Positions 1 to 50,262 of a DNA stretch of 50,262 nt are shown here, piece by piece. Within the stretch, counting starts at the first letter, position 1; each line of letters opens with the position of its first letter. The translations under genes and the position numbers were made by a program. Origin of the DNA: Myxococcales bacterium (GTDB lineage Bacteria > Myxococcota > UBA727 > GCA-2721815); NCBI GenBank assembly GCA_002721815.1, contig PBLQ01000029.1, positions 1 through 50,262 of the forward strand. The letters are read 5' to 3'. Below the pieces are notes generated by a model. The model was not told the DNA's origin and searched no databases. It saw nothing but the letters and a program-made list of their open reading frames with translations.

Positions 1-3000
1 ACAACCCAAAGTACCACCCAACCCCGGTTCGCCCGGAAAACCAAAGTCGTCAAATTCACTGCCACACAACAGGGAGTTGGTACAGGTCCCACTAACGCAG
101 CAAGCCATCGACTGCAGACAGAACCCATTCATACAAGAATCACAACTCTTTTGGTCAACGTAATCGCACTTACAGTTGCCAGGCGAAGAGCAGTAACAGT
201 TCGCCTTTTTCGCCGCAGTATGCTTGTCTAAACACACCGCTTCACCATTTTGGTTGGAACAACTTGGGCTGCATACTGGGACATTGCAACGGGTGCCGCT
301 CCAACCGCTGTTACATGAACAGCTGCTCGAACCGTTACAAGACCCATTCACGCAGCTGATACCGGTCCCCCCACAACTGCCCGAACTGCATTGATCGCTG
401 TATGTGCAGTTGTTACCGTCGTTGCAGCTGGTGCCGTTCGATTTGTTGTAACAGCCACCGTTAAACCGGTTGCAACCGCCCGTTTTGCATTCGCCAGAAC
501 AGCCACAGGGCACGCAGGACCCATAACCGCTGCCCGGCGCGTACGTTCCGCCGCCGCAAGTGCTGCAACCGGAGTTACCGTAACCACTCGCGTAGTACCC
601 CGAGCCACAGGAGGAACATCCAGAGTTCCCCGTTCCGCTGGCATAAGACCCTGGAGAGCAGCTGGTACAACCGGAGTTACCATTCCCGCTGGCGTAGGAC
701 CCAGAACCGCAGTTGGAACAGCTGCTGGCGGTGGAGTTATTGTTGGGCTGATAGGTGCCTGGGCCGCATTGGTGACAAGAGGCATCAGAGGTCGTGCTTC
801 CATTGCTGCGGCGATGGCCCGCGGAGCATTTGCGCCAACTGCTACAGCCGGAGCTGCCGTATCCCGAAGCGTAGGTTCCGCTGCCACAGGTGGAACAGCT
901 GGAGTTGCCGTAACCGCTGGCATAACCCCCTGGGCTGCAATTGGTGCAACTGGTGGCCGTGGAATTGTTGTTCGGCTGGTATTTCCCTGGACTGCAATCG
1001 TGACAGGTGGCATTGGCGGTGGTGCTGCCGTTTTGCCGGTAGTGACCCGAGGAACACTTACGCCAACTGCTGCAACTGCCGGCCGTCGAATTGTTGTTGG
1101 GCTGATAAGTACCCGAGCTGCAGCCATGACACGTGGCATTGGCGGTGGCGCTGCCGTTTTTGCGGTAGTTGCCTGCGGAACAGGTACGCCAGGTGGAACA
1201 ACTCGAGTTCGCGGAGCCGCTCGAATAGGTGCCTGAACCACACGAAGAACAAGAGGTGGTCGTAGAGTTGTCATTGGGCTGATACGTTCCCGCGCCACAT
1301 CCGGTACAAGTTTTGCCGTCGCCCGTCATTTTATAGCCGGGATCGCAACTGCAAGTATAGCTGCCAACGGTGTTGTGACAATTTTGGCTACATTCATTTG
1401 AACCATTACACTCATTGATGTCACTGCATGAACCACTCCACGTGTCGTTTGCATCGTTCCAGGTAATGGAGCCAGTGTATCCCGGGTTACAGGTACAGCC
1501 CCCGCTGCCATTGGCACTGGAGTTATTCGGACACACTTTGTACGAGCAACTAACGCCATCACCGGCATAGCCGGGCTTACAAGCACAGGAGAAGCCACCA
1601 TTGGTATCGGTGCAACTTGCGCTGGGGTGGCAATTGTCTGCGCCGATGGCGCATTCGTCCACGTCCACACAACTGTTGGTGTAATTTTCACTGGAGGCGT
1701 TCCAGCCCAATGGGTTGTAAACGCTATATGCTTGAGCATCGCTGAGCTTACTGCTCCAAATCCGGACGTCGTCAAAGGTCCCCGTGAAACGGCCGCTGCC
1801 GGTAAAGCGACCACCGATTCTCACGTCTCGACCCAAATCAGGATCGTGTCCATTAGCGGTATTCTTGAGCTCGCCATCAAGGTAAATTTTACTTGATGAG
1901 CCATCGGTGGTCAAAACCACATGATGCCACGTGTTGTTCGACAACTCGTTTGATTTAACTTCTGCCCTGCCGTTAAAACAGATATTACCGTTGCTATCTG
2001 TACACTGACCTGATCTGTAGTCTTGGAGGTACCACCAGTTCCCGCCGTTCCGACCATCGAGCAGATATCGAGCACCTTCATTGGTATTCGATTTCTTAAA
2101 CCAAAGCGCGATACTCATGGCTGACGGGTTGCCCAAATCACCGGGGATTTCGATGATGTCTGAGGTGAAAGCGTAGGCCCCGCCACCCACTTTTGCGCTG
2201 GAAGTCCAGGTTGGATTGTAGGACCCACCGCTAATGCCTAAATTCGCATGGTGGCCATTGCCGGAATAATCTTTGACCCTGTACTCCTGCGTGGAGTTTT
2301 CTTGTTGATCGAACGTGAGGTGCAGCAACTCAGCCGGTGCCATCACCACTTCATAGCCACTGTTACATTGACATCCTGGCGCACCACTGGCGTTGGCTGG
2401 GCATGAGCGAGCACTACAGCTCGTACCGCTGCCCGTATAAAACTCGTCACACTTACAGGTGTAGCTGCCCACAGTATCGGTGCAGGTTGCGTTGGCGTGA
2501 CAGTTGTCGACCCCATCACGGCACTCATCGATATTGGAACAAGAACCGCTCCAAGTGTCGTTAGAGTTGTTCCAGGAAATGGACCCAGAGTAACCGGTGT
2601 TACACACGCACCCATTCCCGGACCGGCTCGAATTACTCGGACAGCTTCGGAACGTACAGCTGGTACCGCTGCCATAAAAACCGGAGTTACAGGAACACGT
2701 AAACCCACCCGTATTATTGTTACAGGTGGCATTCGCATCACAGTTATCGATGCCAGCAGAACATTCGTTCACATCTGAACAACTGCCGGAGTAAGAGCTG
2801 CCATTCCATGTCAAAGTCCCGCTAAACCCAGAGTTACAGACGCAAGGATTGCCACTGGCGTTCGAGGGACAAGACGCATTGGAGCAACTGCCAGAATAGC
2901 TCTGAGACGAGGCGTTCCAGGTAATGCTCCCCACGTACCCCCCGTTACATACGCAGTTGCCGTCGCCGCCCTTAGAAGAGTTGACCGGACATGAAACATC

Positions 3001-6000
3001 GCCGCACGAACCAGCATTGTTGCTGTAGCTAGCGGTACCGGTGGGACAAATGTTGCACAGTCTGTCAGAACTCGCGCTGCCGTTGGAGAGAACATAAGTG
3101 CCAGGGTCGCAGGTGGAGCGCGCGACGCATGCGTCCATGTTGCAGGCGGGGGTGTAGGTATCGCCACTGCAACCGCCACAGGTCCGATCGGCGGTGTTCG
3201 CCGACGTCCCGAAGAATCGGTTTTGGTTCGCGTTATAAATATCTGAGACTTCACCACTGGACAGCCGCTTGCGGTAAATCTGCATAGAAGCCAAATCGCC
3301 TTTAAAGCTTTCCGTGTATCGGTAAGTGGCAGTGCCGCCGCCAGGGCCAAACTCGGAAAAGTAAAAGTACTCGCTGGTGCCATTGTCTCCATTGTCCATG
3401 GAGCGGGAATCAAATTCTACTCCGTTGGCGTACCAGGTCGCGGTTCGGGGGCTGGACGATGTATCGAAGACCAACGTGAAGTGCATCCAGTCGTTTTGTA
3501 AGTTCCCACCGGGGATTGTGGTCGAGCCGAAAGAATACCCATTATCAAGCTTTGCTTCGGTTCTAAAATATGGTGAGCCACCACCCTCGCTTTTGAGTTC
3601 CACATGATTCACGGTGGTGTTTCCGTGAAGAATGCGTTGTCCGGAGCTCTGCGTACCGGTGACACGCATCCACCAGGAGTAACTGACGCCGTTGGTGCCG
3701 TTACGGATATCTGTGATTGCGGTATCAAACCCAGAAATATGCTGCCCAATGGGATTTCGGTCACGATCGCCATCACCAGCGAAGGAGAAATAACCGGCGG
3801 GGTTAAAGGTTGGCACACCCGCATGTCCGCTCAGCGTTACATTATCGTTACCAATGGTGTCCACCCAGCTGGTACCGCTCCCACCGTATGAAGCTGGACA
3901 GATGGCGTCCAGGTTAACGGTGAGTTGGTCAACCACCATATTGGTTCCCGATGAGCTGGTGACCTGTTGACCTGGCGCACAAACGGTCATGTTTTGACAG
4001 GAGGTCGCATTGCTTCCGCTAGAGAAGGTATCACCCGTACAGTTGGTACAAGTTCTGTTAGCGCTGGCGGACCCGGCAAAATCAATGCGCGTCCCCGCCC
4101 CACAGTTGCTCCAAGGCGTACAGGAACTTGCCGTTGAGTTACCATTGGGCTGGTATTGATTGCTTCCACAATCGTGACACGTTGCATCAGCGGTGGCGGA
4201 GCCGTTTTGTCGATATTTACCAGCGGGACATGTACGCCAAGTTTGACACCCAGAAGAACCGAGTCCAGTACCAAACCATCCTGAGTTACAGGTGCAGTTA
4301 TAACCGCCAACAGTGTTGCTACAGGATGCGTTGCTGTTACAGGTATCGGTACCTAACGAACACTCATTGACGTCCGAACAGGAGCCGGTCCAGTTTTTGG
4401 TGTTGCTGTCCCACCCGATGCTGCCAGAATAGCCTGTGTTACACACACAACTGTCGCCGACCCTGGTCGAGTTCGCTGGGCAGGCCCGCTGCGAACAGGT
4501 GACACCATTGCCATGATACCCAGTGTTGCAATCACACCCGAAATCGCCCACGGTGTTTTGACAGGTTGCATTGGCATTACAATTGTCTGTACCAGCGCTA
4601 CATTCGTCGATGTCCGCGCACGCACCTGGCTTGCCGATTTTTAGATTGAAAAACTGATGATAGCCATAGGTTTCACTGCCGTATGGAGATGAATCACTTC
4701 TTCGATTGGTGAATGTGTCTGGAGATGAACCGTTGTACTTATACCTAAACTCCGGGCCGCATCCGTCACACGGGTATCCATACACCAAGTCGGCAATCAG
4801 AAACGATAATGACCCATCGCCATCATAAGTGAATGGTGTATCCAGAGCGATTTCAAACCAGCCGCTTTGATTGAAAACCACGTCCCCCTCAAAAACCAAG
4901 GTATGCCCGCTGATCAGGGCCGCTTCGTTGCTGTGAGAGCCTGGCGGTACAGTGGCACTACCAACATCAGCCAAATAGATTTTTAGCCCGTCGTAGTTGT
5001 AAATGCTGGTACTGGCGACATCGAGCCAAATACTGGAAATGGTGGTGGGTGTGTCGGGCAGCATAGAATCGGGATAATAGGTTTTGGACCAACTGTAGTG
5101 GTAGAAATCCATAAGAAGGTAATCGCTTTTAGATGTTCCTGCGGTGGCCACATCGACTGGCTCAGTAGACGCTTCGTAACCACTGTCGCAATCGCAAGAG
5201 TAGCCATTCAGCGCGTCCACACACGTACCCGCCCCACAATCAACACCGATACAATCGTCAATGTCACTGCAGCCGGTTCCCCCTGTTTTGCCGTCACCTT
5301 CGTAACCCGTGTTACAAGTACAGTTAAAACCGCCGGTGGTGTTCGAGCAAGTGGCGTTTCCGTCACAATCATGGCCCGAGCCTTCACCGGCACATTCGTT
5401 TTGATCATCGCAAGAAGATCCGTTGCCATTCAGGCTGAACCCACTGTTGCAGGAACAATAAAAACCACCTGCCGTGTTGTGGCAGTTTTGCGCACAGCCA
5501 CCATTGCCCGTGCTGCATTCGTTGACGTCACTGCAGGTGTGTTGCCACGACTGCGTGCTGGAATTCCAACTTGGCGTGCCGTTGTAGCCGCTCTTACACG
5601 TACATGAGGGCCAATTCTCTGCGTTGGCCGGACAGGCTTCTACAGAACAACCAGACCCCGCGGGATAACCATCTCCGCTGTAACCCGTGGGGCATGCGCA
5701 AGTGAACAAAGTATTGTTCGGATCGGCCTTGGGGTTAACGTCGGTGCATATCGCATTCGCTGAACAAGCGTTCGATGGGAGGGTTTCGGTGATGAGGATG
5801 TTATCGACCGTGGCACCCACGTCGTTGTCGTCGGTTCTTCTAAACCTCAGAGAATAGGTTTCGCCCGCTGCATTACCGCCACTGAGCGTGACACTCTGGT
5901 TGTAGGTGGTGTTGGGATCCGGTGATGCGCTTCCTGCATGCGTGATCAAATTGACAGCGATGGCACCGTCGGTCTCGTTGTACAGATCAACGTAAAAATC

Positions 6001-9000
6001 ATCGCTGCTACTGCTGTAGTTCCAGAACCGGTAATCGAATTTGATCTGCAGAGTTGTGGAAGCGGGCGTGAACGAATCGGTGACCAAAGTGTGGTCTTCA
6101 TATCCACAGTAGGAATACCGGCTATCGGCCCAGACGCCGCTGCAATTAGAGCATCTAGCGTCCCAGGAGCTATGAGAAGAATCTCTCAGTGTCCAGGCCG
6201 TGCAGGTACTGCTCCCGTTGTTGATCTGCCACAAGTCTGAAGAAGAAGCGGATGGCACCGTGCCCGTGGTCCAACTCTCAAAATTCTGTGAGACCAACGA
6301 CACCAGGTTTCCGGTACATTCATCAATATTTTGGCAAGACCCTGCAATCTCTTGGGTGCCTGGAATACAGCCGCAAACGTAATCGCCTTGGGTATCGGTA
6401 CAGTCTTTGCCGCCCGAACAGGGATTCGTGGGTGAGCATTCGTTGATGTTGCTGTCACAATCCTTGCCGGACCAACCGGCATTGCCAACTTGGTTTAGAT
6501 TACAGGTACAGGTGTAATCTAAAATACCATCGGTGCAGGTCCCGTTCGCACAAGGGTCTGGGGAGCACTCGTCGATGTTGTAACAGTTTTGCGACCCACC
6601 CGCGGAAGCGAAACCCGTGGGGCAATCTGTACAGCTGGTACTGTCAGCGGTGTTTCCGGCCACCGGCTGATAGGTATTGGGTGGGCAATTCGAACAGACA
6701 TAATCGGCGGTGGTACTGCTGCCATCATTCGAAACATACTGCCCGTAACCACAGGGTGTTTTTGCTTGGCAATTGCCTGAATACCCGGTTCCGAAATACC
6801 CGCTGTTACAGGCGCAATTGAAAGAGGGCGACGTATCTGTACAGGTGGCATTGCCATCACAGGTATGAGAGCCCTGGGTACACTCGTTAATATTTTGACA
6901 GTTACCACCGTTACAATCAAACCCCCCGCCTTGGCACTCATAACCGGAGTTACAGGTACAAATATACCGACTGCCGTCCAGATTTGGATCTTTGTTAACG
7001 CAAGAAGAATAAGAAACATCATCGCAGGTGTGTAGCGAAGCATTGGCGCATTCGTTGATGTTGGTACACCCTGCAGTGGGGGAACCTTCATAGCCAGGCT
7101 GGCAAGCGCATGAGAAACTGCCTTGGCTGTTGGTACAGTTGGTGTTGGAGCCGCAGTTATGGGTACCTATGCTACATTCGTTGATATCGGTGCATCCAGA
7201 CACAGGATCACCCTCGAAGCCGGGCTTACACTCACAGTAAAAGGACCCCGAAGTATTCACACAGTTGGTATTGTCGCCACAGTTATGCCCACCATTCTCG
7301 CCGTTGCACTCGTTGAGGTCTTGACAGCTACTGCCCTCGCAATCGCTGTTACCTGATGCGCACGAAAAACCAGATGCACAGGTACAGGTGTGCTCGTCAT
7401 AATTTTGCGTCGCCGGATCGAAAGCCACATTGGCGCAGGCTGAGTTGCTCGGACAGTTTGCTACACCGTTGTTGCAAGCATTGTTGCCATAGCAGGAAAA
7501 GGAACATTCGCCACCGATACAATGAGCCACATCGACCCCCAATGCGGCATCACAATCGTCATTGCTGCTGCAGCTCACCTGAGACGAGCCCGTGCAATCC
7601 ACCGAAATCACGCAAGTGGGTGCGTCTGGATCGCTCCACGTGAGGGTTTGGCCACAGTTGCCGACCGAGCATACCTCTGCTTTTGTTGGAGGTTGGGTAT
7701 CCCCAGGCTGGTTACAGGTAATGAGGTCGCAAGTGGAACCAGCCAAGGTCAAGCTATCGCCGTAGGTACAAGCATTACAGTCGTCTTGGGTTAAGCATGT
7801 ATAACAAGCCGGGCATGTAACTGTGGTGCCACACCCATCATCTAAAGTATTCTCGCAGGTCGCCACAGTGCATGTGATGTCTTGTTCATCACAATCGCAA
7901 TTGGAGGTGTCGATCGTGCTGCAGCTGCTATCACACCCCAAAGTACTGGCGCTGGTGTTCAGCCAGGAGGTTTGCGTATTACAAGATTCAATGCCGAAAT
8001 CGCTCCCGTCACAAACTTCGCCATCATCGAGCACTCCGTTCCCGCAACAGCCGTCTGTATGATCGATCTGCTGGAACAAAGAACAGCCACTGCTGCATTT
8101 CCACTCCACACGGGGACATGCATTGCCTTGACCGGCGGCAGGCGGTGGTACGTCCATGTGAACGTCGCAAACCTCGGCACCCGCTTTAATGTTATCACCA
8201 CAGGAGGTGTAACAGGCTTGCCCCGGGGTGTCGCAGTACCAACCGCTCTCAATGCTCAAGCAGTTAGAGGTGCAACCATCGCCGTTGGCGGCGTTGCCAT
8301 CATCACAAACCTCTGCACCCGCTTTAACGCCATCGCCGCACTGGGTGGTACAGGCGGATGGTTCTCCGGTACAGTAGTACCCAGACTCAGGAGCACAAGT
8401 GGCCGAACAGCCATCCCCATTGGTGGTGTTACCGTCATCGCAGCTTTCAGTGCCGGCCACATAGCCATCTCCACAGGTCGTGCTGCAAGTGGATGGCGCA
8501 CCTGAACAATACCAGCCTGATTCGATACTGCAGGAAGCACAGCCATCCCCAGAGCTTGAGTTTCCATCATCACAGGCTTCGCCACCAGGCCAAACATTCC
8601 CATCGCCACAAGTGTTGTTGGTGCAATCGGTTAAGCAACTGGCCGATGCGCCGTTAGCGCCAGAGCCCAAATCACACTCTTCAGTACCGGTGGTCAGCGC
8701 ATCCCCGCAGTAGCCACAAACATTGTTCGTGGTTGGGTATCCGTTGGAGCATGACGCGCAATCAGAAGCACAATTAGGGTCGCTGGCGGTATCACAAGAC
8801 TCGCCATCGGTCACTTCGTCATCACCGCAGAAACGACAGGTAGTGCCATTACTGGGCGAGGAAGCGACGGAATACTGCCGGCCCTCATCTTCACATTGGC
8901 AAGTGGCGTTACAGTACGTATGAATGGTATGGTCGCATTCTTCACCCAATCCATTCTGCAGAAGATTATCCCCACAGTAACCTCCGGTGGTTCCACTCAC

Positions 9001-12000
9001 CACATTACAGGTACCGGTTTGGCAAAAAGAACAAGTGGCGTCTGCCAACGTTAAGCCACCGGGGCAGGTGTAACTTGGGACAAATGGGTAGCCGCTGTTG
9101 CTGTCACACTGTTCCCCTGTGTCTTGGACCCCATCGCCGCATGAGGGCAGCAAGCAGTTAGTTCGACACGCATCCACAGCAGTGTTGCTGTTCGCCACTG
9201 AGCCATTATCGCATTCTTCGCCTTCTGCGCCCTGGGTAACGCTGTCACCACAGTAGTTGAGAACGCAGCCCGCAGTCTCACAACCAGCCTTGCAGTTTCC
9301 GTTATTACAATAGGTTTGTCCCCGCGTCATGTATTCGGTATCGTTATTGCCGTCATCACAAACCTCGGCGCCAGCCACGATTGAGTCGCCGCATTGAGTC
9401 ACACATGTGGAAGGCGCTGCGCCTGAGCAATACCAACCAGACTCCACTTCACATGTTGCCGAACAGCCATCTCCAGAGGTGGTGTTCCCATCGTCGCAGA
9501 TCTGACAACCAGCTGCGCCTGAGGCACAACCATCGGTGGTATCTACCGTTCCGTCTCCACAAGCGGAGGCCTTACAGTTGTTTCTACAGGCATCGTTGTT
9601 GACCGTGTTTTGATCGTCACAATCTTCGTGAGGACTGTCGGTAACACCGTCGCCACAGTAATTCGGTGTGCCCTGCCCAACCTGACAATCATCCATACAA
9701 TAAGTACAGGCAGAGTCTTGCTGCGTGAAGGCCCATGCACATTCCGAAGAAGTGGGCGGATCGCACGCTTCAGCTGCCACCGCATGATTGTCACCACAAG
9801 CGGCCGCCACGCAAGGTGCACCGGGCGTGGGACAAGACCAACAGGGAACCACAGGACTACTGCCACAAGTCTCGGTAACGCATGAACTGGAACACCCATC
9901 ACCGCCAGTGGTGTTGCCATCATCACAAGTCTCTTCGGGGTCCACAACACCATCACCGCATCGGGTACACGCACCACCCGTGGCGTTGCGACAGTTGCCA
10001 ATCCCCCCCGCAGTGAGATCGCAAGTTTCTCCGGAATCAATCACCCCATCACCACAAAAGGCACTTTTACAATTGGTTCGACAACCGTCGACTTGGGTGT
10101 TGCTGTTGGCAACGCCGTTGTCACACTCCTCGGTGCCGGCGCCCGTGTTGTACACTTTACCGTCGCCGCAGGTCGCGGTTTTGCAATCAGCTAAGCAGAG
10201 GGCGTTGTTGGAGTTATCTTCCCCATTATCGCATTCTTCGCCGCCAGCGGTATCCAGTACATCGTCGCCACAAACGGAGGTGAGGCCAGGCCCATTCTGG
10301 CAGGTGCTGTTACAGACCGTACAAGAGGATTCACCGTAAGCGCACGATTCAGTGACCGCATTACCATCGTCGCACTGCTCATAATCGGACTGGATGTTTC
10401 CATCGCCACAATATTGAACGGTGCCGGAAATGGAATCACAGGACTCGGGGTCACAGACCGTGCAAGCAGAGGTGGAGTTGTATATACAGAGCACCGTATT
10501 ATCTGCGCCATCATCGCAGGTCTCGTAAGTGATGCCTGGACAAGTGCTATGCCCAGCGGTGATCCCATCGCCGCATGATTCCGCGCAACAGGGCGATCCA
10601 GCCGTGCTGCAAACCCATCCAGCATCGATGGCAGAGCAATCAGCAGCGCACCCATCCGCTCCAGCTTGGTTGCCGTCATCACAAGCCTCGCCACCCACGA
10701 TGAGCCCATCACCACAAACTTCGGTACAAGTTCCGCTTACACAATTCCATCCTGTGTCGGCGATACAATCTGATGTACACCCCTGAGTGGTGGGCTCACA
10801 GGTTTCGTGGTGGGTCACGAGTCCATCACCACAGGTACGAACAGTACCGGCCACCGTTTTACAAGATGTACAGACCGAACAGCTGGTGTTGTGCTGCGGG
10901 CAGACTTTATTCGTATCGTCAGGGTCACACTCTTCTTTTGCATCTTCAGCGCAGGAAGGATTACCTGCCGCCACAGCGCCATCGCCACAGAGCGCCGCAC
11001 AGCAAGGCTGCCCGGGTGTGGCGCACTCCCAACCGGTTTCGAGCTGACACTGGTTGCTGCAACCATCGCCGGCAATGGTGTTTCCATCGTCGCAAGTTTC
11101 ACCGGAATCGATCACACTGTCACCGCAGCCTGCAAGCGTACAATCGGTGCGGCAGCGATTCATGATGGTATCGCTGTTGTTCGCACCCTGGTCGCATTCT
11201 TCCACCGAGTCCACGATATAATCGCCGCAAAAGTGAGGCTGCCCAGGGGTGAGGGTACAGTTACAACAGACGTCACCGCATAGCGCATCGGCCGCCGATG
11301 TGGCCATGCTGTCATATGGGCAACCACAGGTGTTGTTTAAACCCTCATCGCAGTTTTCACCGGTGATGATGATGCTGTCGCCGCAGCCGCCAGAGTTACA
11401 GCTCGATGGTACGGTGCCGGTACAAATCCATCCCTCATCCACACCACTGCAATCGCCTTTGCAGCCATCGCCGTCGATGTTGTTGCCATCATCACAGGCC
11501 TCAAATTGGAGGTTACCAGTGTGGGCAGAGGCAACTTGCTCTGGGGTCAGTTCTTTTTTATACAGTTCGAGTTGATCGAGGCCGCCTTCATAAAAACTGC
11601 TCGTCCCCGCGCGGGCACCAATGAAGAGGCTCTCGCTGGTGTCGGTGGGATTAAAGGTCCCCACGCGCTCGTAGTTGAATTGTCCATTGAGATACCCTTT
11701 TAACTTACCGCTGCCATCGTAAGTGATGGTTACGTGGCTCCAGGTGTCAGCCGGAACATCGTACACCAGCCCGCCTTGGATACCGGAGTCCTGATTCATG
11801 AACACCACAGAGTTGCTGCTAGTCAGGTATACGGACACCATGCCATTGTTCACATCTTGGCCTTTTTCAAAGATGGATTGGTTGCCGCTGCGAGCGGCAG
11901 GTCGAATCCAAAACATGATGGTGAAAGGGCCATCGTCAAAACTGACGGAGGGGCTGTCGGCAATCTCAAGGTAATCATTACTGCCGTCAAAGTGGTAAAA

Positions 12001-15000
12001 GGTATTACGAGAGCTGGTATTGCCGGTGTCGTTTGCAGTTTCAAAGACCAACTCGTTGAGCCAAGAGCCACCACCGGGGGTGTTGGTTAAATAGATGCGC
12101 CAATAACGTTTTGCGCCTACGGAATTCCAAGAAACAGAATGCCACCCCGCCCCGTTGGGGTTCAAAGTCCCCAATGTGGTGTAACTGGCACCATCGTCTG
12201 AATATTCGAACTGCCACGTGCCGGCATAACTTGTGACGGCATGGATTTTACCTTTCACGTAGGCTCTCTCGTTACCGGCCCCCAAGTCCACAGCCAAGTA
12301 GGCGCCAGGACCAGCGCTGTCGGTGTGCCACCCATGGGTGCCAGTATTGTTATCCACAATAGCTGACGCAACATAAGCGCTTAATCCGCTCTGTGAGAGC
12401 ATGTTCGAATTGATACGATCTTGGGTGGCGAGAGATGCCCCCTGCCAAGCGTAGTTGCACCCATTACATTTCACTTCCGCATGATTCATCAAATAAGTGG
12501 AATCCAACGTTCGGCCCGAAAGTTCGGTGTTCATGGGCAGTACCATGGAGACCAGTGAATCCACCACACCATCACCACAGCTGGGGTTCACACAAGTGGT
12601 GCGGCATGCGTCAGCCGTACTATTACTGTTGTCAACTCCGTTATCGCATTGCTCGTCAGAAGATTGCAGGACGTTGTCACCGCAGTAAATTCGAGTACAG
12701 GGGACATTGGTGCAACTTGGGCCACAAGTGTTCGTCGGGGCCTGGTCGTAAGCACAATCCTCTAAGTCTGTGTTACCATCATCGCAAGCTTCTACGCCCG
12801 CTGCAGTTTCACCGTCACCACAAACAGTCACACAAGTTCCACTAGAACAATTGTAACCGGTCTCTTCTTGGCAAGCCGTTGTAGGCACGCCGTTCACGAC
12901 CTCATTACCGGAACACCCGTCCCCGGAGATGGTATTGCCATCATCACAAGCTTCGCCGTTGTCCACAACGCCATCACCACAGGCCGGATTGTTGCAGGAA
13001 GTTCTACAGGCATCTGGTGTGGTATCGCTGTTATTCCCACCATTGTCGCACTCTTCGTCGGAAGACTGATGTACACCGTCACCGCAATATCGGGTTGGAC
13101 TGGTTTGGGTTTGGCAGTTACAACACACATTACAAGCGAGTTCGGATTGTGACCAAGGGCAGTCACAGGTATTTGCGGTGCCATTGTCGCATTGCTCTCC
13201 AGTTTTGACTTGATTATCGCCACAAATCGGCGAGCAAACCAAACCGTTGGGGCATTCCCAACCGGTTTCCACTGCACAGGTCGCGGAACACCCATCGCCG
13301 CTGGTGGTATTGCTGTCATCGCAGTCTTCATTGGCATCTTTGGTGCCATCACCACAAACCTCTAAGGTACAATTAGAGCGGCAACCATCACCATCTGCGG
13401 TATTACCATCATCACAAGCTTCGTGCCCAGACTGTAAAACGCCATCGCCACAGGTGATGGGGATACCAGGACCTTCCACGCAAGTTGCAGTACACACCAC
13501 ACAGGAAGTAAGCCCGTAGCTGCAATTGTTCGTGATACTGTCACCATCATCGCATTGTTCGGTATGCTTAACTTGACCGTCGCCGCAAATTGGCGTGCAA
13601 TTCACCTGATCGGGACATTGGCAATACGCCTCAACCACGCAAAATTCGGAACAACAATCGCCATTGGTTTTGTTACCATCGTCGCACTGTTCTCCTGCAT
13701 CCACCACGCCATTGCCACAATCTAAGGAGGGACAAATGGCCTCCCCGATATTACTTTCGTAAACCAAATCGCCGAACAACGGGTCGGCTGCCACTTGGAT
13801 TTTGTACTGGGTGTTGCCCGGGAGATCGGGCATATTCTCGATGGAGAAATCGAACTGAACCACACATTGTTCGCTGGTATCTTGTCCTTTAGCGATTAAG
13901 GTGGGATTTAAAACTTGAGCCCCGCTGGGACCTTGAAGCTCCGGTGCATCGAAGAGGGCATCCAATGCGAAATAACGAATCGACTCACCTCCAAATGATG
14001 TTTGAAGCTCGACTTTATCAGCATAAGAGGACATGTCGGGCACAAACAAGCGCGCGCGCGCCTTGGGGTATTCGACACCGTCTCGATATTTCACGAATTC
14101 GTCCGGTGTCGAGAAAGCCTTCTCGCCCGGACTGAGGCTTGCGTAATAAAGGGACATGGGCGTGGTCTGGAAGTTCCAGAACACATGTACCTTTCCCGTG
14201 CTGTCCACCGTAACCGCCGGGTGACTGCGATCGAGATCCGTTCCATCATTGTTGAGACGGGTATCGAGCCAAACCCCGGAATCGTTAACAACGTTTCTTG
14301 GTTCGCTGATGGGATCGACCCAACTTTGGGTGTTGGCATTGTACCGGTGATAAACAATTCGATTGCTGCCAAAATCCCAATTGGAATACCACTCCGAAAC
14401 GAGGTGAATAAAGTTGCCATTCGGCCCCCAAGAAGCCGCTTTGTACGCATCATAGCGACCGTGGCCATTGTTGGTGCCCACTACGGGATACGCCCCTGAC
14501 ATGTCGTTATTTTGGCGAATCGTGGCTTTCGTGCTGGTTTTACCCCGCCACACGTAAGAACAACCGGCGCAATAATTGTTTTTGTTGCCTCCCCAATCGT
14601 CTGGCAATGAGTCTCTGTTCTCAGAATCGAAGATGGCATTCACCACTTCATCGTGACCGCCAGATTCGAGCAAGAAGGCCTTCAATGCTTCGCCTTGGTT
14701 CCATTGGGGTGCAATCAACCAAACCTGATCTACATCTAAAGAAGAAACCGAAGGCGGACGTACGAGCAACTCGGTCCCCTTGTAACTCTCCGGCTCGTCG
14801 ATGTAATAGATGTCGTTCGCGGGGCCATACTCATAAAAGCACGCGGCACCCGAGCAACCATCGGCAGGATGGCTGATCTTTGCGAATCGGTTGTGACGGT
14901 TCGCCCAGCCATCTTCGACCCACGAAAGATAAATCGACCCTTGGCTGCCTGCAGCCATCGAAAAATAGTGCTGGTATCGGTTACCGGGCTTGGTCGCGTC

Positions 15001-16485
15001 TCCTGTTCGTCCGTGGTAAACGCTGGTGTCCTCTGTCCCCACCAACAAACCGTGCGTGCTCCAGGGGTTTTTAAAGAAGCGCGAGTTGTACTCATCCCAA
15101 TTTCGGGAATCTTCACCATCTTCACCGTGAACCACACAGGCGTCACGCAGCGCGGTGTCCGCATCGTCCCAATCCCCACGATACTTCCAACATTGCTTTT
15201 CTGAAGAACCGTAATAGGCTAAATGCCCCCAGCCTTGATATTCATATCCGTGGCCGTTTACCGTGCGTGCTTCACTTTCACCAGCGTTCAGTCCAGTGAT
15301 GAACCCGTAATCTTGCCAAACCGCGTGTAATCGGTCTTGGCTGTCAATGACGATGGACGGTGCCCAATAGCGGGTTACCACCCGGTTACTGCCATTGTCT
15401 TCCCGCTTGGGCCAAATGGGACGCACGTCTTTCCAGCTCACCCCGTTGTCATCGGAGTAAGTGTGGAGAACTTGGTACCAGCCGCCGAAAGTTCCGTAAA
15501 AAGCCAAGTGAAGGTTGCCTTCGGAGTCACGCAGAATATTCTTTTCGTTGGTGGTGTTGGCTGACACAAAGCCTTGGCCGAACACGACGGAGGGGTCGAT
15601 GCTGATTCGGCCAGAGCTGTAGCGCACCCACTCATTGGGTAATTTGGTGGTCACCAACAAGCCCTCAGGGACCCACTCAAAATGCCGGGCCAGCACTTTC
15701 TCGGCATCGGATTCATCGTAGGCCACAGCCTTAGGCAATTTAAAAACATCTCGTCGTACCGTCAGCTCTACATCTCCAGTGTGGCTGAACTCAGATTCGG
15801 GCGTTAGCGTCTTGCCGTTCGCATCGAGCGTGCCCCATCGGTCGGGCCCATGGCCAAAAGGCACCACCAACGCCCCACCTTGGGTTGAAAGTCCGGGGAG
15901 CAATGTTTGTAGCCACAGATCACTGTCTTCACGCATGATGCGTGATTTGAGATCATCGGACAGATGGAAGAACTCTTCCACATCAGCCCCATCGAAGCGG
16001 TATTCTAAATCGACATCTTCGACATACGAAGGGAAAACGACCTTACCCATCTTGGGCTCATTCTTTAAGAGAGGCGTGCTGGGCTTCCTGGCCAGGCTCC
16101 CCACTTCGTTTCCACCCTTCACTAGTTTGGCCGAAACGAAATTTTGGGAAATCTCTTCTCTGCCCTTGGTCGCCCTAAATTTGAGCGCACCGTTCGAAGA
16201 CACCGTTACATGGCCCGCTTTAAATCCCGCTTTGTCAGGGTAAAACTCAGGGGCGACCTCAGGGAGTGATTTGCCCGGATTGTGCACTTCAACCCCTGGG
16301 GTTTGGGCACCACTGATGAGGGGCTCGCTGAGGAGATCTGCCACGTGGATCTCTTTTTTAACGCCCGTATCCTCGGACTCCATAGGCTCTGGAGTTGACA
16401 AGGAGCCAAAAAGTAAGATCGAAACTGCGGCTGCGAACAAGCAAGAAGCGTTTATTTTCCAAGCACTTGAGTGAACCAAGGGCAA
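1..16485 (-). CDS. Giant secreted mosaic protein (BNR, DUF4215, F5/8C, LamG, EGF and ephrin/TNFR-like modules), 3' end off the left edge
   Basis: Reading the minus strand in one frame from 16485 to base 1, I found no stop codon, giving at least 5,494 residues. No in-frame ATG precedes the hydrophobic leader. I chose TTG 16485 because AAGGA lies 8 nt upstream; TTG 16479 and TTG 16512 are alternatives. A leader with the core LFAAAVSILLFGSL follows. Approximate modules: 150-910 BNR/sialidase-like repeats (Asp-box SDDNGVSW near 345); 915-1312 DUF4215 repeats (CDDGN...GDGC); 1316-1469 F5/8 type C-like; 1476-1652 LamG; 1656-2936 more DUF4215 repeats; 2940-3395 EGF; 3396-3566 beta-sandwich; 3567-3772 EGF; 3774-3949 beta-sandwich; 3950-4180 EGF then TNFR-like; 4181-4416 LamG; 4417-4713 Cys-rich/EGF; 4714-4929 LamG; 4930-5060 EGF; 5061-5336 ephrin-receptor/GCC2-like repeats; then EGF-like to the edge. 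A role in adhesion, prey contact or matrix is inferred. The anchor is not visible because the C-terminus is missing. Confidence 0.9.
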   Translation of the reverse strand, partial: MPLVHSSAWKINASCLFAAAVSILLFGSLSTPEPMESEDTGVKKEIHVADLLSEPLISGAQTPGVEVHNPGKSLPEVAPEFYPDKAGFKAGHVTVSSNGALKFRATKGREEISQNFVSAKLVKGGNEVGSLARKPSTPLLKNEPKMGKVVFPSYVEDVDLEYRFDGADVEEFFHLSDDLKSRIMREDSDLWLQTLLPGLSTQGGALVVPFGHGPDRWGTLDANGKTLTPESEFSHTGDVELTVRRDVFKLPKAVAYDESDAEKVLARHFEWVPEGLLVTTKLPNEWVRYSSGRISIDPSVVFGQGFVSANTTNEKNILRDSEGNLHLAFYGTFGGWYQVLHTYSDDNGVSWKDVRPIWPKREDNGSNRVVTRYWAPSIVIDSQDRLHAVWQDYGFITGLNAGESEARTVNGHGYEYQGWGHLAYYGSSEKQCWKYRGDWDDADTALRDACVVHGEDGEDSRNWDEYNSRFFKNPWSTHGLLVGTEDTSVYHGRTGDATKPGNRYQHYFSMAAGSQGSIYLSWVEDGWANRHNRFAKISHPADGCSGAACFYEYGPANDIYYIDEPESYKGTELLVRPPSVSSLDVDQVWLIAPQWNQGEALKAFLLESGGHDEVVNAIFDSENRDSLPDDWGGNKNNYCAGCSYVWRGKTSTKATIRQNNDMSGAYPVVGTNNGHGRYDAYKAASWGPNGNFIHLVSEWYSNWDFGSNRIVYHRYNANTQSWVDPISEPRNVVNDSGVWLDTRLNNDGTDLDRSHPAVTVDSTGKVHVFWNFQTTPMSLYYASLSPGEKAFSTPDEFVKYRDGVEYPKARARLFVPDMSSYADKVELQTSFGGESIRYFALDALFDAPELQGPSGAQVLNPTLIAKGQDTSEQCVVQFDFSIENMPDLPGNTQYKIQVAADPLFGDLVYESNIGEAICPSLDCGNGVVDAGEQCDDGNKTNGDCCSEFCVVEAYCQCPDQVNCTPICGDGQVKHTEQCDDGDSITNNCSYGLTSCVVCTATCVEGPGIPITCGDGVLQSGHEACDDGNTADGDGCRSNCTLEVCGDGTKDANEDCDDSNTTSGDGCSATCAVETGWECPNGLVCSPICGDNQVKTGEQCDNGTANTCDCPWSQSELACNVCCNCQTQTSPTRYCGDGVHQSSDEECDNGGNNSDTTPDACRTSCNNPACGDGVVDNGEACDDGNTISGDGCSGNEVVNGVPTTACQEETGYNCSSGTCVTVCGDGETAAGVEACDDGNTDLEDCAYDQAPTNTCGPSCTNVPCTRIYCGDNVLQSSDEQCDNGVDNSNSTADACRTTCVNPSCGDGVVDSLVSMVLPMNTELSGRTLDSTYLMNHAEVKCNGCNYAWQGASLATQDRINSNMLSQSGLSAYVASAIVDNNTGTHGWHTDSAGPGAYLAVDLGAGNERAYVKGKIHAVTSYAGTWQFEYSDDGASYTTLGTLNPNGAGWHSVSWNSVGAKRYWRIYLTNTPGGGSWLNELVFETANDTGNTSSRNTFYHFDGSNDYLEIADSPSVSFDDGPFTIMFWIRPAARSGNQSIFEKGQDVNNGMVSVYLTSSNSVVFMNQDSGIQGGLVYDVPADTWSHVTITYDGSGKLKGYLNGQFNYERVGTFNPTDTSESLFIGARAGTSSFYEGGLDQLELYKKELTPEQVASAHTGNLQFEACDDGNNIDGDGCKGDCSGVDEGWICTGTVPSSCNSGGCGDSIIITGENCDEGLNNTCGCPYDSMATSAADALCGDVCCNCTLTPGQPHFCGDYIVDSVEECDQGANNSDTIMNRCRTDCTLAGCGDSVIDSGETCDDGNTIAGDGCSNQCQLETGWECATPGQPCCAALCGDGAVAAGNPSCAEDAKEECDPDDTNKVCPQHNTSCSVCTSCKTVAGTVRTCGDGLVTHHETCEPTTQGCTSDCIADTGWNCVSGTCTEVCGDGLIVGGEACDDGNQAGADGCAADCSAIDAGWVCSTAGSPCCAESCGDGITAGHSTCPGITYETCDDGADNTVLCIYNSTSACTVCDPESCDSISGTVQYCGDGNIQSDYEQCDDGNAVTESCAYGESSCTVCNSTCQNGPGLTSVCGDDVLDTAGGEECDNGEDNSNNALCLADCKTATCGDGKVYNTGAGTEECDNGVANSNTQVDGCRTNCKSAFCGDGVIDSGETCDLTAGGIGNCRNATGGACTRCGDGVVDPEETCDDGNTTGGDGCSSSCVTETCGSSPVVPCWSCPTPGAPCVAAACGDNHAVAAEACDPPTSSECAWAFTQQDSACTYCMDDCQVGQGTPNYCGDGVTDSPHEDCDDQNTVNNDACRNNCKASACGDGTVDTTDGCASGAAGCQICDDGNTTSGDGCSATCEVESGWYCSGAAPSTCVTQCGDSIVAGAEVCDDGNNDTEYMTRGQTYCNNGNCKAGCETAGCVLNYCGDSVTQGAEGEECDNGSVANSNTAVDACRTNCLLPSCGDGVQDTGEQCDSNSGYPFVPSYTCPGGLTLADATCSFCQTGTCNVVSGTTGGYCGDNLLQNGLGEECDHTIHTYCNATCQCEDEGRQYSVASSPSNGTTCRFCGDDEVTDGESCDTASDPNCASDCASCSNGYPTTNNVCGYCGDALTTGTEECDLGSGANGASASCLTDCTNNTCGDGNVWPGGEACDDGNSSSGDGCASCSIESGWYCSGAPSTCSTTCGDGYVAGTESCDDGNTTNGDGCSATCAPESGYYCTGEPSACTTQCGDGVKAGAEVCDDGNAANGDGCTSNCLSIESGWYCDTPGQACYTSCGDNIKAGAEVCDVHMDVPPPAAGQGNACPRVEWKCSSGCSLFQQIDHTDGCCGNGVLDDGEVCDGSDFGIESCNTQTSWLNTSASTLGCDSSCSTIDTSNCDCDEQDITCTVATCENTLDDGCGTTVTCPACYTCLTQDDCNACTYGDSLTLAGSTCDLITCNQPGDTQPPTKAEVCSVGNCGQTLTWSDPDAPTCVISVDCTGSSQVSCSSNDDCDAALGVDVAHCIGGECSFSCYGNNACNNGVANCPSNSACANVAFDPATQNYDEHTCTCASGFSCASGNSDCEGSSCQDLNECNGENGGHNCGDNTNCVNTSGSFYCECKPGFEGDPVSGCTDINECSIGTHNCGSNTNCTNSQGSFSCACQPGYEGSPTAGCTNINECANASLHTCDDVSYSSCVNKDPNLDGSRYICTCNSGYECQGGGFDCNGGNCQNINECTQGSHTCDGNATCTDTSPSFNCACNSGYFGTGYSGNCQAKTPCGYGQYVSNDGSSTTADYVCSNCPPNTYQPVAGNTADSTSCTDCPTGFASAGGSQNCYNIDECSPDPCANGTCTDGILDYTCTCNLNQVGNAGWSGKDCDSNINECSPTNPCSGGKDCTDTQGDYVCGCIPGTQEIAGSCQNIDECTGNLVSLVSQNFESWTTGTVPSASSSDLWQINNGSSTCTAWTLRDSSHSSWDARCSNCSGVWADSRYSYCGYEDHTLVTDSFTPASTTLQIKFDYRFWNYSSSSDDFYVDLYNETDGAIAVNLITHAGSASPDPNTTYNQSVTLSGGNAAGETYSLRFRRTDDNDVGATVDNILITETLPSNACSANAICTDVNPKADPNNTLFTCACPTGYSGDGYPAGSGCSVEACPANAENWPSCTCKSGYNGTPSWNSSTQSWQHTCSDVNECSTGNGGCAQNCHNTAGGFYCSCNSGFSLNGNGSSCDDQNECAGEGSGHDCDGNATCSNTTGGFNCTCNTGYEGDGKTGGTGCSDIDDCIGVDCGAGTCVDALNGYSCDCDSGYEASTEPVDVATAGTSKSDYLLMDFYHYSWSKTYYPDSMLPDTPTTISSIWLDVASTSIYNYDGLKIYLADVGSATVPPGSHSNEAALISGHTLVFEGDVVFNQSGWFEIALDTPFTYDGDGSLSFLIADLVYGYPCDGCGPEFRYKYNGSSPDTFTNRRSDSSPYGSETYGYHQFFNLKIGKPGACADIDECSAGTDNCNANATCQNTVGDFGCDCNTGYHGNGVTCSQRACPANSTRVGDSCVCNTGYSGSIGWDSNTKNWTGSCSDVNECSLGTDTCNSNASCSNTVGGYNCTCNSGWFGTGLGSSGCQTWRTCPAGKYRQNGSATADATCHDCGSNQYQPNGNSTASSCTPWSNCGAGTRIDFAGSASANRTCTNCTGDTFSSGSNATSCQNMTVCAPGQQVTSSSGTNMVVDQLTVNLDAICPASYGGSGTSWVDTIGNDNVTLSGHAGVPTFNPAGYFSFAGDGDRDRNPIGQHISGFDTAITDIRNGTNGVSYSWWMRVTGTQSSGQRILHGNTTVNHVELKSEGGGSPYFRTEAKLDNGYSFGSTTIPGGNLQNDWMHFTLVFDTSSSPRTATWYANGVEFDSRSMDNGDNGTSEYFYFSEFGPGGGTATYRYTESFKGDLASMQIYRKRLSSGEVSDIYNANQNRFFGTSANTADRTCGGCSGDTYTPACNMDACVARSTCDPGTYVLSNGSASSDRLCNICPTGTASYSNNAGSCGDVSCPVNSSKGGDGNCVCNGGYVGSITWNASSQSYSGSCSNASCPSNASGNPCVCNSGFSGTLTWNGSSYSGSCSDVNECSAGIDNCDANATCNNNTGGFTCSCNSGFYGSGTSCTFRSCPSNSSRSGNGCVCNTGYSGSISWNNSNDTWSGSCSNIDECRDGVDNCHANATCTDTVGSYTCKCDEFYTGSGTSCSARSCPANASGAPGCQCNSGYEVVMAPAELLHLTFDQQENSTQEYRVKDYSGNGHHANLGISGGSYNPTWTSSAKVGGGAYAFTSDIIEIPGDLGNPSAMSIALWFKKSNTNEGARYLLDGRNGGNWWYLQDYRSGQCTDSNGNICFNGRAEVKSNELSNNTWHHVVLTTDGSSSKIYLDGELKNTANGHDPDLGRDVRIGGRFTGSGRFTGTFDDVRIWSSKLSDAQAYSVYNPLGWNASSENYTNSCVDVDECAIGADNCHPSASCTDTNGGFSCACKPGYAGDGVSCSYKVCPNNSSANGSGGCTCNPGYTGSITWNDANDTWSGSCSDINECNGSNECSQNCHNTVGSYTCSCDPGYKMTGDGKTCTGCGAGTYQPNDNSTTTSCSSCGSGTYSSGSANSSCSTWRTCSAGNYRKNGSATANATCHGCSSGTYQPNNNSTAGSCSSWRKCSSGHYRQNGSTTANATCHDCSPGKYQPNNNSTATSCTNCSPGGYASGYGNSSCSTCGSGTYASGYGSSGCSSWRKCSAGHRRSNGSTTSDASCHQCGPGTYQPNNNSTASSCSNCGSGSYASGNGNSGCTSCSPGSYASGTGNSGCSSCGSGYYASGYGNSGCSTCGGGTYAPGSGYGSCVPCGCSGECKTGGCNRFNGGCYNKSNGTSCNDGNNCTYSDQCSSGSCGGTGISCVNGSCNGSSSCSCNSGWSGTRCNVPVCSPSCSNQNGEAVCLDKHTAAKKANCYCSSPGNCKCDYVDQKSCDSCMNGFCLQSMACCVSGTCTNSLLCGSEFDDFGFPGEPGLGGTLGC

Positions 16486-16580
16486 TCCCTTTATCCTTCG
16501 TCTGGGCGCCAAAATATCGCGCGCGCCATTTAATCACCAACCATAGATATGTAGCATGATTTCTAAGATCTTTCCCAGTA

Positions 16581-16620
16581 ACCAGCCATTCAAAAATGAA
16601 CTTTCCTGGTATCGGCTGGT
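16581..16620. promoter_or_regulatory. Nested inverted repeat upstream of the giant gene
   Basis: The perfect arms ACCAGCC (16581-16587) and GGCTGGT (16614-16620) enclose a smaller repeat, TTCA-AAAA-TGAA (16589-16600). The element is about 100 bp upstream of the giant gene's start, in a 212-bp non-coding gap. It could be an operator or a leader hairpin. No convincing sigma-70 promoter was seen beside it. Confidence 0.3.
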
Positions 16621-16697
16621 CTTAGCGCGGCCCCGGTTCCAAATCGAGCCCTACATCACGCGAAAAAAACATGTAAATCACTGTTTTTAATAAGCCT

Positions 16698-17768
16698 TTA
16701 CAACAGGCGCCCCTCAGCACCTGAGTCTGAATCCAGTGGCACTCCGGGAGAATGTATACCTACGCCGGGTCGCTGAGACATCGCTTCGTGGTCCTGTGCC
16801 TCTTGCGGCGTTAGCACGGGCGAAAGCGGCAGCACATCAGCCAAAGCTTCGAGCCAATGCGAAGACCGATGATGCTGAAAGCGCCGCCCCAAAGCCTGCC
16901 GGACCAACTGGCGGGACATGACCCGCATAGGCAACGAAAACGCCTTCATAAAAGGCCGATCGAGTTCTTCGGTGAGCAGACGCCAAAACTTTTGCTCCAT
17001 GACAATCCCCAAGGCCAACTGGCCGTCTTTACTGGAGAAGAAATCATAGTGGGGCAAGACATAAAGTCGTAACCGTTCCAACGAGCCGTGCATCAACTGC
17101 TTTAATTTTCCGGGTTGTTTATCACCATCAAGCCATTGTGAAGGATCCGTGCCTTGGCTCCACAGCTGCACCCAATGATACAGCAAATCGACCATGGCCA
17201 CGTCGATAAACTGACCCTTTCCCGTACGTTCACGCTGTAGCAAAGCGCCCAAAATTCGAACCACAGCGAGCATGGATGCACTCAAATCGGCAATGGGCAA
17301 TACCGTCCGGCCTGGCGCCTTTTTGTTCTTTCTTTCAAGGTGTGAAAAGCCACTCATCGCTTGGAGGTTTAAATCATGAGCAGGTCGACGTGCCCAAGGC
17401 CCTTTTTGTCCATAACCTGAAATCGAACAAAAAATAATTTTGGGGTTCTGCTCCCCTAAAGCTTCAAAGTCCACCCCGAGGCTCTTGAGGGTCCCGGGTC
17501 GAAAGCTCTCGAGCACCACATCAGCAGATAGAATCAAATCTTTAACCTTGTCGATGTCATTACCGTTAGAGAGGTCAAATGAGCAAACCGATTTAGAATG
17601 GTTGAGCATTTGATAAAGCTTGTCTAAGCGACTGGCGGGGTCGCCCCCTGGACGTTCAACTTTAATGACTTCTGCGCCCAAAGAAGCCAACCACAGCGAG
17701 GTGTAGGGCCCCGGCAGGTTCTCACTAAAGTCCACAACCTTAATTCCCGTCAGGGCTTTGTTTGTCAC
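16698..17768 (-). CDS. CaiB/BaiF-family CoA-transferase or alpha-methylacyl-CoA racemase-like protein
   Basis: This 356-residue protein belongs to the family III CoA-transferases, which move CoA between carboxylic acids or, in the AMACR branch, epimerise 2-methylacyl-CoA. The N-terminus has the family start GIKVVDFSENLPGPY, followed by GAEVIKVERPGGDP and SGYGQKGPWARRPAHDLN. The His in AHDLN and the Asp in LPIADLSAS sit where AMACR has its catalytic His/Asp pair. I chose GTG 17768 because AAGGA lies 7 nt upstream. An ATG at 17816 would add 16 residues without a better ribosome site. The length is normal for the family, though the last 40 residues look poorly conserved. It stands alone with no acyl-CoA genes nearby, so the substrate cannot be assigned. 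Confidence 0.85.
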   Translation of the reverse strand: MTNKALTGIKVVDFSENLPGPYTSLWLASLGAEVIKVERPGGDPASRLDKLYQMLNHSKSVCSFDLSNGNDIDKVKDLILSADVVLESFRPGTLKSLGVDFEALGEQNPKIIFCSISGYGQKGPWARRPAHDLNLQAMSGFSHLERKNKKAPGRTVLPIADLSASMLAVVRILGALLQRERTGKGQFIDVAMVDLLYHWVQLWSQGTDPSQWLDGDKQPGKLKQLMHGSLERLRLYVLPHYDFFSSKDGQLALGIVMEQKFWRLLTEELDRPFMKAFSLPMRVMSRQLVRQALGRRFQHHRSSHWLEALADVLPLSPVLTPQEAQDHEAMSQRPGVGIHSPGVPLDSDSGAEGRLL

Positions 17769-17910
17769 GCGAGGGTCCTTGCTACAAAATACACAAAGGA
17801 GCATGACCCTTTTCAAAAGGTAGGGTCAAATAGAACTGCTTTAAAAACCCAACTTCTTGGCGCTTATTTCAGCAAGACAGCCCAAGCGGGGGGCGAATTG
17901 TAAAGGCTGT

Positions 17911-18327
17911 TTATTGGGCCATCAGCGTCGACAACTCAGCTTCGATGTACGCCATCCGTTCCGCGTATTGGCGTTTCTTCTTCTCCGCCATCGTGCGTTG
18001 ACGGTTGATGGTATTGATGAGCTTGGTATCTTTATTGGTCCGAATCAGGCGCGAACGTTGTGCCTCGAGGTCATCGATGGTGCGCTGGTTGGTAAACAGG
18101 AGTCGTTTAACGTGTCGTTTATCTGCGAGCAATGAATCGAATTTTTTAGCGCGTTTGCGCTTTTGAAAATCAAGCTCTGCCTGCAGCGTATTCACACGTT
18201 TCAGCTGGACTTTCAGCTCGCTTTGCTGCTCTTGGTACAAATGAACCAGGGTGACCAGCATGCAAACCAGCAGTAAGCTGAGCAGCGTCACCATTCCGTA
18301 CCAAAGTTCTTTGCTCCAATAGCGCAT
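17911..18327 (-). CDS. Small membrane-anchored coiled-coil protein
   Basis: This 138-residue protein of unknown function has one hydrophobic segment near residues 10-30 (rich in L, V and M), then a highly charged Lys/Arg/Glu/Gln-rich stretch from about 32 to the end with heptad-like spacing, consistent with a coiled coil. The topology suggests a single-pass inner-membrane anchor with a helical rod. GGGGA lies 4 nt before the ATG. The layout resembles small divisome or septum proteins such as FtsL/FtsB, but no specific family motif is visible and no division genes are nearby, so that is only a loose comparison. Confidence 0.6.
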   Translation of the reverse strand: MRYWSKELWYGMVTLLSLLLVCMLVTLVHLYQEQQSELKVQLKRVNTLQAELDFQKRKRAKKFDSLLADKRHVKRLLFTNQRTIDDLEAQRSRLIRTNKDTKLINTINRQRTMAEKKKRQYAERMAYIEAELSTLMAQ

Positions 18328-18615
18328 TTAATCCCCATCGTTTTTCATGGCCATATTTGCAGTCATTCATTACTGGGCCCTTCTGGAGGCCGATGAAATG
18401 GGCCCGGGGTCTAGTGAAATTGTAGGCTCCCCGCGTATAGCAGGCAAATTCTGGTACGAAAAACGCCCGCTCCGCAGCTGATTTTGGTCAATTGAGCGAC
18501 AAAACGCGCCTTATATCTTTGAAAAATAGAGCGTAAGTAAATAACGCAGCGCGTTGCAGGTCTGGAGTGATTTTGCGGCCGATCGGATCCAATTCGTCTC
18601 GGAAAACAGCCTTTT
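18328..18615. other. Non-coding gap, no feature recognised
   Basis: This gap of about 290 bp lies between two minus-strand genes. A GGGCCC hexamer occurs twice (near 18374 and 18399). No convincing gene, terminator or tRNA was seen. It presumably carries the promoter of the small coiled-coil gene. Confidence 0.4.
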
Positions 18616-19017
18616 TCATTGAATGCTGGCGGGCATGGCCAATAGGAATTGGCCTATTTCGGCATCAAATTCCCGCTGCTCCTCATCCACCATTTGGTAG
18701 GTGCCTTCCATGCTCCCCACTGGTGTCGTTAAAGGGCAGAAGGAGGAATAAACAAAAGACTCCCCTGGGTCTAAGACCGGCTGCTCCCCAATCACACCTG
18801 GCCCTCTGACTTCTTGGCTTTTTCCATGGCCATCGTTGATGATCCAATGACGGGATAACAGCTGAACTTGATGGGCCCCCTCATTGCTGATCTCAACCCG
18901 ATAAGCGAAAAAATAGACGTCATCGGTCGGCTGCGATTGCTCTGGAATATAAAAAGACTGCACCGTTATCCGAATGTTTTCGGTGACCATCTCTGACTGT
19001 CCGGAGGGTTCTCTCAT
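18616..19017 (-). CDS. apaG: ApaG (CorD) family protein
   Basis: This 133-residue protein spans the whole ApaG fold, a fibronectin-III-like beta-sandwich. Recognisable pieces are VYFFAYRVEISNEG, VQLLSRHWIINDGHG, VRGPGVIGEQPVLDPGESF, and VGSMEGTYQMV near the C-terminus. In enterobacteria apaG is linked to ksgA and apaH; here those neighbours are absent. The molecular function of ApaG is not firmly established, although phosphate binding and effects on Mg/Co resistance have been reported. I kept ATG 19017 because AGGA lies 7 nt upstream. An internal ATG (MVTENIRI) is an alternative start 9 codons later. Confidence 0.92.
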   Translation of the reverse strand: MREPSGQSEMVTENIRITVQSFYIPEQSQPTDDVYFFAYRVEISNEGAHQVQLLSRHWIINDGHGKSQEVRGPGVIGEQPVLDPGESFVYSSFCPLTTPVGSMEGTYQMVDEEQREFDAEIGQFLLAMPASIQ

Positions 19018-19088
19018 GGGTATGTCCTAAATTCTCGCCCTTTCAATTTCAAGTTGTTATCCTCTTTAAAGGGGGAACAAACAAGGTC

Positions 19089-19496
19089 ATGCTGCAACAT
19101 TTTGCCTTTGCGCCATTGCCCATATTGGCGGCCACGCTGCTGGTGGTTGTGCTGAACGCCGCTTGGTACGCGCCTTTCGCCTTTGGGAAAATATGGTTAC
19201 GATATCATCAACGTTTAAAGAAAAAGCTGCCAGAGGCCAAACTCAGCATCGTCTTCACCCTTTGCAGCCAAATTTTGACCCTATGCATGGTAAGCGCACT
19301 GCAAAACGGCCTCGGCATCACCACATTTAACGAAGGGGTGCTTTTGGGATTTATATTGGGGCTCGGCCTCATTGGGCCCTTTAGTGCGGCCAATGCAATT
19401 TATTTTGGTCTGCCCCTGCAACTTTGGGGGCTGGATTTTTCCCACCACTTGCTGGTTTTGGCGTTCAGCTCGGGCGTTTTGGCTGCTTTTCATTAG
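19089..19496 (+). CDS. DUF1761-family small integral membrane protein
   Basis: This 135-residue protein has four predicted membrane helices: about 8-28, 55-72, 82-105 and 112-134. The first helix ends in the family's aromatic-proline motif (LNAAWYAPFAFGKIW), typical of DUF1761 proteins. The function of the family is unknown. It diverges from apaG across about 70 bp, so the two promoters probably share that gap. An AAGG sits only 2 nt before the ATG, so the ribosome site is weak. Confidence 0.75.
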   Translation: MLQHFAFAPLPILAATLLVVVLNAAWYAPFAFGKIWLRYHQRLKKKLPEAKLSIVFTLCSQILTLCMVSALQNGLGITTFNEGVLLGFILGLGLIGPFSAANAIYFGLPLQLWGLDFSHHLLVLAFSSGVLAAFH

Positions 19497-19567
19497 CCGG
19501 ATCTGTTGGAAAATAATACGTTTTGGTTTAGGAGTCTTCTTAAACACTATACCAAGAGGTTACGAAC

Positions 19568-20140
19568 GTGAAACGAACAGCAATCGCCCTGATGATTCTC
19601 AGCCTGCCACTCCTGGCATGTAACAAATCTACCCCCGAACCTGCCCCAGCCCCCAAAGCAGAACCCGCCAAAGAAAAGCCGGCTGAAGCCCCAAAAGCAG
19701 CACCGGCCGCCGAAGAGGCCAAAGCTGAAGGTGAAGCCGCCAAAGCAGAAGATAAACAAGCCGCAGCCCCTGCTGCCGACGGCGTGCAAGAACTCGCCAT
19801 CGAAAGCGTTGGTAATGAGATGGCCTACAACCTCAAAGAGTTGAAGGTGAAAGCCGGTGGTAAAGTCAAGATTACCCTGGTGAACAAGGCCACCTCCGAA
19901 GCCATGAAGCACAACATTGTCATCGTCAAAAAAGGAACCAGCATGAAAGTTGGGCAAGCTGCCATCAGCACCATGGGCGTCCCGCCTAAAACAGCTGATG
20001 TGCTCGCCGCTTCTGACATTGCCGGTCCAGGAAAAACAGTGACACTTGAATTCGCGACCCCACCCGCTGGTGAATATGAATTCGTCTGCACCTTCCCTGG
20101 TCATTTCGCTATGATGAAAGGCGCTTTTATCGTTGAATAA
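19568..20140 (+). CDS. Azurin-like cupredoxin lipoprotein
   Basis: This 190-residue lipoprotein is a likely type 1 copper electron carrier held at the membrane. The leader ends in the lipobox LLAC (Cys18). Residues 20-72 are a flexible Ala/Pro/Lys/Glu-rich linker, and the rest is a cupredoxin domain. Copper ligands are readable: His115 in MKHNIVI, then Cys174, His179 and Met183 in CTFPGHFAMMKG, with the azurin spacing. The start is GTG, with AGAGG 8 nt upstream. The gene is monocistronic and ends at a good terminator 28 nt downstream. It would fit an electron shuttle to a terminal oxidase; the window also encodes a heme A synthase. The partner is not identified. Confidence 0.93.
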   Translation: MKRTAIALMILSLPLLACNKSTPEPAPAPKAEPAKEKPAEAPKAAPAAEEAKAEGEAAKAEDKQAAAPAADGVQELAIESVGNEMAYNLKELKVKAGGKVKITLVNKATSEAMKHNIVIVKKGTSMKVGQAAISTMGVPPKTADVLAASDIAGPGKTVTLEFATPPAGEYEFVCTFPGHFAMMKGAFIVE

Positions 20141-20167
20141 AACGCCCCCGCGCGTTTCATTTTTTCA

Positions 20168-20192
20168 AACCGCTCGCAAGGGCGGTTTTTTT
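20168..20192 (+). terminator. Rho-independent terminator after the azurin-like gene
   Basis: The stem AACCGCTC/GGGCGGTT (8 bp including one G-T pair) with a GCAA tetraloop is followed directly by a run of T residues. It lies 28 nt after the stop codon. Confidence 0.85.
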
Positions 20193-20219
20193 ATTGTTAA
20201 TTATTTGGTCTCCCCCCAT

Positions 20220-20553
20220 CGGGCTTGTTACAAGATTCTTAGGAAGGTCACACGTTCTTCCGAGTCGGTGATGCGCATCGGCGCGCTTTTGGGCCAGCCA
20301 CTCGGCGGCTTGCTCAACAGCAGGGGAAGGGTCCCCAGTGGAGCAATGCCGAGAAGGGAGGTGATCAGACGTGATAGACAGTTATAACTTACGTGAGGTG
20401 ATGACCTCCTGACGGTGTTTTTCTCCATGAAAACCCGTCTGTAATTCTTGTAAATATCTAGTTTTACAGCGCAAAAACGAAATTAAATCGGTGCGCAGGA
20501 AACACCCTGTCATCGCCAGCCCCGTAGGCCTTTTGGCCTATGGGGTTTTTTTT
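20220..20553 (+). ncRNA. Candidate structured small RNA between two terminators
   Basis: No convincing protein gene fits here. The plus strand folds into successive hairpins. A: GGAAG 20242-20246 with CTTCC 20257-20261. B: CTCGGC 20301-20306 with GCCGAG 20348-20353, continued by TTGCTC/GAGCAA (20310-20315 and 20341-20346), with an inner GGGG/CCCC. C: 20357-20367 pairs with 20399-20409 (GGAGGT.ATCA with TGAT.ACCTCC, one mismatch), continued by ACGT/ACGT and the palindrome AGTTATAACT. A strong terminator closes the unit at 20520-20553. The 5' end is not defined. I looked for, and did not see, the conserved cores of RNase P RNA, tmRNA, SRP RNA, or cobalamin and c-di-GMP riboswitches. It could instead be a long leader of the downstream TetR gene ending in an attenuator. 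Confidence 0.45.
20520..20553 (+). terminator. Strong Rho-independent terminator
   Basis: The 11-bp stem CCCCGTAGGCC/GGCCTATGGGG (one G-T pair) with a TTTT loop is followed by eight T residues. No protein gene ends just upstream, so it closes either a small RNA or an attenuated leader. Confidence 0.9.
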
Positions 20554-20614
20554 ATGAGTTGCTAGGTTGCCTCTACCTAAAAACCGAATATGGTTCGGCA
20601 TACAGGAGGCAAAC

Positions 20615-21250
20615 TTGGAAACCCAATTGTTACAACCCAAAGTTCCCACACAAGACCGTGGCCGGGCGCGGGTTGAAATCATTCGCAAAGAGGCGTTGGC
20701 TCTTTTGGCCCATGAGGAAATCGATCACATCTCCATCTCAGGGTTGGCCAAAAAAGCAGGTGTGGGTGTGGGCACCTTTTACCATTATTATCCCTCCAAA
20801 GAAGCCTTGGTCTTAGACCTCCGAAATTTGATTCTTAAAGAGACTGCGGCCTCATTGGCTGAAGAGTTTCAGCAACCCGTTGCCACCAAAAAAGAATTTG
20901 TCCTGCTCTTTCAAAAGTTGGTGAACGAATGGCTGACCTCTTTGATCGAGGTGAAAAACCTGGAACGCGCGGTGTGGGCCTACGCGTTCAAAAACCCAGA
21001 TTTCGCCTTGGCGTTGCGTTCGCAAGAAACGGGGCTCCAAGCTATGGTGAAAGGCATCTTAAAAACCTACCAGTCTTCCTTGAGACCGGCTGACCTGGAC
21101 AACGTCGCCACAACTTTAGTGATGTGGGTCGACGGCACCATGTCTCGGGTCCTGCGAGATGAGTCTCTTATTCAAGATCACCAATGGCTTGTAGAAGAAC
21201 TCACCCGCATGTTGGGCCATTATATTTTTCCCGATGGAGCGAAGACATGA
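20615..21250 (+). CDS. TetR/AcrR-family transcriptional regulator
   Basis: This 211-residue repressor-type regulator has an N-terminal helix-turn-helix at about 39-62 (ISGLAKKAGVGVGTFYHYYP), the classic TetR signature. The helical C-terminal half is the presumed ligand and dimer domain, and its ligand is unknown. I chose TTG 20615 because AGGAGG lies 5 nt before it. An upstream TTG at 20567 would add 16 residues but has no ribosome site. The stop overlaps the start of the SGNH lipoprotein gene (ATGA), so the two are translationally coupled and the regulator probably controls its own operon. A TGTAAA-N8-TTTACA repeat at 20449-20468 is a possible binding site, but it lies upstream of the strong terminator. 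Confidence 0.93.
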   Translation: METQLLQPKVPTQDRGRARVEIIRKEALALLAHEEIDHISISGLAKKAGVGVGTFYHYYPSKEALVLDLRNLILKETAASLAEEFQQPVATKKEFVLLFQKLVNEWLTSLIEVKNLERAVWAYAFKNPDFALALRSQETGLQAMVKGILKTYQSSLRPADLDNVATTLVMWVDGTMSRVLRDESLIQDHQWLVEELTRMLGHYIFPDGAKT

Positions 21251-22425
21251 AAAAATTTCTTTTCTGTATTGGGTTAAGTTTGTTGTGCGCGTGCCATCAA
21301 CAACCCGGCCCTTCAACTACAACATTACCGTCTGATGAAGCGCCTCAACCCATTCTCTTCAGCCAAGATGCTGGTTCCACCGAAATGGATTCAGGCCGCA
21401 CAGATGCCGGGCCATCTACACCCATTGAGCTCTTCGACAGCGGACTACAGTCATCGCCAGTAGAAGACAGTGATGCAGGCACCGATGCGGGCTTTCTCTC
21501 TGTCAATTCGTGCTTTGCCGATATTTACGACCCCACCGTCCCGGGTCCTGACTACGATCAATTCATGCCCACGGTGGGCAGCCATTGCGCTGGCACCCAA
21601 CATCAAAACATTCAAAATGTGGAACGGGTCGTCTTCTTAGGTGACTCTGTCACCATGGGCTCTCCCCCCACCGAAAGTGGTGATTTTTACCGAAACCGGT
21701 TGACCGATTGGCTTGCCAATCGTTTTGGGCTGAGTGCCCCAAATGGCCTGTGGGAAAGGTACAATCCCCTCGACGGTGAAGCCTTGGTGAAGCAATCCGG
21801 TGATTTTTGGAACTGCGCCCGGTGGGGTGCACGCACCGATGATCTCATGGAAGATAACAGCCAAGTGATGAATTGTTTTCCTCAAGAAGAACGCAACAAA
21901 AAAACGCTGGTGGTCTTAACCATCGGCGGCAACGACATCTCCAACCTCACCCAAAATGGCTACAACCAAACTTATGAACACAATTTAGAGCAAACAGAAA
22001 ACTTTGTTCGCCTCCTCTCAGAGACCATCGAATGGCTTAAAAACCCTGACAATGTTCCTGGCGGTACCTACGTGGTATTTGGCAACATGTTTGAGTTCAC
22101 CGACGGCACTGGCGACATTGGGTCTTGCCCCACATCTTCATTCGCCGGGTTCGAAGATTGGGAAGATACTCAAATGCTCGAAGAGTTGGTAATCTGGGCC
22201 AATGAGCAATTCCTGTCTATCGCTGTAGACACCGGAAGCGATATGGTCTTTATGCTCGAAAGTTTTTGCGGCCATGGATTTAACCACGACAACCCACAAG
22301 GGCGTTGTTATCGCGGCCCCAACACCGAACGATGGTTTGATCTCACCTGCATCCACCCCAACCCGTCCGGGCACTCAGCGTTGGCAGATTTGTTTCAGAA
22401 TGTGATTGCGGGCGATAACAACTGA
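21247..22425 (+). CDS. SGNH/GDSL-family hydrolase lipoprotein with a DAG/DSG linker
   Basis: This 392-residue lipoprotein has the lipobox LCAC (Cys16). Residues 20-85 form a linker in which DAG, DSG and TDAG recur. The SGNH hydrolase domain follows: block I VVFLGDSVTMG with Ser134 as the likely nucleophile, block III TIGGNDIS, and block V near the C-terminus, CIHPNPSGH, whose His would complete the catalytic centre. Such enzymes cleave esters or acyl groups of lipids or polysaccharides; the substrate is unknown. GGAG lies 7 nt upstream of the ATG, which overlaps the TetR stop. Several Cys pairs fit an exported, disulfide-bonded protein. Confidence 0.88.
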   Translation: MKKFLFCIGLSLLCACHQQPGPSTTTLPSDEAPQPILFSQDAGSTEMDSGRTDAGPSTPIELFDSGLQSSPVEDSDAGTDAGFLSVNSCFADIYDPTVPGPDYDQFMPTVGSHCAGTQHQNIQNVERVVFLGDSVTMGSPPTESGDFYRNRLTDWLANRFGLSAPNGLWERYNPLDGEALVKQSGDFWNCARWGARTDDLMEDNSQVMNCFPQEERNKKTLVVLTIGGNDISNLTQNGYNQTYEHNLEQTENFVRLLSETIEWLKNPDNVPGGTYVVFGNMFEFTDGTGDIGSCPTSSFAGFEDWEDTQMLEELVIWANEQFLSIAVDTGSDMVFMLESFCGHGFNHDNPQGRCYRGPNTERWFDLTCIHPNPSGHSALADLFQNVIAGDNN

Positions 22426-22432
22426 GCAACAA

Positions 22433-22849
22433 CTAATGAATGCGACCCGCTGAAAAGATCACTCCACCACTGGGGCCCACCGCACTTTGGGCTCGTCTTT
22501 TTCTGCGAATCATCAGAATGGCGCGCCGACGCAATTGGCGCCACTTGTTTTTTGCCCGTTCATCCCCAAACCGCCCCATGCCGATAATTAAAATGGGCAT
22601 CAAAAAAAGGGTGAAGGCATCAAAAGCATGAAAGGCTGAACCGCTGTTCGGAGAAAAAATAGGTCTCATGACCGCCGCCAACAAAAAGAGGGTGAAGGCC
22701 CAACCGCCCACCACCAAGCCTGTATAAAAACAACGGCGCACGGCATAACCCATGATGGCATGGCGCGCATTCCCGGGATAAACTTGGCGAAACAGCCACA
22801 AATAGCCCAAACATCGCATTTGAAACTTCAACCCATTTGGCACTTTCAT
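22433..22849 (-). CDS. Hypothetical two-helix membrane protein
   Basis: This 138-residue protein of unrecognised family has hydrophobic segments at about 42-62 and 78-92, and an Arg/Lys-rich stretch at 98-122 that should face the cytoplasm. No strong ribosome site precedes the ATG at 22849; an in-frame ATG ten codons later is an alternative. It converges on the SGNH gene with only 7 bp between the stops. I prefer this frame over the short opposing reading frame because of its membrane pattern. Confidence 0.5.
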   Translation of the reverse strand: MKVPNGLKFQMRCLGYLWLFRQVYPGNARHAIMGYAVRRCFYTGLVVGGWAFTLFLLAAVMRPIFSPNSGSAFHAFDAFTLFLMPILIIGMGRFGDERAKNKWRQLRRRAILMIRRKRRAQSAVGPSGGVIFSAGRIH

Positions 22850-22912
22850 ATAAATTTTGTATCAAGAAGCCAGGTTATCGCCAAATTCTACTGCTTTTGA
22901 GAGGTTTTTTTC

Positions 22913-23395
22913 ATGCGCACCGCCGATGAATGGTTCGATCTTTACGGGGAAAGTCACCAAAACCCCACCAACAAACTCATTCACTGGTTCTGTGTGCCCG
23001 TGATCTTCTTTTGTACCATTGGCTTATTTTGGTCCATTCCCATGTTCTCCCTGCCCAGCGCCATTCCCACTGCTTTAAAACCTTTCGTGAATTGGGCCAC
23101 CATTTTGATCGTTTTGGCCACTTTTTTCTACTTGCGATTGTCCCTCAAACTGTCTGTGGGTATTTTGAGCTTCACGTCACTTTGTATTTGGGGCAATCAC
23201 GCCATCGCACAAAGTGGCTTCATGCCCCTGTGGCTCTTTTCACTGATCGTTTTTGTGGTGGCATGGATTGGCCAATTCATCGGACACAAAATTGAGGGTA
23301 AAAAACCGTCCTTTTTTGAAGACCTGCAATTCTTACTCATCGGTCCCGCTTGGCTCATGCACTTTCTTTATAAAAAGGCCGGTATTTCTTATTGA
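22913..23395 (+). CDS. Mpo1/DUF962-family membrane protein (YGL010w-like)
   Basis: This 160-residue protein has four predicted helices. It carries the family's conserved ends: HQNPTNKLIHW at 15-25, and GHKIEGKKPSFFEDL followed by LIGPAW near the C-terminus. The yeast relative Mpo1 is an Fe(II)-dependent dioxygenase that shortens 2-hydroxy fatty acids, and the conserved His residues are thought to bind the iron. Here His15, His24 and the His of GHKIEG are present. The bacterial role is not established. GAGG lies 8 nt before the ATG. The end overlaps the last bases of the opposing TruC-like gene. Confidence 0.88.
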   Translation: MRTADEWFDLYGESHQNPTNKLIHWFCVPVIFFCTIGLFWSIPMFSLPSAIPTALKPFVNWATILIVLATFFYLRLSLKLSVGILSFTSLCIWGNHAIAQSGFMPLWLFSLIVFVVAWIGQFIGHKIEGKKPSFFEDLQFLLIGPAWLMHFLYKKAGISY

Positions 23396-24072
23396 GCCAA
23401 CCGAGTCAGGGCCTGCTGTTCTTCGGCGTCCCAATTCGCTCTTAACATGATCTGCTTTTGGGTTTCAGGGTGTCTGAAGTTCAAGGTGCGCGCGTGCAGC
23501 ATCAATCGATTAAGGCCCGTTTGTCCTCGAAACAATTGATTGATGGGTCCTTTGCCGTATTTAACATCGCCCACCAACGGATGCGATATGTGTTTAAAGT
23601 GTCGTCGAATTTGGTGAACTCTACCGGTTTTAGGCCAAGCCAATACCCATGAGAACACTTGGGTACCTATCTGAAAGTCACTCACCCTTCGATACCGCGT
23701 TTGCGCGGGCACTTTTTGGGTTTCACTGCGGTTGAGCAAAGGATGCTCAATGACCCCAGACAAAGGCGTCCGCCCACGAACCGCCAGCATGTAAATTTTT
23801 TGCATAGGTGCTTCATTGAGTTGTTGGGCGAACGCTTTACGTTTGGCAAAAAGAACAATGCCACTGGTACCGCGATCCAAACGGTACAAAGGATAGCTCG
23901 CCACTTGGGCTGTTTGTTTTTTCACCCAACCTGCCAAAGTGGGCTCTTTGAGTCCTTGGGTCTGATGCACCAAGACGCCGGAGGGCTTGTACACTGCCAA
24001 AACAGCCGAGTCCTCGTACAACAATCGAATGCCTTTGATCTGCGCCTGAACCCAATGAAGTGGTTTTTGCAT
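23389..24072 (-). CDS. truC: TruC-like RluA-family pseudouridine synthase
   Basis: This 227-residue enzyme converts uridine to pseudouridine in RNA. TruC acts on U65 of tRNA, and the assignment to that branch rests on the C-terminal segment around RRHFKHISHPLVGDVKYGKG, LNRLMLHA. The catalytic Asp lies in YPLYRLDRGTSGIV. VYKPSGVLVHQ at the N-terminus is also typical. I chose ATG 24072, 4 nt after the stop of the upstream small gene. An ATG at 24150 would add 26 residues overlapping that gene and lies outside the family's usual N-terminus. It appears to be the last gene of the molybdenum hydroxylase transcript, though functionally unrelated. Confidence 0.87.
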   Translation of the reverse strand: MQKPLHWVQAQIKGIRLLYEDSAVLAVYKPSGVLVHQTQGLKEPTLAGWVKKQTAQVASYPLYRLDRGTSGIVLFAKRKAFAQQLNEAPMQKIYMLAVRGRTPLSGVIEHPLLNRSETQKVPAQTRYRRVSDFQIGTQVFSWVLAWPKTGRVHQIRRHFKHISHPLVGDVKYGKGPINQLFRGQTGLNRLMLHARTLNFRHPETQKQIMLRANWDAEEQQALTRLAQ

Positions 24073-24076
24073 GAGC

Positions 24077-24319
24077 TTAAACCAAAACCTTGGCGGGCTC
24101 TTTGGTTTTGGGGTGACTCTCGAAACAGGCTCGGCTCGCATTACAACCATCAGGACACGCTAATTGATCGTCAGGACCCGACGGCCAAGCGGTGTGCAAA
24201 CACGAAAAAGACACGTCACCGGACGCCATGGCATTGATCACATGTAAAGGGCTTTCCACATCTCGGTGGTAGCCTTTCCAACGTAAATAACGGCACCAGT
24301 TATCTGGAGTTCGTTTCAT
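24077..24319 (-). CDS. Small cysteine-containing protein coupled to the molybdenum hydroxylase genes
   Basis: This 80-residue protein has five Cys (9, 40, 55, 59, 65), three of them in ACPDGCNASRACF. I do not recognise the family. Its ATG overlaps the stop of the FAD-subunit gene (ATGA), which supports it being real and co-translated. Cys spacing of 4 and 6 could bind a metal or an Fe-S cluster; this is inference. A role as an assembly or electron-transfer accessory of the hydroxylase is plausible from position only. Confidence 0.6.
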   Translation of the reverse strand: MKRTPDNWCRYLRWKGYHRDVESPLHVINAMASGDVSFSCLHTAWPSGPDDQLACPDGCNASRACFESHPKTKEPAKVLV

Positions 24320-25281
24320 GTAACCACCTCTGCAAATGCAGCCAACAAAGAGCGAACCAAAGCCTCACGCCGGTATTCCTGGCCAGGCAAAGGGTTTAAT
24401 TTGGGCAAGTGTTTCACCACAAAGTCACGATCATGCAGAACAGTCCACGGCTGTCCCATCGCATTCGTTTCGATTTGGCCGAGACGCAAGGGCCGTCGTC
24501 CAACCGCTCCCACACCCAGACGCAGCCATTGAATGGTTCCCCCAGAAACTTGGGCGTTGATGGCCACTTCTATTTCGGCCCACTCGGCCATTTTTCGGGA
24601 TGACAAGCGAAAATAATGTTGGGTGTTGCCTTGCTTTTGTTGGTCGAGGTGAAGGGTGGCGATCAACGCTCCCGCGGGCAATGCATTGTTTTGCTGTTTG
24701 ATATCAACATCAAAATCAAAAAACTGCGCCATAGACCACATGTGAGTTTCAACGCCAGTGGGTTGAAAAATTTGTACCTGCATTCGAGCTTCCAGTGCCA
24801 GTAACGCCAAACCCAAGGTGGATGCATGTAGCGCTGCGCAGGTTTTGTTATCGATAATGGCATAAGGAAATCCTTCATCACCTTGAGCGCGGCAAGCGGC
24901 ATCACCGGAAGATGAACAGGCGTCTTCTCCATGACCCAGATGCGGACATCGCGATGATTGGCACAATGCGCCACCCACCGTGGCTTGAGACCGAGTTTGA
25001 GGGTTGGCCGTATGTTGGCACGCCGACACCAAGAGTGGAAATGCTTTTTTTAACTCGCCGTGCCTCGCCAGAACAGACAAAGGGACCGAGGCCCCAATAT
25101 GAGCAGCCCCTTGTACCCATTTTATGTTGTTGAGGTCTTCACAACGAGACAAGTCGAACCATGGCTGTTCGTTCCCGTGTAACATGGTTTCAGTGGCCCC
25201 ACCCACCCAAATCCCTGCAGGTTGCTTGGTTTTGGCATCACCGGCTGCGGGCAATGTTTCTATAAACGTGACCTTGCCCAT
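24316..25281 (-). CDS. FAD-binding subunit of a molybdenum hydroxylase (CoxM/PaoB-like)
   Basis: This 321-residue protein is the flavin subunit of a xanthine-dehydrogenase-family enzyme. It passes electrons from the Fe-S clusters of the molybdenum subunit to an acceptor. The FAD domain (about 1-210) shows GGATETMLHG, the ISASVPLS-like segment AHIGASVPLSVLA, and NPQTRSQATVGGALC. The C-terminal CoxM-type domain follows. Residues 107-130 hold four Cys (107, 112, 122, 130) in the place where PaoB and the 4-hydroxybenzoyl-CoA reductase beta subunit carry an extra [4Fe-4S] cluster. There is no signal peptide, so if the enzyme is periplasmic this subunit must be co-exported with the Tat partner. It starts 3 nt after the stop of the large subunit. 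Confidence 0.88.
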   Translation of the reverse strand: MGKVTFIETLPAAGDAKTKQPAGIWVGGATETMLHGNEQPWFDLSRCEDLNNIKWVQGAAHIGASVPLSVLARHGELKKAFPLLVSACQHTANPQTRSQATVGGALCQSSRCPHLGHGEDACSSSGDAACRAQGDEGFPYAIIDNKTCAALHASTLGLALLALEARMQVQIFQPTGVETHMWSMAQFFDFDVDIKQQNNALPAGALIATLHLDQQKQGNTQHYFRLSSRKMAEWAEIEVAINAQVSGGTIQWLRLGVGAVGRRPLRLGQIETNAMGQPWTVLHDRDFVVKHLPKLNPLPGQEYRREALVRSLLAAFAEVVT

Positions 25282-25284
25282 GGG

Positions 25285-27999
25285 TTACCCTTCCAAATAC
25301 TTAAGAACCCGTGACGGGGTGAGAGGTGTTTGAGTTGCTGAAGCCCCAGTGGCTGCATGGAACGCATTGGCCACCGCCGCTAACGTGGCCACGGTACAAT
25401 TTTCACCAATACCCAATGAACCCACTGGGTTGTTGGGCGAAGGTTCGTCATAGAAATGCACTCTTATTTCGGGGGCATCCGCAATGCCTAAAATTTTGTA
25501 ATCTTCCATGTTATCATTGAGCAAGCGCCCTGTTTCCTTATGGAAAAGGCGTTCCTCGTAAAGTGCGTAGCTGAGCCCTTGAATCACCCCGCCAGTGACT
25601 TGAGAATGTGCAGTGACCGGACTCGCCAAAGTTCCGCTGTCTAGAGCTACATCCACTGATAAAACGCGTACCGTACCTAATAATCGGTCTACTTCGAGTG
25701 CCACCGCTTGCGCTGAAGCCGGGGTATCCTTGGCCATGGCAAAGGGAGAAAGGTGCGCCACGAAATTGAGCCACGATGGTGGAAACATAAAGCCTTCGAG
25801 ATCCAATGGGCGATCGCCCACAAAAACTTGGCCAACTTTGGGCGCGCTGGCTTTTTGGTATTGCTCTAAAGCATGATGAAGCGCAGGCACAATGGACGAT
25901 GTGGTGATGCTCCCAAAAGAGCCTGGCGCCATGGCCAAATCACTGCGACCCACTTTCACTTTAATTTGTTCTGAAGGTTTCTTTAAGAGGCGCGCTGCAT
26001 AAGCAGCCAATGAAGTGCGGGTGCCCTGCCCCATGTCTTGGCTGCCCGTTGAAATCAATATTTCATTGTTAGGCAAAACCTCCACATGCACTTTTGTATT
26101 CGGTGCACACATTTGAAACCATTCCGCGGTGGCCACCCCAACCCCTCGCGCAAAGCGCTTGGGATCGTCTGCGGGCGGTAAAGGCTGGTTCAACAGTGGA
26201 GCGTTGTCGCGAAGCAGTTCATACACTGCGCGGTGTCGTGGCCGGTTTTCGTTTTCCAAACGCAACAACAGAGGATCTTTACCGGTTTTTGACGCCAACA
26301 GCTGAACCGTCTGCTCGAGCGCAAAGGCATTGGGTGGATGACCGGGCGCGCGAAAGGCACAGGATGGGGGCGTGTGGGTCACCACATTTTGGTCGAGGAC
26401 TTGCACCTCGGCCATGGGGTAATGGGCTTGCGACATACGTGACGCTGTCTCGCCGACGGCTGCCCCGCAATAAGACTCATTGTGATGAACGATGTTTTTG
26501 ATCTGCCCGTTTTCATCAGCACCCATCTCAACCCGATGCTGTGTGCCCGGCCGATTTCCCCCCAACAGAACATGCTCCGGTAGTTTATAAAACAAACGCA
26601 CGGGCCTTTTGGTTTTTAGGGCGAGCCGGGTGGCCATGAGGTGTTCGGGTCTGAATGTGGCCTTAGCGCCAAAGCCCCCGCCCACAAACGGCGCAATCAC
26701 TTTGACCTTTTCGGCATCCCAATCAAAAGCCTCCGCCAAATCACTGGCCAGGTTTTTCACCGTTTGGGTGGTGGCCACCATCACCAATTCGTCGCCCTTT
26801 ACTTCAACGACACAGCCATGGGGCTCCAAGGGGATGTGCGACTGCGATGCTGTTTGGCCCTCGAACGTGACTTGAACCGGGGCTGATTCGATGGTCTTTT
26901 GGGCGGCTTGATAATCGTCTTCCGAATGAAAAACGCCCGGGCCGCGTACATTGCCTTCCCACTTGAATAAGAAAGCCGGTGCGCCCGGCGCTTCTTGAGC
27001 ATTAGGTGCATCCCCGTGTTCTTTTTCGCTCCAGACTGGAGGGGCCAACATTTTTTTGGCCTCACTGGGAAGTACGGAGGGCTTACTGTTAACCCACTCC
27101 ACCTCGATGGCCTTCACCGCCGCTTCCGCCTGCGCCAACGTTTCGGCGGCAACAGCAGCGATTTCTTGCCCGACCCAACGAACACGCGCGTAGCCAGACT
27201 TGGTTTTTGGCAAGTGCACCACCACGCCCTTCACCCCGGGCATCTTTTGGGCTTTATCGAGATTGATCCGCTTAACTTGAGCGCTGGCATGTGTGGCCCG
27301 AAGAACGGCAGCATGTAAAACCCCTGATGGGTAATAATCAAAAGCGTACTCTGCTGCCCCCGTCACCTTTTCAAGCGCATCATGCCTTGGGGTCACATCA
27401 GCGGACAAAGGCGCGGATGGACCAAAGCAACTTTGGATGGCCTGAATAATTTGGGGTTGCGCACCACATCGGCATAAGTTCCCAGCCATCGCATGGCCAA
27501 TCTCTTCTAAGGTGGGCATCCGTTGAGGGGACTTCTCTTTATGGTCATCCACGAATGCAGCCGCTGCCATGACCATTCCCGGTGTACAAAACCCACATTG
27601 AAGCGCATCTGCGTCGATGAATGCTTGTTGGACCACATGCAGCTCTTTTGCTTTCAGGCCCTCAACCGTGGTGACACTCTGGCCTGCCACTTTGTACAAC
27701 GGAAGATTGCAACTGCTTTGCACCTCGCCGTTCAAATGAACCGTGCAGGCCCCACAGGCCCCACTCTCACAAAAAGTTTTGGTTCCGGTCAGGGCCATGT
27801 CCTCTCGAAGGACCTGCGCCAAAGGCGTCTTTGCGCTCCGTTGGCTGGTCATGGAGCGCCCATTCACCTCAAATGACACCGTTTCAGTGGAAGGGGCGGT
27901 GGATGGCTGGGAATCCCCCAACGAAGGACTGGTCACCAAAGCCCCGCCGGAGACCGCAGCCGATATTTTCAGGAAATCTCTTCGGTTGGTGCCAGTCAT
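25285..27999 (-). CDS. Tat-exported molybdenum hydroxylase, fused 2Fe-2S and molybdopterin subunits
   Basis: This 904-residue protein fuses what are usually two subunits. Residues 1-30 are a twin-arginine leader (NRRDFLKISAAVSGG). The [2Fe-2S] domain has Cys77, 82, 85 and 97; the helical [2Fe-2S] domain has Cys135, 138, 176 and 178, so all eight ligands are present. From about 200 to the end is the molybdopterin-cytosine-dinucleotide domain, with VGGGFGAKA and the C-terminal GIGENCTVATLAA holding the likely catalytic Glu. Family members hydroxylate aldehydes, N-heterocycles or similar compounds; the substrate is not predictable. I chose ATG 27999 because AGGGA lies 6 nt upstream; an ATG at 28020 adds 7 residues before the leader. 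A cytosolic XdhC-type maturase was not found in the window. Confidence 0.92.
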   Translation of the reverse strand: MTGTNRRDFLKISAAVSGGALVTSPSLGDSQPSTAPSTETVSFEVNGRSMTSQRSAKTPLAQVLREDMALTGTKTFCESGACGACTVHLNGEVQSSCNLPLYKVAGQSVTTVEGLKAKELHVVQQAFIDADALQCGFCTPGMVMAAAAFVDDHKEKSPQRMPTLEEIGHAMAGNLCRCGAQPQIIQAIQSCFGPSAPLSADVTPRHDALEKVTGAAEYAFDYYPSGVLHAAVLRATHASAQVKRINLDKAQKMPGVKGVVVHLPKTKSGYARVRWVGQEIAAVAAETLAQAEAAVKAIEVEWVNSKPSVLPSEAKKMLAPPVWSEKEHGDAPNAQEAPGAPAFLFKWEGNVRGPGVFHSEDDYQAAQKTIESAPVQVTFEGQTASQSHIPLEPHGCVVEVKGDELVMVATTQTVKNLASDLAEAFDWDAEKVKVIAPFVGGGFGAKATFRPEHLMATRLALKTKRPVRLFYKLPEHVLLGGNRPGTQHRVEMGADENGQIKNIVHHNESYCGAAVGETASRMSQAHYPMAEVQVLDQNVVTHTPPSCAFRAPGHPPNAFALEQTVQLLASKTGKDPLLLRLENENRPRHRAVYELLRDNAPLLNQPLPPADDPKRFARGVGVATAEWFQMCAPNTKVHVEVLPNNEILISTGSQDMGQGTRTSLAAYAARLLKKPSEQIKVKVGRSDLAMAPGSFGSITTSSIVPALHHALEQYQKASAPKVGQVFVGDRPLDLEGFMFPPSWLNFVAHLSPFAMAKDTPASAQAVALEVDRLLGTVRVLSVDVALDSGTLASPVTAHSQVTGGVIQGLSYALYEERLFHKETGRLLNDNMEDYKILGIADAPEIRVHFYDEPSPNNPVGSLGIGENCTVATLAAVANAFHAATGASATQTPLTPSRVLKYLEG

Positions 28000-28137
28000 A
28001 ATTCTTCCCTTTGGAAACATTTAACACCAAACCCTTTTAAGCCCCCAATTATTCCTTGTTTTTTTTATTGTTGCCGGACGTCATTCCCCCATGAATTTTT
28101 TTATTTTTTTGGTATAAAACTGCCTCAAGGAGCACTC

Positions 28138-29457
28138 ATGACCGAAAAACCCGCATCTGGTTCAAAACGTTTTTGGAAGCTGGCTTCCATGACAGCGGGC
28201 GTGAGCGGGCGCTTGGCCAAGAGCAAGCTGCAGCAAATCTTTCAAAACCAAGATGATGCCCAGCAAACGCACAACAAAATGCTGCAAGAAAACAGCGAGG
28301 CCATCGCTCAAACCCTTGGCGAACTCAAAGGCGCGGTGATGAAAGTCGGTCAAATGGCCTCCATCACCAGCGATATTCTGCCCAAACCTCTGGCCGACTC
28401 CCTGAAGCGGTTGCAAAACGAAGCGCCCCCTGTGGCCTTTGATGTTATCGAAGAACAAATTAAGGCCGAATTGGGTGCCCATCCAGATGAACTCTTCCAA
28501 GAATTCCAACGGGAACCCTATGCTGCGGCCTCCATTGGGCAAGTCCATTTGGCCCGATTGCAAGATGGTCGCCAAGTGGTGGTGAAAGTTCAATACCCTG
28601 GCGTGGACGATGCCATGGATTCAGATCTCAAACATCTCAAACTCACGTTAAAGGCAAGTGGCTTGCTCAAGATTGATGCCACCAGCATGGATGCCCTTTT
28701 TGAAGAATTGAAATCGCGGTTGCGTGAAGAGCTCGACTACGAACACGAGGCGGCGAATCACAAAATTTTCTACGATTACTATCGCAACGATGACAAGGTG
28801 GTGGTACCTGAACTCATTGCCGAACGCAGCAGTGGTCGGATTCTGACCTTAATCCACGAACCTGGCGAACGCTTTAGCGAGTTATGGGACGACGGTTACC
28901 CTCAAGAAACCATCGATGCTTTGGGCAGTACCATGTTGCGCATGATGGGTGAGCAAATCTTTATTTTAGGCGCTGTACACGCCGACCCCAACCCTGCTAA
29001 TTTTGCCTGCCGTGATGATGGCACTGTGGTGCTTTATGATTTCGGGTGCATCAAAAAAGTAGCGCCGAACATTATCACTGCCTATCGCGATACCATTAAA
29101 GCAGCGCTCCAGCGCCATTACAGCGACGTGGAAGAGGGCCTGATTCTGTTGGGGGTGCGCAACCTTGAAGGGCCCCCCGTGGAGCATGCTTATTACGAAG
29201 AATGGCGCAATTTACTCGCGGAGCCTTACGAATGCGGCGGTGCATTTCATTTTGGAAAAACCGATCTACATCTTCGTGCAGCCCAAAAGATTCCCTACCT
29301 CATCACCCACAAATTGGAGAGTTTCAAGCCGCCGGTTGAAATCGCCTTCATTGATCGGGCCGTGGCCGGTCTCTTCGGTAACCTTCGTCTCATGGGCGCT
29401 GCCTGTGATGTGCGGGCCATTGCCGATCCGTATCTTTTTGGGGCCTTGGCCCCTTAA
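28138..29457 (+). CDS. ABC1/AarF/UbiB-family atypical kinase
   Basis: This 439-residue member of the UbiB (ADCK) family has the family-defining KxGQ motif at 69-72 (MKVGQMAS), the Ala-rich loop AAASIGQVHLA at 129-139 in place of the kinase glycine loop, the presumed ATP Lys150 (VVVKVQYPG), the catalytic loop HADPNPANF at 281-289 and DFG at 301-303. Relatives support ubiquinone or other lipid metabolism and have ATPase activity rather than normal protein-kinase activity. AAGGAG lies 5 nt before the ATG, and a TATAAA at 28113-28118 could be its -10 box. It diverges from the molybdenum hydroxylase operon across 138 bp. Confidence 0.93.
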   Translation: MTEKPASGSKRFWKLASMTAGVSGRLAKSKLQQIFQNQDDAQQTHNKMLQENSEAIAQTLGELKGAVMKVGQMASITSDILPKPLADSLKRLQNEAPPVAFDVIEEQIKAELGAHPDELFQEFQREPYAAASIGQVHLARLQDGRQVVVKVQYPGVDDAMDSDLKHLKLTLKASGLLKIDATSMDALFEELKSRLREELDYEHEAANHKIFYDYYRNDDKVVVPELIAERSSGRILTLIHEPGERFSELWDDGYPQETIDALGSTMLRMMGEQIFILGAVHADPNPANFACRDDGTVVLYDFGCIKKVAPNIITAYRDTIKAALQRHYSDVEEGLILLGVRNLEGPPVEHAYYEEWRNLLAEPYECGGAFHFGKTDLHLRAAQKIPYLITHKLESFKPPVEIAFIDRAVAGLFGNLRLMGAACDVRAIADPYLFGALAP

Positions 29458-29478
29458 CATTTAACTTTGGATATTTTC

Positions 29479-31524
29479 ATGCCTCGAATTTTTATGCTGC
29501 CCATTTGTTTGTTGCCTTTTCTTTTTTGGCTGGGTTGCCCTGAGACGAACCCATACGAAGAACGCAGCGTGCAAGTAAAATGGCAAGAAGATGCGAATGA
29601 CTTTTGGTCCTTGCCCTTTCCATCCGATCTTCGAAAAGAAAGCGATGGCTCTTTTGATTTCGAAAAATGGCCCGGCGATTGGAACAACGAACTGGTCTCC
29701 ATGTGGCTCACCGCCGCCAACGAACGACTCCACGATGGCTGGGGTCTCAACACTGGTGTTTTCTTTCAACTCACCGGTGACATCGACACCGAAACGATCA
29801 ATCAATCTTTAGAAGATGCCCTGGAAACCACCGCGCCAGTATTTCTCATGGACATCACCCCTACCAGCCCGGAATATGGCCGTTTGTTTCCTTTAGAAAT
29901 TCAATTTGATTTACCCCAGGATGTGTACACTCCCGACAACCTCCTGGCGGTGCTGCCTCCTTTTGGTTTCGTGAAAAGACCCAACACCACCTACGCCGCC
30001 ATCATCACCGACCAAGTGAAAAACAAAGAAGGTGAAAGCCTGGGCCGCTCGCGCGCATTTCACGATGCCCTGACCGATCATGAAGACGCGCCCGAAGCCC
30101 TACGCAACCAGCTGGCGCCGCTCAAACAGGCCGCCGAGGACCACGGGATAGATATCAACACCATTGTGGGTGCCAGTGTTTTTACGACCATGGATCCAAG
30201 CGCCACATTTAAAAAGTTATCTGCCTGGACAGAATCCCTCCCCATGCCCAATCAAAGCGAGCCGTGGACGGTGACCGAGGAATACGAAAGCTATCAAGTG
30301 CTCACCGCACGTTACGATGTCCCCGTGGTCCAAGAAGGCAATCGCCCGTACACCAATCTGGGTGAGGGTAAAATTATCTATGGTGACGATGGCGATCCGG
30401 TGATCAAAGAAACACAAGCCGTGCGCCTTGCCCTGACCATTCCCAAAATTGCACAACCTGCAGCAGGTTTTCCGCTCACCATTTTCATGCATGGGTCGGG
30501 GGGTAATTGGCGACAAGCCATCGACCGTTCACCCCTCCCGGAGGTTCCGAACGACGAGCGTCCCGAATACGAGCCCGGTAAAGGTCCCGCCGAATGGCTG
30601 GCGCGTCGCGGGGTGGCCACGGTGGGATTTGATTTTCCACTTCACGGCGATCGTCACAACCCGCCAGATACCAGTGGCTTGGTGCTTTACAACATCTTTG
30701 GAAACGTGGACGCCACCATCGATAACTTTACGCTGGCGGTGACCGAGCTTTCCCTACTTTCGCGGTTCATGCTCGACACCACCGTGAGAGCGGATCTTGC
30801 CGAGACACTTAACGCAGGGGGCGCCACTGACGGACTCATTCGTTTCGACCCCAAACGCCTCACGGCCATGGGTCAGAGCATGGGCTCCACTTTGGGGTTG
30901 CCTTTTGCCACCATTGACAAACGTCTAAAGGGACTCGTTCTCTCAGGCTCAGGTGGTATTTTGGCAGAAATCGCCGTTTCGGCCACCGAACCCTTCGCTT
31001 TTCGCTCCATGCTCGAAAGCATCGTAGAACTCACCGATGGTCAAGAATTGCACAACGCCCACCCCCTCCTGCACGCCATGCAACATTTGTGGGATCTCTT
31101 AGATCCAGTGGCCAAGGCGCGCCATGTGATTGCTGAGCCCCATGAAGGCCTAGAACCGAAAGATGTCTTCATGCCCGCAGGGATTATTGATGGTTATTTT
31201 TCACCCATCGCGCAAACGGCGCTGGCCGTGGCATTGGAGGTTCCATTGGTGGGAGAAGAAGTGGAGCCCCACATGGCAGCCATGCTTCAACTCAGGGGTT
31301 ATCAAGCTGAAAATTACCCTTTAAGTGCCAATATCAACGGTAAAACGGGTTTTGTGGTCCAATACCCTTCTGACCACACCCAAGGGCACTATGTGCTTTT
31401 TAACCAAGAAAATGGACTCCACCAGTACACCTGCTTCATCAAGGGCGTGGGGATGGCCGATGGCACCCTAATTCAAGCGGGCGAAAATACCGACAGCGCC
31501 TGCCTGGTGGATGGCAACGACTGA
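29479..31524 (+). CDS. Alpha/beta-hydrolase lipoprotein
   Basis: This 681-residue protein has a short leader and lipobox WLGC (Cys20). Residues 25-320 form an N-terminal all-beta region ([10 protein letters not shown]..., LFPLEIQFD...) of the kind placed before lipases in large bacterial secreted hydrolases. The alpha/beta-hydrolase domain follows, with the oxyanion-hole type FMHGSGGNW near 337 and the nucleophile elbow GQSMGS (Ser467). An esterase or lipase function is likely; the substrate is unknown. ATG 29479 gives a clean leader, and a TTG at 29467 is an alternative. A weak hairpin GAAAAG/CTTTTC (31523-31540) overlaps the stop but lacks a T run. Confidence 0.8.
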
Positions 31525-31546
31525 AAAGAAGGCGCTTTTCCTGGGA

Positions 31547-31591
31547 CAGAGCGCTTGACTCTACGGTCCGTTCTCTACAGAATGCGCTCTG
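31547..31591 (+). promoter_or_regulatory. Promoter framed by an 8-bp inverted repeat
   Basis: A sigma-70-like promoter, TTGACT (31555-31560), 17 bp, then CAGAAT (31578-31583), is bounded exactly by CAGAGCGC (31547-31554) and its reverse complement GCGCTCTG (31584-31591). Transcription would begin near 31590, so the arms cannot both be in the mRNA; a DNA operator is more likely than an RNA hairpin. The ribosome site and DUF1538 start follow at 31599-31610. Confidence 0.5.
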
Positions 31592-31609
31592 CAATCTTAG
31601 GGAGCCAAT

Positions 31610-33379
31610 ATGACTCAAAAAATCAGGTTTGGGGACTACGTTCATGAAGTCTCCGTTCACCAGTACGAAATCAGCTACAACGATCTCGCCCCCAAAGTAG
31701 AAACCGATGCTTCGGGTGAAATGGTTCCGGTCAAGCAAACCAAGCTGGCCCTTAAAACCTCCGATATGTACCACCTGCTCAAGCCTTATTTGTCCGTGCG
31801 TTTCATGGATCAGGTACGGGCCGTGGTTCCTTTGGCGGTCTACCTGTTTTTGTTTCAAATCATCGTGTTGCGCCAAGCGGTACAAGACTCCTGGATGATC
31901 ACGGGCGGGTTGTTTGCGGTCATCATCGGCCTCATGCTGTTCATGGAAGGTTTGACCTTAGGTTTGATGCCCTTTGGCGAAACCATTGGGAAAACCCTTC
32001 CGGTCAAATCACCCCTGCCCGTGGTGCTGCTCATCGCCTTCTTGTTGGGTGTGAGCGTGACCTTTGCAGAACCCGCCATCGGGGCCCTGCAACAAGCAGG
32101 TAAGATCGTCGACGTGAACAAAGCGCCGTATTTGTACGCACTGCTCAATGAGTGGGCCACCACTTTGGTACTCATGGTAGGCGCCGGGGTGGGCATCGCC
32201 GCCGTGTTAGGTACCATGCGCTTTTTGCGTGGCTGGAGCCTCAAACCCATGATTTACATGGCGCTCACCGCAACCATTTCATTGAGTGCCGCCGCCATGT
32301 TCAACCCAGACCTTCGCACCATCTTAGGCTTGGCCTGGGATTGCGGTGCTGTCACCACGGGTCCCGTGACTGTGCCTTTGGTGCTCTCACTGGGGATTGG
32401 GGTGGCCTCCTCTGGCGGTAAAGGCGAATCTTCCCTGTCCGGCTTTGGCATTGTGACCCTCGCTTCATTGTTCCCGATTATGGGTGTTTTGATTCTATCT
32501 TTATACTTAGGCGCCACCGTTACCCCTGAAAGCATTATCGCTGGGGCCGCCGGGGCCGCTGCAGCCGCAGAAACCACACCTCAATGGTACGAAGTGAGCC
32601 CAGGCGTCGATGTGGTCTTGGGCGTTCGCGCCATCGTGCCTTTGGTGATTTTCTTGTTCTTGGTCATGAAAGTGGTCTTGCGCGAAAAAATCCGCAACGC
32701 CGGTATGATCGCTTACGGCATCGTCCTGGCCGTGGTGGGCATGTGTACATTCAATGTGGGTCTCACCTACGGATTGGCGGCATTGGGTGGCCAATCGGGT
32801 GGCTTGATTCCTGCGGCCTTTGTCCAACTCAGTGAAGTACAGGGCTCTCCCCTTTATTCCTATGGACTTGGCATTGGGATTGCCTTTATTTTCGCTTGGA
32901 TTTTGGGTTTTGGGGCCACCTTGGCAGAACCCGCGCTCAACGCACTGGGCATGACCGTTCAAAATCTCACCAATGGTGCCTTCAAAAAGTCCATGCTCAT
33001 GTATTCCGTTTCATTTGGTGTGGCTTTCGGTATCGGCCTGGGCGTCATCAAACTCATTTTTGGCTTTCACTTGGCTTACCTTTTGGTTCCCTTCTATTGC
33101 TTGGGCGTCGTTCTCACCATCTTCTCAACCGAAGAATTCGTGAACGTGGCCTGGGACAGTGCTGGGGTCACCACCGGTCCTGTCACGGTGCCTTTGGTCT
33201 TGGCCATGGGCCTGGGTTTTGGCAACGCCGTGAGCGCCATCGAAGGTTTTGGCATTCTGTCCATGGCCTCTATTTGTCCCATTTGTGCGGTTTTGAGCAT
33301 GGGTTTGATCGTTCAAGCCAAAGCGAAAAAAGCCAAAACTGTAACCCCTTCAACCGAACCATCCGCCAGCGCTGCCTAG
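31610..33379 (+). CDS. Tandem-duplicated DUF1538-family membrane protein
   Basis: This 589-residue polytopic membrane protein, probably a transporter or channel, consists of two homologous halves. Half one spans about 60-310 and half two about 325-575. Each has a pore-like AEP motif (TFAEPAIGAL and TLAEPALNAL) and a near-identical segment (AWDCGAVTTGPVTVPL and AWDSAGVTTGPVTVPL). About 60 soluble residues precede the first helix. DUF1538 proteins often occur as single-domain pairs; here they are fused. The substrate is unknown. The two PII-like genes that follow, 9 nt apart each, suggest its flux is gated by a nucleotide or metabolite signal. AGGGAG lies 5 nt before the ATG. Confidence 0.88.
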   Translation: MTQKIRFGDYVHEVSVHQYEISYNDLAPKVETDASGEMVPVKQTKLALKTSDMYHLLKPYLSVRFMDQVRAVVPLAVYLFLFQIIVLRQAVQDSWMITGGLFAVIIGLMLFMEGLTLGLMPFGETIGKTLPVKSPLPVVLLIAFLLGVSVTFAEPAIGALQQAGKIVDVNKAPYLYALLNEWATTLVLMVGAGVGIAAVLGTMRFLRGWSLKPMIYMALTATISLSAAAMFNPDLRTILGLAWDCGAVTTGPVTVPLVLSLGIGVASSGGKGESSLSGFGIVTLASLFPIMGVLILSLYLGATVTPESIIAGAAGAAAAAETTPQWYEVSPGVDVVLGVRAIVPLVIFLFLVMKVVLREKIRNAGMIAYGIVLAVVGMCTFNVGLTYGLAALGGQSGGLIPAAFVQLSEVQGSPLYSYGLGIGIAFIFAWILGFGATLAEPALNALGMTVQNLTNGAFKKSMLMYSVSFGVAFGIGLGVIKLIFGFHLAYLLVPFYCLGVVLTIFSTEEFVNVAWDSAGVTTGPVTVPLVLAMGLGFGNAVSAIEGFGILSMASICPICAVLSMGLIVQAKAKKAKTVTPSTEPSASAA

Positions 33380-33388
33380 GAGGCAACT

Positions 33389-33760
33389 ATGAGCAAAAGA
33401 GAAATTACCGTATTAACTGATGTCGCTTTGATCACTTGTATTGTTCAACGAGGCGTGGCCGATCGCATTGTCGAGGCAGCACGCAAAGCAGGCGCCCAAG
33501 GGGCCACCGTGAGCTATGCCAACGGCACGGGGATTCGTGAACGTTTGGGTTTGCTGGGCGTGGCGGTCGAAGTGGAAAAAGAAGTGATCAATATCGTGGT
33601 GGCCAAAGACCAGGTGGATCGCATTTTCGAAACCATGTACCTCGCTGGTAACCTCGATACACCAGGGATGGGCTTCATGTACATCACGCCTTTGGAAAAA
33701 GCAGCCACCTTTATTCCTGCCGACATTCGCGAAAAATTGCTGAAGCAAGCCAACGCTTAA
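33389..33760 (+). CDS. PII-family (GlnB-like) regulator, first of two
   Basis: This 123-residue protein has the PII ferredoxin-like fold. Visible family pieces are VADRIVEAARKAGAQGATVSYANGTG, VEKEVINIVVAKDQVDRIFE and the C-terminal GMGFMYITPLEKA. PII proteins are trimers that bind ATP/ADP and an effector, then contact a membrane partner through the T-loop. The canonical uridylylated Tyr of GlnB is not evident. The gene sits between the DUF1538 membrane protein and a second PII-like gene, with AGGAGG 5 nt before its ATG. A role controlling the DUF1538 protein is inferred from context. Confidence 0.87.
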   Translation: MSKREITVLTDVALITCIVQRGVADRIVEAARKAGAQGATVSYANGTGIRERLGLLGVAVEVEKEVINIVVAKDQVDRIFETMYLAGNLDTPGMGFMYITPLEKAATFIPADIREKLLKQANA

Positions 33761-33769
33761 GGAGCGGTC

Positions 33770-34102
33770 ATGACAGCTTCCAAACTCATCACCTGTATAC
33801 TCGATAAAAGCACAACGTCCTTTGATATTGTTCGCGCTTTAAAAGACGAGCACCAAATCACCCGCGCCAATGTGGGCAGTGCACGCGGCACCGGGACCGG
33901 GGCCAAAGGTGGGCTCATCACCATGCCGCAAGAAAAGCACATCCTTCAAATTATCGTGGATGCTGATCGGGCCGACACCATTTTTGAATGGTTGCACGAC
34001 CGGGTCGAGCTCGATTCCCGCTACGGTGCTTTCATGTTTCAAGAAGAACTGATCAGCGCCGGCACCTTCACCGTTCCCGATGCCCCAGAGGAAGAAGGCT
34101 AA
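33770..34102 (+). CDS. PII-like regulator, second of two
   Basis: This 110-residue divergent PII-like protein has a TRANVGSARGTGTGAKGG segment in the place of the T-loop and nucleotide site, and ILQIIVDADRADTIFEWL in the place of the usual KxxxxIVV strand. It differs strongly in sequence from its upstream neighbour, so this is not a recent duplication; the pair may form a heteromer or sense different ligands. AAGGAG lies 5 nt before the ATG. Its TAA overlaps the next ATG (TAATG), coupling it to the SDR gene. Confidence 0.8.
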   Translation: MTASKLITCILDKSTTSFDIVRALKDEHQITRANVGSARGTGTGAKGGLITMPQEKHILQIIVDADRADTIFEWLHDRVELDSRYGAFMFQEELISAGTFTVPDAPEEEG

Positions 34103-35076
34103 TGAACGTTCTCGTCACGGGAGCCAATGGCTTCTTAGGACGGCACATCTGTGAAGCACTGCGAAGCCAAGGGCATGTTCCCTTGGCTTTTGTGCGAAGG
34201 GCCGCAAGTGCCCAGCAACTTCAAAAAGCTGGGATTGATTGCCGAGTGGGTGCCTTTGACGATGCGCTTTCACTGCAGACCTCCTTAAAGGACATCTCTG
34301 CCATCGTGCATTCAGCCGGTGGCGGTAAAGCCTCCCGGCCCGCTTCTTTTTTTGAAAATAATGTGACCCCCACCGAGCAACTGCTCCAAGCGGCGTCGCA
34401 AAGCGATATGAAGCGCTTTATTTTAATCTCTTCTTTGGCAGCGGCTGGCCCCAGCCCCGACGGGACCCCCAAATTAAACACATCTCCGTTGACCCCCATC
34501 TCGCCCTATGGAGAAAGCAAAGTCCAAGCTGAAGAATTGGTGCAGCAAGCCAAAACACGATTTCATATGGGCATTGTTCGGCCACCGGCCATTTATGGCC
34601 CTGAAGACACCCGACTGCTGCCCCTTTTTCGCGCTGCTTACAAACGGTGGGCCCCCATCCCTGGTGGCCTCCGTAAAACGTTAAGTCTGATTCACGTGAA
34701 GGACTGCGCCGCTGCCATCGTCCGTACCCTCGAAGCGGACTACCCCAATGGGACTGCTTTTTTTGTGGATGATGGCGCCCCGCATCCGGTCACCGAGCTC
34801 ATTGAACTGATGGGCCTGGCCTACCAACACCGTGTTATAACGCTTGGCATCCCCGGCTGGCTTTTTAAGCCTCTGGCCCTGGCCGGATACGGTCTGTCAA
34901 AAACACTGGGCCGAGAATCCATTATCACCCCCAGTAAAATAAAAGAGCTGCTTTGTCCCCATTGGGTTTGTGAAAGTACACAAACTCAGGCCATACTGAA
35001 TTGGCAACCACAAATACCACTGGATCGGGGCATCGCCCAGACCTGTGAATGGTACCAACAAGAAGGTTGGCTGTAG
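34102..35076 (+). CDS. NAD(P)-dependent extended SDR (epimerase/dehydratase-like)
   Basis: This 324-residue protein has the Rossmann nucleotide site VTGANGFLGRHI (5-16), the active-site pair Tyr136 and Lys140 in SPYGESK, and the later substrate-domain segment VRPPAIYGPED. This is the layout of sugar-nucleotide epimerases and 3-beta-hydroxysteroid-dehydrogenase-like enzymes; the substrate is not predictable. The start ATG overlaps the preceding stop and is preceded by GGAAGAAGG, so I reject a longer start at 33988 inside the PII gene. It is a downstream passenger or partner of the DUF1538-PII operon. Confidence 0.9.
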   Translation: MNVLVTGANGFLGRHICEALRSQGHVPLAFVRRAASAQQLQKAGIDCRVGAFDDALSLQTSLKDISAIVHSAGGGKASRPASFFENNVTPTEQLLQAASQSDMKRFILISSLAAAGPSPDGTPKLNTSPLTPISPYGESKVQAEELVQQAKTRFHMGIVRPPAIYGPEDTRLLPLFRAAYKRWAPIPGGLRKTLSLIHVKDCAAAIVRTLEADYPNGTAFFVDDGAPHPVTELIELMGLAYQHRVITLGIPGWLFKPLALAGYGLSKTLGRESIITPSKIKELLCPHWVCESTQTQAILNWQPQIPLDRGIAQTCEWYQQEGWL

Positions 35077-35084
35077 GAACAAAC

Positions 35085-35807
35085 ATGGAACTCAACTGGG
35101 CCCTCAACGCTAAAGACATCGAAGTCCTCACCGTGCTCTTGGGAGGTACCTTCTTATTCTGTGTAGGCCATTACATCTGCCGCGATATGGTGATGGAGCG
35201 TTTTTTTGCCAAACGCACGCCTTTGGAACAAAGGGCCAATGGTTATTTTCTGGCCGTGCTTTTGCGAGGTTTGGTGTTGGGGCTGGGTTCTTTGTTTGTG
35301 GCCCAACGCGTGGGTTTGTCATTGGATTTTATGTCCCTTACACCGGGTCCGTTTTTTAAAAATGCGGCCCTGGGCGTTGGCATTTTTATTTTGTTATTGC
35401 CGGTTCTGTGGGGTTCCGCCCGAAAGAAAGAAATCCAAGCACACTACCCCGAACTGCGTTTGGTCCCCCGAGACCGCGCCATTGTTCTTAATTCTGCCGC
35501 GGGTTGGTTCATATTCATGCTTGGCTATGAAATTCTATTCCGCGGCTTGTTGTTGCACTACGGCATCCTCGAATGGGGGTTGTGGCCCGGTATTGCTGTG
35601 ATGACTGGCCTGTACGTTTTGGCCCACCTGCACAAACCAGGCTCTGAGACCTTTGCCTGTTTGGTGGTGGGACCCGCTTTTGCTTATCTCACACTAGAAA
35701 CTGGTACCATTTGGGCCGTCGTGGTTTTACACACATTAATTGGCATCACCAATGAAAACCTTGCCGCCAAATTCAACCCTGATTTCCAAACCCCTGACAC
35801 ACCCTGA
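35085..35807 (+). CDS. CPBP-family intramembrane protease-like protein
   Basis: This 240-residue protein has about seven hydrophobic helices. Motif 1 is YEILFRG (Glu149, Arg153, with Tyr in place of the first Glu of the usual EE). Motif 2 is YVLAH with His181. The third region has His216 in LHTLIGITNEN, but the usual H-x3-N spacing is not kept. CPBP/Abi proteins are Rce1-like membrane proteases or immunity factors. With these departures, activity is uncertain. AGGA lies 6 nt before ATG 35085, 8 nt after the SDR stop. Confidence 0.75.
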   Translation: MELNWALNAKDIEVLTVLLGGTFLFCVGHYICRDMVMERFFAKRTPLEQRANGYFLAVLLRGLVLGLGSLFVAQRVGLSLDFMSLTPGPFFKNAALGVGIFILLLPVLWGSARKKEIQAHYPELRLVPRDRAIVLNSAAGWFIFMLGYEILFRGLLLHYGILEWGLWPGIAVMTGLYVLAHLHKPGSETFACLVVGPAFAYLTLETGTIWAVVVLHTLIGITNENLAAKFNPDFQTPDTP

Positions 35808-35827
35808 TGCAGGCTCCAGGAGGCCCC

Positions 35828-36292
35828 ATGTCTTTTCAAATCGTTCCCGCCCAAATGGATGATGCTCAATGCATCATCGATTTTAACCAGCAAATGGCGG
35901 TGGAGACCGAAGATCGGCGTTTGCCCGACGACGTCATTGGCCCGGGTGTTCGTGACGTTTTATCCGACGCCAACAAAGGCTTGTACCTCCTGGCCAAAAA
36001 CGACCGCGGGGACATTTTGGGTCAGCTCATGGTCACCTTCGAATGGAGTGATTGGCGCAACGGCATGTTTTGGTGGATCCAATCGGTTTATGTGGCGCCC
36101 ACAGCGCGTCGAAAAGGGATTTACCGCAGCCTACATGAACGGGTTCGAAGCATGGCCCGAGACAGCGGCCAGGCCTGTGGCATTCGACTCTACGTGGAAA
36201 AAGAAAACATTGGCGCACAAAAAACTTATGAAGATATTGGCATGAAGCATTCCCATTACTTGATGTATGAAGAAGATTGGTCGACGCGCTAA
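35828..36292 (+). CDS. GNAT-family N-acetyltransferase
   Basis: This 154-residue protein carries the GNAT acetyl-CoA site VYVAPTARRKGIYRSLHERV (motif A, R/Q-x-x-G-x-G/A type with GI in place of GxG), then GIRLYVEKENIGAQKTYEDIGM, which is motif B. It likely transfers an acetyl group to an amine; the substrate is unknown. I chose ATG 35828 because AGGAGG lies 4 nt upstream. The ATG at 35807 that overlaps the CPBP stop lacks a site. The 3' end overlaps the opposing heme A synthase gene by 4 bp. Confidence 0.88.
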   Translation: MSFQIVPAQMDDAQCIIDFNQQMAVETEDRRLPDDVIGPGVRDVLSDANKGLYLLAKNDRGDILGQLMVTFEWSDWRNGMFWWIQSVYVAPTARRKGIYRSLHERVRSMARDSGQACGIRLYVEKENIGAQKTYEDIGMKHSHYLMYEEDWSTR

Positions 36293-37230
36293 GCGTCTCT
36301 TTGTTGCCACGACGCAAAAAACACCACCGCCCACAAGGTCCATAACACCTGGGCGAAAAACAAATGAATTAGCTGCATGTAGCCAGGGGCCCCCAGAAAA
36401 ATATTGAGAGACCCCACCACGACCTCGAGCAATGTACAATGCATCAAGGCTTTACCCATCTTGCTCACAAAAACTTGCTGGTCTTTGGTTTCATCGAACA
36501 CACGCAGGCCTGTCATGATCACGACGAGCGCAAAGATGATGGCCAATACCGGGTGAAAAATTCGCAGTCGAACCAAAAAGTGGCTCGTGACATCCAGATC
36601 TTCTTTGATGTGAGCAAAAAAGCCAGTCCCCTCGGTCACCGCCACAGGAAACAACGTATCGCCCAGCGCGGTGATGGCACCGGCCATGGCCACCAACACC
36701 ATAAAAGCACCAGTCCCCCGAACCATCCAAGCGAGTTGAGGCGACATAGAAACGTGGGGAACCGGTTTCATGGCAAAAAAGGCGGCTGCAGCTGCTGAAC
36801 CCGTTAGAAAAAAAGTATTCACCAAATGCAATGAAATCACCATGGCACGCGCTGAAGAAGCGTCGTCAGCCACCAGCTCTTTAAGAACCAGGCCCGCACC
36901 GATGGCCCCTTCGAAAATAATGAAAAGCAAGGTTAAGGCCTGTGCCACAAACACGCGGTGTCGCACCCCAAACCGTTTGCCCGCAAAGGCCAGCATGGCC
37001 AATCCGAAAATACCGCACAAGCCACTGGTGAGTCGGTGGGTGTATTCGATGATGGTTTCTAAGGAAGGCTGCAACGGAATGATTTCGCCGTTACAGGTGG
37101 GCCAATGAGCACCGCATCCCGCACCGGAATGGGTGATGCGGACCCAAGCACCAAACAAAATCACAAACACCAAGTAAGCCCAGAAAGCCCACGCCAGTCG
37201 TATGAACCAGTTGGAATTTGTTGACGCCAT
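36289..37230 (-). CDS. ctaA: Heme A synthase (CtaA/COX15 family)
   Basis: This 313-residue eight-helix membrane enzyme oxidises the C8 methyl group of heme O to make heme A for aa3-type oxidases. The first external loop has RITHSGAGCGAHWPTCNG with Cys39 and Cys46, the same 7-residue spacing as the redox-active pair of Bacillus CtaA. Heme-ligand His residues are in EYTHR, SLHLVNT, IFHPVLAI and QLIHLFFAQ. No second Cys pair is visible in the later loop. No cytochrome oxidase genes are in the window. Its presence implies aerobic respiration with heme A. Confidence 0.93.
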   Translation of the reverse strand: MASTNSNWFIRLAWAFWAYLVFVILFGAWVRITHSGAGCGAHWPTCNGEIIPLQPSLETIIEYTHRLTSGLCGIFGLAMLAFAGKRFGVRHRVFVAQALTLLFIIFEGAIGAGLVLKELVADDASSARAMVISLHLVNTFFLTGSAAAAAFFAMKPVPHVSMSPQLAWMVRGTGAFMVLVAMAGAITALGDTLFPVAVTEGTGFFAHIKEDLDVTSHFLVRLRIFHPVLAIIFALVVIMTGLRVFDETKDQQVFVSKMGKALMHCTLLEVVVGSLNIFLGAPGYMQLIHLFFAQVLWTLWAVVFFASWQQRDA

Positions 37231-37243
37231 AGAACCTATATCC

Positions 37244-38113
37244 TTAGAGCTGCTCTTTGCTTCGAGTGATACCGTGAATAATCTGTCGTTTCATAAATGC
37301 ACAAAAATCTCTTTCTGCCGGGGACAAGCATTTGGCACTCTTGGCCCTCTCAAAGTGCCCGATGGCTTCTTGAAATTCACCCTCACGGTAAGCAACAACC
37401 CCCAAATAGTAATTATTCCGCTTTGAATTGGGCCCCACGCGATGGGCCGCCTCCATGCGAGCGCGTGCTTTTTCTTCATCGGAGAGCGGCCAAGGGGCCA
37501 GCAGATAAAAAGCCCCCATGAAAGCATGTCCCAAACCGCTGTCGTACTTGGGGAACTTTTTGGTCATCTTTTCTGCATTTTCGACGTATTGGTCAGCCGC
37601 CCCTTTGACCACTGCATTCACAATGCCCCAAGCTGAAGAGCGGTACATGTAAGCGTCGGTGTAAGCAGCAAGGGCGCGAATGTCGTTGGGCCGCGCTTTG
37701 TAAACCTCTTCTGCCAAAGCCAATGTTTCGGGTCCCATTTGCCCCCAGATCTTTTTGTGGGGCTCGGTGTCGTTGGTGCCTTCGATGAGCGGAATGTTGC
37801 CGTGGGTGCGTATGCGCATCACACAGTTGAGTGCGTCCACCAAGTTCAGTTTGGCGTCCAGTTCATTGGGGGCCCCCGCCAAAGCGTCGCGAAATTTCTC
37901 CACTGCTTTTTTACAGTTGGCAAGCCCCCGTTTTTTGAGCAGGGCCAGTCCTTCTTCGGTGGCACTCGGTAAGGGCGCGGGCGCCGCTTCGTCGGTCTGG
38001 ACGTTTTCTTCTCCTTGAACAGACGCCGCGGTGTCAGTTTGAGAATGTGCGGGTACGGCCACAAAAAGGACCATCACGAAGCTAATTTTTAAAAAGTTGT
38101 TTTGTTTCGACAT
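37244..38113 (-). CDS. Exported TPR-like protein
   Basis: This 289-residue protein has a cleavable leader (FVMVLFVAVPAHSQ, predicted cut after HS) and a short acidic/Ala-rich spacer. The helical body resembles tetratricopeptide repeats: ALLKKRGLANCKKAVEKFRDAL near the start and YYLGVVAYREGEFQEAIGHFERA near the end. The layout recalls TAtT-type periplasmic TPR proteins of TRAP transporters, but no TRAP genes are here. I chose ATG 38113, preceded by GGGGG 6 nt upstream, over an ATG at 38236 that would bury the leader. It ends 13 bp from ctaA and may be co-transcribed with it. Confidence 0.78.
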   Translation of the reverse strand: MSKQNNFLKISFVMVLFVAVPAHSQTDTAASVQGEENVQTDEAAPAPLPSATEEGLALLKKRGLANCKKAVEKFRDALAGAPNELDAKLNLVDALNCVMRIRTHGNIPLIEGTNDTEPHKKIWGQMGPETLALAEEVYKARPNDIRALAAYTDAYMYRSSAWGIVNAVVKGAADQYVENAEKMTKKFPKYDSGLGHAFMGAFYLLAPWPLSDEEKARARMEAAHRVGPNSKRNNYYLGVVAYREGEFQEAIGHFERAKSAKCLSPAERDFCAFMKRQIIHGITRSKEQL

Positions 38114-38247
38114 ATTATGCCCCCTGTGAGCGCCCAGCATAGAAGAAAAACTCCCATTTGACCAGTGCAGATGCAGCAAGAGCCTGCTTGCTCCTATGCC
38201 CGGGATATGATTGGATGGGTTGGCCTTTAAAATCAATGGAGTAGCCC

Positions 38248-38628
38248 ATGAGTTTTTCCACAGAATACACAGAATACAAGATCAACGAGCTCAAAGAGCT
38301 GGGTGTTCATCCCGAACAACCGGATGCCGCGTACCAGGTCAATTCGAAAGATGTGAAGGATTACGATCTCATCAACAAAATCATTATCGCAGTCATTACA
38401 GTGCCCTGGCTCCTCATGGCGTTGGGTGTGGTTTTAGCACCAGCACAACACCATCCCGAACCTGCCGCAGAAGCCACTGAAGAAGCAGCGCCTGCCGCCG
38501 CCGCCGTGCCCGCTGAAGGTGAAGCAGCAAAAGCTGGTGAGGCAGGAGAAAAGGCCGCTGAAGCCCCTAAAGAAGAAGCCATGCCCGCCGGTGAAGGCGA
38601 TGCCAAAGCAGCTCCAAAAGCGGAGTAA
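38248..38628 (+). CDS. Single-pass membrane protein with Ala/Glu/Lys-rich tail
   Basis: This 126-residue protein has about 45 polar residues, one membrane helix (IIIAVITVPWLLMALGVVLA, about 45-64), and a low-complexity tail rich in Ala, Glu, Pro and Lys. The family is not recognised. The tail shares composition and the short run EGEAAKA with the linker of the azurin-like lipoprotein. GGAG lies 6 nt before the ATG. It is the first gene of a four-gene operon with a TPR-type envelope protein, a MoxR ATPase and a VWA protein; its stop is 3 nt before the next start. Confidence 0.75.
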   Translation: MSFSTEYTEYKINELKELGVHPEQPDAAYQVNSKDVKDYDLINKIIIAVITVPWLLMALGVVLAPAQHHPEPAAEATEEAAPAAAAVPAEGEAAKAGEAGEKAAEAPKEEAMPAGEGDAKAAPKAE

Positions 38629-38631
38629 ACA

Positions 38632-39768
38632 ATGACTGTGAAAAACCTTTTCATCCTCTCTGGTTTAGGGATGATGTGCATGGGCGCATCCTTCACCCAT
38701 GCCCAAGACACGACCGAATCGGGCTCCGAAGAGATCGAAGTGATCGAGGAAGAAGAGGAAGAGGAAGAGATCGTCGTTCCCACCACTGCGGACGGAAAAA
38801 CCGATGTGGTGAAAGCACTGGGCACCGCGCAAACCAACTTCGATAACCTCGAATATGACGCGGTCCTTCCTTATATTGATGCAGTCCTCCGAGAGAGCAA
38901 CCTCACCCCCGACCAAAAGCTACAAGCCTACTTGCTCCAAGGGCAAAGCATGGCCATTGTGGGTGATCCCGTAGATGCAGAGCGACCTTTTCGACTGTTG
39001 CTGCGGGTCCAACCTGACTTTAGTCTGCCAGAGGATACCCCGCCGAAAATCACGGGTGTTTTCTCCAGGGTTCAGGCAGAGGAAAATGCCATCCGGGACC
39101 AAGTGTATCGCTTGGCCAGAGCGCGAAAAATTGAAAAAATTAAAATCTCGGGCAAAGCCCCCGAGAAAGGAAAAGGTGGCCAAGCACTCGGTTTTGCATT
39201 CAACTTAGTTGATCCAGATGAAAGCGTCACCGCCGTGAAGGTGGGCTACCGAAGGTTGGGCGAAGGTGAATACTCTTCATTGGCCCTCAAGCGCGGCAAA
39301 GATAATGTTTATAATGGCGCTATCCCTGCCCAATGGACCGAAAACGAACTGGATTATAAAGTCGAGTTCTACGTTGAGACCCAAGACCGGGACGGCCCCC
39401 TTCGCAAACTCCACGACCAGGACAAACCAGGCCTCATCGAGATGGAAAACGGCATGATTCCCTACACGGTAGCGCCCAAGGTGGTTTACACCACGGCAGG
39501 TATCGCTGGCGCGGTCACACTCTTCAGCCTCTTGTCCGAAGTGATGGTCTTCAGCACCCAACAAACCAAAGATAAAATGGTCACCGAAGCTGAAACCAGT
39601 GGCGAAGTCATCCCAGGTAATCTCCTGGTACCAATTTTAGATCAAGGCAAAGGCTGGCGTACAGCCGGCTATATCGGCTGGGGGATTGCCGCACTCTTCG
39701 CGGGAGGGGCCTCAGCGCTCATCCCTTTTATGGAAGACGATGGGACAAACCTCAAACCGGAAGAATAA
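38632..39768 (+). CDS. Envelope protein with TPR-like N-terminus and C-terminal membrane helices
   Basis: This 378-residue protein has a signal peptide (GLGMMCMGASFTHAQ) and then an acidic run of Glu residues at about 33-48. A TPR-like helical segment covers about 60-125 (YLLQGQSMAIVGDPVDAERPF), and a beta-rich region about 170-265. Two hydrophobic segments near 285-305 and 345-365 could anchor it. The arrangement resembles myxobacterial exported repeat proteins of unknown role. Its ribosome site overlaps the stop of the previous gene, and its TAA directly abuts the ATG of the MoxR gene, so all are co-translated. Confidence 0.75.
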   Translation: MTVKNLFILSGLGMMCMGASFTHAQDTTESGSEEIEVIEEEEEEEEIVVPTTADGKTDVVKALGTAQTNFDNLEYDAVLPYIDAVLRESNLTPDQKLQAYLLQGQSMAIVGDPVDAERPFRLLLRVQPDFSLPEDTPPKITGVFSRVQAEENAIRDQVYRLARARKIEKIKISGKAPEKGKGGQALGFAFNLVDPDESVTAVKVGYRRLGEGEYSSLALKRGKDNVYNGAIPAQWTENELDYKVEFYVETQDRDGPLRKLHDQDKPGLIEMENGMIPYTVAPKVVYTTAGIAGAVTLFSLLSEVMVFSTQQTKDKMVTEAETSGEVIPGNLLVPILDQGKGWRTAGYIGWGIAALFAGGASALIPFMEDDGTNLKPEE

Positions 39769-40611
39769 ATGAAAAACGGCTTTGATCAATTTCACGGAAC
39801 AAGTTCATACCTCACCAACGAAAGCTTAGAAGCGGCGGTCAACTGTGCCATTGCGCTGGAACGTCCGCTTTTGCTCAAGGGCGAACCCGGCACGGGTAAA
39901 ACCCTCTTGGCCGAGGCCATCTCAGAAGCACTCAACAAACCCCTCTTGCGATGGCACGTCAAAAGCACCACCAAAGCTCAAGACGGTTTGTACATTTACG
40001 ATACCGTTCAACGCCTGTACGATGCACGTTTCGGTGATGGTGATGTGCAAGATATTAAGAACTACATTCGGCTGGGCCCTCTGGGTGAATCTTTCGCCGC
40101 CTCAGAGCGGGTCGTCCTGCTCATCGACGAAGTGGACAAAGCGGATGTAGAGTTTCCCAACGACTTGCTCAATGAGCTGGATCGGATGCGGTTTTTTATC
40201 ACCGAAACCCGCGAGGAAATTGTGGCCCAACAGCGTCCCATCGTTCTCATTACCAGCAACAACGAAAAAGAGCTTCCCGATGCCTTTTTGAGACGCTGTG
40301 TCTTTCATTTTATTGACTTTCCCGATGAAGACCTCATGCGGCGCATTGTGGAAGTGCATCACCCTGGACTCGATCAAAAGTTGCTATCTCAAGCCATGCA
40401 AATCTTTTACAAGCTGCGCAACATCGATCACTTCCGTAAAAAACCGAGCACCAGTGAATTGGTCGACTGGCTCTCAGCCCTCACCTCGGCGGGCATCAAA
40501 AAAATAGAGTGGGGCGGTAATCTGCCTTTTATGGGAACCTTGCTCAAAAAAGAGCAAGATGGCCAAGTGTTGGACGCCCTCATGCAACGTTCTCGCAACT
40601 GGCGGCCCTAA
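39769..40611 (+). CDS. MoxR-family AAA+ ATPase
   Basis: This 280-residue protein has Walker A GEPGTGKT at 38-45 (Lys44), Walker B LLIDEVDKAD (Asp120, Glu121), the sensor-1 region ITSNNEKELPDAFLRRC, and the helical lid. MoxR ATPases act with VWA-domain proteins as chaperones that insert metals or assemble complexes; CoxD is the counterpart in carbon monoxide dehydrogenase maturation. The next gene encodes a CoxE-type VWA protein, 4 nt downstream, forming the standard pair. The client is unknown; the two envelope proteins upstream in the operon are candidates. Confidence 0.94.
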   Translation: MKNGFDQFHGTSSYLTNESLEAAVNCAIALERPLLLKGEPGTGKTLLAEAISEALNKPLLRWHVKSTTKAQDGLYIYDTVQRLYDARFGDGDVQDIKNYIRLGPLGESFAASERVVLLIDEVDKADVEFPNDLLNELDRMRFFITETREEIVAQQRPIVLITSNNEKELPDAFLRRCVFHFIDFPDEDLMRRIVEVHHPGLDQKLLSQAMQIFYKLRNIDHFRKKPSTSELVDWLSALTSAGIKKIEWGGNLPFMGTLLKKEQDGQVLDALMQRSRNWRP

Positions 40612-40615
40612 AACC

Positions 40616-41806
40616 ATGCTCGTCCCTTTTCTGTATGCCCTCAGAGCTCAAAAAGTGCCCGTGGGTACCCAGGAAGTGTTGGCCCTCGCTGACGCACTTC
40701 AAAAAGAAGTGCACCATCACACCTTGCTGGGGTTTTATTACGTGGCCAAAAGTCTGCTCGTTCATTCCGAAAAACATTTGGATGCCTTCGATCGCACCTT
40801 TGCCCAATTTTTTCACGGTATTGAAACCCACCGCGAAGAATTCAGCAAAAACCTTTTCGATTGGCTGGAAAACCCCGTTCCTTTCTTGGACGATGAAACC
40901 CGTAAAATGATCGAAAGCATGGACCCCGATGAACTCCAACGTTTATTTGAAGAACGTCTAAAAGAACAAAACGAACGCCACGATGGCGGCAATAAATGGA
41001 TCGGCACCGGCGGCACCTCCCCCTTTGGGCATTCGGGGGCCAAACAAGTGGGATACCGCATTGGCGGCCAAAGCAAACATCGAAGCGCCATCAAGGTGGC
41101 TGGCGAACGCAAATACCAGGGCTATCGCAGCGACCAAACTTTAGACATTCGTCAAATGAGTGTGGCGCTCAAACGCTTGCGCGCCTTTGAGCGTGAAGGG
41201 CAAGAGGAAGAATTAGATTTAGAAGCTACCGTGCACGAAACCGCGCGCAACGCTGGGGAGCTCGAAGTGGTTTTGCGCCCACCGCGCCGTCACAATACCC
41301 GGGTGATTTTGCTCATGGATATTGGGGGCTCAATGACGCCCTTTTCACAGCTGGTCTCCAAACTTTTTTCTGCCGCCAGCAAAGCGTCACACTTTAAAGA
41401 ATTTAAATCCTATTATTTTCACAACTGTATTTATTCCAATGTGTATACCGACGTGAATCTTTACAATCGTTTTCCCATCGCCCGGCTCATGCAAGAATGT
41501 CGCCGTGATTATAAAGTGATCATCGTTGGAGATGCCCTCATGGCGCCCTATGAACTCATGGCGCCCAAAGGGGCAATCTTTTTTGATCATGAAGAAAATC
41601 GAACCGGCATTGAGTGCCTCAGAGAACTGCGCGATCACTTTCATCGTGCAGTGTGGCTCAACCCCGAGCCCAAAAAATGGTGGGCCAACACCACTATTGA
41701 AAGTATTGCCAGCATTTTTCCCATGTACAACCTGACGCTCGACGGTCTGCAAGACGCGGTGGCTTTTTTAATGCGACAACAAAATGCGCCGCCGCCTGTT
41801 CTTTAG
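40616..41806 (+). CDS. CoxE-type VWA-domain protein
   Basis: This 396-residue protein has a helical N-terminal half, a Gly/Arg-rich middle (residues about 120-180) and a C-terminal von Willebrand A domain. The metal-ion site begins at Asp235 in LLMDIGGSMTP, a DxGxS form of the usual DxSxS. A second part of the site is likely in VIIVGDALMAPYE. With the MoxR ATPase just upstream it makes a CoxD/CoxE-like pair. I chose ATG 40616, 4 nt after the MoxR stop; a longer start at 40559 overlaps MoxR in another frame. No ribosome site is evident, so coupling to MoxR translation is likely. Confidence 0.9.
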   Translation: MLVPFLYALRAQKVPVGTQEVLALADALQKEVHHHTLLGFYYVAKSLLVHSEKHLDAFDRTFAQFFHGIETHREEFSKNLFDWLENPVPFLDDETRKMIESMDPDELQRLFEERLKEQNERHDGGNKWIGTGGTSPFGHSGAKQVGYRIGGQSKHRSAIKVAGERKYQGYRSDQTLDIRQMSVALKRLRAFEREGQEEELDLEATVHETARNAGELEVVLRPPRRHNTRVILLMDIGGSMTPFSQLVSKLFSAASKASHFKEFKSYYFHNCIYSNVYTDVNLYNRFPIARLMQECRRDYKVIIVGDALMAPYELMAPKGAIFFDHEENRTGIECLRELRDHFHRAVWLNPEPKKWWANTTIESIASIFPMYNLTLDGLQDAVAFLMRQQNAPPPVL

Positions 41807-41834
41807 TTGGGCTCTGTATATTAACGCAAGGAAA

Positions 41835-43460
41835 CTAGCTCCCCGCGAAAAACGGAAAAGCGAGGTCTTCGAATTCGGGCGTAAAATCTGATGAAAGCTC
41901 ATAGGCGACGGCCAACGGGTGGTCTGAAATTCCCAATATCTTGCGTACCGCATGATGTATGTGAGCCGGGGTGAGATTAAAGCCATTGTCTAAGTCGTAA
42001 CTGTTGGTAATGCTGCCGTCGTTTTGAACGAGTATGTTGCCCGCGTAAACGTATTTGGGCGTTTTCAATACACCTTCGGGATGAATATCGCTGATATAAC
42101 TGTAACCAAAAGATTTGCCAGGCCCAATGCCGGTATTTTCACCGCCCATGAGCATGGTGGAGGTGACGGGTGCGTGATCTTTGCCCCTGGAGTCGCCATT
42201 CAAGCGGGTACGGCCGAAATCAGAAGCCATCATGATGATACTTCGATCCCAAATCCCGGCCGCTTCTAGAGCCTGTCTGACATAATGGGTCAAACGAAAC
42301 AGTCTTTGAAGGTTATCACAGTGATTCGAGGCTGATGAATTGCTGTTTTCATAATGATTGGAATGCGAGTCAAAATCTCCTGCGCCAAGAAAAGCACTTT
42401 TACATATCCCAGCTTTCATGGCAGCGACGAGTATCCGAGCCTGCTCTAATTCTGCTGAGTCATCGTAAGGCGCTAAGATCATCTCTAACGAATCCGCTAA
42501 AGGCTTAAAGTCTGGTTCTGCCAGCTGCGCTTTTTCCAAACGTTCAAGATTGTCTTTGACGTGGGGGGGCAATCCGCTGGCCATGAGGCGCGCAGCTTTA
42601 TCTTGTTCGTAATTTTTCATGCGATCAACAAACAGGCTAGCCACAATGGGAGATGTGTCCCCCGTAGACGCCGACTTCACATAGACATCGGTTAAATTCA
42701 TTAAGGCGTCTGAATTACCGGCTCTTGTGATGCTCACGAGGTCTGAGGTAAATTCGTAGCCCGTTGAATTACTTCCAAAGGTCATCGGGAAGGGTTTGGG
42801 GTAAGTTCCATCACCATTTTCTAACTCTTTGATGGCCCCCCAAAGGGCTGCAATATTGGGTGCTCCCACACGAATGCGGCCGCTCCATGCTTGGCGTTGG
42901 CCGACGGGGTGGGCATTACTTTTGGTATTCACGCCATTGAAAACATGTAAGTCGTTTCTGTAATACTCGAAAAAGTCGATATCCCCGGAAGGCCCGACCT
43001 GATAGGGCCCGATGCACGCTTTGCTTGTGTTGGTAAACGGTGCCACCTTAAAGCTATTGCTCCCGTTGTCATCCACGTGGTCGCGCGTGTAGGTTTTGAC
43101 ATCATAGGGCTGATCAGACTCTGTATCCTGGTGCCAAACAAAACGACCTTCTTGCGTGTTCCCTTCAATGTCACCGCCCATGCCAGCATTGATATCCAGT
43201 GGATTATAGGTATTCGGGGTTCCTTCCGATAAATAAGAATTGAACTTATTCATGGCATCGTATCCACGATAAAATCCGCGTTTGGTGATGGGGTCACAAA
43301 ATGAAGTGGGATCCCAAGCGCGCGGTGCATTGATGCAAAACAAAAGAATATCATCGGTATCCTCCGCATGGACACCACGACTTTTAAGGAGGGTAAGCGC
43401 CCCCGATGAGAGCATCAAAGAAGACAAAATGGCTTTTTTCATAAAATCACGTCGGTCCAT
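41835..43460 (-). CDS. DUF1501-family protein with Tat leader
   Basis: This 541-residue protein has a twin-arginine leader (MDRRDFMKKAILSSLMLSSG). The DUF1501 core resembles the alkaline-phosphatase/sulfatase fold: an early LLFCINAPRAWDP, then FLGAGDFDSHSNHYEN, and the late DFGRTRLNGDSRGKDH, whose Asp/His residues are in the family's metal-binding positions. Its biochemical role is unknown. In planctomycetes and myxobacteria, DUF1501 genes sit next to genes for CxxCH cytochrome-like proteins, as here. GGAGG lies 6 nt before the ATG and overlaps the stop of the upstream 1,724-residue partner, which indicates one operon. Confidence 0.87.
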   Translation of the reverse strand: MDRRDFMKKAILSSLMLSSGALTLLKSRGVHAEDTDDILLFCINAPRAWDPTSFCDPITKRGFYRGYDAMNKFNSYLSEGTPNTYNPLDINAGMGGDIEGNTQEGRFVWHQDTESDQPYDVKTYTRDHVDDNGSNSFKVAPFTNTSKACIGPYQVGPSGDIDFFEYYRNDLHVFNGVNTKSNAHPVGQRQAWSGRIRVGAPNIAALWGAIKELENGDGTYPKPFPMTFGSNSTGYEFTSDLVSITRAGNSDALMNLTDVYVKSASTGDTSPIVASLFVDRMKNYEQDKAARLMASGLPPHVKDNLERLEKAQLAEPDFKPLADSLEMILAPYDDSAELEQARILVAAMKAGICKSAFLGAGDFDSHSNHYENSNSSASNHCDNLQRLFRLTHYVRQALEAAGIWDRSIIMMASDFGRTRLNGDSRGKDHAPVTSTMLMGGENTGIGPGKSFGYSYISDIHPEGVLKTPKYVYAGNILVQNDGSITNSYDLDNGFNLTPAHIHHAVRKILGISDHPLAVAYELSSDFTPEFEDLAFPFFAGS

Positions 43461-43469
43461 GTCTTCCTC

Positions 43470-46400
43470 CTATTCGTATAAAAATGCGTAATCACTGAGC
43501 ATAGCGGTGAGCAACAGTTGCCATGCACGCACCATTGAATCTGTATCTGCGTCAGAATTAATTACGCGACGCTCAGTCAAACTGTCTAAGTTCTCATTCG
43601 TATAATAGTCTTTACTGGCATTGCACTGACTTGGAAAAACCGTATCTTGTAACAATGAGTCAATGGCGCTACAGGATTGAAATGCCCCGTAGGTATAGGG
43701 TTCACTTTCTTGAATAATGCCTATCCCCATCAACCATCGATAGATCAGCAATGCGTTGAAAGAGTGGCTCGCATCACTTGGCGCGTAATCATTCGGCAAC
43801 GCGATGCCATTATTCTCAAGGTAACATAAATCAATGGCGTAATTCAGCAGTACTTGGGGTCCCATAGCGTCTAGAAAAACTGTCGGTGTCGTGCAACCAT
43901 AGGCATTGAAATCCTCTTCAAAAAAGCTGATATAATAATGCCCGTAAGAAGTGATCGTTTCACCTTCATCAAGGGCCACATCAAGGTTATTTTCAGCAGA
44001 GCAGGTATTGTAGTCATTTGCCACGATCACCAGCAATCCTTGGTTCAATTGACGAATCCATCCATCACCATATAGATTTTCAAGACACCCGGCATGATTC
44101 ACGAAATCCATCGTGCTCTCATTCGCCATGGCACTTATGTCTGTATCAAATACTGTTCGGGCTTCTGTATGCATTTCCAAATGGGCTTCGCAATCCTCGG
44201 GCGCAGCCGCATCAAGAACGTTTTTATTGTTTAGCAACAAATCCAGTGCGGCATCGATTTCTATATTGTCGGTTCCATAAAATTTTCCATGAAGTGCTAA
44301 GAACAACCACTGAATTTGCTCCCGCAATAGGGTTTCATCGGTTGTATCAATATCAACGAGCTGGAAAAGTTGTCGGTCATTCAGATTCTCATGTGAAAAT
44401 TCTTGAGGCACCACCAAGCAGGACATTTGTACCGCCATACGTCGTGCAATGGCAGCAGAAATAGGGTTGGGATCGCGGTCACGTTCCAATACATTCTCAT
44501 TATCAACGCCACCATACATGAGGTAATACGCCCGGTGGTGATCTAAAAGTTCCACGGTCCCATCGCTGGATTTGTTGGTTGTCCCCTCCCACGGGTAGCC
44601 CAACACATCTTTGAGCTTGCGATTCAGCTGTTCAGGGATCAGTCTTTGGCCGGCCCCCACTCCTGCGTATTTAAAGACATTGGCTCGATTGGTTTTCGCC
44701 TTCTTCACCTTAAAGATAGGTCCTGTGATCATGGCTGAAATGGCGGCCCGTAAATCATAACCGGTATCTTCAAAGATTTGCCGGACGCGTTCTATTTCGT
44801 TGTATTGCGCCACATAGGCCTCAACCATATCGTCATAGTCCTCATGGTACCTGTCTTTAGGTGGCTTCATGGGCTTTAAGCCCAAAAGCGTCTCGTGCAA
44901 CCAGCGCACGATGGCCAAAGAAAAGCGCTTGTCCTCCGTTATTTTTTGAGCCAGGGCAGGCAATGCCCTTGGTGTTTCGTCATTTTCATCAAGCCAGGTG
45001 TCCGATGAGCCAAAACCGTAGTCTCTGCCCAACATCGAACCTTTAAAACATGGCCCTCGAACACATTCCTCTTCATCTTTTCGGTCAGATTGAGTGCAGA
45101 GCTCATCAGGAGACTGAAAGGAAGTCGTCGCACATTCTCCTTCATTACCATGGTCTTTATTAAAGAGGATGCGACCGGGCCTGGAATTACTCGGGTGACG
45201 GTAGGTCGCATTCGGGCTATTTAGTTTTTGGGTATAATTGAGAAAATGAGCGCCTACCGGATCCATGACCGCGTGACAAACGCGACAAGAAAAGCCGTTC
45301 ATCGTTTGGTTCTCTGGAAGCGCTTGGTTTGGGTCAACGGTGAAATCGACCAAAGACATGATATCCACAGCCAAAAACTTCTCGTTGACTTCTTTGGAGC
45401 GGGTGCGGTTGAGGTTTGTCGAAGTAGTAAAGTATCTTTTTAGAAAAGTTGGCATGGTTAACACACCTGCCACAGAAGGAATCCTGCCAAGTTCTGCCAC
45501 CCGATTACCTGGGCCTGTGATGTCTTCAAAATGAATGCGGCGCCATTCATTTTGGTCCAGTGGGTTATCAAAGAGCGGGGTGCCTGACCCATCATCGGTG
45601 ATTCTACCGTTCAGATCTACCTTGCTATTCACATCGAGCCCATAAATATAAGCCACGTACGGGTTAAACACATAATGTTCGGAAGTCAAAATCGATCTAA
45701 AGTCATTGTTAAATGATTCGCCCACTGGGTTCTTCAAAATGTGTTCCATCAATTTATTACTTTGACTTTGCATGCCCTCGTTGGCCAACTGATGTCCAGC
45801 CACACAAAACGAATGACGACATTCCCACGGTGTGATGAACCAAGAGTTATTATGGTAATATGTTTCTGATGTGGCCGTGGCTGGATCATCTTGATTAATC
45901 AAGCGCCGAGGCTCCTTTTTCATCCATGGAGTGCCCTCAGGGATAACAATCTGGCTGTCGGCAGCGTAGAGGGTCCCTTCAACAAACCCACGTGAATCTA
46001 AATCACTTAAGTCGCTGTCCATACTGCAAAAATCTCTCACGTAGTAACATTTGCCATTGTGACAAAGGTCTCCAGCATTCGGACAAGTATCTGTACAGTA
46101 TGTATTGTTTCTCCACACGCGACCAGTGAAACAATAGCCATAATAAATGGAATCTAAATCGCGAGACCGATAGTCCAGTCGCAGCTCAGCGCCCTCGTCA
46201 CTCCAATCAATCAATTCTTCTAACTCTCCGGGGGGGTGCACGAAAAAGCCGAGCTCGTTAAAACTCGTACCCTGAAACCGCGACTCACAGCCCGGCGCCG
46301 CATTGCATGTTTCTTCATCCGCCGAGTTGTATTGACCACATTTCGGTCCCTGGCCGTTATCTAAGGGCGGAATATATTGATTTAAATTGTCATGATTCCC

Positions 46401-48644
46401 GATTTCTTCACAACACCCAAATCGCAGCATGCAGTCTTCTTCGGTATCGTAAGCAGGATAATGTGGGTTGTTTGCAAGGGTGCATTTCTTCGCTTTATAG
46501 GGCATGTCGATCAACGGCATGCAGGTGGCCCGCGAACCAGTGATGCCGATATCATTATCATAGCGGTGCCGAAACCCAAGCCAACGACCGGTGTTATCAT
46601 GACCAAAACTGTCGTTCACCAAGTGCGAAAACAAGCCACCCACCTGAGTGCCTTTTTTGTGTAGTTTGAGAAGGTCTTGTAAAGCCTCTCCCATTCGTTT
46701 GTAAAATGCGGGGCGGTACATGATCGGGTTCGTAGTGAGATTGGGGATTTGTTCGTAGGCGTCGCTAGGATCGTTGTTTGAAGCGACGCTAGAGATGAGC
46801 CCCCCTATGGCATCAACCAGGTCTTCCTCTTCGAAGGTCTGACCCTCGAGCAGTCCTTTATACTCACTGGCTGATGGATATTCACCAGTCAATGTAAAGG
46901 TCGCACGATGGTAAAGCTCTGCAGCGCTGTATTCCACCGCCCCCTCATAAGGACTGTTAAATAAATACTCGCTTTCAGTGGGGCAGGATTTATTTTCATT
47001 GATACGGTCGATCAGCTCCCACATCAGGTAAAAGTCTTCGGAGCCCGGCTCGATCAGCTTGCCCCCGCCGTGCCCATAGGGCTTATCCATATCCTCAATT
47101 AAATCGGGCTGCATCAGGCCTGCGGGCTTAGCCAAAATATAAGGGACCTGCTCTTGACCGTTGTAGCGCTCATAAAAAACGCCACCTGCTGGTCCACTCA
47201 GGTTTCCTATCTGGTCAAGATTGACCGTAATGAAATCATCGCCTTGACCATTGACTGGCTCACTTTCTAGAACACCAAACCAGGTGTTGTATTCTCGAGC
47301 AATACCATATTCGTTATGACAACCGGTACACTTGGTAAAAACGGGCCCCATAATTTCGCGGGTAAAAAAGGTGCGCGCATTTTGACAGGCGGTAAATGAA
47401 GCTTCGAGATTATCGTATAAACCGACCCAGCCTTGGCTTTCGTTGTTTTGGGCAAATACATCAATGTAAATGGTCCCTGTACGGGCCGCACTCACCTGGC
47501 AAATCACTTTCCCGGTAGCGTCTGTTAAGCCTGGGCTGCTTGTATTACAGCTTTCTACGTTGACCGAAGTCCCAGACACGGTCAGTTTCACCTTTGCACC
47601 AGAGATGGGAGCGACGGTATTGGAATTTCCAAAACCACTGGCCGTTGATTTCATCACCGTCACTTCTATGGCATGGGTCATGAGACCATCGGCCTCCACT
47701 TCATAACCGTCATCTTCATTGGTCACCAAAAAGACATCAGAGCCATTGATATCAATGTCAGCGCCATGGGCCACGATAACGCCGGCATCCTCTTGAGGCG
47801 CCACGGGCAAACCGGCATCTTCGTTGTCCAGCTGAGTGCCCGCGTCCAGACTTCCCTCGAAACTCTCGTCTTCTATATAAAGCAACCACTCGTAGACTTG
47901 CTCAACGGAAATACTCGTATTCCCCGAATGGGATAAGTCCTCGAAGCTTTGTCCTGGAGGCATTTGGGTGTAGCCGTTATTTGAAGTGGCCGTTCCTTGG
48001 TTAATGAGCAGCAAATAAAGTTGACTGTTGTCAGGGTCGCCCGGAACCACAAAATCAAGATCATCTACCAGTAAGCTTTTAAAGGCATCAAGATTTTGAA
48101 AATAGGAGTTATAATAATGACATTGGGCGCAAGAGGCTGACAAACCCTCATAAATTTCTTCGGTGGTAAGTACATCTGAAAACCACACCCCGGCATCGAC
48201 AGGTGTTTCTAAAACAGCTCCCGCGTCTGCTACTTCGGGTGCAGTGCTTGCGCCAGCATCTATAACAATCGGGGTATCGTCGTTGCCAGCATCGAAAACA
48301 ATCGGTGTTCCTTCATCACCAGCATCAATAGGTTCTTCCATGGTTCCCGCATCTTGACCCAATGCGTCCCCCTCTAAGCCCGCGTCAGATACCGGGGGCG
48401 TTGCCGTTGAACCAGAGTCGAGCATTGGGGGTGTTGAGGGGGGCCCCGCATCATCCACCGGCGAACTGCTGACTGCTCCCGAGTCAACCGTCGAGGAGGG
48501 CAAAGAAGAGCCGGCGTCTTTTGCTGACGATTGAGGCTGGGGCACAGGCTGTGGCTTAGGTGCTTCATCGGGCTCCGCAGAAGGACAACCCGTAAATATT
48601 ATCAGACAACTCGCAATCATTCGCATTTGGTGCCCGCGAACCAT
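43470..48644 (-). CDS. Large lipoprotein with three CxxCH motifs and a DAG/DSG linker
   Basis: This 1,724-residue lipoprotein has the lipobox FTGC (Cys20). Residues 21-160 are a low-complexity linker in which DAG and DSG recur. Heme-type motifs are CAQCH (Cys172), CTGCH (Cys439) and CRVCH (Cys1120). The first lies in a planctomycete-type cytochrome segment (VVPGDPDNSQLYLL...MPPG). The third is followed by AVMDPVG, the signature found in DUF1588/DUF1592-type proteins. An immunoglobulin-like (Big-1-type) region lies at about 315-410. Many further Cys pairs lie at 730-960. GGAGG lies 6 nt before the ATG. Electron transfer at the cell surface with the DUF1501 partner is inferred; covalent heme is not proven, and some CxxCH sites could be disulfides. 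Confidence 0.85.
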   Translation of the reverse strand: MVRGHQMRMIASCLIIFTGCPSAEPDEAPKPQPVPQPQSSAKDAGSSLPSSTVDSGAVSSSPVDDAGPPSTPPMLDSGSTATPPVSDAGLEGDALGQDAGTMEEPIDAGDEGTPIVFDAGNDDTPIVIDAGASTAPEVADAGAVLETPVDAGVWFSDVLTTEEIYEGLSASCAQCHYYNSYFQNLDAFKSLLVDDLDFVVPGDPDNSQLYLLLINQGTATSNNGYTQMPPGQSFEDLSHSGNTSISVEQVYEWLLYIEDESFEGSLDAGTQLDNEDAGLPVAPQEDAGVIVAHGADIDINGSDVFLVTNEDDGYEVEADGLMTHAIEVTVMKSTASGFGNSNTVAPISGAKVKLTVSGTSVNVESCNTSSPGLTDATGKVICQVSAARTGTIYIDVFAQNNESQGWVGLYDNLEASFTACQNARTFFTREIMGPVFTKCTGCHNEYGIAREYNTWFGVLESEPVNGQGDDFITVNLDQIGNLSGPAGGVFYERYNGQEQVPYILAKPAGLMQPDLIEDMDKPYGHGGGKLIEPGSEDFYLMWELIDRINENKSCPTESEYLFNSPYEGAVEYSAAELYHRATFTLTGEYPSASEYKGLLEGQTFEEEDLVDAIGGLISSVASNNDPSDAYEQIPNLTTNPIMYRPAFYKRMGEALQDLLKLHKKGTQVGGLFSHLVNDSFGHDNTGRWLGFRHRYDNDIGITGSRATCMPLIDMPYKAKKCTLANNPHYPAYDTEEDCMLRFGCCEEIGNHDNLNQYIPPLDNGQGPKCGQYNSADEETCNAAPGCESRFQGTSFNELGFFVHPPGELEELIDWSDEGAELRLDYRSRDLDSIYYGYCFTGRVWRNNTYCTDTCPNAGDLCHNGKCYYVRDFCSMDSDLSDLDSRGFVEGTLYAADSQIVIPEGTPWMKKEPRRLINQDDPATATSETYYHNNSWFITPWECRHSFCVAGHQLANEGMQSQSNKLMEHILKNPVGESFNNDFRSILTSEHYVFNPYVAYIYGLDVNSKVDLNGRITDDGSGTPLFDNPLDQNEWRRIHFEDITGPGNRVAELGRIPSVAGVLTMPTFLKRYFTTSTNLNRTRSKEVNEKFLAVDIMSLVDFTVDPNQALPENQTMNGFSCRVCHAVMDPVGAHFLNYTQKLNSPNATYRHPSNSRPGRILFNKDHGNEGECATTSFQSPDELCTQSDRKDEEECVRGPCFKGSMLGRDYGFGSSDTWLDENDETPRALPALAQKITEDKRFSLAIVRWLHETLLGLKPMKPPKDRYHEDYDDMVEAYVAQYNEIERVRQIFEDTGYDLRAAISAMITGPIFKVKKAKTNRANVFKYAGVGAGQRLIPEQLNRKLKDVLGYPWEGTTNKSSDGTVELLDHHRAYYLMYGGVDNENVLERDRDPNPISAAIARRMAVQMSCLVVPQEFSHENLNDRQLFQLVDIDTTDETLLREQIQWLFLALHGKFYGTDNIEIDAALDLLLNNKNVLDAAAPEDCEAHLEMHTEARTVFDTDISAMANESTMDFVNHAGCLENLYGDGWIRQLNQGLLVIVANDYNTCSAENNLDVALDEGETITSYGHYYISFFEEDFNAYGCTTPTVFLDAMGPQVLLNYAIDLCYLENNGIALPNDYAPSDASHSFNALLIYRWLMGIGIIQESEPYTYGAFQSCSAIDSLLQDTVFPSQCNASKDYYTNENLDSLTERRVINSDADTDSMVRAWQLLLTAMLSDYAFLYE

Positions 48645-48662
48645 GCATCACCTCCCTATTCT

Positions 48663-48692
48663 ATGCTATCGAACCGCAATTTAATCTGTCAA
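48663..48692 (-). promoter_or_regulatory. Candidate promoter of the CxxCH lipoprotein operon
   Basis: On the minus strand a perfect -35 TTGACA (48692-48687) is followed after 18 bp by TAGCAT (48668-48663). The expected start point falls beside the AGGGAGG ribosome site, so the leader would be only about 12 nt long, which is unusually short. Confidence 0.4.
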
Positions 48693-48720
48693 ACCGGCAA
48701 GGCCAATCACGGGCAAATAT

Positions 48721-48735
48721 ATTTCGGGTCGAAAT
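48721..48735. promoter_or_regulatory. Perfect 15-bp palindrome, possible operator
   Basis: ATTTCG-GGT-CGAAAT has 6-bp perfect arms and lies about 30 bp upstream of the -35 box of the minus-strand operon, in the divergent gap shared with the right-edge lipoprotein gene. A bound dimer could serve either gene. The remainder of the 343-bp gap holds no recognised gene. Confidence 0.3.
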
Positions 48736-48895
48736 GAGGTTTACGATTCCGAAACAGCACATCAATAAAGATGCAGCGATGCTCGGTGACCTCTGATACG
48801 ACCCAAGCAAGAAATATTTTTCAATTGCCAAGGATGCGCCCAAATTCTCCAACCTCTCGAAAACAAACTGTTTTAATTTTCAAAGTTTCCATAGG

Positions 48896-48912
48896 GCTGC
48901 GTGTCCCGCAGC
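48896..48912 (+). promoter_or_regulatory. Short GC hairpin upstream of the right-edge lipoprotein gene
   Basis: GCTGCG-TGTCC-CGCAGC is a perfect 6-bp stem about 75 nt before the ATG. A T run starts 10 nt later, too far for a standard terminator. It may be an RNA leader hairpin or an operator. Confidence 0.2.
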
Positions 48913-48987
48913 AGAACAACTATTTTTACAGGAGATCCTCGTTAAAAATTAGTCCCTTGTGTATCCTATCAGAACGTGGGGATAGAT

Positions 48988-50262
48988 ATGAACAAACGAA
49001 ATCAACATGTTTTTGCTTTTTTGTTTTTAGGGTTCCTAGGACTGGGCTGTGGCCTGCCTGATCCTGCCGGTCCGGACGAACCAGCAGCGGGCCAAGAGGT
49101 CACTACCATTGATGCTGGCCAATCCATTGCAAACGACAGCTCAATACCCGATGCGGGACAAGCCATCACACCGCCGCCACCCGCCATCGACGCCGGGTCC
49201 ACAACACCGGTTCCAACCGTTCCAGATTCGGGCACACCTGTCACGCCTCCCGTGACGGATGCCGGCGTGACATCTACGCTGGGTACCGCCGATGGAGGTC
49301 CGCCCGAATGTAGCTCATCGAGCCAATGCGCTCTCGACGTGCCCTACTGTGATCCGCAATCCAATACCTGCGTGCCCTGCACCATCTCCTGTGCGGCCAA
49401 CAGCCACTGTGAAGTCAATGCCAATGAATCCCAAACATGTGTGTGCAACGAAAACCATGTCTTGGATGCGCAGGACAACTGCATCCCGAGATGTGCTTCT
49501 AACGAAGAATGCGATCTGGAAAATGAACCGATCTGTGATGCCATTTCAGGCCTATGTCGCGCATGCGCCTCAGGAGAGTGCCTGAACGACGAGAAGCCTT
49601 ATTGTAACCTCACATTGGGCTCTTGCTGGGATCCTTGCAGTGAAATGGCTTGCGAAAACTATCAGAATACTTACTGCGCCATTAACGATGCAGCCGATAT
49701 GGCCAGTTGCGAATGTGTCTCAGGCGCCAGCCCGGTTGGCGATGACAGTGGCAACTGCGCTTACGACGATGATAACTCATGCACTAGCAATGCGGATTGT
49801 GAAGATCCACTTCTTCCTGTTTGTAATGACGCTTCGGCCTGTAGCAATCCGTGCGATGCCACATCCTGTCATGCCAACGAAACGTGTACCCTAAACGACG
49901 CTCTGCTCCCCTTTTGTGATTGCACAACCGGGTTTTATCGAAGCGATAATGGGTCCTGTATTCTCAATGGGACCTGCGGCAACAATGGCGATTGCAATGA
50001 AGACGTCCCCCTATGCCAAGCTGCTCAATGCGTTGACCCATGCGCAAATGCGTGCGATGCCAACGAAGACTGCACCCTCCTCACTGATCTTTCCATTGAA
50101 TGTGAATGTGCAGTCGGCTTTGAAGATCCTGATGAAGATGGCACGTGTACGCTCGCGTGCACCGATACACCCTGCGCCGAACATGCCTCTTGTTACAATC
50201 TCGGCGGTACGCCCACCTGTATTTGTGACATGGGTTTTACTGGCGACGGTTCGAGCTGCATC
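48988..50262 (+). CDS. Lipoprotein with DAG/DSG linker and EGF-like repeats, 3' end off the right edge
   Basis: 425 residues are visible and the frame is open at the window edge. The leader ends in the lipobox GLGC (Cys20). Residues 25-100 are a linker with recurring DAG, DSG and ADGG. From about 103 to the edge come Cys-rich repeats: short CxxCxNxDC-type units alternate with EGF-like modules, for example CAEHASCYNLGGTPTCICDMGF at the end. GTGGGGA lies just before the ATG. It resembles the EGF part of the giant protein at the left of the window, and its own full size is unknown. A surface-exposed structural or adhesive role is inferred. Confidence 0.9.
   Translation, partial: MNKRNQHVFAFLFLGFLGLGCGLPDPAGPDEPAAGQEVTTIDAGQSIANDSSIPDAGQAITPPPPAIDAGSTTPVPTVPDSGTPVTPPVTDAGVTSTLGTADGGPPECSSSSQCALDVPYCDPQSNTCVPCTISCAANSHCEVNANESQTCVCNENHVLDAQDNCIPRCASNEECDLENEPICDAISGLCRACASGECLNDEKPYCNLTLGSCWDPCSEMACENYQNTYCAINDAADMASCECVSGASPVGDDSGNCAYDDDNSCTSNADCEDPLLPVCNDASACSNPCDATSCHANETCTLNDALLPFCDCTTGFYRSDNGSCILNGTCGNNGDCNEDVPLCQAAQCVDPCANACDANEDCTLLTDLSIECECAVGFEDPDEDGTCTLACTDTPCAEHASCYNLGGTPTCICDMGFTGDGSSCI

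Follow-up and report, generated by a model that had tools for sequence, protein, structure and literature searches.

The window, i.e., the whole stretch of DNA analysed here, is 50,262 nt long and constitutes an entire contig (C29). On its minus strand the ORF listing gives a single ORF from 16512 to 1, 5504 aa in length and open at the contig edge. The frame is free of stops from 16533 down to base 1 (0 stops in 5511 codons). The giant ORF and the parts of its product are the following:

1..16485, minus strand: giant ORF of at least 5,495 codons, counted from TTG 16485; the frame is open from 16533 and the contig end truncates the C-terminus
16390..16479, minus strand: KINASCLFAAAVSILLFGSLS-TPEP, probably a signal peptide of type I, read from the sequence and without a lipobox
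15613..16260, minus strand: N-terminal beta domain (residues ~85-300), motif DLEYRxDGxDVEEFFH, common to proteins of same-order lake genomes
13858..15600, minus strand: putative sialidase/PHL-lectin-like beta-propeller with BNR/Asp-box (residues ~305-885), low-confidence model
7723..13719, minus strand: DUF4215/TIGR02232 (myxo_disulf_rpt) array, at least 27 modules (residues ~932-2930), interrupted once, by insert A
11506..12555, minus strand: insert A, F5/8C + Laminin_G_3, splitting a DUF4215 module between CGDGVVDS and EACDDGN
1306..7320, minus strand: calcium-binding EGF modules (cbEGFs), 14 of them intact and 2 split, together with CPxNxS-CxCNxGY and TNFR-like modules; inserts B-E fall in this part (residues ~3065-5069)
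5773..6306, minus strand: insert B, 178-aa beta domain with a weak choice-of-anchor J match (E 0.004), in the Cys1-Cys2 loop of a cbEGF
4627..5166, minus strand: insert C, 180-aa domain with no family match, in the Cys5-Cys6 loop of a cbEGF
3211..3948, minus strand: insert D, Laminin_G_3, apparently within a TNFR/ephrin-like repeat
1708..2349, minus strand: insert E, Laminin_G_3, within a CPANS-CxCNxGY module
514..1314, minus strand: TNFR/ephrin-receptor-like repeats (residues ~5067-5333)
1..513, minus strand: Cys-rich tail reaching the contig edge and ending ...FPGEPGLGGTLGC

Elsewhere in the window, a large lipoprotein (1724 aa, weak DUF1588 match) adjoins a 541-aa protein with a Tat-like N-terminus (41835-48644, minus strand), and a two-gene molybdenum hydroxylase is composed of an FAD subunit and a fused Tat-[2Fe-2S]-MoCoBD subunit (24316-28020, minus strand).

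The original prediction of a giant protein of at least 5,494 residues, made from a stop-free 16.5 kb, was borne out, and TTG 16485 is the very coordinate it gave. Such a length without a stop cannot have arisen by chance. The likeliest start candidates are TTG 16485 and TTG 16479, adjoining the Shine-Dalgarno-like GAAGGATAAAGGG; there is no in-frame ATG upstream of the hydrophobic stretch. Since the window is a whole contig and the frame runs off its end, the protein is truncated and its C-terminus is missing. The expected continuation leftward into another contig was not recovered, as none of the 148 contig ends compared overlaps the left end of C29. Possible continuations are the Cys-rich open ends at the right of C12 (302 aa) and at the left of C17 (322 aa, with a MYXO-CTERM).

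Could the frame have been produced by the assembly, through fusion of genes or collapse or expansion of repeats? The 4.6-Mb genome is 98% complete but fragmented, with 74 contigs and 2.6% contamination, and a sibling gene seems to have been broken in this way: the left ends of C42 and C18 look like halves of one EGF-rich lipoprotein, interrupted in near-identical EGF repeats. Against this stands, first of all, the frame itself, in which no stop occurs and the modules split by inserts resume in frame beyond them. The regularity of this nesting, described below, also argues against misassembly. Codon-position base composition follows the amino acid content along the ORF with no frame break, and recognisable modules extend from near the N-terminus through the final residues. 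The region contains a single tandem DNA repeat (126 bp x 2). Furthermore, the scale is supported by at least six other giant frames of 3,400-4,900 codons in the same genome: 4916 (C28), 4469 (C21), 4314 (C35), 4118 (C2), 3814 (C33, open) and 3452 (C10) codons. An artefact is thus unlikely, to the point that we give it very little weight, and we take the giant ORF to be real sequence. The original picture has to be amended here, the ORF being one of at least seven giants in the genome, and the others have different module mixes.

Several sibling frames have features of their own. The 4916-aa giant (C28:13108-27855, minus strand) has EGF units, TPR/ZU5 and a lengthy N-terminal part with no match, and its C-terminal stretch matches Vitellogenin_N (7.5e-8) and HEAT_2. 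The cadherin/Ig-like frame at the left end of C26 (2407 codons) and the matching 1173-codon remainder at the left end of C21, which has a MYXO-CTERM-like tail, are possibly one gene of approximately 3,580 codons.

The mature protein would begin with two domains found together elsewhere. The N-terminal beta domain and the BNR/Asp-box region recur as a pair in two genomes of the same order, which together have four such ORFs (22-27% identity). These genomes are on record as Deltaproteobacteria and Myxococcales MAGs, and their isolate names suggest a lake origin. A first scan of named genomes for relatives gave none, and a second returned only these lake MAGs; the head together with this stalk in one protein was not seen in the other genomes examined. 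The BNR assignment is a weak one, at E 0.003, and is backed by fold comparison. The AlphaFold model of the head has a mean pLDDT of 47, with confident strands in the first domain, and its best PDB matches in Foldseek are the NanC/NanB sialidases and the PHL/PLL lectins (E 1e-6 to 1e-7). The Asp-box reads SDDNGVSW.

LamG and F5/8C domains frequently accompany sialidase-like glycoside hydrolases, and the giant protein carries both. Together with the Foldseek matches of the head to GH33 sialidases and ulvan lyases, this would suit a secreted enzyme of that kind, with many carbohydrate-binding accessory modules, digesting prey or algal polysaccharide. Yet in an alignment of five members the propeller part shows no Arg, Tyr or Glu that is invariant, the model being too poor to place residues; no GH family match was obtained at E<=1; and the domains that follow the related heads are Ig/Fn3-like and not enzymatic. 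We therefore regard a hydrolase as improbable. As no conservation of catalytic residues is apparent in the relatives, a lectin is favoured, and the propeller is probably a distal, non-catalytic carbohydrate-binding head.

The stalk starts near residue 930. Its DUF4215 modules are recognised by Pfam in 14 stretches (4e-80, 264 bits against a cut-off of 27) and by NCBIfam as TIGR02232 in 16 stretches (5e-121, 394 bits against a curated cut-off of 20.8). EGF_CA matches 11 stretches (Pfam; 5e-51, 171 bits against 27), and all 13 EGF units that fit a strict pattern have the complete Ca2+ consensus of the animal type, [DN]x[DN]EC...Cx[DN]x4[FY]xCxC, including the residue position beta-hydroxylated in eukaryotes. 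In addition, there is a four-Cys module related to EGF (CPxNxS...CxCNxGY...W...GSC), one F5/8C match (1.6e-6) and three Laminin_G_3 matches (5e-24 for one, 3e-29 for two). The module list given beforehand thus stands for DUF4215, F5/8C, three LamG and EGF, and less firmly for the BNR; the TNFR_c6 (22.1 against 29.4 bits, 2e-4) and Ephrin_rec_like (19.7 against 23.1 bits, 8e-4) matches fall below the Pfam cut-offs.

In the PDB the EGF units match the cbEGFs of CD97, NELL2, Notch and fibrillin (5e-30 down to 2e-7). To this extent the description of the modules as eukaryote-like is apt, and metazoan matches at E 5e-30 are what eukaryote DNA, through contamination or recent transfer, would give. 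Such an origin is nevertheless highly improbable: the genes around it on the contig are bacterial, as is the DUF4215/TIGR02232 repeat, the base composition of the giant ORF is like that of its contig, and introns are absent. The bacterial origin assumed from the outset is therefore upheld. EGF modules are moreover common in the phylum, with EGF_CA in 85 of 195 genomes and in none of 14 control genomes, so that recent acquisition from a eukaryote is not required. Genome size and surface repertoire differ sharply within the order: eight genomes of one family (f5), only 0.3-1.8 Mb in size, are without EGF_CA and mostly without DUF4215.

Cysteine accounts for 8.4% of the residues, and such a content implies that folding is oxidative and takes place outside the cytoplasm. 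The C-terminal TNFR/ephrin-like stretch matches the ephrin-like repeats of Mst1, a mastigoneme protein of Chlamydomonas, at 1.4e-12. This match, the fibrillin-like tandems of cbEGFs and the cysteine content would also fit a structural component of a matrix or filament, mastigoneme- or fibrillin-like, that is neither receptor nor adhesin. We consider this rather unlikely, though somewhat less so than an enzyme, as its large head and its several domains of lectin type point to binding, and sibling giants with different modules do not form a single polymer system.

Beyond the propeller, beta domains are inserted as five units, three with LamG (one of them also with F5/8C) and two others. None of the five sits between two complete modules and all lie within a Cys module. 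Hence the modules are those proposed originally, but the lectin-like domains are nested in them and not strung in simple order. Nesting is clear in two of the five cases and supported in the remainder, and the splitting of a TNFR-like repeat by insert D is the least certain. In the two clearest, A in a DUF4215 repeat and E in an EGF-like module, the halves of the host are complementary. The left half of the DUF4215 host of A covers model positions 1-8 (residues 1312-1319) and the right half 10-27 (residues 1671-1688); rejoined, they reach 34.2 bits in Pfam, above the cut-off, compared to 18.1 for the right half alone and no match for the left. The halves of the four-Cys host of E cover positions 1-19 and 23-36, and the LamG of E shares 40% identity with two LamG in the C21 giant.

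Similar arrangements occur among the siblings. In a 1836-aa lipoprotein on C46 (8755-14262 of its contig piece), located in a run of neighbouring Cys-rich lipoproteins, two LamG are nested in DUF4215 repeats, at the same loop as in the host of insert A. In C21 and C26, as judged by eye, an Ig-like domain seems to be interrupted by LamG, but Pfam does not recognise this host. There are also counter-examples: in the C33 giant the kelch region sits between modules, C26 begins with a free LamG, and in the readable relatives LamG and fibro-slime-like domains are not nested. None of 192 further genomes of the phylum gave a full-length nested match to E, A or C46-2. Rejoining the halves raises the Pfam score clearly for A alone; for B and C46-2 the gain is slight or nil. 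When jitter-optimised random deletions were made as a control, 8, 56, 45, 26 and 17 of 400 scored equally well for A to E, respectively, so single cases are only modestly unusual, repeats being easy to rejoin. The case for nesting rests on the complementary halves and not on these odds. Direct repeats at the insert borders, a sign of mobile cassettes, did not exceed chance, and a Toxin_R_bind_N match in insert A, under the cut-off, is explained by the ConA-type fold that the two have in common.

Tentatively, this lineage may build its giants by plugging lectin-type cassettes, LamG above all, into loops of repeat modules. The scaffolds would be several unrelated ones (DUF4215, EGF, TNFR-like and perhaps Ig-like), and the process, equally conjectural, would diversify surface receptors in a way different from ordinary end-to-end domain shuffling. 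The nesting suggests a rule by which binding domains are added without disturbing the disulfide stalk.

On balance, we cautiously favour a secreted giant adhesin, displayed on the surface and held by a C-terminal anchor; a surface rod binding glycans or cells is our best reading of the data. The signal peptide would direct the chain through Sec, and the many cysteines would form disulfides during folding in the periplasm. Lipobox-like starts are present in many sibling proteins of the genome, unlike in the giant ORF. Export would follow folding, probably by type II secretion, and the genome encodes a type II secretin (478 bits); passage of a folded chain of 5,500 residues through it counts against this route. 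An anchor beyond the contig end, plausibly a MYXO-CTERM, would retain the protein at the outer membrane. About 19 MYXO-CTERM tails in the genome are above cut-off, and an MrtX-like CPBP protease gives a partial match (8e-27, model positions 118-235) below the family cut-off. The DUF4215 and Ca2+-EGF arrays would make a long stalk, partly stiffened by Ca2+, from which F5/8C, LamG and the other beta domains would loop out as extra ligand sites along its length. If this holds, a 4.6-Mb genome devotes approximately 90 kb to giant, mostly adhesion-type proteins, several of them made of modules best known from the animal extracellular matrix.

No description of such a protein was found in the literature, and the giant ORF has to be compared with several partial counterparts. 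The predicted propeller fold and the Asp-box are shared with GH33 sialidases and PHL/PLL propeller lectins, from which the head differs, at about 10% identity and in a low-confidence model, by catalytic residues that appear not to be conserved. The complete Ca2+-binding consensus and the tandem arrangement are those of fibrillin, CD97, NELL2 and Notch, but the giant protein is bacterial, has DUF4215 mixed in and beta domains inserted in some EGFs, and bears an unrelated head. Its length, 5,495-5,511 codons in one incomplete frame, is within the class of huge bacterial surface proteins of at least 5000 aa (PMC11573180). With these, and with giant1-5 of Apilactobacillus kunkeei, which are beta-solenoid proteins (PMC12863079), it has in common the size class, the presumed surface role and the occurrence of several per genome; no disulfide and EGF modules bearing nested lectin domains are described there.

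TraA of Myxococcus xanthus consists of a lectin-like PA14 head, a rigid, Cys-rich TIGR04201 stalk and a MYXO-CTERM (PMC3325183); MrtX sorts it, and its export is presumed to be by the T2SS (PMC11980579). A lectin-like N-terminal head, a Cys-rich repeat stalk, a type I signal peptide, a link to Ca2+ and the phylum itself are common to both. Since the giant ORF has no Pfam match to PA14 and none to TIGR04201, NCBIfam matching TIGR02232 instead, it falls outside the TraA type; it also differs by its EGF, LamG and F5/8C modules. The giant ORF is about 8 times as long as TraA. By analogy, the protein may work like TraA, the closest working model, without being TraA itself. Giant modular surface proteins are thus a known kind, to which this one adds a domain order and a nesting that look new.
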